A DNA stretch of 64,000 bases from Salinimicrobium tongyeongense (GTDB lineage: Bacteria > Bacteroidota > Bacteroidia > Flavobacteriales > Flavobacteriaceae): contig NZ_CP069620.1 in the NCBI RefSeq assembly GCF_026109735.1, forward strand, positions 1,550,001 to 1,614,000, given 5' to 3'. The position numbers and the translations under genes are program-made. Positions within the stretch are counted from its first letter, which is position 1. Each line of letters opens with the position of its first letter. Of this stretch, positions 1-64,000 are shown one piece after another. Under the pieces are notes generated by a model. It was not told the origin of the DNA and did no database searches. It was given only the letters and a program-made list of their open reading frames with translations.

Positions 1-2
1 TT

Positions 3-83
3 GTTGCTGCTGCCTTTATTACGAATTATCTCACGTGGCCAGCCCGCTTTACGGCTGCTGATCCTACCCCGAAAGCCCAGTAA
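3..83 (+). CDS. possible 3' end of an upstream gene (partial)
   Basis: The frame starting at base 3 is open from the window edge to a TAA at 81-83 and ends in the polar residues AADPTPKAQ, which looks like a natural protein tail. Frame 1 is also open, to a TAG at 88-90, and reads as a hydrophobic leucine-rich tail. I cannot decide between the two from so short a piece, and no family is recognisable. The intrinsic terminator at 163-189 fits a gene ending here. Confidence 0.25.
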   Translation, partial: VAAAFITNYLTWPARFTAADPTPKAQ

Positions 84-115
84 AATCTAGGGGTTTAAGA
101 ATGTTTTAGCTTAGC

Positions 116-151
116 TTTAGCATAATTTCACAGGCTCCTCATGTACCTTTG
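116..151 (+). promoter_or_regulatory. candidate Bacteroidota-type promoter ahead of the glycoside cluster
   Basis: TACCTTTG at 144-151 matches the -7 consensus TAnnTTTG. A TTTAG at 116-120 lies 23 bases upstream as a weak -33 element. Transcription would begin near 158, just before an intrinsic terminator at 163-189, so the leader would be very short unless there is read-through. The link to the cluster at 287 is inference. Confidence 0.4.
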
Positions 152-162
152 AAAATATCGAG

Positions 163-189
163 CGGCGAGGAAACTCAGCCGTTTTTTTT
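163..189 (+). terminator. intrinsic terminator with GAAA loop
   Basis: CGGCGAG (163-169) pairs with CTC-A-GCCG (174-181, one bulged A) around a GAAA loop, followed by eight T (182-189). It lies about 100 bases before the first gene of the glycoside cluster. It either ends an upstream gene or acts as an attenuator in the cluster leader. Confidence 0.7.
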
Positions 190-286
190 CCGCAGGAATT
201 CCCTTCCCCCCTTTTAGTTCACCTGTCGGGAAAAATTCGCACGCAGTTTCTCACATATTTATTGAACCTAAAAAGAACCAGTCTAA

Positions 287-994
287 ATGAGCCAACAAAC
301 TACTTCCAAAATAGCACTTGTAACCGGCGGGAGTAGTGGTATAGGCAAAGCAATAGCCGAAAAACTGAGTAAAGAAGGAGTAAAGGTGGTTGTAGCTGAT
401 CTTCAAAAAGGGCATTTTAAAGAGGAAAACCTTCACTTTCACAAGTGCGACGTAAGAAATGCCCAGGAGATTGATGAGCTGTATGCCTGGACCACAGAGC
501 ATGTGGGCCATCCCGATTACCTCATAATAAACGCCGGGCAGGGCATTAAGGAAAAACTTTCAGAAGGGGATCCCGAAAAATGGAAAGGAGTGCTCGAGAC
601 CAACGTTATGGGGCCTCTAAGATGCATTCGGGCATTTACCCCGCACATGATCTCTCAAAAAGGGGGAAATGTGGTATTCATTTCTTCAGTTTCGGCCTCC
701 CAGCCCCACCCCTATGGAGGAATTTATGCAGCTTCAAAATCGGCCCTGGAGGTAATTGCCGAAACCTTAAGGCTGGAGTCGCTTCCGCACATCAACGTTA
801 CGGTGGTAAGCCCCGGCATAGTAGATACTGCCTTTTTTGAGCATGAAATCTCCGGAAATGCTTCCGTGGAAGAAATGGGTATGGGTGCCATAGACCCTAA
901 AGAAATTGCAGAAGACGTGTGGTATGCACTCAACAAGAAAAAAGGCACCAGCATAAATAAGATCACAACCAGACCATTATTGCAAAACTTCTAA
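287..994 (+). CDS. SDR-family NAD(P)-dependent oxidoreductase
   Basis: A classical short-chain dehydrogenase of 235 residues, likely oxidising or reducing a hydroxyl on a sugar or small molecule in the cytoplasm. The TGGSSGIG cofactor loop is at residues 13-20, NAG at 82-84, the catalytic serine at about 133-134, and the Tyr-x3-Lys pair at Y147 and K151. Length is normal for the family. It is the first gene of a ten-gene plus-strand run, with the next gene 18 bases downstream. ATG at 287 precedes a good N-terminal beta strand. Residues around 39-45 lie over a 14/17 match to the dispersed palindrome (404-420). The substrate cannot be read from the sequence; the neighbours suggest a sugar or polyol. 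Confidence 0.9.
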   Translation: MSQQTTSKIALVTGGSSGIGKAIAEKLSKEGVKVVVADLQKGHFKEENLHFHKCDVRNAQEIDELYAWTTEHVGHPDYLIINAGQGIKEKLSEGDPEKWKGVLETNVMGPLRCIRAFTPHMISQKGGNVVFISSVSASQPHPYGGIYAASKSALEVIAETLRLESLPHINVTVVSPGIVDTAFFEHEISGNASVEEMGMGAIDPKEIAEDVWYALNKKKGTSINKITTRPLLQNF

Positions 995-1012
995 CCAACC
1001 AAAACCAATCAA

Positions 1013-2131
1013 ATGCAGAAGAAAGTATTAATTACCGGAGGAGCAGGATTTATAGGGTCTCATCTTGCAGATGAGCTTCTAAACAAAGGATATAAAGTAC
1101 GGGCTCTGGATAACCTCTCAGAGCAGGTGCATGGGGAGAATGCCTCACGCCCCGAATATCTCAACCCAAATGTGGAACTGCAAATTGGAGATGTGCGCGA
1201 TAAAGCAGCTGTTGAAAAGGCTCTTGAAGGCGTAGATGCCGTGGTACATCTGGCTGCCATGGTAGGGGTTGGCCAAAGTATGTACCAGATCAAAGACTAC
1301 ACCCATGTTAATAACCTGGGCACGGCAGTACTCATGGAGGCGTTAATGGACAGGCCGGTGGAAAAATTAGTTACCGCATCGAGCATGAGCATTTACGGGG
1401 AAGGCCTTTACCTCAATGAGGCAGGTGAGAAAAAAATGGACTGTGAACGCAAACTTGGCGACCTTAAAAAAGGACAGTGGGAAATGTATGACAGCCAGGG
1501 AAAAGAACTCAAACCTGTACCGACTCCCGAGTCTAAAACCCCTAATCTTTCTTCGGTTTATGCCCTTTCAAAATATGACCAGGAACGGCTAAGCCTCATT
1601 ACCGGCAAAGCCTACAATATTCCCACCACAGCTTTGCGGTTCTTTAATGTCTACGGAACCCGCCAGGCACTGTCAAACCCTTATACCGGCGTGCTTGCAA
1701 TTTTCGCTTCCCGCCTGCTCAACAACAATGCCCCCATGATCTTCGAGGACGGGAAACAGAAGCGGGACTTTATTCATGTAAAAGACGTGGCCCGTGCCAT
1801 TAGGCTGGCCATGGAAAAACCTGAAGCCAACGGGGAAGTATTTAACGTGGGTAGCGGTAACCAGTACAGCATACTTGAAATTGCCGATAAACTGGCCGAA
1901 GTAATGGGCAAAGAAAATATTAAAGCTGAAGTCACCGGAAAATACAGGGTGGGAGATATAAGGCATTGCTTTGCAGATACCACCAAAACAAAAGAGAAAC
2001 TGGGATTCACTCCCGAAGTGAAATTTGAAGATGGATTGTACGAACTGGCCGAATGGCTTAAAACCCAAATAGCCACAGACAATGTGAGCAGGGCCAGCAG
2101 CGAATTGTCTTCCAGAGGTTTAACCGTGTAA
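1013..2131 (+). CDS. NAD-dependent epimerase/dehydratase (extended SDR)
   Basis: An extended SDR of the nucleotide-sugar type, 372 residues. TGGAGFIG (8-15) binds NAD, SS near 124-125 supplies the catalytic Ser, and Y183 with K187 form the Tyr-x3-Lys pair. The SSMSIYGEG segment and the long insert at about 132-175 before the active-site Tyr resemble dTDP-L-rhamnose 4-epimerase-like proteins rather than GalE; this is from memory of the family. It probably interconverts an NDP-sugar in the cytoplasm. It is second in the cluster, with 10 bases to the GH-epimerase fusion. The C-terminal 15 residues are low-complexity and Ser-rich and are unlikely to be catalytic. Confidence 0.85.
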   Translation: MQKKVLITGGAGFIGSHLADELLNKGYKVRALDNLSEQVHGENASRPEYLNPNVELQIGDVRDKAAVEKALEGVDAVVHLAAMVGVGQSMYQIKDYTHVNNLGTAVLMEALMDRPVEKLVTASSMSIYGEGLYLNEAGEKKMDCERKLGDLKKGQWEMYDSQGKELKPVPTPESKTPNLSSVYALSKYDQERLSLITGKAYNIPTTALRFFNVYGTRQALSNPYTGVLAIFASRLLNNNAPMIFEDGKQKRDFIHVKDVARAIRLAMEKPEANGEVFNVGSGNQYSILEIADKLAEVMGKENIKAEVTGKYRVGDIRHCFADTTKTKEKLGFTPEVKFEDGLYELAEWLKTQIATDNVSRASSELSSRGLTV

Positions 2132-2141
2132 AAGAACAGCT

Positions 2142-4172
2142 ATGAACGTAAAGAAGAATCTAGATAATAATACTCCTTCCCTTGGCATTCTGGAATGGTT
2201 TAGACCCGGAGAATACGAGGAGGTCAAAGCTGCAATAGAAGATTTCAAAAAACTGGGGATCAGGCACCTGCGCACAGGAATTTCGTGGGCCGACTGGTAT
2301 GTGGAAGGTACCGCTGAATGGTACGACTGGCTCTTTGCCGAACTTTCTCCCCATGTCGAGATCCTGCCCTGTTTTCTCTACACGCCGCCCTCAATAGGTG
2401 AAATGCCGAAGACTTCGGCCCCACCTAAAGATCTGAAAGCCTACGCCGATTTTATTGACACCATGATCACCCGCTACGGAAACTACTTTGAGTGGGTTGA
2501 ACTCTGGAACGAGCCCAACAACAAAGTAGAATATGACTTCACCCTCGATTATTCGTGGAACAAGTTTTCTACCATGATAGGCATGGCGGCCCACTGGGCT
2601 CAAAAAAGGGGAAAAAAGACCCTGCTTGGCGGGATGAGCCCCATAGATCCAAACTGGATGCAAATGATGATAGAGCAAAAAGTGCTCGATCATATAGACG
2701 CGGTGGGAATTCACGGTTTTCCACATGTATTTGACCAGCAATGGAAAGGCTGGGACGTAAACATAAGCTGCATCAGGGAAGTGATGGAAAAGTTCGGGTA
2801 CCACAAAGAGATATGGATTTCTGAAGTTGGCTTCTCCACCTGGCAAAATGATGAAGTAAAGCAGTTTCAGGAATTTAAAAATGTGCTTAATGCCGATGCC
2901 GACAGGATTTACTGGTACTCGTTAAAAGATCTCGACCCTAAAAATTCGACTGTGGGTGGTTTTCATCTCGATGAGAGGGAATATCACTTCGGGTTAAAGA
3001 AAACCGACGGCACTAAAAAGCTGCTCTATAAACTCCTGGAGAAAAATGGAATAGAGAAGGTAAGGGAGCAGGATTACATTCAGAAACAATACCGGGTCAA
3101 TACCAGTCAAAAATATACGCTCATCACGGGAGGTGCCGGTTTTATTGGCACCAATCTCGCTTCAAGGTTCCTTTCGGAAGGAAAAAAAGTGATGATCTAT
3201 GACAGCCTGTTTAGGGATGGCGTTGAAGAAAACCTTCAATGGCTGCAAAAGGAATATGGAGATAAGCTCATTATCCAGATCTCAGACATTAATGAAACAC
3301 GAATCCTTCAGGAGAGCGTGAACAACGCTTCCGAAGTTTTCCACCTCTGCGCACAGGTTGCAGTGACCTCATCGGTGACCAATCCTGTTCACGATTTCAA
3401 TGTAAACCTCAGCGGCACCTTCCACCTTCTGGAAGCCATCAGAAAAAGCAAACATCAGCCGCCATTGATCTTTACCTCTACCAACAAGGTTTACGGAAAC
3501 CTTCAGGATGTAGAAATGGTTGAAAATGAGACCAGGTTCTATCCTGCCGATGCAAAAATGAAAGAATACGGCATTAACGAAAAGATCCCGCTCGACTTCC
3601 ATAGCCCTTATGGTTGCTCTAAAGGCGCGGCCGACCAGTACATTCTTGATTACTCAAGAACTTACGGCCTAAAGACGGCGGTATTTAGAATGAGCTGCAT
3701 TTACGGGCCACACCAGTTTGGTACCGAAGACCAGGGCTGGGTGGCACATTTTTTAATTAGTGCGCTTGAAGATAAGCCTATCACCATCTACGGAAACGGC
3801 AAGCAGGTGCGCGACATTCTCTTTGTAGAAGACCTGATTGATGCCTTTATGCTGGCTCATAAGAACATCGATAAACTGGCCGGGCAGGTCTTCAACATTG
3901 GAGGCGGGCCACAAAATACCGTTAGTCTCCTGGAAATCCTAGACACGATACGGGAAAAGGCCGGAAAAGAAATGAACGTGAGCTTTGAAGACTGGCGCAC
4001 GGGAGATCAGTTCTACTATGTATCCAACACCGGCAAATTTAAAGAAGCCACAGGCTGGCAGCCCAGATATTCTGTAGATAAAGGGGTTGAGCACCTCCTG
4101 AAATGGCTTTGTGAAAACCGAAATATTGAATTACCCGCAAATTTAAATCCTACAAAAGAAATCGCCATATGA
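2142..4172 (+). CDS. fusion: clan-A glycoside hydrolase + CDP-paratose 2-epimerase-like domain
   Basis: A 676-residue two-domain protein. Residues 10-305 look like a clan GH-A (GH39/GH5-like) TIM barrel: WNEP places the acid/base at E124 and WISEVGF places the nucleophile at E228. Residues 325-665 are an extended SDR with TGGAGFIG at 329-336, STNKVYG at 445-451 and Tyr490-x3-Lys494. The STNKVYG and SKGAADQY segments match what I remember of CDP-paratose (tyvelose) 2-epimerases. There is no signal peptide, so the hydrolase half is cytoplasmic, which is unusual for GH enzymes. The following gene overlaps by the ATGA motif at 4169-4172. A glycosidase joined to an epimerase suggests coupled handling of one sugar, or that the GH domain works as a transglycosidase; both are inference. 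Confidence 0.85.
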   Translation: MNVKKNLDNNTPSLGILEWFRPGEYEEVKAAIEDFKKLGIRHLRTGISWADWYVEGTAEWYDWLFAELSPHVEILPCFLYTPPSIGEMPKTSAPPKDLKAYADFIDTMITRYGNYFEWVELWNEPNNKVEYDFTLDYSWNKFSTMIGMAAHWAQKRGKKTLLGGMSPIDPNWMQMMIEQKVLDHIDAVGIHGFPHVFDQQWKGWDVNISCIREVMEKFGYHKEIWISEVGFSTWQNDEVKQFQEFKNVLNADADRIYWYSLKDLDPKNSTVGGFHLDEREYHFGLKKTDGTKKLLYKLLEKNGIEKVREQDYIQKQYRVNTSQKYTLITGGAGFIGTNLASRFLSEGKKVMIYDSLFRDGVEENLQWLQKEYGDKLIIQISDINETRILQESVNNASEVFHLCAQVAVTSSVTNPVHDFNVNLSGTFHLLEAIRKSKHQPPLIFTSTNKVYGNLQDVEMVENETRFYPADAKMKEYGINEKIPLDFHSPYGCSKGAADQYILDYSRTYGLKTAVFRMSCIYGPHQFGTEDQGWVAHFLISALEDKPITIYGNGKQVRDILFVEDLIDAFMLAHKNIDKLAGQVFNIGGGPQNTVSLLEILDTIREKAGKEMNVSFEDWRTGDQFYYVSNTGKFKEATGWQPRYSVDKGVEHLLKWLCENRNIELPANLNPTKEIAI

Positions 4173-5179
4173 GTTCACCGCAGGCCGTACAGGAAAAAGC
4201 ACCTGTAAAAGTAGAAACTGCAATTGCAAAAGCCGCAATTTTAAAAGCCCCGCAAAAAGTTGCTGTTAAAGAAATCAACTTACCCGAACCCGCCCGGGGC
4301 GAAATCCGCATCAAGCTGGAAGGCAGCGGCGTATGCGCTTCAAACATTCCGGTTTGGGAAGGCCGCGACTGGTTCAACTATCCCGTAAGCCCGGGAGAAC
4401 CGGGTCACGAAGGCTGGGGCGTTGTAGATGCCGTGGGAGAAGGCGTGACAAAATTTGAAAAGGGCGACAGGGTAACTGCCCTCACTTACAACGCCTATGC
4501 CACGCACGATATCGCAAAAGAAGAGAGCACAGTAAAACTGCCTGCTTCTTTAGAGGGAAAGCCTTTCCCCGGGGAACCTTTGGGTTGTGCCATGAACATC
4601 TTTGAACGCAGCGATATCCAAAAAGGCCAAAAAGTTGCTGTTGTTGGGAGCGGATTTTTAGGACTCCTGCTCATTCAGCTGGCAAAATCGGCCGGAGCCG
4701 AAGTCATTGCTGTTTCCAGAAGGGAATTCTCCCTGGAAGCCGCCAAAAAAGCAGGAGCCGACCATTTGATCCAGATGGATGACCACTATAAGATCATTGA
4801 AAAAGTAAAGGAATTAACCGGAGAAAACTTTTGTGATCGGGTCATAGAATGCACCGGAAAAGAATGGCCGCTCAACCTGTCTATCGAGCTTACCGGCGAA
4901 AGGGGTAAACTCATCGTTGCCGGTTTCCATCAGGACGGGATGCGCAGCGTGAACGTGCAAATGCTCAACTGGCGCGGCATAGATATGATAAGTGCCCACG
5001 AGAGAGATCCGCAGCAATATATAAAAGGGATCAAAAATGCCATAAAAGCCGTGGAAGAAGGTAAGATGGACCCCTTCCCGCTCTTTACCCACAAATTCCC
5101 TCTTGAAGAAATGGAAAAAGCTTACCAGCATTTAACCCAAAGGCCAGACGGATTTATAAAAGCTCTAATCGTTAACTAG
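4169..5179 (+). CDS. zinc-binding alcohol dehydrogenase (MDR family)
   Basis: A medium-chain dehydrogenase of 336 residues. The GroES-like half carries catalytic zinc ligands C56 (GVCASN) and H80-E81 (GHEGWG). The Rossmann half has GSGFLG at about 160-165. The Cys-rich structural-zinc lobe of classical ADHs is absent, as in shorter MDR proteins. The first 20 residues are extra compared with a usual family start, but the ATG overlaps the previous stop (ATGA), which supports translational coupling. It probably oxidises or reduces a sugar or polyol hydroxyl with NAD(P). The Gfo/Idh/MocA gene starts one base after its stop, so the two oxidoreductases may act in sequence. Confidence 0.87.
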   Translation: MSSPQAVQEKAPVKVETAIAKAAILKAPQKVAVKEINLPEPARGEIRIKLEGSGVCASNIPVWEGRDWFNYPVSPGEPGHEGWGVVDAVGEGVTKFEKGDRVTALTYNAYATHDIAKEESTVKLPASLEGKPFPGEPLGCAMNIFERSDIQKGQKVAVVGSGFLGLLLIQLAKSAGAEVIAVSRREFSLEAAKKAGADHLIQMDDHYKIIEKVKELTGENFCDRVIECTGKEWPLNLSIELTGERGKLIVAGFHQDGMRSVNVQMLNWRGIDMISAHERDPQQYIKGIKNAIKAVEEGKMDPFPLFTHKFPLEEMEKAYQHLTQRPDGFIKALIVN

Positions 5180-5180
5180 C

Positions 5181-6194
5181 ATGATCGCAACTCAACCCAC
5201 CAAAAAAGAATTATCATTAGGTTTTCTGGGCGTTGGCTGGATAGGCCGCAATCGTATGGAAGCCATTCTCAATAATACCAACGCAAAAGCTTCGGCGATC
5301 ACAGAACCCGATTCCGAAAATTGCGACGCTGCCCAAAAGAGTGCCAAAAATGCCATTTTAAAGACTTCTTCTGAAGCCCTTTTTGCTGAAAAGGACCTCG
5401 ACGGTATTGTGATTGCCACCCCAAGTGCCATGCACGCCCGGCAAAGCGTGGAGGCTTTAAAAGCCGGAAAAGCTGTTTTTTGCCAGAAGCCACTCGGCCG
5501 TACCGCCAAAGAAGTAGAACAGGTGGTCGAAGCCTCCCGCGAGGCAAACAAGCTGCTTTCCGTAGATCTTTCCTACCGCTACACCAAAGCCTTTAAAGCG
5601 GTTTACGACACCATCCAAAAAGGGGAAATAGGAGACATCTTTGCCGTAGACCTCATCTTTCACAACGCCTACGGGCCAGATAAGGAATGGTTCTACGACA
5701 TTAAGCGATCTGGCGGCGGCTGCGTGATGGATTTGGGCATTCACCTGGTAGATCTCGCCCTGTGGAGCCTTGATTTTCCTGAAATCAAAGATGTACAGAG
5801 CCGCTTATACCACAAAGGACAAAAACTGACCTCTTTTGAAGAGCACGTTGAAGATTTTGCCAGTGTGGCAATGACTTCAGAAAAAGACCAGGTTATAAAC
5901 CTCGAATGTTCCTGGCATGTTTCTGCCGGAAAAGATGCCATTATAGAAGCCACTTTCTACGGCACCAAAGGAGGTGCTTCCTTCAAAAATATCAACGGCT
6001 CTTTCTACGATTTTAAAGCCGAAAAGTACCACGGCACCCAAACCGAAACTCTTGTAACACCACCCGATGAGTGGAGTGGCCGTGCCGGAGTGGTATGGGT
6101 AGAAAACCTTCTGCAAAATGACACTTTTGACGAGAGAACTGCCACTCAATTTATAAAAACAGCCCAGGTAATAGACCGAATTTATGGAAGATAA
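5181..6194 (+). CDS. Gfo/Idh/MocA family oxidoreductase
   Basis: A 337-residue NAD(P)-dependent sugar oxidoreductase. The N-terminal Rossmann domain has GFLGVGWIG at 14-22. The usual EKP signature reads QKP with K103, keeping the catalytic lysine. The C-terminal domain shows GGGCVMDLGIHLVD with D184, H187 and D191, the usual substrate-binding and catalytic set. Residues KNAIL at 56-60 are encoded by a 15/17 copy of the dispersed palindrome (5345-5361). It likely acts on a sugar or inositol-like ring with the neighbouring dehydrogenases. The next gene begins within a few bases of its stop. Confidence 0.88.
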   Translation: MIATQPTKKELSLGFLGVGWIGRNRMEAILNNTNAKASAITEPDSENCDAAQKSAKNAILKTSSEALFAEKDLDGIVIATPSAMHARQSVEALKAGKAVFCQKPLGRTAKEVEQVVEASREANKLLSVDLSYRYTKAFKAVYDTIQKGEIGDIFAVDLIFHNAYGPDKEWFYDIKRSGGGCVMDLGIHLVDLALWSLDFPEIKDVQSRLYHKGQKLTSFEEHVEDFASVAMTSEKDQVINLECSWHVSAGKDAIIEATFYGTKGGASFKNINGSFYDFKAEKYHGTQTETLVTPPDEWSGRAGVVWVENLLQNDTFDERTATQFIKTAQVIDRIYGR

Positions 6195-6198
6195 GCAA

Positions 6199-7290
6199 AT
6201 GAAGATCCTAATGACTACCGACACGGTAGGCGGGGTTTGGGTGTATTCCCTCGAACTCTGCAAGGCACTGGCACAGTATAATGTGCAGGTGCACTTGGCA
6301 GCCATGGGCGCCTGGCCTTCGCCGGCACAACAGGTGGAAGCCGAAAATATCCCCAACCTCACTTTTTACAAGAGTGACTTTAAGCTCGAGTGGATGGAAG
6401 ACCCCTGGGAAGACGTAGAGCGGTCGCGCAAATGGATCAACTGTATTTATCAAACCATACAGCCCGATATAGTTCACCTAAACAACTACGCCCAGGTAGA
6501 AGAGGAATGGACAGCGCCGGTGGTAACAATCTTCCACTCCTGTGTGCAAACCTGGTGGCAGGCAGTAAAGGGCATAAAAGCACCTCATGAATGGGATCAT
6601 TACACGCAAACCGTTAAGAAGTCGCTGGAGGCTTCAAACATGGTCATTGCTCCCACCAAAGCAATTCTTGACAAGGCACAGGAGATACACGGCTTTAGTT
6701 CTCAATCAAAAGTGATCAATAATGGCCGTGTTTTTCCTTCGGAAGTTGAAGTGCCAAAAGAAAAATTCATTTTGTGCATGGGCAGGATGTGGGATGAAGC
6801 CAAAAACCTGCCTTTGCTGTCTAACATAGCCGAAAGATTGCCCTGGCCGGTATATGTTGCCGGTGCAGCAGTTCACCCTGACACAGGAAAAAAATGCAGG
6901 CTCGAAAATGTCAAATTCCTCGGAAAATTAACCCCCGAAGAAGTGCAGCATTGGATGCAGCGCGCCAGCATCTTTGTGAGCCCAACCCGCTACGAGCCTT
7001 TTGGGCTGGCCATTCTTGAAGCTGCCGGAAACGGCTGTGCACTGGTATTGAGCAAGCTTGACACCCTTCAGGAATTGTGGGAAGATACTGCCCTTTTCTT
7101 TGACCCCGAAAACGAAGAAGAAGCCGAAAAGACCATCGTCCGGTTATTGGAAAGCCCCGAATTTTTGAAGGAGCTTTCAGCAAAAGCAAGAGAACGGGCA
7201 AAACAGTATTCCGCAGAAAAAATGGGGGCCGTCTATAACGACCTCTATCGCGACATACTTGAAAAAGAATATAAAATAATGAGCCTATGA
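6199..7290 (+). CDS. GT4-family glycosyltransferase
   Basis: A GT-B retaining glycosyltransferase of 363 residues from the chosen ATG at 6199, where the protein reads MKILMTTDT. An in-frame ATG at 6184 would add five residues and overlap the previous gene. The C-terminal half has the E-x7-E motif in EPFGLAILE, and conserved Arg and Lys before it (MGRMWDEAKN) for the nucleotide-sugar phosphates. TVGGVWVYS near the N-terminus is the glycine loop. There is no membrane segment, so it is cytosolic. It ends with an ATGA overlap into the next glycosyltransferase and is the only clear GT4 of the cluster; the other three are CgeB-like. Confidence 0.87.
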   Translation: MKILMTTDTVGGVWVYSLELCKALAQYNVQVHLAAMGAWPSPAQQVEAENIPNLTFYKSDFKLEWMEDPWEDVERSRKWINCIYQTIQPDIVHLNNYAQVEEEWTAPVVTIFHSCVQTWWQAVKGIKAPHEWDHYTQTVKKSLEASNMVIAPTKAILDKAQEIHGFSSQSKVINNGRVFPSEVEVPKEKFILCMGRMWDEAKNLPLLSNIAERLPWPVYVAGAAVHPDTGKKCRLENVKFLGKLTPEEVQHWMQRASIFVSPTRYEPFGLAILEAAGNGCALVLSKLDTLQELWEDTALFFDPENEEEAEKTIVRLLESPEFLKELSAKARERAKQYSAEKMGAVYNDLYRDILEKEYKIMSL

Positions 7291-8423
7291 AAATAGTGAT
7301 GTTTTACCATTCCCTCTACTCTGACTGGAATCACGGGAATGCGCATTTTTTACGCGGAATTGTAAAGGAACTTCAAAAACGCGGGCACGATGTAGATGTC
7401 TATGAACCCGAAGGTGGCTGGAGCCTGCAAAACCTGCTGAAAGATCATGGGGCCGAGCAGCTTGATGAGTTCAGGCAGTACTACCCTTCGCTCAACCCGC
7501 AGTTCTACAATCCCGAAAAAAAACTGAACTATCAAAACATACTGAGCAAAGCCGACCTTGTGATTGTTCACGAGTGGAACGAACCCGAACTTATTGCTGA
7601 AATAGGCCGGAAAAAGGAAAAATACGGCTTTAAACTGCTATTTCACGATACCCATCACCGGGCAGTTTCAGCTGAAAAAGAGATGAAAAAATTTGATTTT
7701 TCGCACTTTGACGGCGCACTTGTCTTTGGTGAGGTGATTAAAAAGATCTACGAAGAAAAGAATTGGGTAGACAGGGTTTGGACCTGGCACGAAGCAGCCG
7801 ACGCCGATTTCTTTAGCCCCAACCGCGATGAAGAAAAAGAAGGCGACCTGGTTTGGATTGGCAACTGGGGCGATGGCGAACGCACCGAAGAACTTATGGA
7901 GTTTCTCATAGGCCCCATAAAAGAGCTGAAACTTAGAGCAAAGGTCTACGGTGTGCGCTATCCCGAAAAAGCTAAAAAAGCCCTGGCCAATGCCGGCATT
8001 GAATATGGCGGTTACCTGCCAAACTACAAGGTGCCCGAAGTTTTTGCAAAATACAAGGTCACGGTACACGTGCCGCGACGGCCTTATGTTGAAATGTTGC
8101 CGGGAATTCCTACCATAAGGCCTTTTGAAGCCCTTTCCTGCGGAATTCCGCTCATTTGCTCTCCCTGGAATGATGCCGAAAACCTCTTCACTCCCGGGGA
8201 AGATTATTTGATCGCAAAAGACGGAAATGATATGGGGTACAAACTTGCCGAAGTGCTAAAGAGTCCGCACCTGGCAAAAAGCCTTTCCGATAACGGAAGA
8301 AAAACCATACTCGACAACCACACCTGCGCCCACCGGGTAACTGCTTTAGAAAACATCTTACAGGAATTAGGCCTGCCACATGAAAAGGTCTTTCCCATTC
8401 ACCACAAAACCATGCAAGCATGA
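7287..8423 (+). CDS. CgeB-like GT-B glycosyltransferase, paralogue 1
   Basis: A 378-residue protein with a Rossmann-like start (MKIVMFYHS) and a C-terminal RPFEALSCGIPLICSPW segment. That segment is typical of the glycosyl transferase group 1 domain found in CgeB-like proteins (spore maturation protein CgeB family). It shares an overall pattern with the next two genes: a SDWNHGNAHFLRGIVKEL start, an acidic central part and the same C-terminal acceptor/donor motif. ATGA overlaps at both ends indicate tight coupling. The donor and acceptor are unknown. Of the three paralogues its central region is the most divergent. Confidence 0.8.
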   Translation: MKIVMFYHSLYSDWNHGNAHFLRGIVKELQKRGHDVDVYEPEGGWSLQNLLKDHGAEQLDEFRQYYPSLNPQFYNPEKKLNYQNILSKADLVIVHEWNEPELIAEIGRKKEKYGFKLLFHDTHHRAVSAEKEMKKFDFSHFDGALVFGEVIKKIYEEKNWVDRVWTWHEAADADFFSPNRDEEKEGDLVWIGNWGDGERTEELMEFLIGPIKELKLRAKVYGVRYPEKAKKALANAGIEYGGYLPNYKVPEVFAKYKVTVHVPRRPYVEMLPGIPTIRPFEALSCGIPLICSPWNDAENLFTPGEDYLIAKDGNDMGYKLAEVLKSPHLAKSLSDNGRKTILDNHTCAHRVTALENILQELGLPHEKVFPIHHKTMQA

Positions 8424-9523
8424 AAAGAGACCTGAAAATTGCCTTTTTTGGCTCCAGTATCGTATCGGCTTACTGGAACGGTGCCGCTACTTATTACCGC
8501 GGAATTGTAAAGGCGCTCCATAAAATGGGCCACGAAGTGACATTTTACGAACCCGATATTTACGAACGCCAGAAGCACCGGGATATAGAAGACCCCGACT
8601 GGTGTAAAGTGGTGGTCTATCCTGAAGATAAAGTGAGCCTGCAGGCACTGCTAAGAGAAGCTTCGGAAGCCGATGTGATCATAAAAGCCAGTGGCGTGGG
8701 CGCATTTGATGACTTTCTTGAAGAGGCCGTAGTGCAGCTGAAGAAAGACGATAACCTCATTATCTTTTGGGATGTTGATGCCCCTGCCACGCTAGACAGG
8801 ATTGAATCAAACCCTTCCGATCCTTTTAATGCCCTTGTTCCGGAATATGATTTTGTGCTCACCTACGGGGGCGGGCAACCGGTTATTGACGCCTACGAGC
8901 GCAACGGTGCAAAGAGGTGTATCCCAATTTATAACGCTTTAGATACCGACACCCATTTTCCTGTGGAGCCCCAAAAAGAATTTCATGGTACTTTGGCCTT
9001 TTTGGGCAACCGCCTCCCCGACCGTGAAAAGCGGGTAGAAGAGTTCTTTATCAAGCCTGCGCAAAATCTCCCTGACGAGAAGTTCCTGCTTGGTGGCAGC
9101 GGCTGGGGCGATAAATCTATGCCTAAAAACATACAATACCTGGGGCATGTTTACACCAAAGATCACAACGCCTTTAACTGCACCCCAAAAGCAGTGTTGA
9201 ACATAAGCCGTGACAGTATGGCCAAGTACGGCTTTTCCCCTGCCACCCGCGTTTTTGAAGCCGCCGGTGCCGGGGCCTGTCTTATCACCGATTCCTGGAA
9301 AGGGATCGAGACCTTTTTTGAACCGGGCAAGGAGATCCTGGTAGCCAACAGCGGGGAAGAGGTAGAAATGATCCTTGCCGGCCTTACTTCAGAAAAAGCA
9401 AGGAAAATTGGCGATGCGGCCTACAAAAAAGTGCTTTCTGCCCACACCTACGAACACAGGGCCGAATTGCTGGAATCGGTTATTTCTGAGAAATTAAAAA
9501 CCGAAGCCAAACCTGTTGAATAA
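8420..9523 (+). CDS. CgeB-like GT-B glycosyltransferase, paralogue 2
   Basis: A 367-residue CgeB-like glycosyltransferase. The N-terminus (FFGSSIVSAYWNGAATYYRG) aligns by eye with the start of paralogue 3 (IGLSVTSSWGNGHATTYRAL). The C-terminal RVFEAAGAGACLITDSW holds the conserved Glu of the donor-binding loop. A Pro-Asp-rich linker (EDPDWCKVVVYP) also matches its neighbour (PAPDFCKLGLYK). No signal peptide or membrane helix is visible. It overlaps the previous gene by ATGA and ends 12 bases before the next. Tandem duplication within the operon is the simplest explanation for the similarity. Confidence 0.82.
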   Translation: MKRDLKIAFFGSSIVSAYWNGAATYYRGIVKALHKMGHEVTFYEPDIYERQKHRDIEDPDWCKVVVYPEDKVSLQALLREASEADVIIKASGVGAFDDFLEEAVVQLKKDDNLIIFWDVDAPATLDRIESNPSDPFNALVPEYDFVLTYGGGQPVIDAYERNGAKRCIPIYNALDTDTHFPVEPQKEFHGTLAFLGNRLPDREKRVEEFFIKPAQNLPDEKFLLGGSGWGDKSMPKNIQYLGHVYTKDHNAFNCTPKAVLNISRDSMAKYGFSPATRVFEAAGAGACLITDSWKGIETFFEPGKEILVANSGEEVEMILAGLTSEKARKIGDAAYKKVLSAHTYEHRAELLESVISEKLKTEAKPVE

Positions 9524-9535
9524 AAACATTAACGA

Positions 9536-10612
9536 ATGAAATTTGTAATTATAGGACTTTCGGTCACCTCATCATGGGGAAACGGGCACGCCACCACCTA
9601 CCGTGCGCTACTCAAAGAGCTCAAGGCCCTGGGGCACGACATTTTGTTCCTTGAAAAAGACGTGCCCTGGTATGCGCCCCATCGCGATATGCCAGCACCC
9701 GATTTCTGCAAACTGGGCCTCTATAAAACCAACGAGGAATTAAAATCTGAGTACAAAAAAGAAGTTGCCGAAGCCGATGTGGTCATAGTGGGTTCTTATG
9801 TACAGCAGGGCGTTGAAGTGGGCAACTGGGCCATAGAAACTGCTAACGGGGTTACCGCCTTTTACGATATTGACACACCAGTAACCTTGGCCAAACTGGA
9901 AAGGAAAGACTACGAGTATCTCGACCCCAATATCATCCAAAAATATGATCTTTATTTGTCATTTTCGGGAGGCCCGATACTGAAGCATCTCGAAGATCAC
10001 TACGGTTCTCCCATGGCCAGGGCCCTGTATTGCTCGGTAGACCCCGATCTTTACTATCCCGAAGACCGCTCTAAAGACTGGAAGCTGGGATACCTTGGCA
10101 CTTACAGCGATGACAGGCAGCCTACGGTAGAAGAATTGCTCAACAAACCTGCTGCTAATTTTCCTTCGGAAAGATTTGTGGTTGCAGGGCCGCAATACCC
10201 CGAAGATTATGCATGGGCTAAGAATGTAGAGCGCATTGACCATCTCCCGCCTGCTGAACATCGTAAGTTTTACAACTCCCAGGAATTTACCCTGAATGTC
10301 ACCCGGCAGGATATGATAAAGGCAGGTTATTCCCCCAGCGTGCGGCTGTTTGAAGCTGCCGCCTGCGGTGTGCCGATAATTTCAGATCACTGGGATGGCA
10401 TACACAGCATTTTTGAGCAGGGCACCGAGATCCTCATTGCCCGAAGCAGCGATGATGTAGAGGAATATTTCAGAAATACTTCGGAATCCAGGAGAAAAGA
10501 GATTGGCGAAAACGCCAGGCAAAAAGTCCTGAAATCTCACACTGCACGGGCGAGAGCAAAAGAATTGGTAAATTATGTGAAGGAAGTGCATCAGCCTTCA
10601 GAAAAAGTTTAA
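9536..10612 (+). CDS. CgeB-like GT-B glycosyltransferase, paralogue 3
   Basis: A 358-residue CgeB-like protein closely related in layout to the preceding gene. The N-terminal glycine-rich loop sits in SSWGNGHATTYRALLKEL. A central FYDIDTPVTLAKLE matches FWDVDAPATLDRIE of paralogue 2, and the C-terminal RLFEAAACGVPIISDHWDG carries the conserved Glu. Three such paralogues plus one GT4 suggest a glycan of several sugars, or successive additions of one sugar. It is cytosolic. The methyltransferase starts 3 bases after its stop. Confidence 0.82.
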   Translation: MKFVIIGLSVTSSWGNGHATTYRALLKELKALGHDILFLEKDVPWYAPHRDMPAPDFCKLGLYKTNEELKSEYKKEVAEADVVIVGSYVQQGVEVGNWAIETANGVTAFYDIDTPVTLAKLERKDYEYLDPNIIQKYDLYLSFSGGPILKHLEDHYGSPMARALYCSVDPDLYYPEDRSKDWKLGYLGTYSDDRQPTVEELLNKPAANFPSERFVVAGPQYPEDYAWAKNVERIDHLPPAEHRKFYNSQEFTLNVTRQDMIKAGYSPSVRLFEAAACGVPIISDHWDGIHSIFEQGTEILIARSSDDVEEYFRNTSESRRKEIGENARQKVLKSHTARARAKELVNYVKEVHQPSEKV

Positions 10613-10615
10613 AAC

Positions 10616-11410
10616 ATGTCTACACAAACTGAAGTAAAAGAACTGGAACCCTGGTTTCATAATATTCATTTACCCGATGGCACTCAAACGGCTCCCAATC
10701 ATTTTCTTGGAGACTTTCCCGGTTTTAAGTGGGAAAAGATCAGAGAGAGTATTCCGCAGGATCTTGAAGGCTGGAAGGTGCTGGATATTGGCTGCAACGC
10801 CGGGTTCTACTCGCTCGAACTGGCAAAACGTGGCGCCGATGTGCTGGCCATAGATCTTGATGAACATTACCTGAAGCAGGCAAAATGGGCAGCAAAAAAA
10901 TTTGGCCTTGACGATAAGATCAGGTTTAAACAAATGCAGGTGTATGACCTTGCCCATTCCGAAGAAAAGTTTGACCTCATCTGGTTTATGGGCGTATTTT
11001 ACCATTTGCGCTACCCTATGCTGGCCCTTGACATTTTATCTCAAAAAGTGAAAAAAATGATGGTCTTCCAAACGCTTTCCCTGCCCGGGCAGGAAGAAAT
11101 GCAAGTACCCGAAGATGTGGAATTTCACAAACGGGAGATCATGAAAGAAGATGCCTGGCCAAAAATGGCATTTATTGAGCATAAACTTGCGGGAGACCCC
11201 ACTAACTGGTGGGCTCCAAACCACCAGGGCATTATCTCGATGCTGCAAAGCTGCGGACTCAAAGTAACCGCCATGCCCGAAGATGAAACCTATGTAGCCA
11301 AAAAAGATGCCTCGCTGCACTCCAGCCTCGATACCTGGAATTATTCTGAATACCTCTCGGCAGTTGGTAAAGACTGGAAAGAAGAGGTAGATAAAAAGAC
11401 CCGAAAGTAG
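10616..11410 (+). CDS. CmoB-like SAM-dependent methyltransferase
   Basis: A 264-residue class I methyltransferase. Motif I is VLDIGCNAG at about 55-63, followed by the acidic end of strand 2 (AIDLDEHY) and a motif-IV-like LIWFMGVFYHLRYP. The start WFHNIHLPDGTQTAPNHF resembles the CmoB/Methyltransf_9 fold, and from memory the family catalogued as TIGR04290, which occurs beside glycosyltransferases in environmental bacteria. It is too short and lacks the context to be a tRNA-modifying CmoB itself. As last gene of the cluster it is a good candidate to cap or decorate the glycoside by O-methylation; this is inference. A 15/17 palindrome copy lies inside at 11160-11176. Confidence 0.83.
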   Translation: MSTQTEVKELEPWFHNIHLPDGTQTAPNHFLGDFPGFKWEKIRESIPQDLEGWKVLDIGCNAGFYSLELAKRGADVLAIDLDEHYLKQAKWAAKKFGLDDKIRFKQMQVYDLAHSEEKFDLIWFMGVFYHLRYPMLALDILSQKVKKMMVFQTLSLPGQEEMQVPEDVEFHKREIMKEDAWPKMAFIEHKLAGDPTNWWAPNHQGIISMLQSCGLKVTAMPEDETYVAKKDASLHSSLDTWNYSEYLSAVGKDWKEEVDKKTRK

Positions 11411-11413
11411 TTA

Positions 11414-11433
11414 AGCCGCAATATATTGCGGCT
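11414..11433 (+). terminator. perfect 20-base palindrome after the glycoside cluster
   Basis: AGCCGCAATA followed directly by its exact reverse complement forms an 8 bp stem with a four-base loop, starting four bases after the methyltransferase stop. It has no T-run, so it may protect the 3' end or be a weak terminator. Confidence 0.5.
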
Positions 11434-11468
11434 CCGAAGCAAAATAAAACTGTAAATTTTAAAAAAAG

Positions 11469-11503
11469 AAGACCTCCGAGGTTTTGAAAACCTCGAAGGT
11501 CTT
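11469..11503 (-). terminator. intrinsic terminator of the dipeptidyl peptidase gene
   Basis: AAGACCTCCGAGGTTT (11469-11484) and AAACCTCGAAGGTCTT (11488-11503) form a 16 bp stem with a 3-base loop. The single mismatch becomes a G-U pair on the minus strand, and a T-rich tract follows on that strand (A-run 11461-11467), so it chiefly serves the minus-strand peptidase. It could also stop plus-strand transcription. A related hairpin is at 18792-18834. Confidence 0.8.
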
Positions 11504-11507
11504 TTAA

Positions 11508-13679
11508 TTATCTTGCAGGTTCAATCTCAAAATTCTCGGGAGGAGTCGCATCCAGCAGGTGCTCCACAAAATAATCCCAGCGGCGGCGCATCATGTAGTA
11601 AGAATCTTCTCCAAACCCGTGACGGGCATTGGGGAAAATGATAAGGTCAAAATCCTTATTCGCATCAATAAGTGCGTCAACAACCAGGTAGGTATTGTAA
11701 GGCGGCACATTGTCATCTAATCCGCCGTGGGCCAGCAGGAGCTTTCCCTGCAGGTTTTCAGCGTAGTTCTGGTTGGCCTGGGCCTCGTAACTGTCTTTGC
11801 CTTCGGGGCCCTTGGTCATCAACCCTATATACCTCTCTCCCCAGTCATCTTCGTAATTGCGGTTATCGTGGTTCCCCGACTCTGCTATCCCTACCGAATA
11901 AAATTCGGGATGGCGGAACATAGCTGCAGCGGCTGCAAAACCACCTCCCGAATGCCCCCAGATCCCCACTTTTTCGGCATCTATAAAAGGATATTTTTGA
12001 GCCAGTTGCCTTATTCCGGCCTTCTGATCTTCTAAGGTGTTTCCTGAAATATCTCCGTAGCAGGCATCGTGGAAAGCTTTTGAGCGACCCGGATTACACG
12101 AACCGTCAATTAAGATCACCACAAACCCCAGTTCGGCCAGCGCCTGATGATCGCTTCGTGCAGCCGAGAAATTTCGGCTTCCCACACTACCTCCCTGCGG
12201 CCCCGGGTAAACATAATTCACCACCGGATACTTTTTGTTTTCATCAAAATGAGTGGGCGTGAACATGAGGCCGTAAAGATCCCACTGCCCATCTGCCGAC
12301 TTTACCGTTACGGGCTGTGGCGCTTTCCAGCCTATTGCCTTTAATCGGGAAATATCTGACTCCTCTAAAATGGCAATTTTCTTTCCCTTTTTATTCCGAA
12401 GCACTGCAACTGGTGGCGTGGTGGGCGTGGAATAACTATCAACAAAATATTCGTGATCTGGAGAAAAATAGATGTTGTGATTGGCATTTTCGGGGGTTAG
12501 GAGTTTCAGGTTTTTTCCGCTGAAATCTACCCGGTACAAATGTGAAAAATAGGGGTCGCGGCCTGCTTCCCTGCCATTGGCCTCAAAATATAGCACCCGG
12601 TTTTTCTCGTCTACATGAAGCAGCCGGGTCACCACAAAATCTCCTTTAGTAATTTGCTGCTTCAGTTTACCGGTATTGAGGTCGTACAAAAACAGGTGCC
12701 CCCAGTTATCCCTTTCCGAATACCAGATGATCTCGTTGCTCTTTGGCAAATACTTCCAGTTGATGCTGCCCTGCCCCGATTCGTACTGAGTTTCTACCGT
12801 TTCAGTAAAAATTTCTTTTACCTCGCCGGTAGCAGCATCGGCAATTTGCAGTTTGGCCTTTTTATGGTCGCGGGAAGTAGAAACAAAGGCGAGTTTTGTA
12901 GCATCTTCATTCCAGTAATTATCGTCGAAAGCACCGCTGCAGGAAATATCGTCACATAAGGTTCCGCGGCGCGCATTGGGCCCGGTTTGCAGTTCAATCA
13001 CCTTTGGATCATCAATTTCCACGATCACCCGGTGTATCCTGATCACCTCTTCATCTTCGGGCAGCGGGTATTTCCACTTTTGCAGGTTTGGCGCACCCAC
13101 CTTTGTCTCCACCAAGTACATATCGCTAATGTGCCTTTGATCCTGCCTGTAGGTGGCGAGCTTTTTGGAATCGGGCGACCAGAGCACAATAGGCCTGTCA
13201 CTCTTTCTCCACCCGGCATTGTCTGTAGCGTAGCCAAAATTTTCTATCCCGTCTTTGGTGAGTTGTTTTTCTTCCCCGGTTTCGAGGTTGCGCAGCCACA
13301 GGTTCCAGTCTTTGATATAAACTACCTTCTTGGCATCTGGCGACAGGATCTCATTTCGTGAAACTTCGGGCGTGGTTTTCTTTTCCTCTTTCTCCGGAAG
13401 CAATTCGGCCAAAGAAGAAGCGGTCTTTTTTTGTCCTGAAGCAGGATCTACCAGTACATACTGCGTCCCTTCCGAAGTATTTATCCTGTACCAGAAACGG
13501 CCATCTTCAAGCCAGGCGGGCCTTACATTAGCCCTGTAAACCAGATCATTTGTATTGAACCTGAGGAATTTTGTTGCCTGTTCGTAATCTTCAGCTGTTA
13601 CCTGTTTTTCAGGCTGTTGTGCGAAGGTATTTAAAAACATCAGCAAAAACAGGCTGCTCAAAAATGGGATTTTTCTCAT
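11508..13679 (-). CDS. S9 family prolyl dipeptidyl peptidase (DPP-IV type)
   Basis: A secreted serine peptidase that removes Xaa-Pro dipeptides from peptides. The ATG at 13679 gives 723 residues starting with a signal peptide (MRKIPFLSSLFLLMF, then NTFAQQ). An upstream in-frame ATG at 13754 would bury this signal behind 25 residues and is rejected. A DPP-IV beta-propeller fills the first two thirds. The C-terminal alpha/beta hydrolase has GHSGGG with the catalytic Ser, DDNVPP with the Asp and ARHGFG with the His. It is a single gene on the minus strand with its own terminator. The signal-peptide codons overlie a 15/17 palindrome copy (13659-13675). Confidence 0.92.
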   Translation of the reverse strand: MRKIPFLSSLFLLMFLNTFAQQPEKQVTAEDYEQATKFLRFNTNDLVYRANVRPAWLEDGRFWYRINTSEGTQYVLVDPASGQKKTASSLAELLPEKEEKKTTPEVSRNEILSPDAKKVVYIKDWNLWLRNLETGEEKQLTKDGIENFGYATDNAGWRKSDRPIVLWSPDSKKLATYRQDQRHISDMYLVETKVGAPNLQKWKYPLPEDEEVIRIHRVIVEIDDPKVIELQTGPNARRGTLCDDISCSGAFDDNYWNEDATKLAFVSTSRDHKKAKLQIADAATGEVKEIFTETVETQYESGQGSINWKYLPKSNEIIWYSERDNWGHLFLYDLNTGKLKQQITKGDFVVTRLLHVDEKNRVLYFEANGREAGRDPYFSHLYRVDFSGKNLKLLTPENANHNIYFSPDHEYFVDSYSTPTTPPVAVLRNKKGKKIAILEESDISRLKAIGWKAPQPVTVKSADGQWDLYGLMFTPTHFDENKKYPVVNYVYPGPQGGSVGSRNFSAARSDHQALAELGFVVILIDGSCNPGRSKAFHDACYGDISGNTLEDQKAGIRQLAQKYPFIDAEKVGIWGHSGGGFAAAAAMFRHPEFYSVGIAESGNHDNRNYEDDWGERYIGLMTKGPEGKDSYEAQANQNYAENLQGKLLLAHGGLDDNVPPYNTYLVVDALIDANKDFDLIIFPNARHGFGEDSYYMMRRRWDYFVEHLLDATPPENFEIEPAR

Positions 13680-13775
13680 GATTTTATTTTGGAAAACTTC
13701 AGCGACAAGATACACAAAGAAGTTTTTGTAAAAAATACTCCTTTTACCTGTCAAAAAGGGCAGAATTAATTCACT

Positions 13776-13810
13776 TTTGGGAAGTTTCCGCCTCAGCTTT
13801 CTTATTTTTG
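13776..13810 (+). promoter_or_regulatory. promoter of the lipoate-protein ligase gene
   Basis: TTTG at 13776-13779 and TATTTTTG at 13803-13810, spaced 23 bases, match the Bacteroidota -33/-7 consensus. Transcription would start near 13817. This rules out the TTG at 13808 as start codon and supports the ATG at 13829. Confidence 0.65.
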
Positions 13811-13828
13811 AAGAAATACTACCATACC

Positions 13829-14809
13829 ATGCTTTGTATAAAACATCATTCTACCGATCCCTACTTCAATATCGCTACAGATGAGTATATTTTTAAACAC
13901 ATTAAAGAAGACTGTTTTATGCTGTGGCGCAATGACAATGCGATCATTGTGGGGAAACACCAGAACACCCAGGCAGAGATCAACCACGAATATGTAAAGG
14001 AAAGAGGCATAAAAGTGGTGCGGCGGCTTTCTGGTGGCGGGGCGGTTTATCACGACCTGGGCAACCTCAACTTCTCGTTTACCCGCACGGGCGAGAATTA
14101 CGAGATGATAGATTTTGAACGCTATACACGGCCAATCATTGCCGTGCTGAAGGAACTTGGGGTGAACGCCAAATTTGAAGGCCGCAACGACCTTACCATA
14201 GAAGGAAAGAAATTTTCGGGCAACGCCGAGCACGTGTTCAAAAACAAGGTGCTGCATCACGGCACGCTGCTGTTCGCTTCAGAAATGACAGATGTAAGCG
14301 GGGCACTTAAGATCAACCCGTTAAAATACAAGGACAGAGGCGTAAAATCGGTTCCCAACCGCGTGACCAATATCAGCGATCACCTGCCGGAAAAGATTAG
14401 TCTTGATGCGTTCACCGATAAGATCATGGATTACATTATCCGCAATTTTGAAGATGCGCGCCCTTATGAATTTACCGATGAAGACCTGGCAACAATCCAG
14501 AAAATAAGGGATGAGAAATACAGCACCTGGGAATGGAACTTTGGCTATTCTCCCGATTATAATTTTAAGCAGGGTGCCCGCACCCCCGGAGGTACGGTAG
14601 AGATGAACATGAACGTGACCAACGGCATCATTCAAAAAGTTAAGATCACCGGCGACTTTTTCCACATTCGCGATATTGGCCCCATAGAAGCAGCCCTGGA
14701 AAATACCCGGCACGAAGAAAAGATGATACGGGAGAAACTGTCTCAGTTTGACCTGGGAGAATATTTCAACAAGATTAGCGAAGATGACCTTGTGGCAATC
14801 ATGTTTTAA
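13829..14809 (+). CDS. lplA: lipoate-protein ligase A
   Basis: Activates lipoate with ATP and attaches it to E2 and GcvH lipoyl domains. From the ATG at 13829 the protein is 326 residues and begins MLCIKHHSTDPYFNIATDEY, the usual family start. RRLSGGGAVYHDLGN is the adenylate-binding signature, and GRNDLTIEGKKFSGNA contains the conserved lysine loop. A C-terminal accessory domain with YSTWEWNFG follows, as in bacterial LplA. The TTG at 13808 lies inside the promoter -7 element and cannot be the start. It is monocistronic or co-transcribed with the CNNM gene 24 bases downstream. Confidence 0.92.
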   Translation: MLCIKHHSTDPYFNIATDEYIFKHIKEDCFMLWRNDNAIIVGKHQNTQAEINHEYVKERGIKVVRRLSGGGAVYHDLGNLNFSFTRTGENYEMIDFERYTRPIIAVLKELGVNAKFEGRNDLTIEGKKFSGNAEHVFKNKVLHHGTLLFASEMTDVSGALKINPLKYKDRGVKSVPNRVTNISDHLPEKISLDAFTDKIMDYIIRNFEDARPYEFTDEDLATIQKIRDEKYSTWEWNFGYSPDYNFKQGARTPGGTVEMNMNVTNGIIQKVKITGDFFHIRDIGPIEAALENTRHEEKMIREKLSQFDLGEYFNKISEDDLVAIMF

Positions 14810-14833
14810 AGATTACTAACCAAAAAAACCTGA

Positions 14834-15925
14834 ATGGAATTACTCATTTTATACGCCGTCCTGGCCATATTTTTTTCTTTTATGTGCTCTATCCTGGAAG
14901 CAGCTTTTTTGAGCTTTACACCCTCCTTTTTAAAGATAAAACTGAGAGAAGGCAAAGGATATGCCCGCACGCTCACCAAACTGAAGCAGGACGTTGACAA
15001 ACCTCTAATCGCAATTCTTACCATCAACACCATAGCCCACACCGTGGGCGCAATTCTTGTGGGGGTGCAGGCCGAAAAAGTGTATGGTGACGGCGGTAAC
15101 GCCGTGGGCATCGTTTCGGCTATCATGACCCTTGCAATTTTAATTGTTTCTGAAATTATCCCGAAGACCATTGGTGCCACCTATTGGAAAAACCTCGGGA
15201 ATTTTACAGCAAAATCCCTCACCGCCTTTATTATCCCCTTAAAATACACCGGTATACTCTGGCTTATGATGCTCACGACAAAACTCATTGGGAAGTCGGC
15301 TCACGTTTCATCCATGAGCCGGGAAGAATTTATTGCGATCACCGATGTTGCCGAAGAAGAAGGCGTTTTTGAAGAACAGGAAACCACCGTGATCAAGAAC
15401 ATGCTCCTGTTCAAAAAAGTGAAGGCCAAAGATGTGATGACGCCTTTCTCTGTTGCCGTGACCGAAGATGAAAATACCAGTATCGAAGAATTTCACCGCG
15501 AGCACAGAAACCTCAAGTTTTCCCGAATCCCGCTGTACGATAAGCGGCAGAACAACATCACCGGATTTGTCTTAAAAGACGACATTCTGGAAGAAATGGT
15601 AGACCAGAAAGGGCCCGAGCCGCTAGCCACCTTAAAAAGGGATATCCCCATGACTGCTGAAGACACACCAATTCCGCAGTTATTCAACCGTTTTATACAG
15701 GAAAGGACGCATCTGGCCATGGTGGTAGATCACTACGGCAATACCATTGGTCTTGTTACTATGGAAGACATTATTGAGACCCTAATGGGGCTCGAGATCA
15801 TGGACGAGAGCGACAATGTACAGGATATGCAGGTACTGGCCCGCGAGAACTGGGAAAAAAGAGCCCGTAAACTGGGGCTTTTAAAGCAGGACCAGTCTGA
15901 TATCAACAAAAAACCCAATGAATAA
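14834..15925 (+). CDS. CNNM/CorC-family (DUF21 + CBS) membrane protein
   Basis: A 363-residue inner-membrane protein often annotated as hemolysin-like, thought to take part in magnesium/divalent cation export. The first 150 residues hold several transmembrane helices of the DUF21 domain. Residues 190-325 form a CBS-domain pair beginning with VKAKDVMTPF, expected to sense nucleotides. The usual C-terminal CorC/HlyC domain is missing; the protein stops about 40 residues after the second CBS. Its stop region overlaps the start of the next gene by 8 bases (ATGAATAA). Substrate specificity cannot be read from the sequence. Confidence 0.87.
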   Translation: MELLILYAVLAIFFSFMCSILEAAFLSFTPSFLKIKLREGKGYARTLTKLKQDVDKPLIAILTINTIAHTVGAILVGVQAEKVYGDGGNAVGIVSAIMTLAILIVSEIIPKTIGATYWKNLGNFTAKSLTAFIIPLKYTGILWLMMLTTKLIGKSAHVSSMSREEFIAITDVAEEEGVFEEQETTVIKNMLLFKKVKAKDVMTPFSVAVTEDENTSIEEFHREHRNLKFSRIPLYDKRQNNITGFVLKDDILEEMVDQKGPEPLATLKRDIPMTAEDTPIPQLFNRFIQERTHLAMVVDHYGNTIGLVTMEDIIETLMGLEIMDESDNVQDMQVLARENWEKRARKLGLLKQDQSDINKKPNE

Positions 15926-16394
15926 AGCTTCGGTAAGAACACCGCTTGGAAATGCCATTTTAGAGGGGGATGCCAATGGGATCTCTAAGCTTTACCTCAC
16001 CGAAGAAAGCCCCGAAAGCACTTCAGTTGCCACGCCTCAGCTTCAGGAGGCAATAGAGCAGCTTCAGCAGTATTTTGCGGGTGAACTCAAGGAATTTCAC
16101 CTGAAACTCAATCCGCAGGGCACGGCTTTTCAGAAGAAAGTCTGGCAGGCCCTGCAAAAAATCCCCTTCGGAAGAACTGCTTCTTACATGGAGCTGGCAA
16201 AGGAACTGGGCGACCCGCTGGCGATAAGAGCGGTGGCAGCGGCAAATGGGAGAAATCCGCTGTGGATCTTTGTTCCCTGCCACCGGGTAATTGGCAGTGA
16301 CGGCTCGCTCACAGGCTATGCCGGCGGGCTGTGGCGAAAAAAATGGCTGCTTGATCACGAACAGCCGGTCAAACAACAAAGCCTTAGACTATGA
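15918..16394 (+). CDS. ogt: methylated-DNA--protein-cysteine S-methyltransferase
   Basis: A suicide repair protein that takes methyl groups from O6-methylguanine. It has 158 residues, with PCHRVIGSDG carrying the acceptor Cys, TAFQKKVWQAL before it (the helix-turn-helix), and RAVAAANGRNP with the arginine finger and the asparagine hinge. Its length matches Ogt/MGMT proteins without an AraC-type domain. The start overlaps the CNNM gene by 8 bases and the end overlaps the serine hydrolase by 4 (ATGA), so all are translated from one message. AGT and Ogt cannot be told apart here. Confidence 0.92.
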   Translation: MNKASVRTPLGNAILEGDANGISKLYLTEESPESTSVATPQLQEAIEQLQQYFAGELKEFHLKLNPQGTAFQKKVWQALQKIPFGRTASYMELAKELGDPLAIRAVAAANGRNPLWIFVPCHRVIGSDGSLTGYAGGLWRKKWLLDHEQPVKQQSLRL

Positions 16395-17575
16395 AAAGTG
16401 TCAAAAAAGGCATTTTTGGAAGCCTGCTTTTCCTGGCCTTTGCGGTTGGCCTCATCTACTTATTCAATTTTGAATATATTTTTAAAGGCATACAGGCTAC
16501 TTACCTGCAGGGTCACCTTAGCGCCCATATTGATGACCACAAATTCTTCGACAACCGGAAAATTGAAGCCGGAGTGCCCCAGCCCTGGCCGCAGCATAAA
16601 AATTATAACAAATTTCAACTTTCTGAAGCGCTGCGCGAAAAGAATGAAGCCGCCAAAACCATTGCTTTTCTGATCATTAAGAATGACAGCATCTGGCATG
16701 AAAGTTATTCCGAAGAATACGGCCCTCATTCCCGCACCAACTCATTTTCGGTCGCAAAAAGCCTGGTGGCAGCATTGCTTGGAAAAGCCATTTTTGAAGG
16801 TCATATCAAGAGCCTCGACCAACCGGTTGCTGACTTTTTTCCGCAGTTTGATGAAGGTTTGACCCTGCGCCACCTGGTTTCCATGTCATCGGGACTTAAC
16901 TGGGATGAGAGCTACCATAACCCCTTTTCAATGACCATTAAGGCTTATCTCGATGAAAACATAAGGCCCATGATCATGGATCTAAAAGTGGTGGAGCAGC
17001 CGGGAGAAGAATTTAAATATTTGAGCGGGAACACGCAGCTGCTGGCCATGGTACTCGAAAAAGCCACCGGGCAAAATATTTCAGAATATATGAGCGGGAG
17101 CTTCTGGAAACCTCTGGGCATGGAAACTTACGGCCTGTGGCAGCTTGACAGCGAGGAGAGCGGCATGGAAAAGGCTTTTTGCTGTATTGGCTCGAATGCG
17201 CGCGATTTTGCCCGCTTCGGAAAGCTTTACAATGACTTCGGAAAATGGAATGGGAAACAACTGCTCGATTCGGTTTATGTGGCAGCATCCATGCGGCCGC
17301 AGCTGAAGGATTATAGGCATTACGGGCTTGGCATATGGCTGGAAGAATTTAAAGGGCAGGAAGTGTTTTACTTCCGCGGAATTCTGGGGCAGTATGTGAT
17401 CGTACTTCCGAAGAAAAATATCATCATAGTACGTTTGGGGCACGAAGGCGGAGAAGTTCCTGAAGATAAAGAACATCCCAATGATTTTTATTTTTATCTT
17501 GAGGAGGTGTTAAACAGCCTTGAAGCTCATGATCAAGAAAATTTCACTGCGCAACCTGCTGTTCCTGGACATTGA
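16391..17575 (+). CDS. membrane-anchored serine hydrolase (class C beta-lactamase fold)
   Basis: A 394-residue protein with one N-terminal hydrophobic segment (residues 10-26), likely a membrane anchor facing the periplasm. The active-site SxxK is S120-V-A-K123. A YLSGN segment near 215 stands where class C enzymes have their YxN-type motif. Such proteins include esterases, D-amino peptidases and beta-lactamase relatives; its substrate is unknown. The start codons overlie a 16/17 palindrome copy (16402-16418, encoding KKGIFG). The next gene starts inside its last 47 bases. Confidence 0.85.
   Translation: MKSVKKGIFGSLLFLAFAVGLIYLFNFEYIFKGIQATYLQGHLSAHIDDHKFFDNRKIEAGVPQPWPQHKNYNKFQLSEALREKNEAAKTIAFLIIKNDSIWHESYSEEYGPHSRTNSFSVAKSLVAALLGKAIFEGHIKSLDQPVADFFPQFDEGLTLRHLVSMSSGLNWDESYHNPFSMTIKAYLDENIRPMIMDLKVVEQPGEEFKYLSGNTQLLAMVLEKATGQNISEYMSGSFWKPLGMETYGLWQLDSEESGMEKAFCCIGSNARDFARFGKLYNDFGKWNGKQLLDSVYVAASMRPQLKDYRHYGLGIWLEEFKGQEVFYFRGILGQYVIVLPKKNIIIVRLGHEGGEVPEDKEHPNDFYFYLEEVLNSLEAHDQENFTAQPAVPGH
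16402..16418. repeat. dispersed odd palindrome, 16/17 match
   Basis: The sequence differs from CAAAAATGGCATTTTTG only at position 7. It lies in codons 4-10 of the serine hydrolase. Confidence 0.7.
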
Positions 17576-18251
17576 GACAGTGCCCGAAAATGCCACTTTT
17601 GCCGAACTTTCTGAAGAAAAGCAGAAGTTGTGGGAATCAAAATCGCAGTATCTGCGAAAGGATGATTTCACTGCCGAAGAATTTTACGACCGGGCCGGGA
17701 TCTGGGCCGAGTTTGGTAAAATTGTTTGCATCTCTGTAGGATATTTTGCTTTTCAGGGGGAGAAAAGAACTTTTAGAACAACAACCTTCTGCGGGGAGGA
17801 AAAAGAGCTGCTCACGGCTTTTAAGAACCTGCTGGAAAGCCATTTTGGGCGACCTCAACACCTGCTCTGCGCCCATAACGGAAAAGAATTTGACTTCCCG
17901 TACATCGCCAGGAGAATGCTTATTCACCATATGGAACTGCCCAACAAATTGAACCTGTTTGGAAAAAAACCCTGGGAAGTGCCACATTTAGACACGCTCG
18001 AATTGTGGAAGTTTGGCGACCACAAACACTACACCTCGCTAAAACTTCTTTGTAATGTGCTGGGAATACCTTCTCCCAAAGAAGATATTGACGGCAGCCA
18101 GGTGTGCAAGGTGTTTTATGAGGAAAATGACCTTAACAGGATCGTTTCTTATTGCGAGAGAGATGTGGTGGCCATTGCACAGGTGGTTTTGCGGTTAAGG
18201 CAGGAGCCGCTTCTTGAAAGTGATGAGATCATGCACGTGAATATTCCTTAA
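17529..18251 (+). CDS. DEDD-type 3'-5' exonuclease (PolB-like exonuclease domain)
   Basis: A predicted 3'-5' exonuclease of 240 residues (family PF10108 by resemblance). LLFLDIETVPE holds the first catalytic Asp and Glu of motif ExoI, CAHNGKEFDFPYI is ExoII, and SYCERDVVAIAQV is ExoIII with the last Asp. The ATG at 17529 is preferred over an in-frame TTG at 17520, because homologues as I recall them start a few residues before the LFLDIETVP strand. It overlaps the preceding serine hydrolase by 47 bases in another frame. It probably has a role in DNA repair or nucleic acid turnover, but no partner is nearby. Confidence 0.85.
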   Translation: MIKKISLRNLLFLDIETVPENATFAELSEEKQKLWESKSQYLRKDDFTAEEFYDRAGIWAEFGKIVCISVGYFAFQGEKRTFRTTTFCGEEKELLTAFKNLLESHFGRPQHLLCAHNGKEFDFPYIARRMLIHHMELPNKLNLFGKKPWEVPHLDTLELWKFGDHKHYTSLKLLCNVLGIPSPKEDIDGSQVCKVFYEENDLNRIVSYCERDVVAIAQVVLRLRQEPLLESDEIMHVNIP

Positions 18252-18310
18252 GGAACTGTTATTTATCCTGCTGCCTGTCAAAGTTTTAGTATATTTAAGA
18301 TAGAGAGTTT

Positions 18311-18327
18311 CAAAAATGCCATTTTTG
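18311..18327. repeat. dispersed odd palindrome, perfect copy
   Basis: CAAAAATGCCATTTTTG exactly. The symmetry extends to about 25 bases (GTTTC on the left, GAGAC on the right, one mismatch). It is intergenic, between the exonuclease and the DUF6616-like gene. Further copies in the window are listed in the findings. Confidence 0.85.
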
Positions 18328-18364
18328 AGACCCCTTACTGAATGTCTAACCTAACGAACCTGTG

Positions 18365-18727
18365 ATGTATTTATACGTAGAACAATGGAATGTAACCAAA
18401 GACTGGATGGATCTTTCTAAAGAAGATCGTCGCGCCTATATGAATAAAGTGAAAGATGCCATTGCTGAAATGAGCCGTGGCGGTGTTGAAAATGTGGGCT
18501 GGGCCATGAATGACGAACACACCCCTTACAGAAGTGACTACAGGTATTTTGCCATTTGGAAACTGCCAAATCTTGAAGCCGTGGAAAAGTTTGAAGACGG
18601 AATTGAAGAAGCCCACTGGCATAAATATTTTAGCCAGGTAAATACCCGCGGAAAACTGCTTCCTTTAAATGAAGCCATGGATTTTCTTGTGAACCTTGAA
18701 AAACATTCGACTTCTATTCTGGATTAA
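18365..18727 (+). CDS. small conserved hypothetical protein (DUF6616-like)
   Basis: A 120-residue cytosolic protein starting MYLYVEQWNVTKDWMDL. It resembles the DUF6616 family, from memory, with a likely dimeric alpha/beta barrel shape (alternating strands such as YRYFAIWKLPN and helices). There is no signal peptide and no known catalytic motif. The ATG at 18365 is preferred over a GTG directly before it. It stands alone between the exonuclease and a convergent CoA-transferase operon, with a 7 bp hairpin following its stop. Function unknown. Confidence 0.75.
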   Translation: MYLYVEQWNVTKDWMDLSKEDRRAYMNKVKDAIAEMSRGGVENVGWAMNDEHTPYRSDYRYFAIWKLPNLEAVEKFEDGIEEAHWHKYFSQVNTRGKLLPLNEAMDFLVNLEKHSTSILD

Positions 18728-18742
18728 ATTCAAGTGAGCTGC

Positions 18743-18760
18743 AAGGTTTTTTTAAACCTT
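18743..18760 (+). terminator. short hairpin after the small hypothetical gene
   Basis: AAGGTTT and AAACCTT form a 7 bp stem with a TTTT loop, 15 bases after the stop. There is no following T-run. The stronger bidirectional hairpin lies at 18792-18834. Confidence 0.4.
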
Positions 18761-18791
18761 ATAGGTTTGAATGAAGTTTACTTTTCCATAT

Positions 18792-18836
18792 AAAACAGGC
18801 CTGCAGGGATTTGAAAACCTGGCAGGTCTGTTTTTT
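18792..18836. terminator. bidirectional intrinsic terminator between convergent genes
   Basis: The left arm AAAACAGGCCTGCAGG and right arm CCTGGCAGGTCTGTTTT pair with one bulge and one mismatch. Six T follow on the plus strand and four on the minus strand. It sits between the plus-strand hypothetical gene and the minus-strand CoA-transferase subunit B. Its core resembles the hairpin at 11469-11503. Confidence 0.7.
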
Positions 18837-18837
18837 G

Positions 18838-19491
18838 CTATAATTTCATTTCAGGAATTTCCCCGTCTATAATAAGAGTGCCTTCGGTGGCATTTTGAAT
18901 CTCCTCTACACTCACACCGGGAGCTCTTTCGAGCAGTTTAAAGCCTTTTTGGGTTACCTCTATCACCGCGAGGTTAGTCACAATTTTTGTAACACAGCCC
19001 ACCCCCGTGAGCGGCAGGGAACATTTTTTTAGCAGCTTTGACTCCCCCGCACGATTGGTGTGCATCATGGCCACAATAATATTTTCGGCACTTGCAACAA
19101 GGTCCATTGCGCCGCCCATTCCTTTAACCATTTTCCCCGGGATCTTCCAGTTGGCAATGTCGCCGTTTTCGGCTACTTCCATAGCCCCGAGAATGGTGAG
19201 GTCTACGTGCTGCCCTCTTATCATGCCAAAGCTCATAGCCGAATCAAAATAACTGGCTCCGGGCAAAGCGGTAATGGTTTGTTTCCCGGCGTTAATAAGA
19301 TCGGGGTCTTCTTCACCTTCAAAAGGAAAAGGCCCCATGCCCAGAATACCATTTTCACTTTGAAACTCTACCTCTATATCGTCTCGCACAAAATTGGCCA
19401 CCAAAGTGGGAATACCAATCCCCAGGTTGACGTAGTAGCCGTCTTTTACTTCCTGTGCTATTCTTTTTGCTATTCCGTTTTTATCTAACAT
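18838..19491 (-). CDS. scoB: 3-oxoacid CoA-transferase subunit B
   Basis: The beta subunit of succinyl-CoA:3-ketoacid CoA-transferase, 217 residues. It moves CoA from succinyl-CoA to acetoacetate (or a related 3-oxoacid) for ketone body and amino acid catabolism. SENGILGMG contains the catalytic Glu that forms the enzyme-CoA thioester, and GGAMDLV is the usual glycine-rich segment. The start MLDKNGIAKRIAQEV is typical. Subunit A lies just upstream on the same strand with 43 bases between, so they form an operon and a heteromeric enzyme. Confidence 0.92.
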   Translation of the reverse strand: MLDKNGIAKRIAQEVKDGYYVNLGIGIPTLVANFVRDDIEVEFQSENGILGMGPFPFEGEEDPDLINAGKQTITALPGASYFDSAMSFGMIRGQHVDLTILGAMEVAENGDIANWKIPGKMVKGMGGAMDLVASAENIIVAMMHTNRAGESKLLKKCSLPLTGVGCVTKIVTNLAVIEVTQKGFKLLERAPGVSVEEIQNATEGTLIIDGEIPEMKL

Positions 19492-19534
19492 TTTGTCTAA
19501 TTTGAAGATTGAGCCCCAAACCCACAGAGGGGGC

Positions 19535-20242
19535 TTAAAGTGATTCTTTTTGTCTTACCGTTCGCTGTTCAATCCGCTTCTCGTAATCTTTCCCCTGGAA
19601 AATCCTTTGTACAAAAATTCCGGGAATGTGAATCTGGTTGGGGTCGAGTTCACCGGGTTCTACCAGCTCCTCGACTTCGGCTACCGTAATTGTAGCGGCA
19701 CCACACATTACCGGGTTAAAATTCCTGGCTGTTCCTTTAAAAATGAGGTTTCCGGCTTTGTCTCCTTTCCATGCTTTTACAAAGGCAAAATCGGCTTTAT
19801 AGGCTTCTTCAAGCACGTACATCTTGCCGTTGAATTCTCGGGTTTCCTTGCCCATGGCCACCTCGGTGCCGTAACCGGCAGGAGTATAGATGGCAGGAAA
19901 GCCCTGCTGTGCTGCCTGGCATTTGGCTGCCAGAGTGCCCTGGGGCGTGAGTTCAACTTCAAGTTCTCCGCTTAACATTTGCCGCTCAAATTCGGCATTC
20001 TCCCCCACGTAAGAAGAGATCATTTTATCTATTTGTTTCTTCTGAAGCAGCAGGCCAAGACCAAAATCGTCTACCCCCGCATTATTGGAAATACAGGTGA
20101 GCTTCTTCAGGTTGAGACGAACAAGTTCAGAAATGGCATTTTCGGGAATTCCGCTTAACCCGAATCCTCCCAGCATGAAAGTCATTCCATCATGAACCCC
20201 TTCGAGTGCTTCAGTAACATTCTGTACAGTTTTATTGATCAT
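19535..20242 (-). CDS. scoA: 3-oxoacid CoA-transferase subunit A
   Basis: The alpha subunit of the CoA-transferase, 235 residues. [13 protein letters not shown] near the N-terminus is the CoA-binding glycine-rich signature, and [11 protein letters not shown] follows in the middle. It is transcribed with scoB. The strong hairpin at 20271-20305 separates it from PBP1A upstream. A TATTTTTC lies about 20 bases before the start on the minus strand and could be its -7 element with one mismatch. Residues AISE near 37-40 are encoded by a 15/17 palindrome copy (20128-20144). Confidence 0.92.
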
Positions 20243-20270
20243 TGTTGATGGTTTTATTCCGAAAAATACG

Positions 20271-20305
20271 AAAAAATAAGGGCCCTTCGTAATATGAAGG
20301 GCCCT
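20271..20305 (-). terminator. intrinsic terminator of the GldH-PBP1A operon
   Basis: AGGGCCCTTC (20279-20288) and GAAGGGCCCT (20296-20305) form a perfect 10 bp stem. On the minus strand it is followed by TTATTTTTT, ending the transcript that leaves the PBP1A gene. Confidence 0.85.
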
Positions 20306-20338
20306 CTGTTACATTTTTCGTAATGAAAACGCTATTTT

Positions 20339-22684
20339 TTAAAAATCCAGCTCATCGGGAAGCCGGTCTTCCTCCTCGCTTTCATCAACTCCATAAGAAC
20401 TGCAATCGGTTCTAATAGTCACAACTTCGGGTCTCGGGAACGGCCCTTTTGCCACATTCAGCTCCTTATCGTTGTACACCTTCTTCATGTAGATTCCCCA
20501 GATTGGCAATGCCATGGCGGCACCCTGCCCATACCTTATTGAGGGAAAATGCACTGCCCGGTCTTCGGCCCCCACCCAAACTCCGGTGGCGAGGTTTGGC
20601 ACCATCCCAATAAACCAGCCGTCACTCTGGTTTTGAGTGGTCCCGGTCTTACCTGCAATAGGAACTTCTTCCCTGTTGAAATTATACGGGTAACCGGTAA
20701 CCACACTTTTGTAATACGGATCGTTTACCGCCCAGTTGCCTCTCAACCTCGTTCCCGAACCATACTGTGTGACCCCTTCAAGCAGGTTCACGGTAACGTA
20801 GGCAGTTTCTTTGCTTATCACATCACGGGTTTCGGGCACATGCTGATAGAGAATGGTCCCGTTCTTATCTTCAATACGGGTCACGATCACCGGCTTCACA
20901 TACACCCCTTCATTGACAAAGGTACTGTATGCCGAAACCATTTCGAACACACTAAGATCGGCTGTTCCAAGGGCGATGGAAGGAACTTCAGGAATATTTT
21001 GGGTGTCAATACCCAGTTTTTCAACAAGATCTATCACCGGTTTGGGGCCAGTGCGGTCTATCAACCTGGCCGTTACCGTGTTGATAGACTCGGCAAGACC
21101 TTCCTTAAGGCTTACCATTCCTATATAGTCATCGTCTTTCCCCCCACTGTTTCGGGGAGTCCAGTCGTTTTGGTTTCCGTGTTTTCCGGCTTCAATGGTG
21201 TGAAGGCTTTTTGGCAAAGTATCACAGGGCGAAAGGTGCAACTGGTCTATGGCCGTAGCGTATACAAAGGGTTTAAATGTAGAACCTACCTGTCTCCTGC
21301 CCTGTTTTACGTGATCGTATTTAAAGTGTTTAAAGTTGGTACCTCCTACCCAGGCTTTTACCTCACCTGTTTGCGGGGTCATAGACATCATCCCGGCCTG
21401 GAAGAACGATTTGTAGTAGAAAATTGAATCTCTTGGTGTCATGGTAGTATCTATGTTGCCTTTCCATGAGAACACTTCCATTTGCGTAGGGGTATCAAAA
21501 GACTTAATAACTTCCTCCTTTGAAAGGCCTTTTTCCCTTAAAACTCTCCAACGCTCACTGCGGCGCATGGCATCAGAAATGATTTTCCCTACCTCATCTT
21601 GTGAAATATCCCTGAATGGCGCTGTTTTGTTGTTCCTGTTTTGCCTGTTGAATTCCTTTTGCAGATTTGCAATATGCATTTGCACCGCTTCTTCGGCATA
21701 TTCCTGCATGCGGCTGTCAATGCTGGTGTAGATCTTTAATCCGTCGCGGTAGATGTTGTATTTTCCACCGTCGGGTTTTGGGTTTTCTTCGATCCATTCT
21801 TTCATGAATCCCTGAAGGTACACCCTGAAATAGGTCGCTACCCCCTCGTCATGACCCTGCGGGGAAAATTTGATCTGCAACGGCAGCTGTTGTAAGGAAT
21901 CTTCTTCAGCTTCCGTGATATAATCGTTAGCCTCCATCTGGCTAAGCACCACATTGCGACGCTGCAGAGAATTCTCTTTGAACTGCTCTTTTTGAGGGTT
22001 GTATAAAATAGGGTTTTTAAGCATGGCTACAAGAACCGCAGCTTCCTCTACATTGAGGTCTTTAGGCTCTTTATTGAAATAGATCTTGGCCGCCGACCTC
22101 ACCCCGACCGCCTGGTACAGGAAGTCGTATTTGTTGAGGTACATGGTGATGATCTCTTCTTTAGTGTACTGTCGCTCCAGGCGGGTGGCAATGATCCACT
22201 CCTTTACCTTTTGAATTCCGCGGGAGAGCGGATTTCGGGAAACATTATCGGTAAAAAGAAGCTTTGCCAGCTGCTGGGTGATGGTACTGGCTCCTCCCCT
22301 TTTCCCAAGAAAAACCGCAGCGCGCAAAGTTCCGCGCGCGTCTATGCCCGAATGTTCATAGAAACGTTCATCTTCGGTGGCCACCAGAGCGTCTATAAGA
22401 TGTTGGGGCAGGTCTTCATACTTTACCGGCGTGCGGTTCTCGTTATAGTATTTCCCAAGGGTTTCCCCGTCTGAAGAAAAAATTTCCGTAGCCAGGTTTG
22501 TCTCGGGGTTTTCAAGTTCTTCAAAAGTGGGCATGGGGCCAAAAACTCCCCAGCTTGCCAGCAGGAAAAGGAGTACTACAGCAGAAATCCCCAATGCGAA
22601 AATTGACCAGAACCAGGTTTTATAACGGCCGTATTCTTTTCTTTTAGCCGCTTCTTTATTTGCTTTCCCAGATGTTTTTGCCAT
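20339..22684 (-). CDS. class A penicillin-binding protein 1A
   Basis: A bifunctional peptidoglycan synthase, 781 residues, anchored by one helix (about 27-48) with the catalytic part in the periplasm. The glycosyltransferase domain has EDERFYEHSGID with catalytic E104, then GGASTITQQLAK. The transpeptidase domain has SxxK in GSTFKPF, SxN in ESINTV and KTGTTQNQSDG. It polymerises and cross-links lipid II. It follows gldH with 3 bases between and ricT before that, an arrangement I recall as common in Flavobacteriaceae. The end of the protein is acidic (ESEEEDRLPDELDF). Confidence 0.95.
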   Translation of the reverse strand: MAKTSGKANKEAAKRKEYGRYKTWFWSIFALGISAVVLLFLLASWGVFGPMPTFEELENPETNLATEIFSSDGETLGKYYNENRTPVKYEDLPQHLIDALVATEDERFYEHSGIDARGTLRAAVFLGKRGGASTITQQLAKLLFTDNVSRNPLSRGIQKVKEWIIATRLERQYTKEEIITMYLNKYDFLYQAVGVRSAAKIYFNKEPKDLNVEEAAVLVAMLKNPILYNPQKEQFKENSLQRRNVVLSQMEANDYITEAEEDSLQQLPLQIKFSPQGHDEGVATYFRVYLQGFMKEWIEENPKPDGGKYNIYRDGLKIYTSIDSRMQEYAEEAVQMHIANLQKEFNRQNRNNKTAPFRDISQDEVGKIISDAMRRSERWRVLREKGLSKEEVIKSFDTPTQMEVFSWKGNIDTTMTPRDSIFYYKSFFQAGMMSMTPQTGEVKAWVGGTNFKHFKYDHVKQGRRQVGSTFKPFVYATAIDQLHLSPCDTLPKSLHTIEAGKHGNQNDWTPRNSGGKDDDYIGMVSLKEGLAESINTVTARLIDRTGPKPVIDLVEKLGIDTQNIPEVPSIALGTADLSVFEMVSAYSTFVNEGVYVKPVIVTRIEDKNGTILYQHVPETRDVISKETAYVTVNLLEGVTQYGSGTRLRGNWAVNDPYYKSVVTGYPYNFNREEVPIAGKTGTTQNQSDGWFIGMVPNLATGVWVGAEDRAVHFPSIRYGQGAAMALPIWGIYMKKVYNDKELNVAKGPFPRPEVVTIRTDCSSYGVDESEEEDRLPDELDF

Positions 22685-22687
22685 CTA

Positions 22688-23185
22688 TTATTGTTGTTGT
22701 TTAATGTCTTCTATTCTAAAACCAACCTCTGTTACACCTTCAAGGTTTTTAATGCCCTGTATGCTGTCGCGCCTGCGCATGGCCTGCTGTACAGTCACCA
22801 GATATTCACCTGTCTCATTAAACCTGAAGTTCTCTTTATACCAGAGCCTGCTTTCCTTTACATCACCAAAGCCTGTGCCAAGCCATTCTCCCGAAGGTGC
22901 AGCCATCTCATATTGAAGGGTATCGCTTATCACCTTCCCGTTTGGAAAGTTTAACTCGGTTATTAAATAAATATTGCTGAAGTTGTACTTCGAATTATTC
23001 CTGAGGTTGATAAAAAGGTTGTATTGTTTAAGCGTATCGGGCGCTTCAAATCTGAAACCGATAACAGAATCTCTTTGCCATTCCCCGTCGGGTATGGATT
23101 CATACCTGTCAAAAACCCTTTTTTCATCACAGGACGCAAAAAGTAAAAGTCCCAAAAAGAGCAAAAAAGCCGGTCTTTTATCCAT
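22688..23185 (-). CDS. gldH: gliding motility lipoprotein GldH
   Basis: An outer-envelope lipoprotein needed for gliding motility in Flavobacterium johnsoniae. From the ATG at 23185 it has 165 residues, with a lipoprotein signal FLLFLGLLLFASC (Cys at 19). A longer in-frame start at 23251 lies inside ricT and would hide the signal. The rest is a beta-rich domain with FRFEAPDTLKQYNLFINLRN. Its start overlaps the ricT stop by 8 bases. No gliding adhesin genes are in the window, but sprE (47768-50299) is a second gliding/T9SS gene. Confidence 0.88.
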   Translation of the reverse strand: MDKRPAFLLFLGLLLFASCDEKRVFDRYESIPDGEWQRDSVIGFRFEAPDTLKQYNLFINLRNNSKYNFSNIYLITELNFPNGKVISDTLQYEMAAPSGEWLGTGFGDVKESRLWYKENFRFNETGEYLVTVQQAMRRRDSIQGIKNLEGVTEVGFRIEDIKQQQ

Positions 23186-24332
23186 CCTTCTTAGGTTTTC
23201 TCTTTTTGCGTTTGCTCTTGCGTTTTTTCTTGCCGCTTCCCTTAGTATCAAAACGCGTAAGGCTATCCTGCCCCACCACGTTGTGGTAATCTGGTTTTTC
23301 TTCCTGCTGCAGTTCTACGGCGTATTCTTCAAGGCTGTTGACCGGTTCCTTTTTGGAATTTGCCTTGATGATCTTGTTTGCCTGTTCTACCGTAAGCGTG
23401 TGCCAGTTGCTCCAGTCGCCTTCATAAGCATACCAAAGTAAACCTTTAAAAATGTCAATTTTTTGACACACTGCAGTACCTTTCTTGGTATGCAGCTTCA
23501 CTTCTGTCTTCGGAAAGTCTTTTAGCGCGTCAAGATAGGTGTCGAGTTCGTAATTGAGGCAACATTTCAGCTTTCCGCATTGACCCGCCAGCTTCTGGGG
23601 GTTCAATGAGAGCTGCTGATATCTCGCTGCGGAAGTATTTACACTTCGGAAGTCTGTCAACCAGGTTGAACAGCACAATTCCCTTCCGCAGGAACCAATT
23701 CCTCCCAAGCGGGAAGCTTCCTGCCTGAAGCCTATCTGCCGCATTTCAATTCTCGTGTTGAACTCGCGCGCAAATTCTTTGATGAGCTGCCTGAAATCTA
23801 CCCTTTCTTCCGCAGTATAATAAAAAGTGGCTTTTGAAGCATCTCCCTGGAATTCGATATCGCTAATCTTCATTTGAAGGTTAAGCCGAATGGCGATCTC
23901 CCGGGCGCGTACCTTCATTTTTTCTTCCCGCTCCCTGGCCTCCTGCCAAATATCTATATCGCGCTGGGTAGCTTTGCGGTACACCTTGAGCACCTCATTG
24001 CTGTCCTGCCGCACCTTTTTCTTCTTCATTTGCACGCGCACAAGCTCGCCCACAAGGGAAACCACGCCCACGTCGTGGCCGGGAGCGGCCTCGGTGGCCA
24101 CCACATCGCCAATGCTAAGGCTCAAATTGTCTGAATTCTTAAAAAAGTGTTTCCGCCCGTTCTTAAAACGCACTTCCACTATATTGAAAGGCTCCATTCC
24201 CTGCGGAAGGGCCATGTTTGATAACCAGTCGAACACCGAGAGCTTGTTACAGCCATCGGTGCCGCAGGTACCGTTGTTCTTACATCCTTTGGGCTGACCG
24301 TCTTTGCCGGTCGAGCAACTGTTACATCCCAT
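23178..24332 (-). CDS. ricT: RicT/PSP1-domain regulatory iron-sulfur protein
   Basis: A 384-residue PSP1-domain protein related to Bacillus RicT (YaaT), which joins a complex controlling RNA processing and phosphorelay. The N-terminal 30 residues are Cys-rich (CNSC, CGTDGC), unlike shorter homologues. The PSP1 core contains FRQEASRLGGIGSCGRELCC and QCGKLKCCLNYE, whose paired cysteines likely bind a metal or Fe-S cluster. The C-terminal 50 residues are a Lys-rich basic tail (KGSGKKKRKSKRKKRK), possibly for RNA binding. It is the first gene of ricT-gldH-PBP1A. Why it is coupled with envelope genes is not clear. Confidence 0.87.
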   Translation of the reverse strand: MGCNSCSTGKDGQPKGCKNNGTCGTDGCNKLSVFDWLSNMALPQGMEPFNIVEVRFKNGRKHFFKNSDNLSLSIGDVVATEAAPGHDVGVVSLVGELVRVQMKKKKVRQDSNEVLKVYRKATQRDIDIWQEAREREEKMKVRAREIAIRLNLQMKISDIEFQGDASKATFYYTAEERVDFRQLIKEFAREFNTRIEMRQIGFRQEASRLGGIGSCGRELCCSTWLTDFRSVNTSAARYQQLSLNPQKLAGQCGKLKCCLNYELDTYLDALKDFPKTEVKLHTKKGTAVCQKIDIFKGLLWYAYEGDWSNWHTLTVEQANKIIKANSKKEPVNSLEEYAVELQQEEKPDYHNVVGQDSLTRFDTKGSGKKKRKSKRKKRKPKKDG

Positions 24333-24452
24333 AATCTATATATTGAAATCCTGGAGACAGGAAATTATCCCCTTTCCGGATTGAATCTTAATTAAAAACT
24401 AATGAGGTAAATATACCATTATTTATGGAACGCACTCTTGAGAAACTAATTG

Positions 24453-25484
24453 TCAATTCTTGTACTTAAGTACTTCAGAACGGCCTTTTTTGAAGATCTT
24501 GTTGCTGTTACCCCTGCCTTTTCTCAAAGCTTTTTGTTCTTCGTAAGGCAGTGCAGCAATCTCCTGGCATTCTGAAGAACAGCAGCTGCTCATCTTCTCT
24601 GCACACTCGTCACACTGAATGAACAAAAGGTGACAGGCTTCATTGGCACAATTCACGTGGGTATCACAGGGTTTACCACATTGGTGGCAATTAGAAATCA
24701 CGTCTTCACTAATGCGTTCTCCCCGGCGGTGGTCAAACACAAAGTTCTTTCCCAGGAATTTATTTTCGAGCTTCAGGTTTTGTACCTGGCGGGCGTATTC
24801 AATAATTCCGCCTTCAAGCTGGTACACCTTTTTAAAACCTTTGTGCTTGTAATAGGCACTGGCCTTTTCACAGCGAATTCCGCCGGTACAGTACATCACC
24901 AGGTTCTTGTCTTCCTTGTGATCCTGAATATCTTTTTCAATGATGTCAAGACTGTCCCTAAAGGTATCAACGTCGGGCGTCATGGCGCCTTTAAAATGCC
25001 CAATTTCACTCTCGTAATGGTTTCGCATGTCTACGAGTATGGTGTTTGGATCATCAAGCAGTGCATTGAAAGCTTTTGCATCAACGTGAACTCCTTTATT
25101 GGTCACATCAAAAGTGGCATCATTAAGACCATCGGCCAAAATCTTATCGCGAACCTTCACCTTCAGCTTCAGGAAGGATTTGATATCGTGTTCTATGGCA
25201 ATGTTGAGGCGAACATTCTCAAGGAAGTAAATCCCATCAAGGAATTCTTTAAATTTCCCGAAGTTTTTTGCGGGAACAGAGAGCTGGGCGTTGATTCCCT
25301 CGTGAGCCACGTAGATTCTTCCCAGCACCTCCATCTGGTCCCAGGCTACAAAGAGGTGGTTGCGGAAAAGCTGCGGGTTCCCAATCTTGGCATATTGATA
25401 GAAAGAGAGCGTAAGCCGGTCTTCCCCGGCCTCCTCAAGTAGTGCTTCCCTTTCTTTAGCGCTTAATTTATTGTACAGTTGCAT
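24453..25484 (-). CDS. trhO: tRNA uridine(34) hydroxylase TrhO (rhodanese-related)
   Basis: Uses oxygen to form 5-hydroxyuridine at the tRNA wobble position. It has 343 residues: an N-terminal YceA-like domain (YVAHEGINAQLSVP), a rhodanese domain ending in CTGGIRCEKA with the active Cys, and a Cys-rich tail (CHQCGKPCDTHVNC, CCSSEC) likely binding zinc. Its start follows a perfect -7 element, TATCTTTG on the minus strand (25520-25527), 35 bases upstream. It is divergent from recA across a 372-base gap. Confidence 0.92.
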   Translation of the reverse strand: MQLYNKLSAKEREALLEEAGEDRLTLSFYQYAKIGNPQLFRNHLFVAWDQMEVLGRIYVAHEGINAQLSVPAKNFGKFKEFLDGIYFLENVRLNIAIEHDIKSFLKLKVKVRDKILADGLNDATFDVTNKGVHVDAKAFNALLDDPNTILVDMRNHYESEIGHFKGAMTPDVDTFRDSLDIIEKDIQDHKEDKNLVMYCTGGIRCEKASAYYKHKGFKKVYQLEGGIIEYARQVQNLKLENKFLGKNFVFDHRRGERISEDVISNCHQCGKPCDTHVNCANEACHLLFIQCDECAEKMSSCCSSECQEIAALPYEEQKALRKGRGNSNKIFKKGRSEVLKYKN

Positions 25485-25519
25485 GCTATACTAACGATTT
25501 AAGGTTAAAGAATTTTGCG

Positions 25520-25527
25520 CAAAGATA
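25520..25527 (-). promoter_or_regulatory. -7 element of trhO
   Basis: CAAAGATA reads TATCTTTG on the minus strand, a perfect TAnnTTTG, 35 bases before the trhO ATG. No clear TTG -33 element is at the expected distance. Confidence 0.55.
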
Positions 25528-25539
25528 AGGCTTTAAATG

Positions 25540-25574
25540 AAAAAATGCCCGGATGCGATATCGGGGCATTTTTT
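25540..25574. terminator. hairpin terminator in the trhO-recA gap
   Basis: AAAAAATGCCC (25540-25550) and GGGCATTTTTT (25564-25574) form an 11 bp stem, giving a T-run in either direction. It lies downstream of the small minus-strand frame at 25633-25725. A terminator between two divergent genes implies a transcription unit inside the gap. Confidence 0.7.
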
Positions 25575-25632
25575 TCGAACGGCTAATTCGTTATTAATAC
25601 TTCTAATTCTTCAACTAAAAATAAAAATAACG

Positions 25633-25725
25633 TTAGCCACCGTCCATCCGGCAGCTGCAACTGAGGTTAACTACAGCCAGACTGCCGGAAATACTTAAAA
25701 TAATATTCCGCTTTAAAAATTTCAT
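25633..25725 (-). CDS. possible 30-residue peptide gene
   Basis: ATG at 25725 on the minus strand opens a 30-residue frame: a basic start (MKFLKRN), a hydrophobic stretch (IILSISGSLAVV) and a short Cys-containing tail (NLSCSCRMDGG). It is followed 59 bases later by the terminator hairpin 25540-25574. The signal-peptide or lipobox-like pattern and the private terminator suggest a real small gene or leader peptide, but such a short frame can arise by chance. I recognise no family. Confidence 0.35.
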   Translation of the reverse strand: MKFLKRNIILSISGSLAVVNLSCSCRMDGG

Positions 25726-25856
25726 GCAGTTAATAGTTGGTTTATCTTGTTTATCTTATAGATGCACAAAAGCCAAAAAGGTTGCGTATTAAATTTAGCA
25801 CATATAAAAACTTATAGTATTTTAGCAGCAATATCATATTAAAGAAGCCGAATTAA

Positions 25857-26870
25857 ATGAGCAACGAGAAAGAAAGAGAAGCTAAATTAAAAGCCCTCAA
25901 ACTCACCCTTGACAAGATGGATAAAACCTATGGTAAGGGTACCGTGATGAAGATGAGTGACCAGAGTGTAGTAGATGTAGATGTGATACGCAGTGGGTCT
26001 TTGGGGCTTGACCTCGCCCTTGGTGTGGGAGGATATCCCCGCGGAAGGGTTATAGAAATATACGGGCCTGAATCTTCAGGAAAAACCACCCTTACTTTAC
26101 ACGCAATAGCCGAAGCACAAAAAGCAGGAGGCATCGCTGCCTTTATTGATGCAGAACACGCCTTTGACCGTTTTTATGCCGAAAAGCTGGGGATAGATCT
26201 TGAGAACCTCATCATTTCCCAACCCGATAACGGGGAGCAGGCCCTTGAGATTGCCGACAACCTTATCCGCTCGGGAGCCATAGATATTATTGTAGTGGAT
26301 TCTGTTGCCGCACTTACTCCAAAATCGGAGATTGAAGGGGAAATGGGGGACTCAAAAATGGGCTTGCACGCACGTTTAATGTCCCAGGCGCTAAGAAAAC
26401 TTACTGCTTCCATCAGCAAAACCCATTGTACCGTGATCTTCATTAACCAGCTAAGGGAGAAGATTGGGGTAATGTTTGGAAACCCTGAGACCACAACCGG
26501 TGGTAACGCATTGAAATTCTATGCCTCCATAAGGCTTGACATTCGCCGATCTACCCAGATCAAAGACAGCAACAGCGAAATTCAGGGGAACAAGACCAGG
26601 GTGAAAGTGGTTAAAAACAAAGTAGCCCCTCCTTTTAAAACTGCCGAGTTTGACATTATGTACGGCGAGGGGGTTTCTAAAATTGGAGAGATCATAGATA
26701 TAGGGGTAGACTACGAGATCATTAAAAAGAGTGGTTCTTGGTTTAGCTATGAAGACACCAAACTTGGGCAGGGCCGCGATGCGGTGAAAACCCTGTTAAA
26801 AGATAATCCAGATCTAATGGAAGAGCTGGAAAGCAGGATAAAAGAAGCCATGACAGTGGCAAAAGCATAA
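25857..26870 (+). CDS. recA: recombinase RecA
   Basis: A DNA-dependent ATPase for homologous recombination and the SOS response, 337 residues. GPESSGKTT (70-78) is the Walker [11 protein letters not shown] the Walker B, and [21 protein letters not shown] the L2 DNA-binding loop region. There is no intein. The C-terminus is shorter and less acidic than in E. coli, as usual for Bacteroidota. It is monocistronic: a strong hairpin follows its stop by 9 bases. The start follows a weak promoter (TATTTTAG at 25818-25825). No LexA-type box is seen. Confidence 0.98.
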
Positions 26871-26879
26871 AAAAATCTT

Positions 26880-26905
26880 AAAATCCCGAATTTTTTCGGG
26901 ATTTT
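26880..26905 (+). terminator. recA intrinsic terminator
   Basis: AAAATCCCGAA (26880-26890), loop TTTT, TTCGGGATTTT (26895-26905), followed by the T-rich TCTCTTTTTT. The stem is a perfect 11 bp. Confidence 0.9.
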
Positions 26906-26914
26906 CTCTTTTTT

Positions 26915-27106
26915 GGGCGCAACCATTTGGCAATTTGTGCATCTCTTTAACAGAGACCCCAACCAGCCAATGCCGTTATGATGAATCAACCCCAGATCTA
27001 TGACAGCGAAACCTACTGTGAAAACGGCAGACTAAAGAGGGAAAATTTAAAGGCTAATTCCTCCGGAAGACCGGGAACCTCTCACGATTCCCGATCTTCC
27101 TTTTTT
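26915..27106 (+). ncRNA. candidate structured RNA with its own terminator
   Basis: Between recA's terminator and the sigma gene lies a stretch with several possible helices: CTCT/AGAG (in CTCTTTAACAGAG), TGCCGTT pairing with AACGGCA about 55 bases later and enclosing an ACAG/CTGT hairpin, GAGGGAA with TTCCTC, and finally the terminator 27065-27106. The only sizeable frame here runs straight through the terminator, so it is unlikely to be coding. No promoter is convincing. It could be an sRNA or the remnant of a leader; I recognise no known riboswitch class. Confidence 0.35.
27065..27106 (+). terminator. intrinsic terminator with no annotated gene before it
   Basis: GGAAGACCGGGAA (27065-27077) and TTCCCGATCTTCC (27088-27100) pair with one mismatch, followed by six T. 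Because recA is already terminated at 26905, this hairpin implies another transcript. Confidence 0.75.
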
Positions 27107-27170
27107 AAAATACCTCTCCCCCCTGTAGATTTTTTGAGATTGCAGAATATTGGGCCGCTTGTAAATTTTG

Positions 27171-27200
27171 TTGCAGAACCGGCTGAAATTCCTATATTTA
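27171..27200 (+). promoter_or_regulatory. candidate promoter of the sigma factor operon
   Basis: TTG at 27171-27173 and TATATTTA at 27193-27200, spaced 19 bases. The -7 element differs from TAnnTTTG at the last base. Transcription would start near 27207. Confidence 0.45.
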
Positions 27201-27291
27201 GGTTTCCTGAAGCTCCACATCGAGCCCGGGCGAGCTACCGGCGGGCCATTGTACAGCCCCCGTTTTTCAACAGCACTTAAATATTGGGATT

Positions 27292-27834
27292 TTGGGCATC
27301 AAACAACTCATACAAAAATGCAAAAAACAGGACATTAAAGCGCAGGAGCAGCTTTACAAGATGTTTGCGCATAAATTGTTCCCTGTTTGCCTCAAGTACT
27401 CTTCTACCTACCAACAGGCAGAAGACAACCTGCAGGACGCATTTTTGATGATCTTCAAAAGCATGCCCCAGTACAAAAACAAAGGTTCCTTTGAAGGCTG
27501 GATGAAAAGGATCGTGATCAACACAGCCCTTCAAAAATACAGAAAACAAACCGTCTTTGAGATCATTAGAGATGACTTTCACAAAGACCCCGAAATTGAA
27601 GTAGAAGAAGATGAAGTGTCCGTTGACTATTTACTGGAGATCATACAACAACTGCCCGACCGTTACCGGCAGGTCTTCAATTTGTACGTACTCGACGGGT
27701 TTTCCCATAAAGAGATCGCCGAAATGCTAAATATTACCACCGGAACTTCAAAATCAAACCTTGCAAGGGCCCGAGTGATCCTGAAAGAGAAAATAGAAAG
27801 CAGTCTATATAAAACAGCCGCACGATCTGTATAA
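27292..27834 (+). CDS. ECF-type RNA polymerase sigma factor
   Basis: A sigma-70 family protein of 180 residues. Region 2 spans about 35-90, with AEDNLQDAFLMIF (the core-binding and -10 helix) and GSFEGWMKRIVINTAL. Region 4 covers about 118-170, with LPDRYRQVFNLYVLDGFSHKEIAEML as its helix-turn-helix. The start is a TTG at 27292 (no ATG fits). The protein begins MGIKQLIQKCKKQDIKAQEQLY, as I recall for flavobacterial homologues. The next gene starts within its stop (TAATG), so it is translationally coupled to a membrane protein that may act as its anti-sigma partner. The regulon is unknown. Confidence 0.87.
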   Translation: MGIKQLIQKCKKQDIKAQEQLYKMFAHKLFPVCLKYSSTYQQAEDNLQDAFLMIFKSMPQYKNKGSFEGWMKRIVINTALQKYRKQTVFEIIRDDFHKDPEIEVEEDEVSVDYLLEIIQQLPDRYRQVFNLYVLDGFSHKEIAEMLNITTGTSKSNLARARVILKEKIESSLYKTAARSV

Positions 27835-29147
27835 TGAAAGAGAAAAAATACATAGACCGGCTCTATCAGGAGAAGTTTCGCGATTTTGAAGCGGCACCGC
27901 GAGATGCCGTATGGAAAAACATTGAAGCAAAACTTCGGGAAAAGGAAAAGCGCAGGGCGGTAATCCCGCTTTGGTACCGCTATGCCGGCGTTGCCGCAGT
28001 ACTGGCCTTCTTTTTTATGATTGGAGACTGGATCTTACCCGTAAAAACCTCAACAACCGTGGCCGGGGAAGAAATCGAAGAGCCGGCAACCAATGGGGCA
28101 GCTTCACCGGTATTCCCCGTTATTCCAATTGCTTCGGAAGAAAGCACCGCCGCTGTTAGTATTCCTTCTGAAGGTTTAAGCAGCAGTTCAAAACCTGCTG
28201 CCACTATCATATCTTCAGAAGATACTACTTCAGAAAAAAAATCAAGAACGGCTGAAGAAACAGCTTCAGAAATAGGTGCTAAAAATGCCATTTTTGACAC
28301 CCCTCTGGCTGTAGCCTCTATCCCTCTTCAGCAGAAAAAAACAACTCCCAAAAAGGCCCAGGCTGAAGATCTAAAGCCTTCGATCTTTGATGCCGTAAAA
28401 ACACCTGAAGACACTAAAATTGCCAGCACCGAAGAAAAAAGCCATTTTGAGCTGTCTACCCATGCCACCCCCATTTACTACGGAAAAATGGGGACTGCCA
28501 ATCCGCTGGATGTTGGTTTTAACGACCGCAGGCAGGCCGAGATCACTTATTCATACGGGGTAAAACTGGCATTGAATATTAGTGACAAAGTGAAAGTGCG
28601 CTCGGGGATTAGCCGTGTTGACCTTGGTTACAGCACCAATGGCATTGGATACCAGTCGGCCGCCGGAATCTACGCAGTGAGAAATGTGTCCCTCATAAAG
28701 GTAAATGACACCGATGTTAAGATGATTGCCTCCAATGTGGGGTCAAAAAACCAAACCAGCAGCAACCGCACCCAGGCCGGCAGCTTTACACAGGGAAATT
28801 TAAGCCAGAAAATTGGTTATATAGAAGTGCCGCTGGAATTTGAGGTGAACCTGTGGCAGGACAAATTTGGGGTGAACCTTATTGGGGGTGGTAGCACGCT
28901 TATTTTAGAAGATAATGAAGTGGTGGTCAACACAGGTAACACTTCGGCAGCCGGAAAAGCCAATAACCTGAATGAAGTGAGCTTTAGTGCCAACATAGGT
29001 TTGGGATTTGATTACAACCTTTCGGAAAGGTTCAGGCTCAATTTTGAACCTATGCTGAAGTACCAGCTTAAAACTTTTGACCAGCCCAGCGGAGATGTGC
29101 AACCTTATTTTATGGGCGTGTACACCGGCTTTAGCTATAAATTTTAA
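27834..29147 (+). CDS. membrane protein: anti-sigma-like N-terminus + outer-membrane beta-barrel-like C-terminus
   Basis: A 437-residue protein with an unusual layout. Residues 1-47 are cytosolic and charged, with a DFEAAPRDAVWKNIEAKLREKEK helix pattern like small anti-sigma factors. Residues 49-64 are one transmembrane helix. Residues 70-200 are a Ser/Thr/Glu-rich low-complexity linker. Residues 210-437 are a predicted porin-like beta domain (alternating strands, ending in GVYTGFSYKF with a terminal Phe). The start overlaps the sigma gene by one base, so the two likely work together. Residues KNAIFD near 150 come from a 16/17 palindrome copy. No family name is certain. Confidence 0.75.
   Translation: MKEKKYIDRLYQEKFRDFEAAPRDAVWKNIEAKLREKEKRRAVIPLWYRYAGVAAVLAFFFMIGDWILPVKTSTTVAGEEIEEPATNGAASPVFPVIPIASEESTAAVSIPSEGLSSSSKPAATIISSEDTTSEKKSRTAEETASEIGAKNAIFDTPLAVASIPLQQKKTTPKKAQAEDLKPSIFDAVKTPEDTKIASTEEKSHFELSTHATPIYYGKMGTANPLDVGFNDRRQAEITYSYGVKLALNISDKVKVRSGISRVDLGYSTNGIGYQSAAGIYAVRNVSLIKVNDTDVKMIASNVGSKNQTSSNRTQAGSFTQGNLSQKIGYIEVPLEFEVNLWQDKFGVNLIGGGSTLILEDNEVVVNTGNTSAAGKANNLNEVSFSANIGLGFDYNLSERFRLNFEPMLKYQLKTFDQPSGDVQPYFMGVYTGFSYKF
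28280..28296. repeat. dispersed odd palindrome, 16/17 match
   Basis: The sequence matches CAAAAATGCCATTTTTG except for the first base (T). It encodes AKNAIFD in the low-complexity linker of the sigma-coupled membrane protein, where an insertion would be tolerated. Confidence 0.75.
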
Positions 29148-29887
29148 AACAGCTTATCAGATTTTAATTCCTGAAGGATCACCTCCCTCGTTTTCTCCCG
29201 AATTTCTTTTTTACTCTCCTGCCCAAGACCTTTGGTGGGTATGAATTCTTTGATCTTTACCCGCATTTTACCCGGGCTACCCTTTGTAAAAATGTAAGGA
29301 AAGCGTTTTTTATTGTCGTAAAATACCATAGGAACTATGGGAATCTGGTGATCTATGGCCAGGCGAAAGGCACCATCTTTAAAACTGTCGAGCAGAACAC
29401 TGGTATCATCGGGCACGCCACCTTCAGGAAAAATACAAATACTGGTGCCGTTATTTAAACGGCGTTGGGCGCTGTCAAAAACCTCCTTTCGGCTTCTTTG
29501 GTTCTGACGGTCTACCAGGATACAGGTTCGTTTATAGAAGTATCCAAAAAGGGGAATTTTGACCAGTTCTTTTTTTCCGACGAAAACAAAAGGGTTTTTT
29601 ACAGCCACCAGCATGAGCATAATATCGGTCATGGAAGTATGGTTGGCCACGAGCATATAACTTTCACCTTTCACAAATTTACGCTCGCGCCTTATTTTTG
29701 GGAAAAAACCCATCCCGTATAAAATAAAATAGGCCCACCAGCGCGCAATCATAAAGAACTGCGGATAGAATCTCGTCCTGGAAGTAAACAGTAATAAAAA
29801 CGGAAAAAAAACTATAATGGGAATGGCCATTAAAATGTAGAACCATATTCTCCACAAGATTACCAGGAAAGACCTAAGGATGTGCAT
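29144..29887 (-). CDS. plsC: 1-acyl-sn-glycerol-3-phosphate acyltransferase
   Basis: Transfers an acyl chain to lysophosphatidic acid to make phosphatidic acid. It has 247 residues and an N-terminal hydrophobic anchor (about 5-33). NHTSMTD gives the catalytic His83-x4-Asp88, and FPEGG is the acyl-acceptor phosphate motif. Its stop overlaps the stop of the plus-strand barrel protein by 4 bases. On the minus strand TACTTTTG (29893-29900) ends only 5 bases before the ATG, so its message may be nearly leaderless. Confidence 0.9.
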   Translation of the reverse strand: MHILRSFLVILWRIWFYILMAIPIIVFFPFLLLFTSRTRFYPQFFMIARWWAYFILYGMGFFPKIRRERKFVKGESYMLVANHTSMTDIMLMLVAVKNPFVFVGKKELVKIPLFGYFYKRTCILVDRQNQRSRKEVFDSAQRRLNNGTSICIFPEGGVPDDTSVLLDSFKDGAFRLAIDHQIPIVPMVFYDNKKRFPYIFTKGSPGKMRVKIKEFIPTKGLGQESKKEIREKTREVILQELKSDKLF

Positions 29888-29892
29888 ATGGC

Positions 29893-29900
29893 CAAAAGTA
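29893..29900 (-). promoter_or_regulatory. -7 element of plsC
   Basis: CAAAAGTA reads TACTTTTG on the minus strand, a perfect TAnnTTTG. Transcription would start about at the plsC ATG (29887). It lies back to back with the trpS promoter. Confidence 0.5.
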
Positions 29901-29910
29901 ATGAATTGAA

Positions 29911-29941
29911 TTGAACGTCTTCTCTAAAAAAGATACCTTTG
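29911..29941 (+). promoter_or_regulatory. promoter of trpS
   Basis: TTG at 29911-29913 and TACCTTTG at 29934-29941, spaced 20 bases, form a full Bacteroidota promoter. Transcription would start near 29948, 14 bases before the ATG at 29962. The TTG is therefore a -33 element and not a start codon. Confidence 0.75.
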
Positions 29942-29961
29942 TAGAAAAATACAGAAAGCCA

Positions 29962-30930
29962 ATGTCAAGAATTCTCACAGGGGTACAAAGTACCGGTACT
30001 CCTCACCTGGGGAACATTTTAGGAGCTATAATTCCCGCAGTGGAAATGGCCAATGATCCAAAGAATGATTCATTTTTATTCATAGCAAACCTCCATACTT
30101 TAACCCAAATTAAAGATTCAAAGGTGCTAAGGGAGAACACGCTCTCTACTGCAGCTACCTGGCTGGCTTTTGGTCTCGATGTTGAAAAAACCGTTTTTTA
30201 CAGGCAGAGCGATATTCCGCAGGTTACCGAGCTAACCTGGTACCTAAACTGCTTTTTCCCGTATCAACGCTTAACTCTTGCGCATTCTTTTAAAGATAAG
30301 GCCGACAGGCTTGAGGATGTTAACGCCGGACTTTTTGATTACCCTATCTTAATGGCTGCGGATATTCTTCTATATGATGCTGAAATTGTTCCGGTAGGAA
30401 AAGATCAACTCCAGCACCTGGAAATGACCCGGGATGTAGCTTCGAGATTCCATGCAAAAATGGGTGAGACCTTTGTAATGCCCGATGCCCGCGTTTCTGA
30501 AGAAACTATGTACGTACCCGGTACCGATGGCGAAAAGATGAGCAAATCTAAAGGCAACATCATCAACTTGTTTTTACCCGATAAGCAACTGCGAAAGCAG
30601 ATCATGGCGATACAAACCGACAGCACACCTCTTGAAGAGCCTAAAGACCCCGATACCGACAATGTCTTTAACATCTACAAACTGGTGGCCTCTAAAGAGC
30701 AAACGGCAGAGATGAGAAAGAACTATGAAGCTGGAGGCTATGGGTACGGGCACGCCAAACAGGCACTTTATGAGCTTTTAATCACCCGCTTTGAAAGGGA
30801 GCGTGCGCAGTATAATTTCTACATGCAAAATCCCGATAAAGTAGAAGAAGCTCTTGCCATAGGTGCCAAAAAGGCCCGTAAGGTAGCAGATGAAGTTTTG
30901 GTACGGGTTAGAGAAAAGCTGGGTTACTAA
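29962..30930 (+). CDS. trpS: tryptophanyl-tRNA synthetase
   Basis: A class I aminoacyl-tRNA synthetase charging tRNA-Trp, 322 residues from the ATG at 29962 (MSRILTGVQSTGTPHLGN). The HIGH-like motif is PHLGN near 14-18, KMSKSKGN is the KMSKS loop, and VGKDQLQHLEMTRD is the conserved tryptophan-pocket helix. A TTG further upstream (29911) would add 17 residues but lies in the promoter. Its end overlaps the convergent dprA stop by 4 bases. Confidence 0.95.
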   Translation: MSRILTGVQSTGTPHLGNILGAIIPAVEMANDPKNDSFLFIANLHTLTQIKDSKVLRENTLSTAATWLAFGLDVEKTVFYRQSDIPQVTELTWYLNCFFPYQRLTLAHSFKDKADRLEDVNAGLFDYPILMAADILLYDAEIVPVGKDQLQHLEMTRDVASRFHAKMGETFVMPDARVSEETMYVPGTDGEKMSKSKGNIINLFLPDKQLRKQIMAIQTDSTPLEEPKDPDTDNVFNIYKLVASKEQTAEMRKNYEAGGYGYGHAKQALYELLITRFERERAQYNFYMQNPDKVEEALAIGAKKARKVADEVLVRVREKLGY

Positions 30931-32033
30931 ACCGCTTCAAAAAGTTTGCCCGGCAACGGCCTTACCACGCCTTTAAGCTCCATGTTGAGCAGTAAAGTGG
31001 CTGCTTTAAAGGTAGGGATACTGCAGTTAAGCGCAATAAGATCAAGCTGCTCTTTCCCCTTATCTTTTAAGTAGCCATAGAGTGCCTGCTCTTCCTCTTC
31101 AAGCTCTACAAACAGCTGCTTTTGTACAGGTTTAACAGGAGTTTGAGAGCGCCAGTTGAGCATGTAAACAAGATCAACTGCGCTGGTTAAAACGTGTGCC
31201 TGCTGAGACTTGATAAGCATGTTACAGCCCTTGCTTTGAAGATCTCCCGGCCTTCCGGGAACTGCAAAAACTTCCCGGTTGTACGAATTGGCAATATCGG
31301 CAGTGACCAGAGACCCCCCTTTTTCGGCACTTTCAATAACAATGGTTGCTTCACACATGCCGGCAATGATGCGGTTTCTCTTGAGAAAATTGTTCCTGTC
31401 GAAAGTATCAGTACTCCAGAAATCGGTTAGAAACCCGCCGTTACGTTCCACTTCCGCCACGTATTTTTGATGAAGCCCGGGATACATCTGGTTCAGGCCG
31501 TGAGCCAGGCAGCCAATGGTTTGCAGCTTATGCTTAAGGGCAGCTCGTTGTGCGGCTATGTCTATTCCATAGGCAAAGCCTGAAACAATAACAGGATCAA
31601 GAGGTGCGAGCTCTTCAAGCAATTGTTCGCAGAAGTTAATACCGTGGGGTGTGGCCTTTCGGGTACCCACAACACTAATGATCTTCCTGTTGATAAGTTG
31701 AATATTCCCCCTTTGAAAAAGGAGGATAGGCCCGTCTGTACAGTGCTTTAATTTTTCTGGGTAATCACTGTGCTCGTAGTAAAGAGTTTTTATGCTGTTT
31801 TTGAGGATAAACTCCAGTTCCTTTTCGGCAGCTTTGAGGTTTTCAGAAGAAAAAAGATAGCTGAGTTTCGTATTGCCTATACCGCCAATTTTGAGCAGAA
31901 CCGATTTTTTCTCTTTAAAAACAGCCTCGGCAGACCCGGTGTGACGGATGAGTTTTTTAGCTGAAACATCACCCAGATTGGGCACGTGCTGCAGAGCCAA
32001 AACATACTGTAAATCAGAAACTTTCATAGCCAT
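30927..32033 (-). CDS. dprA: DNA-processing protein DprA
   Basis: Loads RecA onto incoming single-stranded DNA during natural transformation. It has 368 residues from the ATG at 32033; an ATG two codons further is equally possible, and a start at 32057 seems too early. An N-terminal helix-hairpin-helix-like part (HVPNLGDVSAKKLI) is followed by the Rossmann DprA core (SVVGTRKATPHG, SGFAYGIDIAAQRAAL, KGGSLVTADIA) and a C-terminal winged-helix domain. recA lies about 4 kb away. No com genes are seen in the window, so competence itself is not shown. Confidence 0.92.
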   Translation of the reverse strand: MAMKVSDLQYVLALQHVPNLGDVSAKKLIRHTGSAEAVFKEKKSVLLKIGGIGNTKLSYLFSSENLKAAEKELEFILKNSIKTLYYEHSDYPEKLKHCTDGPILLFQRGNIQLINRKIISVVGTRKATPHGINFCEQLLEELAPLDPVIVSGFAYGIDIAAQRAALKHKLQTIGCLAHGLNQMYPGLHQKYVAEVERNGGFLTDFWSTDTFDRNNFLKRNRIIAGMCEATIVIESAEKGGSLVTADIANSYNREVFAVPGRPGDLQSKGCNMLIKSQQAHVLTSAVDLVYMLNWRSQTPVKPVQKQLFVELEEEEQALYGYLKDKGKEQLDLIALNCSIPTFKAATLLLNMELKGVVRPLPGKLFEAV

Positions 32034-32109
32034 TTTAAAGCCTGAAAAGTAGCGCAAAAATTTGTTAATAAAATATGGAGTGCCTGTTTTTTCAGAAAAT
32101 AAAAATTTT

Positions 32110-32117
32110 TACTTTTG
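32110..32117 (+). promoter_or_regulatory. -7 element before the HU/SPOR gene
   Basis: TACTTTTG is a perfect TAnnTTTG, ending 5 bases before the ATG at 32123. No TTG is at the expected -33 position. If used, the message would be almost leaderless. Confidence 0.4.
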
Positions 32118-32122
32118 TTTTA

Positions 32123-33052
32123 ATGGCAATAGCAAATTACATCCACGATCTACTATACAGGTATGAATGCGTCATCCTTCCTGGCTTTGGTGCTTTTATA
32201 ACTCAACAGCATTCCGCAGGCATTCATCCAGCTACAGGAGAATTTTTTCCTCCCAAGAAAACAGTTTCTTTTAACCGTCAGCTGGTTAAGAATGACGGGC
32301 TTTTGGCCAATTATATCATGGAAGCTGAAAAGGTATCGTACAATACCGCTATTGAACATTTAAATCAATTTGTACAGGATCTCGAGCTCGTTCTTGAAAA
32401 GAACAAAACAGCAGACTTTGAAAATGTAGGTTCCTTTTCTTTGACCGAAGCAGGAAAACTACAGTTTGAGCCTGCTGCCCGAAAAAATTTCATGAAAGAG
32501 GCATTTGGTCTTGATTCTTTTAAGAGAAATGCTGTTTCCCGTGAAGTGTACAAACAACAGGCAGAGCAAATCGAAGCAAAAGCACCTGTTGCCTTTACCC
32601 CTGAAAGAAGGGCAAATCGCTGGTTAAAATATGCAGCTGTTGGCCTGGTGGCTATTGGCCTTAGCGGTGCTGCAGGTTTGAACATTTACAGTGAGCAGGT
32701 AAACGAGCACAACATAGCCGAGCAACAAAAAGCTGCATCCCAGCTTGAAGATCAAATTCAGCAGGCCACTTTTGTGATCGATAATCCGCTTCCTGCTGTT
32801 ACTTTAAAAGTTTCCAAACAAACCGGAAATTACCATATAGTAGCCGGTGCTTTCAGAGAGGCCGAAAATGCCGCCAAAGCCGTAGAAGAACTCAAAGCCC
32901 AGGGATTTAAAGCCCGTCAAATTGGAGAGAATAAATTTGGGCTGCACCAGGTGATCTCCAGCAGTCATGAGACCCGCCGCGAAGCTACCAATGAGCTGTA
33001 CAGGGTAAAAAAGACCAATCCTGGAGCATGGTTGTTGGTGCAGGAGCTGTAA
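32123..33052 (+). CDS. HU-CCDC81 and SPOR domain protein
   Basis: A 309-residue protein from the ATG at 32123 (MAIANYIHDLLYRYECVI). Residues 1-125 form two HU-like (CCDC81-type) modules with VILPGFGAF and FENVGSFSL. One transmembrane helix lies around 170-188 (KYAAVGLVAIGLSGAAG). A C-terminal SPOR domain (about 235-305, GNYHIVAGAF to GAWLLVQEL) should bind denuded peptidoglycan at the division site. The layout places the HU modules in the cytosol and SPOR in the periplasm, so it could link DNA or a cytosolic partner with septal wall. It is specific to Bacteroidota as far as I recall. Confidence 0.9.
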   Translation: MAIANYIHDLLYRYECVILPGFGAFITQQHSAGIHPATGEFFPPKKTVSFNRQLVKNDGLLANYIMEAEKVSYNTAIEHLNQFVQDLELVLEKNKTADFENVGSFSLTEAGKLQFEPAARKNFMKEAFGLDSFKRNAVSREVYKQQAEQIEAKAPVAFTPERRANRWLKYAAVGLVAIGLSGAAGLNIYSEQVNEHNIAEQQKAASQLEDQIQQATFVIDNPLPAVTLKVSKQTGNYHIVAGAFREAENAAKAVEELKAQGFKARQIGENKFGLHQVISSSHETRREATNELYRVKKTNPGAWLLVQEL

Positions 33053-33240
33053 TTGATAAGTTAGACTTACGAGTTTAGAATTACGATTGCGAAGTCTCAA
33101 ATTCCAAGCACCAAATTCCAAATTGAAGGTTCTAAACCTGATTTTCAGCCAATTGACCACTGCTCACTGAACACTGAATTTCTAACTGGCACCTGAGCCA
33201 CTGCCTACTGCCCACTTTTTTAATACCTCCTTAACGGCTT
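33053..33240. repeat. word-repeat intergenic tract
   Basis: It contains CAAATTCCAA twice (33109-33130) and then CACTGCT-CACTGAA-CACTGAA (about 33162-33180) and further ACTGCC words, in a region without a gene. Similar words recur at 33880-33935, 38365-38525, 41053-41108 and 42136-42166. Confidence 0.6.
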
Positions 33241-33256
33241 TTAGATTAAAGCACCT

Positions 33257-33264
33257 TAACTTTG
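33257..33264 (+). promoter_or_regulatory. -7 element of the acyl-CoA thioesterase gene
   Basis: TAACTTTG is a perfect TAnnTTTG, 15 bases before the ATG at 33280. No clear -33 TTG is visible. Confidence 0.55.
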
Positions 33265-33279
33265 CCGAAAATTTAAAAA

Positions 33280-33795
33280 ATGCAATCCAGAACTCCAGAA
33301 GATTCTAAAACCACCCTTACCGACCTTGTATTACCAAGCGAAACCAACCCGCTAAACAACCTTTTTGGAGGGGAACTCCTTGCACGAATGGACCGGGCAG
33401 CCAGCATCGCCGCAAGACGCCATAGCCGCAGGATCGTAGTTACCGCTTCGGTGAACCATGTGGCTTTCAACAAAGCCGTGCCCCTGGGAAGTGTGGTTAC
33501 TGTGGAAGCAAAGGTTTCAAGGGCTTTTAAATCTTCTATGGAAATCTATATAGACGTGTGGGTAGAAGACCGGGAAAGTGGCCACCGCAGCAAAGCCAAT
33601 GAGGCTATTTATACCTTTGTGGCGGTAGATGAAACAGGACACCCTGTAGCCGTCCCCCCATTGGAGCCTGAAACCGAACTGGAAAAGCAGCGTTTTGAAG
33701 CCGCTTTACGCCGTAAACAATTAAGTCTGGTTCTTGCAGGGAAGTTGAAACCCGGAGAAGCTACAGAGTTAAAAGCCCTGTTCGTAAATTCTTGA
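33280..33795 (+). CDS. acyl-CoA thioesterase (hotdog fold)
   Basis: A cytosolic YciA/BACH-like thioesterase that hydrolyses acyl-CoA to fatty acid and CoA. It has 171 residues. NPLNNLFGGELLARMDRAASIAA is the hotdog helix with the catalytic Asp, TASVNHVAFNKAVPLGSVV follows, and IYTFVAVDETGHPVAVPPL is the usual end of the domain. It has its own -7 element and a GC-rich hairpin (33838-33850) after the stop. Substrate chain length is unknown. Confidence 0.9.
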   Translation: MQSRTPEDSKTTLTDLVLPSETNPLNNLFGGELLARMDRAASIAARRHSRRIVVTASVNHVAFNKAVPLGSVVTVEAKVSRAFKSSMEIYIDVWVEDRESGHRSKANEAIYTFVAVDETGHPVAVPPLEPETELEKQRFEAALRRKQLSLVLAGKLKPGEATELKALFVNS

Positions 33796-33837
33796 TCTTG
33801 CTATGCTATTCTAGAGAAAAATATGCCGCTCCCCCGG

Positions 33838-33850
33838 AGCTTAAATAGTT
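33838..33850 (+). terminator. short GC-rich hairpin after the thioesterase gene
   Basis: GCTCC and GGAGC around a CCC loop, followed by a T-rich stretch. It is a weak terminator candidate only. Confidence 0.35.
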
Positions 33851-33879
33851 CTTCTTTTTAGCACTAGATTCCAAAAAAT

Positions 33880-33935
33880 AGGTACTGGCTCCTGACCCTT
33901 GTTTCTTAAAAGCGCCTACTACTGAGCACTGCAAA
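33880..33935. repeat. word-repeat intergenic tract
   Basis: A short tract with ACTGGCTCCTGACCC and CTACTACTGAGCACTG words, related to those at 33162 and 38495. It lies between the convergent thioesterase and EnvC genes. Confidence 0.4.
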
Positions 33936-33959
33936 CTTTATCCCGGGTTCAGACAAAAA

Positions 33960-35183
33960 TCACATTTGGTAAATCCAGTCCTCGGGGTTGAGCTTCTGGT
34001 TGTTCTTGTACATCACAAAGTACAGCGTGGTTCTACCATCGGTCTTGTTAATGGCAATACTGCCAAGATCCTGGCCCAGGGCTACCTGCTGCCCCTTACG
34101 CACATCTACCGTTTCCAGGTGGTTGTAAATAGTGATGTAATCTCCATGCCGCACCATCACCATAAGGCTGGAACCTTTTACCGCAATAATTTCACTTACC
34201 GTACCTCCAAAAACTGCCCGGGCCTTTGAATTTGGATCGGTTGCTATTCTCACCCCGTTACTGTTCATGGTAGCAGTCTTTACAATTGGGTGTGGCTGGG
34301 TTCCAAAACGAAGTACCACAGTACCCGTTCTTACCGGCCACGGAAGTTTGCCTTTGTTCTTTTCAAAATCGGCTGCAAGGGCTTTGGCTTCGGGAGTAAG
34401 TTTAAACACGCTTCGGGACGTAGATCCTTCAGCTTTGTTGCTGGCTGCAATGGCTTCCTCAATGATCCTTTCTATCTCCCGGTCTATGGAGTTTATTTCC
34501 TGCTGTTTCTTTCTGAGTTGTGAGGCAAACTGGCCTTCTTTTTTGCGCACTTCAGCAATAAGCACCTGCTGCTCTTTCCTGCTGCTTTCAAGCTGCGCCC
34601 TGGTCTTGCGGTTCTCGGCAATTAATTTATCCTTTGTTTTCTTCTGCTCTGCCAGGCTTTGATTTAGCTGCTGAAGTTCTTCAGTGCGCGCTTTGATCTC
34701 TTCCCCCTGCTGATGCCGGTAGTTAGCATATTGCTTCATGTATTGAAGCCTTTTATAGGCCTGCAGGAAGTTTTCCGAAGAAAGCAGGAACATGACCCTG
34801 CTCTGCTGAGATTTGCTCTTGTAAGATTTCCTGATCATCTTGCTGTAATCTTCCTTGAGCTGCTCCAGTTCTTTACGGAGCTCTCCAATCCTGTTCTGGT
34901 TAGTATTGATCTCCCGGGTGAGTAAATTCGCCTGCTGATTGGTTACCCGAATGAGTTTCTCGGTACTGCGAATTTGCTGGTCAAGATCTTCTACCTGGGT
35001 GAGTATAGATTTTTCCTTCTTTAAGTTGGAAGTCCGCAAAGAATTGATCCGTTTGATCTCCTGTTGCAGCTCCAGCCTTCTTTGTTCCAGCTCTTCCCGC
35101 TTATTATCCTGGGAAAAGCCATGAAGGCTCAACAATAAAAATCCAGCAAAAACGCTATGCCGTAGTAGAACCTTTATCTTCAT
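33960..35183 (-). CDS. murein hydrolase activator, EnvC-type (coiled coil + LytM)
   Basis: A secreted 407-residue protein with a signal peptide (about 1-24, ending HGFSQ), a long coiled coil (about 28-250) and a LytM/M23 domain (about 290-407). The zinc ligands expected in an active M23 peptidase are missing: the first His-x-Gly-x-Asp region reads NSNGVRIAT and the HxH strand reads LYFVMY. That fits EnvC/NlpD-like activators of amidases rather than a hydrolase. It is the last gene of a minus-strand envelope operon, overlapping DUF4292 by 4 bases. Confidence 0.87.
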   Translation of the reverse strand: MKIKVLLRHSVFAGFLLLSLHGFSQDNKREELEQRRLELQQEIKRINSLRTSNLKKEKSILTQVEDLDQQIRSTEKLIRVTNQQANLLTREINTNQNRIGELRKELEQLKEDYSKMIRKSYKSKSQQSRVMFLLSSENFLQAYKRLQYMKQYANYRHQQGEEIKARTEELQQLNQSLAEQKKTKDKLIAENRKTRAQLESSRKEQQVLIAEVRKKEGQFASQLRKKQQEINSIDREIERIIEEAIAASNKAEGSTSRSVFKLTPEAKALAADFEKNKGKLPWPVRTGTVVLRFGTQPHPIVKTATMNSNGVRIATDPNSKARAVFGGTVSEIIAVKGSSLMVMVRHGDYITIYNHLETVDVRKGQQVALGQDLGSIAINKTDGRTTLYFVMYKNNQKLNPEDWIYQM

Positions 35184-35962
35184 TCTATGCTAATTTCTTC
35201 GTAGCCCGAAGGTATTGAAAAAGGAAAAGAAACAGGAACATTGAACTCAATGTTTCTAAAGCTCATATCAATTCGCGTACTTTGAGTTCCTTCCGAAGCT
35301 ATAATGTTGATTTGCAATGGAAAAAGCTGATTATTGATCTTCTGATATTCGGGATAAGTCACTGTTACGCTCCTGTTGCCCTGCTCCTGCCCCAGTTGCT
35401 GGGCCAGGGCTTTATAATTTCCGGCATCGAGCAGGAACATACGCTTCAAAAAACCTTCCTGTTCAGGTTGTAGCTGGTAACCTCTTGAAGATTCGGTCAA
35501 CTTATACCTTTCCTCCCTAAGGTCATAAATGGTCTGACCCAACAAAAGGTTCTGCACCTTTTCATAATCGAGGGGAGTTCCCAGTAGATCACTTAACAGG
35601 CTAAAATCCCCATCAAAATAGGTTTTGCTGATCTTTTCATAGAATTGTACCGAATTTGGGGTAATTAGCACCTTAGCCAGCGGAATGCCCAGCAATTGCC
35701 CGCTCATCCAGATAGTGTCATTCTTCTTCATCCTGAAATTCACCGTAACACTCTGGCTGCGTTCCTCGGTCTGGTAGTTAAGGCTAAGCCTTCCCTGCAG
35801 CGTGTTAAAATCTACTTCGCTTTCGTAATGCCGGTCAACCACCGCGGCTACGGCAGCATCTTCGGGGGCAACAGTACCCATTTTTGCCTTTCGGGCACCG
35901 CCACAGGAAGAGAACAGGATTAGTGAAAGTAGAAGTACGGGAATTAATCGTTTGTAGGTCAT
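35180..35962 (-). CDS. DUF4292 lipoprotein
   Basis: A 260-residue lipoprotein with lipobox LFSSC (Cys20), so it is attached to the outer or inner membrane. The rest is beta-rich, with LQGRLSLNYQ and NFRMKKNDTIWMSGQLLGIPLAKVLITPN, a pattern resembling LolA/LolB-like folds; that likeness is inference. It is conserved in Bacteroidota next to a TPR protein and EnvC. Its end overlaps the envC start and its start is 14 bases after the TPR gene. A lipoprotein-sorting role is possible but not shown. Confidence 0.82.
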   Translation of the reverse strand: MTYKRLIPVLLLSLILFSSCGGARKAKMGTVAPEDAAVAAVVDRHYESEVDFNTLQGRLSLNYQTEERSQSVTVNFRMKKNDTIWMSGQLLGIPLAKVLITPNSVQFYEKISKTYFDGDFSLLSDLLGTPLDYEKVQNLLLGQTIYDLREERYKLTESSRGYQLQPEQEGFLKRMFLLDAGNYKALAQQLGQEQGNRSVTVTYPEYQKINNQLFPLQINIIASEGTQSTRIDMSFRNIEFNVPVSFPFSIPSGYEEISIE

Positions 35963-35976
35963 TCAGCGTTATTTTT

Positions 35977-37326
35977 CTAATTTTTCAGTTTTTTTAGAGC
36001 TTCTGTAGCTTTTGTATTGTTATTAAGACCCTTATAGGCAAGGCTTAACTGCCGGTAAAATTCTTTTTCAGTTTCCGGGTCATCAATTAAGTAATCAAGC
36101 CCTGTAAGGAGGCTTTCTTCAGCTTTTCGATATTCCTTAAGGCCGTTAAAGGCATTTCCCTGCATAAGAAACAACCACGCTTGTGTAGGGAAGATTTCAA
36201 GGCCTTTTTCTGCCAGCAAAATTACCTCTTCAAAATGCCCTTTTTGAGCCTCCAGTTGGATCACATTCCGGTACAAACCAAAATCATCCCGGTCATTTTC
36301 AAGCGCATTCTTAAAATAGTCAAGGGCCAGTTCTTCGTTGCCTTTTTCCAGGAAGAAAACTCCCAGTTGTTTATAAACTTTTTGATTATTCTCTTTTTCT
36401 GAAAAGGTCTCCACCAGCTTTATCAAATCTTCTTCCAAAGAAGGGTTCTGGGTCACATAAATTAAAAAATCGTTTAAAGCCTGATATTTTGTGACTTCAT
36501 CTATCTCATCACTATTCAGCAGAATTTCCATGGAGTTTACCGCCTTTTCGGCTTCATTACCGGCAATGTAGAACTTGTAAAGGGCCAGGTGCACCAGCCG
36601 GGAATCGGGCTTCATTTCCAGCAGTTCCTTAGCGGTTGCAAAAGCCTTTTCCTCCTGCCCGTTTTCGCTGTACACGAAGATGAGGTTGAGATAATCCTGT
36701 TCGTTCTGAGGATTTTCTTCAATACTCTTTTCCAAATCACTTATCTGTGCCTCCACGTTGTTGGTGCGGGCATAAACCTGCCGTCTGAGGCTTTCCCGAT
36801 AGGTGCTGGATCCCTTCACCTTGTCTAGTGAATCGAGAAGGTTTAAAGCTGCATCATATTTTTCAGTCTGAATATACAGGTTCACGAGATCTTCTGAAAA
36901 AGCCGCATTTAGCCCGGCCAGGTCTTTCACCACCGGCAGGGCTTTATTAAATTCCTTGCTCTCAAAGTAAGTGGTGTAAAGCTCCTCGAGCATTTGCGTG
37001 TTTTTTGGCACTGCTCTTCTGCCTTTTTCCAGGTAAACTGCTGCCTGCGAGTATTTGCCAAGGGCGTTGTAGTTCTTTCCCAACTCCAGGTACACCACCG
37101 GCTCGTCGGGCTTTATCGCAAGGCTTTGCACCAGTTCATCTATGGCCTTTTCGTAATTTTCTATGGCCTTTTGCTTAAGCGCCTCAAAAAAATGTTCCTG
37201 AAAGGCATCCGTTACATTTCCCAGGTCATCCTGGGCCATTTCTACCACAGGTTTTTCCTGCGCATAGGAATAACTACCCAGTTGCAGCAGGGCCAAAAAT
37301 GCTATGATGTAAAGCCTTTTTTTCAT
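35977..37326 (-). CDS. secreted tetratricopeptide repeat protein
   Basis: A 449-residue protein with a signal peptide (MKKRLYIIAFLALLQLGSYSYAQ) followed by about ten TPR-like helix pairs, for example EPVVYLELGKNYNALGKYS. It is probably a periplasmic scaffold. It sits between the sugar nucleotidyltransferase and DUF4292 in what I remember as a conserved flavobacterial order. There is no catalytic motif. A 14/17 palindrome copy lies at 36230-36246. Confidence 0.85.
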   Translation of the reverse strand: MKKRLYIIAFLALLQLGSYSYAQEKPVVEMAQDDLGNVTDAFQEHFFEALKQKAIENYEKAIDELVQSLAIKPDEPVVYLELGKNYNALGKYSQAAVYLEKGRRAVPKNTQMLEELYTTYFESKEFNKALPVVKDLAGLNAAFSEDLVNLYIQTEKYDAALNLLDSLDKVKGSSTYRESLRRQVYARTNNVEAQISDLEKSIEENPQNEQDYLNLIFVYSENGQEEKAFATAKELLEMKPDSRLVHLALYKFYIAGNEAEKAVNSMEILLNSDEIDEVTKYQALNDFLIYVTQNPSLEEDLIKLVETFSEKENNQKVYKQLGVFFLEKGNEELALDYFKNALENDRDDFGLYRNVIQLEAQKGHFEEVILLAEKGLEIFPTQAWLFLMQGNAFNGLKEYRKAEESLLTGLDYLIDDPETEKEFYRQLSLAYKGLNNNTKATEALKKLKN

Positions 37327-37348
37327 GCATTTCTAAAGGCGAAAAACA

Positions 37349-38359
37349 CTATTCGAGCACCGAATAATCGCCAATACTAATTTCGGTAAATTCACCATTG
37401 AACTTTGCAAAATTGCCAATCATGGCATTGTTGAGATTAGCGTTCTCTACTTCAGCAAAAGTCTGGATAAGACTGTTTTTGATGCTTGAGTTACTAATTT
37501 TGGTTCCGTTCCCGACAGAAACATTGGGCCCGATTCTGGCATTTTTGAGCACCACGTTCTCACCAATAAAACAGGGTTCGATAATTTCTGAATTTTCCAT
37601 TTCAACGTTGGAAGCCACCAGGTTTTCGCCATCCTCCTGAAGGAAGTTAAGCATGCGCGTATTGGTTTCTACTGTCACCTGCTTGTTACCGCAATCCATC
37701 CATTCATCTACCTTTCCGGGAACAAAGCGCGCTCCTTTTTGTTTCATCGCCTCAATCCCGTCGTTGATCTGGTATTCACCGCCGCGAATAATATTATTGT
37801 CGAGCACGCCTTGCAGTTCTTTTTTAAGAACCGCCACATCCCTGAAATAATAGATCCCTATTACGGCAAGATCTGACACATATTCTGAAGGTTTTTCAAC
37901 AAGATCAACAATCTCCCGCTTCTCGTTTAACTGTACTACACCGTAGGCTGAAGGGTTTTCTACCTGTTTTACCCATATCACCCCATCAGCTTCTTTATCT
38001 AACGTAAAATCGGCTTTAAAAAGTGTATCGGCATAAGCAATTACTACTGGCCCTTCAAGAGAATCTTTGGCACACATAATGGCGTGGCCGGTGCCAAGAG
38101 GTTTATCCTGATAGTAGATAGTGCCTTTTGCACCCAAAGTTTTGGCGATTTGCTTTAGGTCCTGCTCCACTTTTTCACCAAAGTCTTCCCCGATAATGAA
38201 AGCGATCTCATCAATTTTTTCATCGAGCACCTTCGCAATGTCTTCAACAAGCCGGTGAACGATAGGCTTACCGGCAATTGGGATTAATGGTTTTGGAACG
38301 GTTAATGTATGTGGACGAAGCCGCGACCCGCGACCCGCCATGGGAACTATGATTTTCAT
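37349..38359 (-). CDS. sugar-phosphate nucleotidyltransferase with left-handed beta-helix
   Basis: A cytosolic enzyme making an NDP-sugar from a sugar-1-phosphate, 336 residues. MAGRGSRLRPHTLTVPKPLIPI is the nucleotide-binding signature with its Arg and Lys. The N-terminal nucleotidyltransferase domain runs to about 240, and hexapeptide repeats (IGENVVLKNARIGPNVSVGNG) form a beta-helix from 260 to 330. It could be glucose-1-phosphate thymidylyl- or uridylyl-, or mannose-1-phosphate guanylyltransferase; motifs alone do not decide. It is in one operon with a flippase and dut. Confidence 0.88.
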   Translation of the reverse strand: MKIIVPMAGRGSRLRPHTLTVPKPLIPIAGKPIVHRLVEDIAKVLDEKIDEIAFIIGEDFGEKVEQDLKQIAKTLGAKGTIYYQDKPLGTGHAIMCAKDSLEGPVVIAYADTLFKADFTLDKEADGVIWVKQVENPSAYGVVQLNEKREIVDLVEKPSEYVSDLAVIGIYYFRDVAVLKKELQGVLDNNIIRGGEYQINDGIEAMKQKGARFVPGKVDEWMDCGNKQVTVETNTRMLNFLQEDGENLVASNVEMENSEIIEPCFIGENVVLKNARIGPNVSVGNGTKISNSSIKNSLIQTFAEVENANLNNAMIGNFAKFNGEFTEISIGDYSVLE

Positions 38360-38364
38360 TTATT

Positions 38365-38525
38365 AGATTTTAGATGTGAGATATGAGATGTGAGACTCAT
38401 ACCTTTTTGTTTATAGTTTATTGTTTGTGGTTTCAAAGAATTCAAGATTCAATGTTCAAGATTCAATGTTCAATGTTCATTGAATGAAAACGGCCAACTG
38501 AGCACTGAACACTGAGCACTGCGTA
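38365..38525. repeat. word-repeat intergenic tract between dut and nucleotidyltransferase
   Basis: Three word types follow each other: GTGAGATATGAGATGTGAGAC (near 38372), ATTCAAG/ATTCAATG repeated five times (about 38446-38484), and GAGCACTGAACACTGAGCACTG (38498-38520). The words are 7-8 bases with small variations. The tract has no gene and splits an otherwise compact operon. Confidence 0.7.
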
Positions 38526-38957
38526 CTAGACCCCCGTGCTCCCAAAGCCGCCTGCCCCGCGTGAAGTTTCTTCAAGTGTGTCAACTTCTTTCCAGCTGAT
38601 GTGTTCGTGACGGGAGATCACCATCTGTGCAATGCGCTCCCCATCGTTTACCGTGAATTCTTCATTAGACAGGTTCACCAGGATCACTCCTATTTCCCCT
38701 CGGTAATCGGCATCAATGGTGCCGGGAGAATTGAGTACGGTAATGCCTTTTTTGGCAGCCAGGCCACTGCGGGGGCGCACCTGTGCCTCGTAACCCACAG
38801 GCAGCTCTATGAACAGCCCGGTCTTTATGATGGCCCGGGCGAGGGGTGCCAGGGTAACAGGTTCAGAAATACTGGCGCGCAGGTCCATTCCTGCGGAAGA
38901 TCCGGTTTCATAGGCCGGCAATTCGTGTTTAGATTTGTTGATAATCTTTACGTTCAT
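38526..38957 (-). CDS. dut: dUTP diphosphatase
   Basis: Hydrolyses dUTP to dUMP and pyrophosphate, keeping uracil out of DNA. It has 143 residues with all five trimeric dUTPase motifs: AGMDLRA (1), [10 protein letters not shown] (2), [11 protein letters not shown] with the catalytic Asp (3), DGERIAQMV (4) and [10 protein letters not shown] (5, the P-loop-like tail). It lies in a minus-strand envelope operon between flippase and nucleotidyltransferase. Confidence 0.96.
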
Positions 38958-38990
38958 GCTTTGTTAGTTTTCTTCGGAAGCAGTTCTAAA

Positions 38991-40445
38991 TTATGACTTC
39001 TTCAAAAGTTGTTTTAACTGATCCTTTTCAGCGTAATAAATAAGGGCAAAAAAGATAAGGATTAATATACTTCCGAAGTAATAATTATTCCTAAAAAGGT
39101 AGAAATAGATGCCCGAAAAAGTGAGTGAAATGAGCAGGTAGCCACCAATTCGCTTCAGGTCATAGGGAATGGGATAATATTTTCTTCCGAAGTAAAAAGA
39201 CAGCAGCATCATGCTGCCATAGGCTGCCATGGTTGCAATGGCCGAGCCCACATAACTGTAATGCGGAATAAGCCAGAAGTTCAACACCAGCGTGACCGCG
39301 GCTCCAAAAAGGGAAATATAGCCGGCGAATTTTGTGCGGTCGCTCACCTTGTACCATACCGAAAGATTGTGGTAAATGCCCAGGAAAAAATTGGCGGCCA
39401 AAATCATTGGCACCACCACCATAGCTTCCCAGTAAGCGGAGTCCCTTATGAGCAGCAATTTCAAAAGGTCTGAAAAAATGGTGACCAGCACCAGGATAAG
39501 GGCTCCAAAAATGACAAAATATTTGGTAATTGTCGCGTAGGTTTGAGGTGCGTTCTTTTCTTTGGCATGGCTGAAGAAGAATGGCTCAATCCCTAACCTG
39601 AAGGCCGTGGCGAAAAGAGTCATAAACAGCGCCAGCCGGTAACAGGCGGCATAGGCACCAACTTCAGACTTTGCGATATTTTCCGGAAGCAGCTCTCCCA
39701 GCAGGATCTTGTCGAAAACTTCATTTATGACAAACCCAATTCCCGCAATTAAAATAGGCGTACCGTAACTGAGCATCTTTTTCCACAGGGCACTGTTAAA
39801 CGAATACGGCAGCTTAATGTAAAAAGGCAACATTACGAGCAGCGTTAGCCCGCTGGCAACCAAGTTGGCAATAAAAATATAAGCGATCTCAAAGTCGGGC
39901 CGATAAAGCTGCTCAAAAATGGCATTTTTGGACGCTAATTCGGGCAGGTAGACGATGAAAAAAATATTAAGCCCCAGGTTAACAGCAACGTTCCCAATCT
40001 TAATGACGGCAAAGAGCATGGGTTTCTCTTTAGCCCGCAGCCAGGCAAAAGGTATGGTTGCAAGTGCATCCAACGCCAGGATGAGAATTACGTACAAAAC
40101 GTAATGAGACGCAATGGCCGTGGCCACAGATATTTCTTCCATAAAGAGGAAGCCCAGCAATAAAAATATGCCTGTAGATGCTATTAAGGAGATTGCAGAG
40201 GTGGCTGTGACCTCTTTGGAAAATTCTTGCTGGTGAAAAAACCTGAAAAAAGAGGTTTCCATGCCATAGGCCAGCAGCACGTTAAACACCGCCATCCAGG
40301 AAAAAACAATAGCTACTTCTCCAAAACCTTGCGTAGGAAGGTATGCAGAATACAGCGGCAACAGCAGGAATGATAGCATCCTGGGCACCACTGTGGCAAT
40401 ACCGTAAATAAAGGTTTGTTTAAATAGCTTTTGAAAAAGCGCCAA
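38991..40445 (-). CDS. polysaccharide flippase (MOP superfamily, Wzx-like)
   Basis: A 484-residue integral membrane protein with about 12-14 transmembrane helices. It begins KQTFIYGIATVVPRMLSFLLLPLY, typical of the polysaccharide transport (PST/Wzx) branch. It probably flips an undecaprenyl-linked sugar unit across the inner membrane. It is first in the operon with dut and the nucleotidyltransferase. A loop around residue 172-177 (SKNAIFE) is encoded by a perfect copy of the dispersed palindrome (39914-39930). Confidence 0.88.
   Translation of the reverse strand: MALFQKLFKQTFIYGIATVVPRMLSFLLLPLYSAYLPTQGFGEVAIVFSWMAVFNVLLAYGMETSFFRFFHQQEFSKEVTATSAISLIASTGIFLLLGFLFMEEISVATAIASHYVLYVILILALDALATIPFAWLRAKEKPMLFAVIKIGNVAVNLGLNIFFIVYLPELASKNAIFEQLYRPDFEIAYIFIANLVASGLTLLVMLPFYIKLPYSFNSALWKKMLSYGTPILIAGIGFVINEVFDKILLGELLPENIAKSEVGAYAACYRLALFMTLFATAFRLGIEPFFFSHAKEKNAPQTYATITKYFVIFGALILVLVTIFSDLLKLLLIRDSAYWEAMVVVPMILAANFFLGIYHNLSVWYKVSDRTKFAGYISLFGAAVTLVLNFWLIPHYSYVGSAIATMAAYGSMMLLSFYFGRKYYPIPYDLKRIGGYLLISLTFSGIYFYLFRNNYYFGSILILIFFALIYYAEKDQLKQLLKKS
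39914..39930. repeat. dispersed odd palindrome, perfect copy
   Basis: CAAAAATGGCATTTTTG exactly, inside the flippase gene, where it encodes KNAIF on the minus strand in a hydrophilic loop. Confidence 0.85.
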
Positions 40446-40480
40446 TAGTTCCTGCTTGAAAATTCCTCACAAATGTACTA

Positions 40481-40987
40481 TTAATGCCGAATGTTTTCAG
40501 GGTTTTTTAGGCGCACTTCTTCGCTGTCTTTTTTCTGAATATCTTTTATCCTGAAGAATTTCTCTTTCCCATTCCTGGTATAGCGCACTACGGCTTCGCC
40601 TTCGGCCAGTTCAAAAGGTATCTTCTCGATCCTTTCCGGGACTTCATTGCCATATTCCATTTTTGGATCTTTGTGCATCACGAAATCTTTTGCGGCCCCG
40701 GGAGTTTTGAACCTGGCAACATAGAGGTTGGGGTCTGAAGGATCTTTTTCGAGCAAGCCTTTTCTTCCGCGGAAATAGACGCTGTCCATTTTAATTTCTG
40801 AATCCCCTGCCACAGGAACGAATAAATTGACGCCCGAACCTGCGCCCCTAACGCCACCGGTCCAGGTAGTGTAAAAGGCTTGTCCCACAGCCTTGGGCGG
40901 CTCTTCCTGAATTTGTTTACCATTGGCACAGTTACTAAAGCTCATAAGGACTAAAAGTGCGGAAAATGAGAAAAAGAAAGGTTTCAT
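40481..40987 (-). CDS. hypothetical lipoprotein
   Basis: A 168-residue protein with signal MKPFFFSFSALLVLMSFSNC (lipobox Cys20). The mature part is beta-rich with GGVRGAGSGVNLFVPV and a basic C-terminus. I recognise no named family. It is separated from the flippase by 35 bases and may be read with it. The GSGVN glycine-rich stretch is not a known nucleotide loop. Function unknown. Confidence 0.7.
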   Translation of the reverse strand: MKPFFFSFSALLVLMSFSNCANGKQIQEEPPKAVGQAFYTTWTGGVRGAGSGVNLFVPVAGDSEIKMDSVYFRGRKGLLEKDPSDPNLYVARFKTPGAAKDFVMHKDPKMEYGNEVPERIEKIPFELAEGEAVVRYTRNGKEKFFRIKDIQKKDSEEVRLKNPENIRH

Positions 40988-41052
40988 GGGTCGAGGGTTT
41001 AATGTTCAGGAGCTAGTTCTTCAATTTTAATACCAATTCAGTGTGCTGTCGT

Positions 41053-41108
41053 TTTAGAATCAAGAGCCAAGATCCAAGAGCCAAGAGCCAAGAGACAAGA
41101 GACAAGAC
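41053..41108. repeat. word-repeat tract (CAAGAGC type)
   Basis: CAAGAGC, CAAGATC, CAAGAGC, CAAGAGC, CAAGAGA, CAAGAGA, CAAGACA: seven consecutive 7-base words with point variations. It lies in the gap downstream of the ATP synthase operon. Confidence 0.75.
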
Positions 41109-41137
41109 AGGTATTGATTAAATATATTAAAAATTAA

Positions 41138-41165
41138 AAACTCCGCATCGGGTGATACGGAGTTT
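41138..41165 (-). terminator. intrinsic terminator of the ATP synthase operon
   Basis: AAACTCCG (41138-41145) and CGGAGTTT (41158-41165) form an 8 bp stem. On the minus strand it is followed by TTAATTTTTAA. A perfect palindrome copy abuts it at 41166. Confidence 0.8.
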
Positions 41166-41182
41166 CAAAAATGGCATTTTTG
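41166..41182. repeat. dispersed odd palindrome, perfect copy
   Basis: CAAAAATGGCATTTTTG exactly, in the non-coding stretch between the atpG stop and the operon terminator. Confidence 0.85.
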
Positions 41183-41193
41183 GCCAGTATATT

Positions 41194-41287
41194 TTAATTA
41201 TTCAAAGCTTCAGCAGGGGCTGATTTGACTCCGCTACCGCTACGTCCAATTGTTGCAGGCTGAATCTTAATTATTCAAAGCTTCAGC
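41194..41287. repeat. 21-base direct repeat duplicating the 3' end of atpG
   Basis: TTAATTATTCAAAGCTTCAGC occurs at 41194-41214 and again at 41267-41287. The second copy is the end of atpG including its stop. 52 bases of unrelated sequence lie between, and the shift of 73 is not a multiple of three. It looks like the trace of an insertion or a slipped repair event. Confidence 0.8.
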
Positions 41288-42127
41288 TCCACCAACAATT
41301 TCAAGGATTTCGTTGGTAATGGAAGCCTGTCTAGCCTTGTTGTAAGACAGTTTAAGGGAATCCCTGAGTTCCTGGGCATTATCGGTTGCTTTGTGCATTG
41401 CCGTCATTCGCGCCCCGTGTTCAGAAGCAAAAGAATCACGAAGGGCTTTGTAAAGCTGCATTTTAAGAGATTTCGGAATTAGCTCCATCACGATCTCTTC
41501 TTTTGAAGGCTCAAAAATGTAATCAAGAGTCACATTTTCATCCTTTTCAACAGGAACGATAGGCAGAAACTGCTCTACCTGTACTTCCTGAGTAGCGGCA
41601 TTTTTGAACTGGTTGTACACCAAAACGATCTTATCAAACCGGCCTTCTACAAAAAGTTCCATAAGTTCTTTGGCAACAGCTTCGGCATTTTCAAAACTAA
41701 GGTCGTCATAAATACCGGTTTCGGTTTTGTAGATGTTGTACGTCTTCTTCAGAATGTCATTTGCCTTCTTTCCAATGGTGTAGAACTCTACGTTTTTATC
41801 GCTGTAATCGCGATTTGTAACGTATTTCGATGCCTTTACAATATTTGAGTTAAAAGCACCTGCCAATCCGCGATTCGAGGAGATGGCTACCATAAGCACC
41901 TTGTTCACCTCACGCTGCTCGGCATATTTGCTCGACTGGTCACTGTCTAGCGTCGCGCTGAGTGACTGAAGTAATTCAGAAAGTTTTTCTGAATACGGCC
42001 TCATGGCGGTAATGGCATCCTGGGCCTTGCTCAACTTTGCAGCCGATACCATTTTCATGGCACTGGTGATCTGCATGGTTGAAGACACCGAGGTAATCCT
42101 GCTTCTTAATTCTTTTAAATTGGCCAT
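41267..42127 (-). CDS. atpG: F-type ATP synthase gamma subunit
   Basis: The rotor shaft of F1, 286 residues. The N-terminal helix NLKELRSRITSVSSTMQITSAMKMVSAAK and C-terminal NKARQASITNEILEIVGGAEAL are the conserved coiled-coil ends, and SSNRGLAGAFN lies in the Rossmann part. On this strand it follows a frameshifted four-helix-bundle gene that parts it from atpA. Its 3' end is duplicated downstream. It is the last ATP synthase gene here; atpD and atpC are not in the window. Confidence 0.96.
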   Translation of the reverse strand: MANLKELRSRITSVSSTMQITSAMKMVSAAKLSKAQDAITAMRPYSEKLSELLQSLSATLDSDQSSKYAEQREVNKVLMVAISSNRGLAGAFNSNIVKASKYVTNRDYSDKNVEFYTIGKKANDILKKTYNIYKTETGIYDDLSFENAEAVAKELMELFVEGRFDKIVLVYNQFKNAATQEVQVEQFLPIVPVEKDENVTLDYIFEPSKEEIVMELIPKSLKMQLYKALRDSFASEHGARMTAMHKATDNAQELRDSLKLSYNKARQASITNEILEIVGGAEALNN

Positions 42128-42135
42128 TTTTTCAA

Positions 42136-42166
42136 GTTATGAGTTAGGAGTTGAGAGTTAGGAGTT
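42136..42166. repeat. word-repeat tract bordering the inserted gene
   Basis: AGTTATGAGTTAGGAGTTGAGAGTTAGGAG is made of GAGTTAG-like words. On the other side of the inserted gene (42493-42508) the sequence CTCATAACTCTTAACTC is present, an inverted version of the same word. These words form imperfect inverted ends of a 0.37 kb insert. Confidence 0.65.
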
Positions 42167-42497
42167 TTTTATAATTGAAACTATCATCCTTATCAACTCT
42201 TCACACTTAGCAATTAAAATTTTGCAATCAATATCAGAAGTTGCTTCTATTAGCTCTAACCAATATTTGGTTTCATCGGCCTCTTTTTAAAGCAATCCCG
42301 AATTTATTTTTAAAATCTTTTGTACTTACTCCCCGCTGTGCTTCCCGCACATTAGCACCAATGCTTGTTCCGCTCTTAAGAAGCTGGGAGGCCAGTTCAA
42401 ATTCATTCTGTTTCTTAAGTTCCCGAGTAAAAAAGACAATGTCACAAGCAAACTGAAAGCTTTTCTTCCTAATTGGACTATCTTCCAGCTTGCTCAT
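42158..42497 (-). pseudogene. four-helix-bundle protein (23S intervening-sequence type), frameshifted
   Basis: From the ATG at 42497 the frame reads MSKLEDSPIRKKSFQFACDI, with LLKSGTSIGANVREAQRG and DFKNKFGIAL, the hallmarks of the S23/IVP four-helix-bundle family (TIGR02436 by memory). At about 42283-42287 an extra A in an A-run (five instead of four) shifts the frame to a stop. Removing one A restores EADETKYWLELIEATSD and a natural end at 42158-42160, 112 residues in all. These proteins normally sit in 23S rRNA insertions or near diversity elements; role unknown. It could also be a sequencing error or a shifty site. Confidence 0.85.
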
Positions 42498-42522
42498 AAC
42501 TCTTAACTCTGCACTTGCAAAA

Positions 42523-44103
42523 CTATTTCTTGTATTTAGCTGAAATCTCCTTCGCAGCGTTTGTAAGCACGTCGGTGAGTTCATCTGTATATTTACCAGC
42601 TTTTAGCTGATCGAGTACATCTCTGTGCTTGGCATCAAGGTACTCCAGGTAATCTTTTTCAAATTCCCTTACTTTCTCTACCGGAACGTTTCTCAACAGG
42701 TTCTTGGATCCTGCATAGATGATCGCGATCTGGTTCTCTACAGGGTAAGGATTATTCTCGGCCTGTTTCAGGATCTCTACGTTACGCTTACCTTTTTCTA
42801 TCACGTTAAGGGTTGCCGGGTCAAGATCTGATCCAAATTTGGCAAATGCTTCAAGTTCACGGAACTGTGCCTGGTCAAGTTTCAATGTACCGGCAACTTT
42901 CTTCATCGACTTGATCTGCGCCGCACCACCTACACGTGATACAGAGATACCTACGTTGATCGCAGGACGAACCCCTGAGTTGAAAAGATCGGAGGTTAAG
43001 AAGATCTGTCCGTCGGTAATCGAAATTACGTTGGTCGGGATATAAGCCGAAACGTCACCTGCCTGGGTCTCAATAAGCGGAAGTGCAGTAAGCGAACCAC
43101 CACCTTTAACTTTGTCTTTTAAAACTTCCGGAAGGTCGTTCATGTTCTTCGCGATATCATCATCTGCAATCACTTTTGCAGCACGCTCAAGAAGTCTTGA
43201 GTGAAGGAAGAAAACGTCTCCAGGATATGCCTCACGTCCCGGTGGACGTCTTAGAAGCAAAGATACCTCACGGTAAGCAACAGCCTGCTTTGAAAGATCA
43301 TCATAAACGATCAATGCAGGACGTCCTGTATCCCTGAAGTACTCCCCAATCGCAGCACCTGCAAACGGAGCATATACCTGCATAGGTGCAGGATCTGATG
43401 CGTTTGCTGCAACAATAGTGGTATAAGCAAGAGCTCCCTTATCTTCAAGAGTCTTTGCAATACCTGCAACAGTAGAAGCTTTTTGCCCTACTGCAACATA
43501 TATACAATACACAGGTTCCCCTGCATCATAGAATTCTTTCTGGTTTAGGATTGTATCGATAACCACGGTAGTTTTACCTGTTTGACGGTCACCAATTACA
43601 AGCTCCCTCTGTCCACGTCCAATTGGCACCATGGCATCGATTGACTTGATCCCGGTTTGAAGCGGCTCGGTTACCGGCTGACGGTAAATTACCCCCGGCG
43701 CCTTACGCTCCAATGGCATCTGGAATGTCTCCCCTTCAATTGGTCCTTTCCCATCTATAGGCTGCCCAAGAGTGTCTACTACACGCCCAACAATTCCTTC
43801 TCCAACATTAATAGAAGCAATACGCTGTGTTCTTTTAACGGTTGCCCCTTCCTTTACCTGTTTGTATGGACCTAAAAGTACCACCCCAACGTTGTCTTCT
43901 TCAAGGTTAAGTACAATTCCTTCCAATCCGCCTTCAAATTCAACTAACTCCCCGTATTGAGCGTTGGAAAGTCCATAGACGTTAGCGATACCATCCCCAA
44001 CATTGAGAACCGTACCTACTTCGTCAAGGGAAGCTTTAGCCTCAAACCCGGAAAGCTGTTTCTTTAATATTGCTGATACTTCAGCCGGATTAATTTCTGC
44101 CAT
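42523..44103 (-). CDS. atpA: F-type ATP synthase alpha subunit
   Basis: The non-catalytic nucleotide-binding subunit of F1, 526 residues. GDRQTGKTT is the Walker [17 protein letters not shown] the Walker B region, and [24 protein letters not shown] the conserved catalytic-interface arginine stretch. Length is normal. It follows atpH with 44 bases between. Downstream the insert at 42136-42508 separates it from atpG. Confidence 0.98.
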
Positions 44104-44147
44104 AATTATTTAGAATAAAATGCTGCGCGCCGGCGCAGCGGTTTTAA

Positions 44148-44702
44148 TTAAATTTTTGCTACGTATGTATTATTCTGTAATTCTCTTTTGAGGCCGGTAA
44201 GCTGTGACTTCACACTTCCGTTATACTGTATGTCACCTACTCTCAGGATAAACCCGCCAATGATACTTTCATCAACGATGTTCTCGATCTTCGCCTCATT
44301 CCCGGTCAACTCCTTTACCTTTTGCTGAATCTTTGCTTCAAGGGCAGGAGTAAGCGGAATAGCTGTAGTTACCTTGGCTACCTGCACTCCACTCATCTCG
44401 TCGTAAAGACGCTGATAGTTTGAAGCAACCAAAGCTAGGATATCTAAACGGTTATTCTCAATTAAGATCTCAAATAAACCTGAAGTCACCCCATTCACAG
44501 ATTTAAAGATCTCTAAAAGGGCATTTTTCTTCATGGTATTCTTCACCACCGGGCTCTTTAAAAAGGCCTGAAGATCACCGCTGTTCTTTATAGTTGAACT
44601 AATAAGGGACATATCATCGTTTACCTCACCAGTTACATTTTTGTCTTTCGCCAGGCTCAAAAGGGCTTTGGCATATCTCGCTGCTGCTCTACTTCCCTGC
44701 AT
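44148..44702 (-). CDS. atpH: F-type ATP synthase delta subunit
   Basis: The peripheral stalk subunit linking F1 to b, 184 residues. It begins with GSRAAARYAKALLSLA and ends with the conserved ESIIGGFILRVGDIQYNGSVKSQL beta segment. It is four bases after atpF and 44 before atpA on the minus strand. A 14/17 palindrome copy lies at 44513-44529. Confidence 0.95.
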   Translation of the reverse strand: MQGSRAAARYAKALLSLAKDKNVTGEVNDDMSLISSTIKNSGDLQAFLKSPVVKNTMKKNALLEIFKSVNGVTSGLFEILIENNRLDILALVASNYQRLYDEMSGVQVAKVTTAIPLTPALEAKIQQKVKELTGNEAKIENIVDESIIGGFILRVGDIQYNGSVKSQLTGLKRELQNNTYVAKI

Positions 44703-44706
44703 TTTC

Positions 44707-45207
44707 TTAGTTTAAGGTAACATCATCAAGCATATCTTCAACCAGCTTTTCCTGTTTAGCTTTGGTTGAAAGCTCTTCTCTTACCACTTTTTCAGCAATT
44801 TGAACAGATAGTGTAGCCACCTGATTCTTGATATCGGCAAGGGCTGCGTTCTTTTCAGTTTGAATGGTCGCCTTGGCCTGCTGGATCATTTTCTCTCCTT
44901 CTCTCTGAGCGTCTTCTTTAGCTTCGGAAATCATTTTATCTTTGATCTCCCTGGCCTCCTTGATCATGGCATCGCGCTCCATACGGGCCTCCTGCAATAA
45001 CTTTTCGTTATCTGCCTGCAGGTTTTGCATTTCTTTACGCGCATTCTCAGCCGAATCAAGTGCATCCTGTATGCCCTGCTCTCTTGCATTAAGGGCGTCT
45101 AAAATGGGTTTCCAGGCAAACTTTTTCAGCAAAATCACCAGCACAACCAGGATAATGATCTGCCAGAAAAACAATCCAAAAGAAAAATCGTTGACTAACT
45201 TTTCCAT
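44707..45207 (-). CDS. atpF: F-type ATP synthase b subunit
   Basis: Peripheral stalk, 166 residues. One N-terminal membrane helix (about 10-28, FGLFFWQIIILVVLVILLKKF) is followed by a long charged coiled coil rich in Ala, Glu and Lys. The start MEKLVNDFSFG is typical for Bacteroidota b subunits. It lies between atpE and atpH in the operon. Confidence 0.95.
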   Translation of the reverse strand: MEKLVNDFSFGLFFWQIIILVVLVILLKKFAWKPILDALNAREQGIQDALDSAENARKEMQNLQADNEKLLQEARMERDAMIKEAREIKDKMISEAKEDAQREGEKMIQQAKATIQTEKNAALADIKNQVATLSVQIAEKVVREELSTKAKQEKLVEDMLDDVTLN

Positions 45208-45296
45208 ATTCTATCTTATTTCTTCTATTGTTTAATTTTTTAATAATTCAAGCCTTGCAGCCAACCGCTGCAAAGCTTGAAGTTCTTTGTGTTTGA

Positions 45297-45494
45297 TTAA
45301 ACTGCGAAAAGAGCAGCAAAAGCAACACCTTCCAAAAGTGCAGCGATGATGATCATTGCAGTTTGGATTTTACCGGCAGCTTCTGGCTGACGTGCAATTC
45401 CTTCCATTGCAGCGCTACCAATCTTACCAAGACCAAAACCGGCTCCAATAATAATTAAACCAGCTCCAATCAAATCTAAATTTAAGGCTTCCAT
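45297..45494 (-). CDS. atpE: F-type ATP synthase c subunit
   Basis: The membrane rotor ring subunit, 65 residues in two helices. The first has the glycine-rich GAGLIIIGAGFGLGKIG. The loop is GIARQPEAAG with the Arg-Gln-Pro that contacts F1. The second has the ion-carrying Glu in AALLEGVAFAA. The helix-1 residues near the ion site do not show the Gln/Ser pattern I expect for sodium-binding rings, so proton coupling is more likely; this is a reading by eye. Confidence 0.96.
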   Translation of the reverse strand: MEALNLDLIGAGLIIIGAGFGLGKIGSAAMEGIARQPEAAGKIQTAMIIIAALLEGVAFAALFAV

Positions 45495-45537
45495 ACTTAC
45501 TTATTAAAAATTAAACTTACTCTTAAATGTATTTATA

Positions 45538-46650
45538 CTATACTACCGGAATGTCTTCATTGTCGGCAGGGTGATGATCGTCGTGTTCCTCAACTGCCAT
45601 TCCAATGTAAAGGGCACTAAGAAGGGTGAAGATATATGCCTGCAGAAATGCAACCAGTAATTCTATAACAGAGATAAAAATGGTGAACCCAAAGAAAGCA
45701 GGTCCTGCGATCCAGTTCTGGAATACCACGATCAACCCAAGCAGCGTCATCACGATCACGTGCCCTGCAGTCATGTTCGCAAAAAGTCGGATCATAAGTG
45801 CAAAAGGCTTAGTGAACATTCCCAGCACCTCGATAGGCGCAAGAATGATCTTCATAGGAACCGGCACACCCGGCATCCAAAAAATGTGTTTCCAGTAATC
45901 TTTGTTTCCGCTGAACTGAACAATGACAAAAGTGATGAGCGCAAGTGCAAAGGTCACGGCAATGTTCCCCGTAACGTTCACTCCCAGCGGGGTCATCCCA
46001 AGCAGGTTCAGGATCCAGATAAAGAAAAATACGGTGAGTAAAAAGCCGGTGTATTTCCTGTAGTTCTTGCCAATATTTGGCCTGGCGATATCATCTCGCA
46101 CATAAAGCACAAGCGGTTCTAGAACACGGCCGAATTTCTTCGGAATTGACCTGTTCTTATAGGTTTTTGCAAGCTGGCTGAACAGGATAAGCATCAAAAG
46201 CCCAACAAGCATCATCGTTAAAACGTTCTTGGTGATCGAAAAATCCCATGGCCTTTCGTTTTCAGGAAAACCATTCTCATTATAGTTAATGGTTCCTTCG
46301 GCATCGGTTTTATAAATGTGGGAGTGGTAAAGACGGTAGTGCTGACCATCAACCTCCACAAGGTCTTCCCCGTGGTGAAACTTTCCGGAGGAAAATATCT
46401 TTAAGCCGTTATCAAAAAGAATAACAGGCAGCGGAAACCCATAATGCGCCCCTGTCTCCCCGTCGGAAAAGAAATTCACATAGTAAGAATCCTGTAAATG
46501 GTGATCAATGTACGCCTGAATCTCTTCCTCTGTATTAACTTTAGCGTCCTCTCCTTCCTGAGGTTCTTTAACACTAAATGCCTGTGAGTTAAAACTCACA
46601 AACATTAAAAGACAGGCTAATAAAAACTTCGCAACGTTTTCCTTTTGCAT
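45538..46650 (-). CDS. atpB: F-type ATP synthase a subunit
   Basis: The stator channel subunit, 370 residues. A signal-peptide-like start (about 1-24) and an extra N-terminal domain of about 110 residues are present, longer than in E. coli but common in Bacteroidota. The key Arg is in ALMIRLFANMTAGHVIV, and the following helices (ELLVAFLQAYIFTLLSALYI) hold the channel residues. A -7 element is at 46685-46692. Confidence 0.95.
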   Translation of the reverse strand: MQKENVAKFLLACLLMFVSFNSQAFSVKEPQEGEDAKVNTEEEIQAYIDHHLQDSYYVNFFSDGETGAHYGFPLPVILFDNGLKIFSSGKFHHGEDLVEVDGQHYRLYHSHIYKTDAEGTINYNENGFPENERPWDFSITKNVLTMMLVGLLMLILFSQLAKTYKNRSIPKKFGRVLEPLVLYVRDDIARPNIGKNYRKYTGFLLTVFFFIWILNLLGMTPLGVNVTGNIAVTFALALITFVIVQFSGNKDYWKHIFWMPGVPVPMKIILAPIEVLGMFTKPFALMIRLFANMTAGHVIVMTLLGLIVVFQNWIAGPAFFGFTIFISVIELLVAFLQAYIFTLLSALYIGMAVEEHDDHHPADNEDIPVV

Positions 46651-46684
46651 TTTCCGGGTGAATTACAGTCCTTTAATTTGGCTG

Positions 46685-46692
46685 CAAATGTA
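46685..46692 (-). promoter_or_regulatory. -7 element for the atpBEFHAG genes
   Basis: CAAATGTA reads TACATTTG on the minus strand, a perfect TAnnTTTG, 34 bases before the atpB ATG. The -33 position has only a T-run. Confidence 0.55.
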
Positions 46693-46757
46693 CATAATTA
46701 AATAAAAAAACACAGCCTATGTCCCTTAATTGTTTTTTGGGCCCTAACTCCGGCTAA

Positions 46758-47162
46758 TCATCTGTCTTTTGAGAAGTTAGTACGGTTTAGGATTTTGCTG
46801 ATATAGATGATTTCAACCACCACCGAAAGAGCATAAGGAACAAAAAAATGTAAAAAGACAGATTTGTCCAGAACAAATCCGGAGGTCTTAATTAGAAAAT
46901 AGAAGATTCCCAACTTCACCATCCCGCTAATAAGAAAGATAAACCCAAGCTGCTCTTTGAGCTGCCCGCTGGCCAAAATAATACTGGAAGTGAACAGGAG
47001 CGTGATCCCCACGTTGAACTTATAGGCAAAGTTCACGAGCTCAAATATCTCATTGGGAAAGTAGGAGCTGACCACGAAATAATGTATCCCGTAGCTCAAT
47101 CCTGCAACAAGAAAAAGAAAGAGAATGAACCTGAAAAGATCTTTAAGAATAAGAGGATTCAA
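46758..47162 (-). CDS. small membrane protein (DUF6168-like) of the ATP synthase locus
   Basis: A 134-residue protein with four predicted membrane helices (about 10-30, 42-62, 70-90, 100-125). From memory it matches the flavobacterial DUF6168 family. It occupies the place where atpI stands in other bacteria. The start overlaps the AtpZ-like gene by 4 bases. A helper in c-ring assembly or ion supply is possible by analogy with AtpI, but not shown. Confidence 0.75.
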   Translation of the reverse strand: MNPLILKDLFRFILFLFLVAGLSYGIHYFVVSSYFPNEIFELVNFAYKFNVGITLLFTSSIILASGQLKEQLGFIFLISGMVKLGIFYFLIKTSGFVLDKSVFLHFFVPYALSVVVEIIYISKILNRTNFSKDR

Positions 47163-47395
47163 TTGTTGTAGCGTTTAAGCTGTTTTAAAACCACATATAC
47201 CGATGCTACCAGACCAAAGAGGACAAAACCTATGGTAAACCAGTTCTTCTCCATGGAGTATCTTTCATCGAGCTTCTTTCCAATCCATGCGCACACAAAG
47301 ATAGTGGCCCCCATCTGAAAGGCAATTCCGGTAAAGACAGCCCAGTTTTTAAGCTGACTGTTCTTGTTTTTGTCTTTCTCTTTCTCCTCTTTCAT
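47159..47395 (-). CDS. AtpZ/AtpI-family protein
   Basis: A 78-residue protein: a charged cytosolic start (about 1-17) followed by two membrane helices (AVFTGIAFQMGATIFVCAWIG and FTIGFVLFGLVASVYVVLK), with the conserved WIGKKLDERY between. This fits AtpZ, linked with magnesium or calcium supply and assembly of F1Fo. The gene overlaps the end of bactofilin by 47 bases in another frame. Confidence 0.85.
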   Translation of the reverse strand: MKEEKEKDKNKNSQLKNWAVFTGIAFQMGATIFVCAWIGKKLDERYSMEKNWFTIGFVLFGLVASVYVVLKQLKRYNN

Positions 47396-47768
47396 TATGA
47401 ATCGCTTTCACCCCGCCGCGCATAGTACAGGTTGCATTAAATGTTGCGCCCGGCTCTACAGCCAGTCTTGCAACCACGGCTTCTCCTTCTATTACTGCAG
47501 TACTTCTAAGGCTTAATGTTCCCGAAATTTTAAGCTTGCCATTAAAATTTCCTTCAATATCGGCATTTTCGCAACTCAGTTCTCCTGTCACAGAGCCGGC
47601 TTTGCCTATAACAACTTTTCCGGGAGTGGTGACTTTTCCTTCAACACATCCATCTATTCGAAAACAGCCTTTAGCCTCAATGTCTCCGGTAATTTTTGTG
47701 CCCTGGGAAATTTTATTTTGTTCCTTGCTGTTCTCTACTGCCAGTTTTGTTTTTTCCTGCTTAAACAT
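47349..47768 (-). CDS. bactofilin (polymer-forming cytoskeletal protein)
   Basis: A 139-residue cytoskeletal protein with a central right-handed beta-helix (about 22-115) of repeating turns such as GTKITGDIEAKGCFRIDG and GEAVVARLAVEPGA. It forms filaments without nucleotide. The ends are charged and disordered. Its start shares one base with the sprE stop (TAATG), so translation is coupled. It may help organise the envelope or the gliding machinery. Confidence 0.9.
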   Translation of the reverse strand: MFKQEKTKLAVENSKEQNKISQGTKITGDIEAKGCFRIDGCVEGKVTTPGKVVIGKAGSVTGELSCENADIEGNFNGKLKISGTLSLRSTAVIEGEAVVARLAVEPGATFNATCTMRGGVKAIHNERGERERQKQEQSA

Positions 47769-50299
47769 TAGCGTGAGGGGGTGTTTAATGTGTCTAAATA
47801 GGTTTCTATATTCTTGTGAATCTGTACTATCCTGTAATTTGGGGTTGAAATATAGAAAGATTTTTTATCAATAGCGTATTTTGTGTCTTCGGCAAGGCGT
47901 TGAGCGAACAAATTAGCTCCCGCTGCTGAAGAAAATCCGTGAACCACCACAAAATTTTGGGCAGGATCATAAACATCTCGTGAAACCTCTCCTGAATACC
48001 CCAAATCCTGCATGGCATTGAGCAGAATTTGTTGCAGGCTGTCAACTTCTTTTTCCTCCATTTTATTTACCGGAAAGATCAGTTTGAAGGAATTACCGGA
48101 ATCTTGCGAAACAAATTTTGCCGTTGCCATAGAGGGTAAAGCCCTGTCTATGATCTCCTGGGCTTTTTTCCCTTCCCCGGTCTGCGGGTAGTTAAGTGCT
48201 ACATAGTTAAGGCTTTCCCGGTAAGCTTCAAAACCGTACAGGCGACCTTCGGCCATAGCCTTTAAAAGTTCGAATTTTGGAACAATCTCATCACCGGCAA
48301 ACTGGTCTACCAAACTCTCACTTTCAGCAATAACAGTTTCGTATTCCTGATCTTCGTACTGCGCATAAAGCTCTTCGTAAATAGCCGTGGGATTATTCTC
48401 ATCCTCCAACAGACTTTCGGGATTGGATAGAATTGCAGCATAACGGGAATCGGGATAAGCCATCAAAATTTCTGTCTTAAGAGACTGTGCCTTTCCAGGC
48501 ATCCCCAGGTCTGAATAAATTTTATAGAGGTTGTATTTTGCGGGCAGTAACAGTCTTTGCTCGGGCTGGTTTGCCAGAACAAACTCCAGCCTGTGGGCAG
48601 CCAGTTCATTCTCATTGAATTTTTCCCTGTAGATCAACCCGAGTTGATAACTGGCAAAATTAAGATCGCTTTTAAGGCTGTCAAGCACCGCCTTATCCTG
48701 TGGAATTTTACTGATGTAGGTCTGCGGATCGAACCTGGGATCATTATCAATAAGCTCGGCCACACCTTCGGTTGCAAGGTCTTCCCCACCTCCGCTTATG
48801 CGGCGGGTACGCCAGTTATCGGCAAGTTCCCTGTTACCCCACAATCTGAAAAATTCCTGCTTCCCAAAGGCAACCACCGTAGGGTTATAGAAATAAAAAG
48901 AAGATCCCGGATTGGGCACGCCGAGCATGGCAGGGCGTTTATTCTCAAAGAATTCCTGGGCCGCCTGTTGTTGTTCGGGTTGTGCTGCCGCATCAACTGC
49001 CGCTTCCCTTAACTGATTGGTGTACAGCGTGAAGTAATCGAGCTGTTCGTCTTTAGTAAGAGAGGCCAGATGTAAAATACTATCGGCATGCTGAGCCATT
49101 TGTTCGTAATAGATCACATCGTCAAGATTATCCCTCTTCCTTTTTATCAACCTGAATTCCCTGCTGTTCCCGGGCAGCATTGTAAGGGTACTGTCGTAAT
49201 AGGCACCTGCAACCTCATAGCGCGCAGCATCAAAGTTGATATTTCCCAGCGTCTGATAGTCAAGCGACTGCAGGTAAGTGTTGCCCGAAGGTGTGCGAAG
49301 GGAGCGGTTGTAATAATCTATGGCCAGTTCTACAGAATCCTGCTGATAATGGAATTCGGCCAGCTGAAAATAGATCTTGTCGAGATAAGGCCGGTTTTCC
49401 CGATCTTTAGCGAGGGAATTGAGCTCCTCCAGGATCAGGGATTTGTTTTGGGCGGTGGCATTGCTGTACTCTATTTGCCTGATCATGGCATTGACCAGGT
49501 ATATACGTGGGATTTTTCGGTTCAGGTTTATCACCCGGTTAAAAGCGTATGATGCACTGTCACTTTCCCCCAGCACATCGTATAACTGGCCGGTAATATA
49601 CCAGTATCGCCCTTCTTTGTCTTTAATGTCGGTAAGTTCGGCAGCCTTCCGAAGTTGGGTTACGGCACTGTCTGGCGAATTGATATTGATATAAGCCTGC
49701 GCCAGGGTAGCTGAAGCCTCTGCACGATCAGCCTCCTCCAGCCTTTCACCTTCCAGTATCTTCTTCAGGTTCTTAATGGCAAGCTCGTCAAATTCCAGCC
49801 GCATATTGGTCTTTTCCCTCCAAATCCGGGCTTCGTTAATGGTATTGCTAAGTGGGTATTTATGAAGAATGTAGTTAAATGCTTCAAGCGCAGGCACAAA
49901 GCGCTGGTCGTAATACCTGGCTTTTCCCAGCAACAGGTATGCCTCGTCTATCTGCGGATTTTTCTCGGTGCCTTCAATCAGCATGGAATGCCGCTGGATT
50001 GCCTTTACCGCTTTTTCTTCGGCTACCAGAAAGTTTGGATTTAGGGTTTCTCCGGGAGCCATAACCTCATCGCGAATTTCCATTCGTTCTACCGGAAGCA
50101 CCTGCCAGTAATTGTCGCGATAGCTTTCATTAAGTGCCTCAATACCAAGATCAAGCGCGAGATTTCCGTTATAGAGCGTGTTGTACTCGGCAGTAACCGC
50201 ATGCCAGTTACGGTTCAGGAAAGTGTTTTTCTTTCTCGAACAGCCTGTTAAGGCAACCAACAGGAAAAAAATGGCAGTAACCTTTATAGATAGTTTCAA
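47768..50299 (-). CDS. sprE: type IX secretion/gliding lipoprotein SprE (PorW-like)
   Basis: An 843-residue outer-membrane lipoprotein with lipobox LTGC (Cys20) and a chain of TPR repeats through about 600 residues. The start of the mature part (FLNRNWHAVTAEYNTLYNG) and the 480-530 region (NYYNPTV-like FYFYNPTVVAFGKQEF) match SprE/PorW, which is needed for type IX secretion and gliding. The C-terminal 100 residues form a small alpha/beta domain. A perfect -7 element (TATCTTTG, 50403-50410) lies 104 bases upstream. Confidence 0.9.
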   Translation of the reverse strand: MKLSIKVTAIFFLLVALTGCSRKKNTFLNRNWHAVTAEYNTLYNGNLALDLGIEALNESYRDNYWQVLPVERMEIRDEVMAPGETLNPNFLVAEEKAVKAIQRHSMLIEGTEKNPQIDEAYLLLGKARYYDQRFVPALEAFNYILHKYPLSNTINEARIWREKTNMRLEFDELAIKNLKKILEGERLEEADRAEASATLAQAYININSPDSAVTQLRKAAELTDIKDKEGRYWYITGQLYDVLGESDSASYAFNRVINLNRKIPRIYLVNAMIRQIEYSNATAQNKSLILEELNSLAKDRENRPYLDKIYFQLAEFHYQQDSVELAIDYYNRSLRTPSGNTYLQSLDYQTLGNINFDAARYEVAGAYYDSTLTMLPGNSREFRLIKRKRDNLDDVIYYEQMAQHADSILHLASLTKDEQLDYFTLYTNQLREAAVDAAAQPEQQQAAQEFFENKRPAMLGVPNPGSSFYFYNPTVVAFGKQEFFRLWGNRELADNWRTRRISGGGEDLATEGVAELIDNDPRFDPQTYISKIPQDKAVLDSLKSDLNFASYQLGLIYREKFNENELAAHRLEFVLANQPEQRLLLPAKYNLYKIYSDLGMPGKAQSLKTEILMAYPDSRYAAILSNPESLLEDENNPTAIYEELYAQYEDQEYETVIAESESLVDQFAGDEIVPKFELLKAMAEGRLYGFEAYRESLNYVALNYPQTGEGKKAQEIIDRALPSMATAKFVSQDSGNSFKLIFPVNKMEEKEVDSLQQILLNAMQDLGYSGEVSRDVYDPAQNFVVVHGFSSAAGANLFAQRLAEDTKYAIDKKSFYISTPNYRIVQIHKNIETYLDTLNTPSR

Positions 50300-50402
50300 A
50301 TCAAGTGATCCTTCTTATTAGCAATAACTTATAAGTGCTGTAATTATTATTGGGGCGGGTAAAAATAGCGAAAAAAACCGGCTTTTTGAGCCCTCCAAAG
50401 CG

Positions 50403-50410
50403 CAAAGATA
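50403..50410 (-). promoter_or_regulatory. -7 element of sprE
   Basis: CAAAGATA reads TATCTTTG on the minus strand. A leader of about 95 bases would follow, containing a short GGCT/AGCC hairpin (50380-50392) with a T-run on the minus strand. No TTG is at the -33 place. Confidence 0.45.
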
Positions 50411-50458
50411 AAAGCTGCTGTTTAGGCAGGCTTTATTTATTCAGCTGAAAAACCCATC

Positions 50459-51343
50459 CTATTTACTTCTCTTAAAAAGCAGGCCTGGCAGAAAAAATCT
50501 TTGGGCAGGATCCTGGTAATAATTTACAATCCCTGCAAAAATAAGAAGCTGAGCAGCCACAGAAAACACAGAGCCTTCAAACCCAAACTCCCCGCCATTG
50601 AATAAATTCGCTGAAGTGTAATTAATCTCAATAAGGGAGTAGACATCCAGGCCACTCACATTGAACCCAAAATGCGTCTGGAAAAGGTTCCAGCCAAAAT
50701 GCAACCCAATGGGAAACCATAAATTCTTTGTGTACAGGTAAGAAATTCCCAGGATCATTCCGGCAAAAAACAGATCAATAAAACTAAAAAGGCTCATACT
50801 AGGGTTCGCCCCGTGCATTAAAGAAAAAATAACAGAAGAAATAACAAGTGCCACATACTTATTGGTTGACAGCATTAAATTCTTCAGCACATATCCTCTG
50901 ATTAAAGTTTCTTCAACAACTGCAATTATGAGGAAGAACAGTATTGATATCAATAATTCAGAAACATTGAAATTCACTCCCGAATAACGTATTTCTCCTA
51001 TTCCCATCAGGATAAGAAATCCGGAAAGCATGGTAATAAATCCCACCAATGTTCCCGAACCGAAGTCGCTAAGCCTGCCTTTCATCTGAAAACCCAGCTC
51101 CGTAAATTTCTCCCTATCGATGTACTTCATGAATATCCAGAGCACCAGGAAAGTGCCTGAAAGATCAAAAAAGGAGGAAATCAGGTGTTGTTGAGAGCTA
51201 ATGCTCGACAGAGGATCATCAATAGAAATGCCGGCTACTACCAACCCTATAAATTGAAAAACAACCACTATCAAAAAATAAGGGAACAAAAACAGAAGTA
51301 TTCTTGCCCAGCCTGAAATCCTGAACTCTTTTGTACCCATCAA
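50459..51343 (-). CDS. CPBP-family intramembrane metalloprotease
   Basis: A 294-residue membrane protein with seven or eight helices. EETLIRGYVL is the EExxxR motif, SLMHGANP holds the first His and GLHFGWNLFQ the second, together the CAAX-protease/abortive-infection (Abi) signature. It probably cleaves or processes a membrane substrate. It sits downstream of an ABC exporter, but the genes are separated by 32 bases and may be read apart. Substrate unknown. Confidence 0.88.
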   Translation of the reverse strand: MMGTKEFRISGWARILLFLFPYFLIVVVFQFIGLVVAGISIDDPLSSISSQQHLISSFFDLSGTFLVLWIFMKYIDREKFTELGFQMKGRLSDFGSGTLVGFITMLSGFLILMGIGEIRYSGVNFNVSELLISILFFLIIAVVEETLIRGYVLKNLMLSTNKYVALVISSVIFSLMHGANPSMSLFSFIDLFFAGMILGISYLYTKNLWFPIGLHFGWNLFQTHFGFNVSGLDVYSLIEINYTSANLFNGGEFGFEGSVFSVAAQLLIFAGIVNYYQDPAQRFFLPGLLFKRSK

Positions 51344-51375
51344 ATGCTGTTAAAATACCGGAATGTAATTACTCC

Positions 51376-52131
51376 TTAAGCTTCGGTCTTAACAGAATCA
51401 TCCTGCTCCTGCTTCTCCTCTTTCACCTGTACCGCTGCCCCGGCAAAATACTGCTCCAGTTCTTTGAGGGTGGCTTCCGAAGTCTTTATGTCATTCACCA
51501 CCTTTCCTTTATCGAGCACCACAATGCGCCCGCAAACCTCTGTGACATGAATTAGATCATGGCTTGAGATCAAAACGGTCATTTCTGAACCCGCGGTGAG
51601 TTTCTTGATGAGTGCTTTAAGGCGTATCTGCGTACTTGGATCGAGGTTTGCAAACGGCTCATCGAGAATCACTACTTCTGGATCTCCAATTAAAGCGGCT
51701 ACTATACCCACCTTCTTCTGGTTTCCCTTGGAAAGGTCGCGCAGGTACTTTTTCCTGCCCAGGATTTCCCCATTGAAGAATTCATCAAAATTCTGCAGAA
51801 ATGCATTCACATCTGCCTTGTTTCGGTTGCGGAGCTCCCCCACAAAATAGAAGTATTCTTCGGGGGTTAAATAACCAATAAGAAAGCTCTCATCAATAAA
51901 AGAAGAGGTAAAAGGTTTCCAGGCCTCGCTTTGGCTTACCGTGATTTCATTATTGAAAACACTGCCGGTTGTTGGCTGAATAAGGTCTAGAAGGAGGCTG
52001 AAAAAAGTGGTTTTTCCGGCTCCGTTATTCCCCACCAGGCCAAAGCTCTGCCCTTTCTGGATCTCGAGATGTTCAATATCAAGCACCTTTGTGCCGGCGT
52101 AGACTTTTGTAAGGTTTGTAGCTGTTATCAT
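51376..52131 (-). CDS. ABC transporter ATP-binding protein
   Basis: A 251-residue ATPase. From the ATG at 52131 the protein begins MITATNLTKVYAG; a start at 52158 lies inside the permease gene. Walker A is GNNGAGKTT, the signature LSKGNQKK, Walker B VVILDEP, and the H-loop SSHD. The C-terminal tail is acidic and Lys/Glu-rich. It starts one base after the permease stop and forms an exporter with it. Confidence 0.92.
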   Translation of the reverse strand: MITATNLTKVYAGTKVLDIEHLEIQKGQSFGLVGNNGAGKTTFFSLLLDLIQPTTGSVFNNEITVSQSEAWKPFTSSFIDESFLIGYLTPEEYFYFVGELRNRNKADVNAFLQNFDEFFNGEILGRKKYLRDLSKGNQKKVGIVAALIGDPEVVILDEPFANLDPSTQIRLKALIKKLTAGSEMTVLISSHDLIHVTEVCGRIVVLDKGKVVNDIKTSEATLKELEQYFAGAAVQVKEEKQEQDDSVKTEA

Positions 52132-52132
52132 C

Positions 52133-53617
52133 TTATTCTCCTGTTTGTTTAAAACCATTGATCATGGCATATTTATTCTTCCTGTAAGCCTCTGTTATTT
52201 GTTTCATAATAGAGCTTCTGAATACTATTCCCAAAAAACCGAGAGCTCCCAAAACCAGGGTGGCAACTTCAAAGGAAACAAATTTATTCAGCACCCAAAA
52301 AATGAGGATAGGCACGATAAGCAAAGGCAATCCCACCAGCCATTGCGCTGCCCCCGTACCTTGATAGTTCATAAAAGGGCTTTTTTCAAGGTCAATTCTT
52401 TTTCTGTTAAAAGATCCGGCAAACAAAAGTACCGGAACATTGATACCAATATTGTAAATAGCACATACAATATTGATTATAAGGATATTATACCCAAAGA
52501 AAACATAAGGCGTGGTAAGTATGGTTAAAATCACTATACTGAAAATAATAAGGGCCGCCTTGGCGTCTAAATACTGTTTAAGCGGAATGTTTTGCGACAT
52601 CATCATAGAATAATACGAAGAATCCCAGGCTGGAATAAACTGCCCGAAGTTGATCATAAAAATGCCGGTCATAAAGATGCCCACAAACACAAAGACTGAA
52701 GGCATATCCTGGTAAGTGTCCTGCGGATAAAAGATCATCCCGTACCCCAGGATGAGCAGCGAAATATAGATAAGCGTTTTGGGCCTTTTATTGCGCCATA
52801 TAAGTTTAAGGTCGAGCTGAAGGAAAGGCGCTATGCCTCCAAAGCGGCGAAGCCAGGCAAAATCCTGGGACTTTGCTTCGGTCACTTTTTCCCTTAAGGA
52901 TTCATCCAGATATAACCTGCTTTTAAGAACCTTTTGATTCCACCTGTACAGCCCAAAGACGAGCAGCAGGGGCAGGAGTGCCAAAAATGGCATTTCGAGC
53001 ACATAATTTAGGCCCTCGGCAAAAACTTCAGTGATACTAAAAACCTCAAACCTCTCCAGGGCATACAATACCAAAGCCACTACTAAATATGGAAGCAGCG
53101 CCTTAAGGTCATCGGCAAACCTCTTTTTCAGCAGAAAATTGAGATAATTTACACTAAGGTCAAGCCCAATCACTGCTACCGTCCAGGCCGTTATGGAAAG
53201 CAGGGAATATTCAGTCTTATATCCTGTAAAGACCGCGAAAGGAATAAATAGCAGCAGCGGCAAAAAGTTGAAAAAGGAGAATAAAGAGCGCAACAACACG
53301 TAGTTCACCACCTTGCCTTTGCCAACGGGTAAAGAAAGTAAAGGTTTTACGGTCATTACCGGGAGCGTTTGCAGCATAAAGCGCATTAGTAATTCGAGTA
53401 CCAGATAGACCAGTAAAAACCGGTTGACGATTTGCAGCGGCTCCTGTTCGGGGAAAGCTTCTTTGAGCAGGGGGTACAAGCCTATTCCCAGCGTAAGGAA
53501 CACCAGTGAAAAATAAATTGCTATAAAGGCCATGAATATCTTGAGCCCCATGCTCCTGCCAAAGCTGGCCGAGCGGTAAAAAGCCTTCCACTGTAGAGAA
53601 ATAAACCTTTGATACAT
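52133..53617 (-). CDS. ABC transporter permease (DUF5687-like)
   Basis: A 494-residue integral membrane protein with about twelve helices in two groups split by a cytosolic loop (about 220-260, LRRFGGIAPFLQLDLKLIWRN). It resembles the DUF5687 permease family paired with a single ATPase. It is likely a half-exporter of unknown substrate. It is divergent from the reductase gene at 53710. Confidence 0.85.
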   Translation of the reverse strand: MYQRFISLQWKAFYRSASFGRSMGLKIFMAFIAIYFSLVFLTLGIGLYPLLKEAFPEQEPLQIVNRFLLVYLVLELLMRFMLQTLPVMTVKPLLSLPVGKGKVVNYVLLRSLFSFFNFLPLLLFIPFAVFTGYKTEYSLLSITAWTVAVIGLDLSVNYLNFLLKKRFADDLKALLPYLVVALVLYALERFEVFSITEVFAEGLNYVLEMPFLALLPLLLVFGLYRWNQKVLKSRLYLDESLREKVTEAKSQDFAWLRRFGGIAPFLQLDLKLIWRNKRPKTLIYISLLILGYGMIFYPQDTYQDMPSVFVFVGIFMTGIFMINFGQFIPAWDSSYYSMMMSQNIPLKQYLDAKAALIIFSIVILTILTTPYVFFGYNILIINIVCAIYNIGINVPVLLFAGSFNRKRIDLEKSPFMNYQGTGAAQWLVGLPLLIVPILIFWVLNKFVSFEVATLVLGALGFLGIVFRSSIMKQITEAYRKNKYAMINGFKQTGE

Positions 53618-53654
53618 TGTTTTACTTTATCTTACAAGTACTGAAATTTACAGT

Positions 53655-53692
53655 TTTGTTACAGAAATAAATTCACATACTTTGTATTTTTG
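53655..53692 (+). promoter_or_regulatory. promoter of the flavoprotein reductase gene
   Basis: TATTTTTG at 53685-53692 is a perfect -7 element. TTTG at 53655-53658 stands 26 bases upstream, a little far for a -33 element. Transcription near 53699 would leave an 11-base leader. Confidence 0.5.
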
Positions 53693-53709
53693 CGCCAAAC
53701 ATCCAAAAA

Positions 53710-54762
53710 ATGAGCAAATTCTTTTCGCTAAAGATCAAAAATATCATCAGGGAAACAGAAGAGGCGGTAAGCCTTGAATTTGAAATACCGCAGGAACTAA
53801 AAAGCAAATTTTCCTTTAAAGCAGGTCAATACGTAACTTTAAAAACAACTATAGAAGGCAAAGAAGTACGCCGCGCCTACTCTCTTTGCACGCCGCCAAC
53901 AGATGATACTTTTAAGGTGACTGTAAAAGAGGTTAAAGGCGGAACTTTTTCTGTACTGGCCAATAACAGGTTAAAAGCCGGTGACACCCTGGATGTGCAC
54001 CCTCCCGAAGGTAAATTTATCTTTGAACCCGTGCAGGACGGCCACCCGCACACCTACGCCGCCTTTGCTGCCGGGAGCGGGATCACCCCCGTGCTGTCTA
54101 TCTTAAAAACTGTGCTGCAGCAGGAGAAACACAGCCGCTTTGTACTGGTTTACGGTAACCGCACCCCAAAAGACACTATCTTCTTTAAGGAATTGCTTGA
54201 GCTTCAGGCCAGTTTCCCCGACCGACTTTTTATTGAATTCGTGTACAGCCGTTGCAACGAAGAAAATTGTCACTACGGAAGGATTGATGAAGGCACGGTG
54301 AATTATGTGCTTAAAAACAGGTTTAAAGACACCTCTTTTACCCGCTTCTATCTTTGTGGACCCGAAGAAATGATCAATAAAGTTTCTGAAGTGCTCCTGA
54401 AAAATGAGGTTCAAAAAGAGCAGATCCTCTTTGAACTTTTTAATACTGAAGTTGAAGGTAAAGTTGAGGCCGATCTTGACGGGGAAACAAGCCTCACCAT
54501 AAAAGTTGACGAAGAAGAGGTGACCCTAAGCATGCCACGCAACAAAACGGTACTGCAAATGGCACTCGACGAAGGTATTGACGTGCCTTACTCCTGCCAG
54601 GGCGGGATTTGCAGCAGCTGTGTAGCCCGAATCGTAGAAGGTAGCGCCGAAATGGAAAAAAATTCCATTTTAGTAGATAGCGAGATCGAAGAAGGCCTTG
54701 TGCTCACCTGCCAGGCACACCCCACTTCAAGCAGGTTGAAAGTGGATTATGACGATGTCTAG
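53710..54762 (+). CDS. 2Fe-2S flavoprotein oxidoreductase (ferredoxin-reductase/PaaE-like)
   Basis: A 350-residue electron-transfer protein. The FAD domain shows RRAYSLCTPP, the NAD(P) domain GSGITPVLSILKT, and the C-terminal plant-type ferredoxin domain CQGGICSSC plus a later Cys in LTCQAHP. This order (FNR then ferredoxin) is that of PaaE, the phenylacetyl-CoA epoxidase reductase, and of fatty-acid desaturase or hydroxylase reductases. No paa oxygenase genes are nearby, so its partner is unknown. A strong terminator follows. Confidence 0.9.
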   Translation: MSKFFSLKIKNIIRETEEAVSLEFEIPQELKSKFSFKAGQYVTLKTTIEGKEVRRAYSLCTPPTDDTFKVTVKEVKGGTFSVLANNRLKAGDTLDVHPPEGKFIFEPVQDGHPHTYAAFAAGSGITPVLSILKTVLQQEKHSRFVLVYGNRTPKDTIFFKELLELQASFPDRLFIEFVYSRCNEENCHYGRIDEGTVNYVLKNRFKDTSFTRFYLCGPEEMINKVSEVLLKNEVQKEQILFELFNTEVEGKVEADLDGETSLTIKVDEEEVTLSMPRNKTVLQMALDEGIDVPYSCQGGICSSCVARIVEGSAEMEKNSILVDSEIEEGLVLTCQAHPTSSRLKVDYDDV

Positions 54763-54809
54763 ATAAATTTCCGATATAAAATTTGAGAGCTGAGACTTCT
54801 CAGCTTACT

Positions 54810-54848
54810 AAAAGAAGTTCCAGAAATGTCATTTTTGGAACTTCTTTT
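54810..54848. terminator. long bidirectional terminator capped by a palindrome copy
   Basis: A 19 bp stem (54810-54828 with 54830-54848, one G-U pair on the plus strand) flanked by A-run and T-run, so it works in both directions between the convergent reductase and heptosyltransferase genes. Its tip (54821-54837) is a 15/17 copy of the dispersed palindrome. Confidence 0.85.
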
Positions 54849-54924
54849 ATTTGGGATTTGGTGCCTGTAATTTGAGGTTTTCGGCAAAAAAGCTGCTACT
54901 TGTTCAGCAGCTTCCTATCTACAA

Positions 54925-55968
54925 TCAGCTTCTGCCCAGGAGTTCTTTAATTTTCTCCACTACCTTTTGCGGCGGAATGCTCCTCATCACCTCCTCATAC
55001 CCCTTCGGAATGTCTTTCCCATAGATGGAGGTGGGGATGGCGGGATATTTCTGAAGGTTTGGCAGCAGGGAGTTTGTTGCGGGCTGTCGAAAAGGGGCAA
55101 ATCCGGTGTAGGGATGGGTGAGCCCCCAAATACTGATCACCGGCACGCCAAAATTGGCTGCCAGATGCCCATTCCCGCTGTCCATAGACAGCATAAGGTC
55201 AAGATTTGAGATAAGTGCCAGTTCTTCTTCAAAAGACAATTTCCCGGCTACCGAAACGGCTTTGGGAAATGTCTTTTCCCAGGCCGCCAGTTTCCCGGTT
55301 TCCTCTTTTCCTCCGCCGAACAAAAATATCTTCAAATTCTGCCCTTTTTGAAGCTCCTGCAGTACCTCTTTCATCAGATCTTCGGGGTAAGCTTTGGAAG
55401 CATGCTGGGCAAAAGGGGCTATTCCCAACCATTTTTCAGCTTTTTCACCCGTAACTGCCCTCAGGTTTTCAGTGGATTCCTGCTTTTGAAGTACCTGCAC
55501 AGCACTAATGTCTACGGGATAGCCAAGTTTATCAAAAACTTCGGCATAACGCTGCTGGGTTGCTTTAAGCTGTTTGAAGACCTTGTTATTGCTTCGGGTG
55601 AGGGCTTTTTTCTCTTTGCGGCCTTTGTCGATTTGTCGCACCGGGATGCCCTTCAGCTTAAAAAAGAATTTCAGAATATTAGATCGCAGCACATTGTGCA
55701 AATCGGCGACGGCCTCAATTTTTAGGTCCAGCAATTCCGAAGAAAGCCTTTTGAGTCCGCGTAAACCTTGGTGCCTTCCTTTTACTTCGGCTTCAAAAAC
55801 CTGAACATTGGGAAGATCTTTGAACATGGGCGTGAAAAACCTGCGGGTGAGCAGGCTAAGCTTAACATCGGGATATTTTTCAGTAAAAGCCTTTAGCACC
55901 GGCAGCATCATCGCCACATCTCCCATGGCCGAGAGGCGTATTACCAGTATGTGCCGCGGTCTTCCCAT
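54925..55968 (-). CDS. GT9-family heptosyltransferase-like glycosyltransferase
   Basis: A 347-residue GT-B protein. It begins HILVIRLSAMGDVAMMLPVL, the usual LPS-heptosyltransferase start. The C-terminal SMDSGNGHLAANFGVPVISIWGLTHP is the donor-binding motif with Asp and Gly. It probably adds a heptose-like sugar to the lipid A core. It is 9 bases after a DUF4254 gene, a pairing I recall as conserved in Bacteroidota. Confidence 0.9.
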   Translation of the reverse strand: MGRPRHILVIRLSAMGDVAMMLPVLKAFTEKYPDVKLSLLTRRFFTPMFKDLPNVQVFEAEVKGRHQGLRGLKRLSSELLDLKIEAVADLHNVLRSNILKFFFKLKGIPVRQIDKGRKEKKALTRSNNKVFKQLKATQQRYAEVFDKLGYPVDISAVQVLQKQESTENLRAVTGEKAEKWLGIAPFAQHASKAYPEDLMKEVLQELQKGQNLKIFLFGGGKEETGKLAAWEKTFPKAVSVAGKLSFEEELALISNLDLMLSMDSGNGHLAANFGVPVISIWGLTHPYTGFAPFRQPATNSLLPNLQKYPAIPTSIYGKDIPKGYEEVMRSIPPQKVVEKIKELLGRS

Positions 55969-55977
55969 CCAAAAATG

Positions 55978-56589
55978 CTATTTTTTGGCCCCTCTTAAAA
56001 CCGGGTTGAGTTCATCGTCGTTGTACATCTTCATTTGCTTGTACACCTTCATGTATTTGTCTCCTTTTGCGATATCGCCGAGTAACTGATTTATAGCCGT
56101 AGAAAGGTCTACGCGCTGCTCGAGCAAGACATCGAGCTTTGCCTGGCATTTTATCATGTGCTCCTGGCCGGCGTCAACGCGATTGGCCTCTTCGTTCATG
56201 TGGTAGATCTTGAGCGCCAGGATAGAGAGCCGGTCTATGGCCCAGGCGGGGCTTTCGGAATTGATGGTAGCGCCTTCTTTTGGTTCTACATCTTTGTATT
56301 TATCAAGAAAATAGCTGTCTATGTACTCCACCATATCGGTACGATCCTGGTTTGAAGCATCAATTTGCCTTTTGAGCTTAAGGGCGGCTACAGGATCAAT
56401 GTTTGGATCGCGAATAATATCTTCATAGTGCCACTGCACGGTATCAATCCAGCACTTGCGGTACAAAAGGTGCTCCAGCAACTCGTCTTTTTCATTGTAA
56501 GGATTGTGAAACTCCTGCCCTACAGTGTTTATTTCATGGTATTTCTCTATTACTTCCTGAAAGATCTTATTTGCTTTATCTGAAAACAT
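55978..56589 (-). CDS. DUF4254 protein
   Basis: A 203-residue mostly helical cytosolic protein, from the ATG at 56589 (MFSDKANKIFQEVIEKYHEI). It is rich in charged helices with HNPYNEKDELLEHLLYRKCWIDTVQWHYEDI, the DUF4254 signature as I recall it. A longer frame from 56745 would be a Cys-rich misreading of the gene upstream and is rejected. It is coupled to the heptosyltransferase. A helper in core-sugar assembly is possible; function unknown. Confidence 0.85.
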   Translation of the reverse strand: MFSDKANKIFQEVIEKYHEINTVGQEFHNPYNEKDELLEHLLYRKCWIDTVQWHYEDIIRDPNIDPVAALKLKRQIDASNQDRTDMVEYIDSYFLDKYKDVEPKEGATINSESPAWAIDRLSILALKIYHMNEEANRVDAGQEHMIKCQAKLDVLLEQRVDLSTAINQLLGDIAKGDKYMKVYKQMKMYNDDELNPVLRGAKK

Positions 56590-56701
56590 ATGCTGAAATT
56601 TTAGAGGTTCTTCGGAAGAAAAACCACCGATTAACAATTCTGGCAAAGGTACCGGATTTTTAGCTTTTTTAAAGGGTGTTTTTGAATCTTCTGAAGCATA
56701 G

Positions 56702-57622
56702 TTACACCAGCAGAAGCAGCACCGGAAGCAGCACAATGCAAACAAAAAGGATTTCTTTGAACCACTTATCTTTCATGCTTTGAAAATAATTGGTCACTAC
56801 TATGGCCAGCGGGGCAAAAAAGAACATCAATTCACTGCCATTTTTGGTGGGTGCCAAAACCCCTAAAGTCAAGGCCACACCTGCACAAAGCAGGATAATG
56901 AAGAGCGAAGACTTGGCGTTGGCACTTACTTTTTGAATGATCAAAACATAGAAAAACCCTGACCATAACGTAAGGGCAAACAGGAAAGCCGCAGGAATGA
57001 GGAGGCCGGGCCTGCGGTACTGTTCAAAATTGAGGTTCATGCTCTGCGACCAGTCGGCAAGGCTATAGAAAGTATCGGTGATCAAAAGATCGGCACTGGT
57101 GACAATAGAAAGCAGTGCCAGCAGCGCCACCAGGGGCACCAGCCAGTTCTTGAACCTGTGGCCCACATGCACCAGCAGCCCGAAGTACACCACGAATAAG
57201 AAAAGGATGCTCCAAAAATAGAACAGTGATGCCACCCCAATCCAGAAGGTAGCGTCAAAGATCTTTTTCACCGTTTCCCGCTGCGATTTTAGGGAAAGGA
57301 TACGACGCAGGGCAAGCAGCAAAAATAGATTTGCCACGATAACGTCGTTGTTTTGCAATGCTGCCGGGAACATGCAGAGAAAACCCGCAAACAAAATGCT
57401 CTTATAGGCATTTCGCCCCGTAAGCTCGTTTCTTCCCGAAATAAAATTGAGTATAAAAACGCTCAACACCAATACCAGGAACATTCCCACCTCCTGCCAA
57501 ATGCCCCAAAAAGCTGCCTGGAACAGGGCCTGCAGGTTGGCAAAAAGATAAAAAATAAGGATATAGATGGCCACCACAATAAAGTTAATGGGCCTGGAAT
57601 TGCTAAAAAAGCTTGTTAGCAT
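56702..57622 (-). CDS. DUF6427-like multispan membrane protein
   Basis: A 306-residue inner-membrane protein with about nine helices. The start MLTSFFSNSRPINFIVVAIY and the loop NNDVIVANLFLLLALRRI fit the flavobacterial DUF6427 family by memory. Its role is unknown. It is divergent from the small DUF6341 gene, and their promoters share a 40-base gap. Confidence 0.8.
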   Translation of the reverse strand: MLTSFFSNSRPINFIVVAIYILIFYLFANLQALFQAAFWGIWQEVGMFLVLVLSVFILNFISGRNELTGRNAYKSILFAGFLCMFPAALQNNDVIVANLFLLLALRRILSLKSQRETVKKIFDATFWIGVASLFYFWSILFLFVVYFGLLVHVGHRFKNWLVPLVALLALLSIVTSADLLITDTFYSLADWSQSMNLNFEQYRRPGLLIPAAFLFALTLWSGFFYVLIIQKVSANAKSSLFIILLCAGVALTLGVLAPTKNGSELMFFFAPLAIVVTNYFQSMKDKWFKEILFVCIVLLPVLLLLV

Positions 57623-57642
57623 TAGGGTTTTTTATATTTTTG
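57613..57642 (+). promoter_or_regulatory. promoter of the DUF6341 gene
   Basis: TTG at 57613-57615 and TATTTTTG at 57635-57642, spaced 19 bases, match the -33/-7 consensus very well. Transcription would start near 57649, 14 bases before the ATG at 57663. The -33 element overlaps the start codons of the divergent DUF6427 gene. Confidence 0.75.
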
Positions 57643-57662
57643 TGGCATTAAATATAGCTACT

Positions 57663-57893
57663 ATGAAGGATTTTTTCGAGGGGATACAGACCATTTTTGA
57701 AGATTACCTGTTTGCACCGTTCAACGAGCTGGCCAGTTTAGAACTGGATAGCTGGTGGCTGGCAAACGCTGTAAACTGGATATTTATTCTTATCGCATTT
57801 GCCGCTTTCATCTACTGGATGAAGCAGTTGAAAAAATTCAATGACCGCAACGAAGAAAAGCGCGAAACCAGCGCACATTCTTTCCTGGGCTAG
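57663..57893 (+). CDS. DUF6341-like small membrane protein
   Basis: A 76-residue protein from the ATG at 57663 (MKDFFEGIQTIFEDYLFAPF). One membrane helix lies at about 34-52 (WWLANAVNWIFILIAFAAFIYW), with a charged tail (KKFNDRNEEKRETSAH). The family name is from memory. A longer frame upstream crosses the promoter. Its stop overlaps the purD stop on the opposite strand, and its terminator lies inside purD (57924-57968). Confidence 0.82.
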   Translation: MKDFFEGIQTIFEDYLFAPFNELASLELDSWWLANAVNWIFILIAFAAFIYWMKQLKKFNDRNEEKRETSAHSFLG

Positions 57894-59161
57894 AGGTCAA
57901 AACCTATATCCTTTCTATAATACATCTTATCAAAATGAAGTTTTTCGGCATTTTGATAAGATTTTTTTATGGCCTCTTTGAAGTCTTTCCCAAATGAAGT
58001 GATCGCAATCACGCGACCTCCGTTAGTCAAGACCTTCCCGTCTTTCTCAACGGTTCCGGCATGAAATACGATTGATTGGTCAATATTGTTTAGCCCGGTA
58101 ATTTCCTTTCCCTTCTCGTATGCTTCGGGATACCCGCCTGATACCAGCATGAGTGTAGCAGCCGATTCTTCTTTTATCTTGAGATTTATTTCGCTTAGTT
58201 TTCCTTCAGAAACTTTTTCAAAAACCTCAACAAGATCAGAGCTTAGCCGCGGCAGCACGACTTCGGTTTCAGGATCACCCATTCTCACATTGTACTCAAT
58301 CACGTAAGGCTCCTCTCCTACTTTGATAAGCCCTATAAACACAAAACCTTTATAGTCTATATCTTCGGCTTCAAGACCAGCAATGGTAGGTTTTACAATT
58401 CTCTCTTCCACCTTCTGCATAAAGACCTCATCGGCAAAAGGAACAGGGGAAATTGCGCCCATTCCGCCGGTGTTAAGCCCTGTGTCCCCTTCGCCAATAC
58501 GTTTGTAATCTTTGGCCGTGGGCAGGATCTTGTAATTCTTCCCGTCGGTAAGCAAAAAAACGCTAAGCTCAATGCCGTCAAGAAATTCTTCGATCACCAC
58601 CGTATTCCCGGCAGTACCAAATTTATTGTTGGAAAGCATGTTTTCCAGCTCGGTTTGGGCTTCCTCTAAAGAATTAAGGATCAAAACCCCTTTTCCGGCA
58701 GCAAGTCCGTCGGCTTTAAGCACGTAAGGTGGCTTAAGAGTAGTAAGAAACTCCTTACCGGCTTCCAGGCTTTCTTTGGTAAAACTTTCATAGGCTGCGG
58801 TTGGAATGTTGTGCATGGCCATAAACTCTTTAGCCCGCTCTTTGCTTCCTTCTAACAGGGCGCCTCTTTTAGAAGGGCCTATCACGCGTACCTGCTTTAG
58901 TTGCTCATCCTGTTTAAAAAAATCTACAATCCCGTTGACCAGCGGGTCTTCGGGCCCCACCACCATCATCTCGATACCCTCTTTTAAGACCAGCTTCTTT
59001 ACAGCTTCAAAATCGGTTGCACTTAAGGGAACATTTGTTGCTATTTTTGCGGTGCCGGCGTTACCGGGAGCTATAAAGAGTTTGTCGCAGCGACTGCTTT
59101 GTGACAGCTGGTGTGCGAAGGTGTGCTCGCGGCCTCCCGAACCAAGGATGAGAATATTCAT
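57890..59161 (-). CDS. purD: phosphoribosylamine--glycine ligase
   Basis: The second step of purine synthesis: joins glycine to phosphoribosylamine with ATP. It has 423 residues from the ATG at 59161 (MNILILGSGGREHTFAHQL). An earlier start at 59239 lies across the promoter and is rejected. The ATP-grasp core has PYVLKADGLAAGKGVLIL, EEFLDGIELSVF and EYNVRMGDPETEVVLPRL. It is monocistronic with a clear promoter (59186-59217). Confidence 0.96.
   Translation of the reverse strand: MNILILGSGGREHTFAHQLSQSSRCDKLFIAPGNAGTAKIATNVPLSATDFEAVKKLVLKEGIEMMVVGPEDPLVNGIVDFFKQDEQLKQVRVIGPSKRGALLEGSKERAKEFMAMHNIPTAAYESFTKESLEAGKEFLTTLKPPYVLKADGLAAGKGVLILNSLEEAQTELENMLSNNKFGTAGNTVVIEEFLDGIELSVFLLTDGKNYKILPTAKDYKRIGEGDTGLNTGGMGAISPVPFADEVFMQKVEERIVKPTIAGLEAEDIDYKGFVFIGLIKVGEEPYVIEYNVRMGDPETEVVLPRLSSDLVEVFEKVSEGKLSEINLKIKEESAATLMLVSGGYPEAYEKGKEITGLNNIDQSIVFHAGTVEKDGKVLTNGGRVIAITSFGKDFKEAIKKSYQNAEKLHFDKMYYRKDIGFDL
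57924..57968 (+). terminator. intrinsic terminator embedded in purD
   Basis: ATCTTATCAAAATG (57924-57937) and CATTTTGATAAGAT (57949-57962) form a perfect 14 bp stem, followed by T up to 57968. It serves the DUF6341 gene on the plus strand, although these bases encode the C-terminus of PurD on the other strand. Confidence 0.8.
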
Positions 59162-59185
59162 AGGTGTGTGTTTTCTTTCTTGGCT

Positions 59186-59217
59186 CAAAAATAAATGTTT
59201 GTAAATTGAAGCACCAA
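59186..59217 (-). promoter_or_regulatory. promoter of purD
   Basis: On the minus strand TTG (59215-59217) and TATTTTTG (59186-59193) are spaced 21 bases. Transcription would start near 59179, 18 bases before the ATG. No purine-type operator or riboswitch is seen. Confidence 0.7.
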
Positions 59218-59249
59218 CTAATTGGCGTAAAAAACACATAATTTAAATC

Positions 59250-60557
59250 TTGAACTGGTTCGGCCTCTCTTTACAACTCAAGGGTTTCCCTATTCAAACG
59301 GCCAGAAAAGTGCTGGCAGAGATACAAAACATCCCCCCGGCACACTACCCTGCTCACATAGAAAACAAAAAGCGGGAAATAGTCGAATTCCACTTAAAAC
59401 ACAACCCTTTTTACCGGGAATTCTTCGGAAAAGGGCAGTTTGAGACCTGGGAAAATGTGCCGCTAATGCAGAAGAAACATCTGCAACGACCGCTGGAAGA
59501 GCGCTTCAGCAAAGGATTTAACACCCGAAACAGCCATGTGGGAAAAACTTCCGGATCCAGCGGACATCCTTTTATTTTTGCCAAAGATAAATTCTGCCAC
59601 GCCCTCTCCTGGGCCGAATTTTACGATCGTTACCGCTGGTACAACATTGACCTGGACCGGTCTCTGCAGGCCCGTTTCTACGGAATTCCGCACGATCAGT
59701 TCGGGTATTACCGGGAGCGCCTGAAGGATTACCTGGGCAGGAGGTACAGGTTTCCCATCTTTGACCTCAGCGATAAGAAAATGGAGGCTTTCCTGAAAGA
59801 TTTTCAGAAAAAGCCTTTCGAATACATAAACGGGTACACCAGCTCAATTGTGCTCTTTGCAAAATTCCTTCAGAAAAAAAACCTGGTTTTAAAAGAACTC
59901 TGCCCCAGTTTAGGTCTCTGTATAGTTACCAGTGAAATGCTGTTTGAGGAAGATAAAAAGCTGCTGGAAGAGGTATTTGGAGTTGCTGTGGTCAATGAAT
60001 ACGGGGCAAGTGAAACCGGGCTGCTGGCTTTTCAAAATACTGGAGGCGAGATGATAATCAATAGCGAAACCCAGTTTGTAGAGGTGCTCGATGAGGCAGG
60101 AAAAGCCGTTGCGCCGGGTGAAAAAGGCCGTATTGTAATTACTTCCCTCTACAACAAAGCCCATCCGTTCATCCGCTATGAGATTGGCGACAGCGGAGCT
60201 TTTGCTGAAAACTCCGGCCCCAAAAAGGCCATTTTAAAGCAACTTTTTGGCAGGACTAACGATGTGGCTGTTTTGCCTGGCGGAAAAGTAGTTCCGGGGC
60301 TCACCTTCTATTACGTCACCAAAACGGTGATAGAAAACACCGGAAAAATCAAAGAATTCGTTGTACAGCAAACCGCGCGGGGCTCTTTCAGGATCATTTA
60401 TGTTTCTGGAGAGGAACTGCAGGCTCAACAAAAGAAAAAGATTGAAGCAGCCATGGAAACTTACCTGGAAAAGGGATTAGAGCTGCATTTTGAGCACAAA
60501 ACGCTGCTTGACCGCAGTAATAGAGGTAAACTGAAGCAGTTTGAATCACTTCTGTAA
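59250..60557 (+). CDS. PaaK/CapK-like adenylate-forming enzyme
   Basis: A 435-residue AMP-forming ligase of the phenylacetate-CoA ligase class. GKTSGSSGHPFIF is the ATP phosphate loop, NEYGASETG the second core motif, and RYEIGD the third. Homologues called CapK occur in surface-polysaccharide loci. The start is a TTG at 59250 (protein MNWFGLSLQLKG); no ATG is suitable. It is convergent with a GT2 gene and near UDP-xylose and dTDP-rhamnose genes, so it likely activates an acid that decorates a surface sugar (inference). Confidence 0.85.
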   Translation: MNWFGLSLQLKGFPIQTARKVLAEIQNIPPAHYPAHIENKKREIVEFHLKHNPFYREFFGKGQFETWENVPLMQKKHLQRPLEERFSKGFNTRNSHVGKTSGSSGHPFIFAKDKFCHALSWAEFYDRYRWYNIDLDRSLQARFYGIPHDQFGYYRERLKDYLGRRYRFPIFDLSDKKMEAFLKDFQKKPFEYINGYTSSIVLFAKFLQKKNLVLKELCPSLGLCIVTSEMLFEEDKKLLEEVFGVAVVNEYGASETGLLAFQNTGGEMIINSETQFVEVLDEAGKAVAPGEKGRIVITSLYNKAHPFIRYEIGDSGAFAENSGPKKAILKQLFGRTNDVAVLPGGKVVPGLTFYYVTKTVIENTGKIKEFVVQQTARGSFRIIYVSGEELQAQQKKKIEAAMETYLEKGLELHFEHKTLLDRSNRGKLKQFESLL

Positions 60558-61325
60558 AGGAACTCTCTGCCTTTGTTTAACAAAAAACTGCTCCCATAAA
60601 AACAATAGCATCCACAAAAGGCTTTTTGGAGCAGAATATTCCAGCACCTCCCTATAAACTTTGTAGTTGTACTGAAGCATTTCCATTTTGTTCTGAGAAA
60701 TTGAACCCCGGCGTTGGCGGTATATTGCCAGCGGCTCCCCGATACCCCCTGCCTCGCCAGCCTTTTGGAGGGCCAGCAGCCATAGCCCCCAGTCCTGCCT
60801 TTTCCTAATGAGCGGGCAGTAGATCTTTCCCAGGGTACGGGCGTTATAGATGCCGGTAAGGTTGCCTATATAATTGGCTTTTTTCAGCTTAGAAAAAGTA
60901 AGGGTTTTGAGAGCTTTTATTTGCTGGTGAAGGCTTTTCCCATCTTCGTTCATAAGTTCATAGCTCCCATAACATACCTGAATACGCTCCTGCTGCATCA
61001 GTTTAAGCTGTTTTTCCAGCTTGTGAGGCTTCCAGAGGTCATCGGTATCCAGAAAAGAGATAAAATCTCCTGCAGCTGCTTTTATTCCGATATTTCGGGC
61101 GAAACCGGCTCCCTGGTTGGTGGGCAGCACGTGCAGTTTGATTCGGTCATCATCGGCTTTAAAAGCTTCGACTATTTTTGAAGTAGCGTCCTGAGAAGCA
61201 TCGTCTATCACCAGCAATTCCCAGTTGGCATGGGTTTGCTGCTGTACAGAGCGAATACTTTCAGCAATAAAACCGGCAGCATTATAGGCCGGCATAATGA
61301 CAGAAACCAGCGGCTTTTTCTTCAT
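60546..61325 (-). CDS. GT2-family glycosyltransferase
   Basis: A 259-residue GT-A enzyme. It starts PLVSVIMPAYNAAGFIAESI, with the donor Asp in LLVIDDASQDAT, the metal-binding FLDTDDLW and the acceptor-side RKRQDWGLWL. It has no membrane helix beyond a weak hydrophobic stretch near 240. It transfers a sugar to a surface glycan precursor. Its end overlaps the CapK-like gene by 12 bases on the opposite strand. Confidence 0.9.
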   Translation of the reverse strand: MKKKPLVSVIMPAYNAAGFIAESIRSVQQQTHANWELLVIDDASQDATSKIVEAFKADDDRIKLHVLPTNQGAGFARNIGIKAAAGDFISFLDTDDLWKPHKLEKQLKLMQQERIQVCYGSYELMNEDGKSLHQQIKALKTLTFSKLKKANYIGNLTGIYNARTLGKIYCPLIRKRQDWGLWLLALQKAGEAGGIGEPLAIYRQRRGSISQNKMEMLQYNYKVYREVLEYSAPKSLLWMLLFLWEQFFVKQRQRVPLQK

Positions 61326-61388
61326 TTTCAGGTTTTAGCCATTATAAAAAATCCTGCGAAACAGCCAAAACATAAGGCTTCAAAAATG

Positions 61389-62378
61389 CTATTTTCTAAT
61401 GTGTTTTGAGAAGTCTTTATGCTCGCTTCGATAAAGTTCTTCCTTTCCAAGATCTTTAAAGTAATTGTAAGTTTTTTTCATGCCTTCGCTACGGGACACC
61501 TTAGGCTCCCAGCCTAAAACTTCTTTAGCTTTGGAAATATCGGGCTGCCGCTGCATAGGGTCATCTTCGGGCAGGGGTTTGTAGATGATCTTTTGACTGG
61601 TACCGGTGAGTTTTATGATTTCTTCGGCAAAATCTTTTATGGTGATCTCATGCGGGTTTCCAATATTTACCGGGTAAGCATAATCACTCAGCAACAGTTT
61701 GTAAATTCCCTCTACCTGGTCATCTACATAACAGAACGACCTGGTTTGTGAACCATCCCCAAAGACGGTGAGGTCTTCGCCCCTTAACGCCTGACCAATA
61801 AAAGCGGGGATCACGCGCCCGTCATTCAGCCTCATTCGCGGCCCATAGGTATTGAAGATACGCACTATTCGGGTTTCCAGGCCGTGAAAACGATGATAGG
61901 CCATGGTGATGCTTTCCTGAAACCTTTTAGCTTCATCATACACACCGCGGGGGCCAATGGTATTCACGTTCCCGTAGTATTCTTCGGTTTGGGGGTGCAC
62001 CAGCGGGTCGCCGTAGACTTCCGAAGTAGAAGCGATAAGTATCCTCGCCTTTTTTACCATGGCGAGCCCCAAAAGGTTATGAGTTCCCAAAGAGCCCACT
62101 TTTAAGGTTTGAATGGGAATCTTGAGGTAATCTATAGGGCTGGCAGGAGAAGCGAAATGCAGGATGTAGTCGAGCTCTCCCGGCACATGCACAAAAGTGG
62201 TCACATCGTGATGGTAGAATTCAAAATTCTCGAGCCTGAAAAGGTGTTCTATATTCTTTTTGTCACCCGTGATAAGGTTGTCCATTCCAATCACGTGGTA
62301 ACCTTCATGTATGAATTTGTCACAAAGGTGGGACCCCAGAAAACCTGCAGCTCCCGTGATAAGGATTCTTTTCTTCAT
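61389..62378 (-). CDS. UDP-glucuronate decarboxylase (UDP-xylose synthase)
   Basis: Converts UDP-glucuronate to UDP-xylose. It has 329 residues with [16 protein letters not shown] for [14 protein letters not shown], the catalytic STSEVYGDP and RGVYDEAKR with Tyr-x3-Lys, and the family mark [18 protein letters not shown]. All are typical of UXS/ArnA-like decarboxylases. A TACTTTCG on the minus strand (62396-62403) may be its -7 element with one mismatch. A 14/17 palindrome copy covers the stop codon (61381-61397). Confidence 0.92.
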
Positions 62379-62554
62379 TGGTTGGTTTTACACCCGAAAG
62401 TAAGGAATTTTAGGCGATACAGGCATCCAGTATTGAGAAGCAGCAGCAGTTAGTGCCGCATTTAAGAATAATTTAACCCAATTTAAGCAAAACTAAAACT
62501 AAGCATTGGCCGCATTATGAGTAAATTAGGCTATACAACCGAAAACAACCAGCT

Positions 62555-63214
62555 ATGCGTAATCTTATACCACACCTAAATACCAATGTAAGTGATGCCG
62601 AACGAGGGGCCTCTTTTTTGGCAGGGGCTTATTTTTTATATAATGCCCTCGGAAAGAAAAAGAAAAGCAGCCTGGAAGCCCTGCTTGCGGGTTACCTGTT
62701 GTACAGGGGAATTTCGGGGAATTGTTTTCTATACAACGCCATAGGCAAAACAAAACCCGACAATCGCAGCCGTAATGTCAACATTCAGCTTAGCCTTATG
62801 GTTGATAAGCCCCGTGAAGAAGTCTACACCTTTTGGCGAAATCTCGAAAACCTCCCGTTGTTCATGGAACACCTGGAGAGTGTAGAAAGTCTTAATGACA
62901 ACATCTCGGTTTGGGAGGCACATTTACCCGGACATGTGGGCACGCTAAGATGGAAAAGTGAGATCGTTAAAGAACGGCCGTTCGAATTTTTAGGCTGGCG
63001 TTCTTTACCGGGCTCATCAATAGAAAATGCCGGTAAAGTGGAGTTTAAAGATGCCGGCAGCGGTACCGAGCTGCACGTGGTGATCTCTTACCATGCCCCC
63101 GGCGGAATTCCCGGAGAAAGTGCCGCCCGACTCCTAAACCCGGTCTTTGAAGACATGGTAGAGGAAGATGTAAGGCATTTCAAATGGTTTATAGAGCGGG
63201 ATTACAACCTGTAG
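62555..63214 (+). CDS. DUF2892 + SRPBCC (cyclase/dehydrase-like) protein
   Basis: A 219-residue protein. Residues 10-65 look like a DUF2892/YgaP-type membrane segment (ASFLAGAYFLYNAL, AGYLLYRGISGNC). Residues 75-215 are an SRPBCC hydrophobic-ligand domain, with VDKPREEVYTFWRNLENLPLFMEHLESV. It is probably a stress-related envelope protein. Its 3' end overlaps the convergent RfbD gene by 13 bases. Function unknown. Confidence 0.85.
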   Translation: MRNLIPHLNTNVSDAERGASFLAGAYFLYNALGKKKKSSLEALLAGYLLYRGISGNCFLYNAIGKTKPDNRSRNVNIQLSLMVDKPREEVYTFWRNLENLPLFMEHLESVESLNDNISVWEAHLPGHVGTLRWKSEIVKERPFEFLGWRSLPGSSIENAGKVEFKDAGSGTELHVVISYHAPGGIPGESAARLLNPVFEDMVEEDVRHFKWFIERDYNL

Positions 63215-64000
63215 ATGAGCTGCTTTAAGCTCTCTTTCCAGTGAGGCACGGGCAGGCCAAAAACCTCCTGCACCTTTTGCTTTGAGAGTACGCTGTATGA
63301 CGGCCTTAAAGCAAGGGTCTTAAAATCGTTATTTTCTACCACCACTGCATCAGGCTTTGTTAAGCTCACAATTTCTCTGGCAAAATCAAGCCAGGTGGCT
63401 TCTCCCAGGTTGCTGTAATGATATAATCCGAATTTTAGCTTTTCTTCTGCAATGATATTCAGGATAAAACGGGCAAGATCATGGGCATTGGTTGGCGTTC
63501 CTTTTTGAGAAGAAGTGATGTTGAGAGTCTCACCGGCGCCGGCTTTACTGCAAATGCTATTGAAAAAATTCTTTCCAACCTCTGAATACAACCAAGAAGT
63601 CCTTAAAATGACATATTTATCAGTCGCCTCCTGGATATACTGTTCCCCCAGCAGCTTTGAAGCCCCGTAGACATTAAGCGGATCTGTGCTGTCTTCTTCG
63701 GTATAGGGAGAATTTTTCCTTCCGTTAAAAACGTAATCTGTAGAGATGTGAATAAGCGTACAGCCGGTTTCATCGCAGTCGCGCGCCAGGTTGTTCACAC
63801 TTTCAGCATTTATAAGATAAGCCATTTCCTGCTGCTTCTCTGCCTGCTCTACATTGGTATAGGCCGCGCAATTAATACACAGGTCAAATTTTTCCCTGCG
63901 CATAAAGGCTCCCACCACTGCAAATTGTGTAAGATCGAGCTCATCTGAGGTTGTGAAAGTAAAATGAAGGCCGGGATATTTATGGGAAGCCTGCTCAATA
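63202..64000 (-). CDS. rfbD: dTDP-4-dehydrorhamnose reductase, 5' end beyond the window
   Basis: Reduces dTDP-4-keto-L-rhamnose to dTDP-L-rhamnose. The frame stays open from the stop at 63202 to the window edge, with no start reached. The visible 266 residues include TTSDELDLTQ, INCAAYTNVEQAE, STDYVFNG with YTEEDSTDPLNVYGASKLLGE (Tyr-x3-Lys), and the C-terminal ALRPSYSVLSK. A GTG at 63918 is not the start because coding continues upstream of it. Expected neighbours are rfbA, B and C to the right. Confidence 0.9.
   Translation of the reverse strand, partial: IEQASHKYPGLHFTFTTSDELDLTQFAVVGAFMRREKFDLCINCAAYTNVEQAEKQQEMAYLINAESVNNLARDCDETGCTLIHISTDYVFNGRKNSPYTEEDSTDPLNVYGASKLLGEQYIQEATDKYVILRTSWLYSEVGKNFFNSICSKAGAGETLNITSSQKGTPTNAHDLARFILNIIAEEKLKFGLYHYSNLGEATWLDFAREIVSLTKPDAVVVENNDFKTLALRPSYSVLSKQKVQEVFGLPVPHWKESLKQLIYRL

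Follow-up and report, generated by a model that had tools for sequence, protein, structure and literature searches.

The window analysed here is a 64,000-nucleotide stretch of the Salinimicrobium tongyeongense genome (NZ_CP069620.1), and at its left end lies a compact block of ten genes encoding sugar-modifying enzymes, glycosyltransferases, and a methyltransferase. What does such a block make, and does the product stay in the cell? We put at roughly even odds (probability about 0.5) the reading that the ten genes specify a soluble, cytosolic route to a short O-methylated hetero-oligosaccharide, which is kept in the cell as a stress metabolite. We infer the sugar identities, the order of steps, the acceptor, the methyl position, and the role of the product from the genes described below.

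Organization of the gene block

Ten forward-strand open reading frames span positions 287 to 11410, all at the coordinates given in the first-pass annotation (Table 1). The distances between each gene and the previous one are 18, 10, -4, 1, -11, -4, -4, 12, and 3 bases, including ATGA overlaps at three joints (4169, 7287, and 8420) and an 11-base overlap between the Gfo/Idh/MocA and GT4 genes. The coordinates thus bear out the earlier description of ten same-strand genes with gaps of at most 18 bases and ATGA joints. The earlier domain assignments also held for the classical and extended SDRs, the epimerase domain, the zinc dehydrogenase, the Gfo/Idh/MocA enzyme, GT4, and the three PF13524 glycosyltransferases. 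No Bacteroidota-type promoter was found upstream of base 287.

Table 1 Features of the gene block and the UDP-xylose synthase homologue in the window
Feature	Position	Strand	Basis
Classical SDR oxidoreductase	287..994	+	Domain assignment; comparison with relatives
Extended SDR, GalE/UDP-hexose 4-epimerase-like; first core gene	1013..2131	+	Domain assignment; relatives
Glycosidase domain of type A, GH39-like with PslG fold (predicted), fused to epimerase	2142..3086	+	Structure model; conserved E124/E228
NDP-sugar 2-epimerase domain, CDP-tyvelose 2-epimerase-like	3087..4172	+	9rl0, 317 bits
Zinc-type polyol dehydrogenase, sorbitol/scyllo-inosose dehydrogenase-like	4169..5179	+	Below cut-off
Gfo/Idh/MocA oxidoreductase, inositol 2-dehydrogenase/DgpA-like	5181..6194	+	Below cut-off
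GT4 glycosyltransferase	6184..7290	+	Domain assignment
CgeB-like glycosyltransferase 1	7287..8423	+	PF13524
CgeB-like glycosyltransferase 2	8420..9523	+	PF13524; AlphaFold model nearest ManT, BshA, MshA
CgeB-like glycosyltransferase 3	9536..10612	+	PF13524
SAM methyltransferase, TIGR04290 family	10616..11410	+	341.9 bits; curated cut-off 300
Bidirectional intrinsic-terminator-like hairpin, closing the block	11469..11503	.	Sequence
UDP-glucuronate decarboxylase (UDP-xylose synthase) homologue	61389..62378	-	81% identity to Christiangramia homologue

Relatives of the locus in other bacteria

When the ten-gene order was sought in other genomes, as the first-pass annotation had proposed, its core was found across several phyla. 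This collinear core, composed of the epimerase, the CDP-tyvelose-2-epimerase-like enzyme, GT4, the three CgeB-like glycosyltransferases, and the methyltransferase, recurs in Bacteroidota, Alphaproteobacteria, and Gammaproteobacteria, and partially in one cyanobacterium; rhizobia and a legionella are among its carriers. Gene order is kept in other phyla at ~40–75% protein identity, indicating that the arrangement exceeds chance, and the three CgeB-like genes are distinct orthologues in constant order between copies. Judged by these comparisons, the block is one copy of an unnamed locus family. The TIGR04290 methyltransferase gene was present in all ten near-complete Salinimicrobium genomes and is rare across the phylum.

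The copies differ in their accessory genes. Both the zinc dehydrogenase and the Gfo/Idh/MocA enzyme are missing near two copies (L029 and L036). The classical SDR can be regarded as accessory since its presence at this position is largely confined to Flavobacteriia, with a weak counterpart in Nafulsella. The Azospirillum, Tistrella, and Kastovskya copies carry a TIGR04295 gene, which the window copy lacks. Stress genes (DUF1003, Ku/LigD, cold shock, Hsp20, and YsnF) lie near some copies.

The suggestion that this is an undescribed system stands for the product, of which no description was found in the literature searched (TIGR04290, TIGR04295, Rta_06860, the S. meliloti locus, and wider searches); in addition, the main text of stress-response papers contained no clear mention of the locus. 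It does not stand for the genes: other genomes carry the cluster too, and the gene family is already known because TIGR04290 (Rta_06860 methyltransferase), to which the window enzyme belongs, and its occasional partner TIGR04295 (B12_rSAM_oligo) exist at NCBI as families of hypothetical proteins with no product assigned. The name "rhizo-twelve", presumably a curators' label, likewise led to no description of the locus. An intracellular glycan that has been overlooked is suggested by the gene order, which marine Bacteroidota share with rhizobial megaplasmids, and by the stress-type promoter motifs of the locus in the nitrogen-fixing symbiont Sinorhizobium meliloti. Strain 1021 of this species, a standard laboratory strain, has the full gene set and opens the product to direct testing.

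Enzymes encoded by the block

By the curated cut-off, the methyltransferase belongs fully to TIGR04290; its likeness to CmoB, by which it had been described, is only distant. The 2-epimerase domain also matches the solved enzyme 1orr (285 bits), and relatives of CDP-tyvelose 2-epimerase can use other NDP-hexoses. The best PDB match of the CgeB-like glycosyltransferase 2 model was ManT, the mannosyltransferase of mycobacterial methylmannose polysaccharide synthesis (7qsg, 13% identity), which is weak evidence of function because GT-B folds are widely alike. It should be noted that ManT, BshA, and MshA, its closest folds, all use small soluble acceptors.

The glycosidase half of the fusion protein had no Pfam match. 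However, its AlphaFold model, with a mean pLDDT of only 77, best matched PslG of family GH39 (5bx9, E 4.8e-12) and fits the (beta/alpha)8 barrel of that family with an NEP acid/base and a nucleophile Glu. The acid/base E124 (NEPNN) and the nucleophile E228 (WISEVG) are invariant. The reported glycosidase-epimerase fusion is upheld, and its first half is, on the structure model, a predicted GH39-like glycosidase. Two versions of the locus glycosidase exist, the one at 2142–3086 and another exemplified at 12756–13685 of the Azospirillum copy (L029). Each is a circular permutation of the other, which makes them a clean natural example of this rearrangement in a TIM barrel.

Proposed pathway

The pathway would start from nucleotide sugars, of which one is probably UDP-xylose, formed by UDP-glucuronate decarboxylase, and the enzymes resembling 4- and 2-epimerases would remodel further sugars. 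GT4 and the three CgeB-type glycosyltransferases would each probably attach one defined residue. Four different glycosyltransferases and several sugar-editing enzymes argue for a short hetero-oligosaccharide rather than a homopolymer. The zinc dehydrogenase and the Gfo/Idh/MocA enzyme probably act as a pair, oxidizing and re-reducing the acceptor or a sugar unit via a keto intermediate. Methylation by the TIGR04290 enzyme would cap the chain, which the GH39-like domain may trim, recycle, or proof-read. The product would then remain in the cell under stress, as a protective solute or intracellular glycan. The first-pass annotation had proposed a methylated oligosaccharide glycoside; the relatives and the left flank favor a single coherent pathway without export machinery, for a product that may be free, attached to a lipid, or joined to a small molecule.

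Outside Salinimicrobium, most copies whose sequence covers the relevant side of the locus include a UDP-xylose synthase gene, and in Christiangramia it adjoins the methyltransferase gene. The window homologue likely supplies UDP-xylose from its unlinked site, and the oligosaccharide probably contains xylose.

Acceptor and fate of the product

Assembly on a lipid, either a glycolipid or an undecaprenyl carrier, with export or display machinery encoded elsewhere, is the alternative to which we give some weight, at a level well short of even odds. Such a product could be handled by a flippase encoded at an unlinked site, and GT2, GT9, and RmlD genes near the UDP-xylose synthase gene at the right end of the window indicate that the genome makes other glycans. 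However, neither a hydrophobic segment above threshold nor a predicted membrane helix was found in any of the ten block proteins, and there is no initiating phosphoglycosyltransferase with membrane helices among them. The first-pass annotation had stressed the lack of an exporter, flippase, and polymerase, and none was found within the block or 15 kb leftward. The same applies to every annotated relative examined, distant copies included, whose clusters lack flippases, polymerases, ABC exporters, and initiating or lipid-carrier transferases. Furthermore, many alphaproteobacterial copies add inositol-3-phosphate synthase (INO1) and a phosphatase, which point to a soluble acceptor.

The latter genes suggest another reading, in which the product is an inositol glycoside everywhere: the zinc dehydrogenase and Gfo/Idh/MocA enzyme would edit inositol, GT4 would glycosylate inositol or its phosphate in the manner of MshA, and a histidine phosphatase would dephosphorylate it. 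The Azospirillum locus encodes a mycothiol-type INO1 (543 bits, under the 638 cut-off) together with a phosphatase resembling MSMEG_4193, and the pair also occurs in Paracoccus, Roseomonas, S. meliloti, and Ensifer. The best matches of the two dehydrogenases include inositol 2-dehydrogenase and scyllo-inosose 3-dehydrogenase, but all their family matches fall far short of the cut-offs. INO1 (PF07994) was not found in the Salinimicrobium genome, nor in 8 of the 11 other searched genomes having the locus. A universal inositol glycoside was therefore rejected for the Salinimicrobium genome, and we consider it unlikely overall. Since the genome has no inositol-phosphate synthase, inositol is unlikely as the acceptor in Salinimicrobium, which probably uses something else; inositol or its phosphate is the likely acceptor in many alphaproteobacteria. 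Inositol-type loci also encode a protein of ~580 amino acids with no Pfam or NCBIfam match, in which a motif like that of phosphoribosyltransferases (VDEGPGLSGSSFG) and a C-terminal half resembling a kinase were noticed by eye.

INO1 and the cluster also have EcfG-type promoters in common. With a GGAAC-N16-CGTT-like EcfG/RpoE2 pattern, taken from published consensus sequences (PMC3892343, PMC6599016), motifs were found in Rhizobiaceae upstream of six of six main operons, three of six dehydrogenase operons, and both INO1 operons, 54–165 bases before the start codon (chance ~0.5% each). The strict pattern gave no sites in Azospirillum, Paracoccus, Tistrella, or Roseomonas. These motifs suggest that the locus is tied to the general stress response in rhizobia. 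As EcfG is an alphaproteobacterial system, this evidence does not extend to Salinimicrobium.

It seems improbable that the CgeB-type glycosyltransferases modify a protein in the cytosol or at the cell surface, such as flagellin or an S-layer protein. Enzymes of this type are found in spore-crust and flagellin glycosylation loci, but no conserved acceptor protein was found in or adjoining the copies examined, and the nearest folds are small-molecule glycosyltransferases. The composition of the block resembles that of sugar loci, but an ordinary capsule or LPS side-chain module cut by the window edge was rejected as very improbable: the 15 kb to the left hold mostly heme biosynthesis genes, so that no capsule locus ends here, a peptidase/lipoate ligase region lies to the right, neither side has a polymerase or flippase, and other genera retain the locus as an autonomous unit with different flanks.

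Comparison with known systems

PslG of the Pseudomonas Psl locus, the best structural match of the glycosidase domain, is likewise a glycosidase in a biosynthetic locus. However, the domain here is fused to a nucleotide-sugar epimerase, and there are no Psl-type polymerase or export genes. The first steps of mycothiol and bacillithiol synthesis (INO1, MshA, and MSMEG_4193; BshA) are close to the INO1 and phosphatase of the type-B (inositol-type) loci, and the glycosyltransferase folds are similar, as seen for CgeB-like glycosyltransferase 2. The window locus differs in having no cysteine ligase or deacetylase, in a genome without INO1.

The mycobacterial 3-O-methylmannose polysaccharide (MMP) cluster, meT1-mmpH-pmeT3-manT (PMC9883506), is likewise a self-contained set of GT-B transferase, methyltransferase, and glycosidase genes without export genes, makes a cytoplasmic methylated glycan, and has a similarly scattered distribution. 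In uniting these three enzyme types without export genes, the window locus fits the pattern of cytoplasmic methylated polysaccharide pathways (MMP/MGLP). The MMP cluster has four genes compared with ten here, where the methyltransferase belongs to TIGR04290. ManT matches the model at the fold level only. The window locus appears analogous, not homologous, to the MMP pathway. Tentatively, the locus may represent a widespread class of cytosolic methylated hetero-oligosaccharides that is disseminated by horizontal transfer and produced under the general stress response, a Gram-negative counterpart of the mycobacterial polymethylated polysaccharides. Such a class might comprise two acceptor variants, an inositol variant with the permuted glycosidase, INO1, and phosphatase, and a non-inositol variant with the glycosidase-epimerase fusion.

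Gene content of the block

The ten ORFs of the block all lie on the plus strand with intergenic gaps of 18 bases or less (successive spacings of 18, 10, -4, 1, -11, -4, -4, 12, and 3 bases), as the first-pass annotation had described. Its gene assignments were likewise backed by Pfam and NCBIfam, which gave the order SDR, extended SDR (GalE-like), glycosidase fused to a C-terminal NAD-dependent sugar epimerase, zinc alcohol dehydrogenase, Gfo/Idh/MocA enzyme, GT4, three CgeB-like PF13524 glycosyltransferases (CgeB1-3), and methyltransferase. At 341.9 bits the methyltransferase exceeds the TIGR04290 cut-off of 300 and is a member of that family. No hydrophobic segment over threshold was present in any of the ten proteins.

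The epimerase half was nearest to CDP-tyvelose 2-epimerase (9rl0, 317 bits), and the Gfo and alcohol dehydrogenase proteins gave sub-cut-off matches to the families of inositol dehydrogenase, DgpA, sorbitol dehydrogenase, and inosose dehydrogenase. The glycosidase half had no Pfam match; the best structural match of its AlphaFold model (pLDDT 77) was PslG/GH39 (E 4.8e-12), and its putative acid/base and nucleophile glutamates were invariant. The best matches of the AlphaFold model of CgeB2 (pLDDT 87) included ManT, followed by BshA and MshA; its predicted fold resembles that of ManT, the mannosyltransferase of methylmannose polysaccharide.

Features of the window and of related loci (L numbers)
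Feature	Location	Remark
Ten-gene block	287-11410	window, + strand
Glycosidase half of fusion	2142-3086	GH39-like
Epimerase half of fusion	3087-4172	
CgeB2	8420-9523	
Terminator-like hairpin	11469-11503	bidirectional, 3' of block
Second sugar neighbourhood	54925-63918	right end of window
UDP-glucuronate decarboxylase homologue	61389-62378	
Stand-alone permuted glycosidase	L029:12756-13685	Azospirillum
Stand-alone permuted glycosidase	L035:13774-14718	Paracoccus
Stand-alone permuted glycosidase	L037:13732-14679	
Stand-alone permuted glycosidase	L039:13786-14712	
Stand-alone permuted glycosidase	L041	S. meliloti
Pyruvyl-transferase-like, then F420-hydrogenase-beta-like gene	L035:18399-20836	Paracoccus
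Pyruvyl-transferase-like, then F420-hydrogenase-beta-like gene	L042:3020-5477	Ensifer
~580 aa protein	L028:1-1749	
~580 aa protein	L031:2073-3821	
~580 aa protein	L037:1435-3195	
~580 aa protein	L039:14757-16508	
~580 aa protein	L040:1158-2894	

Distribution and surroundings

The genome is a single 3.5 Mb contig. A polysaccharide locus on the left flank, named beforehand as the refuting test, was not found; heme genes lie there instead, which we take from their sequences to be hemA, hemC, hemE, hemF, and hemB. On the right flank, whose synteny is kept across Salinimicrobium, are genes for a DPP4-type peptidase and a lipoate-ligase-like protein. The methyltransferase occurs in 11 of 12 genomes of this genus (10/10 near-complete ones), the closest named relative being Salinimicrobium profundisediminis (98% for the methyltransferase). 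It was rare in the family sample (3/199 genomes, two of them Salinimicrobium), and the only hit in the phylum sample (1/395) was the present genome.

Searches with the ten proteins (tblastn) for the gene order in other genomes, a check proposed in the first-pass annotation, recovered it in Christiangramia, Flavobacterium, Pontibacter, Fulvivirga, and Nafulsella, in Legionella wadsworthii with the glycosidase missing, and as a partial copy in the cyanobacterium Kastovskya. Annotated copies were found in Xanthomonas sacchari, S. medicae, Azospirillum lipoferum, A. brasilense, Rhizobium, Paracoccus, Tistrella, Roseomonas, and Ensifer, and 133 plasmid records, mainly of Sinorhizobium and Rhizobium, matched the methyltransferase. 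The X. sacchari copy (L027) is on a 509 kb plasmid and adjoins a sigma-54-dependent regulator. Flanks differ in the Christiangramia, Flavobacterium, and Cytophagales copies, which would fit horizontal transfer outside Salinimicrobium.

CgeB1-3 were three distinct orthologues in all 20 loci examined, and the core genes of these loci show correlated pairwise identities (mostly 0.8-0.9), in line with their travelling together. A UDP-glucuronate decarboxylase accompanies most non-Salinimicrobium copies with the relevant side in view; the window homologue adjoins GT2 and RmlD genes and shares 81% identity with the decarboxylase linked to the Christiangramia cluster. The sugar neighbourhood there also holds GT9 and is interrupted by purD. 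A TIGR04295 radical SAM gene accompanies the Azospirillum, Tistrella, and Kastovskya copies. The paired genes adjoining the Paracoccus and Ensifer clusters are listed in the table.

A circularly permuted glycosidase

Fused glycosidases (type A) occur in Bacteroidota, R. etli-type rhizobia, Tistrella, and Xanthomonas, and separate proteins of 309-314 aa in Azospirillum, Paracoccus, and Roseomonas. The separate form has the acid/base strand (MIEAAKIWNEPNN) at its very start, and its last segment is the one that opens type A. By blastp, type A and the Azospirillum protein aligned in two segments of swapped order (102 and 70 bits); after rotation, a single alignment of 305 columns (158 bits) was obtained. 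The S. meliloti protein is also permuted. Sequence comparison thus indicates that the stand-alone glycosidase of inositol-type loci (type B) is related to the fused domain by a natural circular permutation. In three genera its start codon and the stop codon of the methyltransferase gene lie in a four-base overlap, so the permuted start is no annotation error.

Inositol-3-phosphate synthase (INO1) and a histidine phosphatase accompany the Azospirillum, Paracoccus, Roseomonas, S. meliloti, and Ensifer copies; INO1 and phosphatase were in every type-B locus seen and no type-A locus, a correlation from a small, related sample. Inositol-type loci also share a conserved ~580 aa protein with no Pfam or NCBIfam match, a phosphoribosyltransferase-like motif, and an apparently kinase-like C-terminal half.

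Stress-type promoter motif

A GGAAC-N15-17-[CG]GTT site, the pattern of the general stress sigma factor EcfG (PMC3892343; PMC6599016), lies 62-165 bases upstream of the main operon's first gene in 6/6 Rhizobiaceae copies and precedes the dehydrogenase operon in 3/6, these copies being partly related; it also precedes INO1 in 2/2 tested. Shuffles put chance at ~0.5% per promoter, with related copies as non-independent tests. Genes near copies include those for DUF1003, Ku/LigD, cold-shock, Hsp20, and YsnF proteins. Since the strict site was absent from the other alphaproteobacterial copies and the EcfG system belongs to this same class (PMC3892343), the suggested link to stress stays at motif level, within Rhizobiaceae.

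Possible product and comparison with known systems

Flippase, polymerase, and exporter genes were absent from the annotated clusters of all copies, and the first-pass claim to this effect held for the window block as well. Taken together, the four glycosyltransferases, the enzymes that edit nucleotide sugars, the methyltransferase, and the glycosidase, which are predicted to be soluble and are never export-linked, fit a cytosolic methylated oligosaccharide as the probable product. Inositol is a plausible acceptor where the locus carries INO1; this does not carry over to the present genome, since INO1 was not found here or in 8 of 11 other locus-bearing genomes searched.

The first-pass view of an undescribed system stood in part: no description of the locus or its product, and no mention of TIGR04290 or TIGR04295, was found in the open-access literature examined, but both are already named hypothetical families, so curators were aware of the genes.

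The closest working analogy, in function and with no descent claimed, is the mycobacterial methylmannose polysaccharide cluster. Its enzymes, a GT-B mannosyltransferase together with methyltransferases and an endomannosidase, both synthesize and recycle a methylated glycan (PMC9883506); polysaccharides of this type are located in the cytoplasm (PMC2674218).
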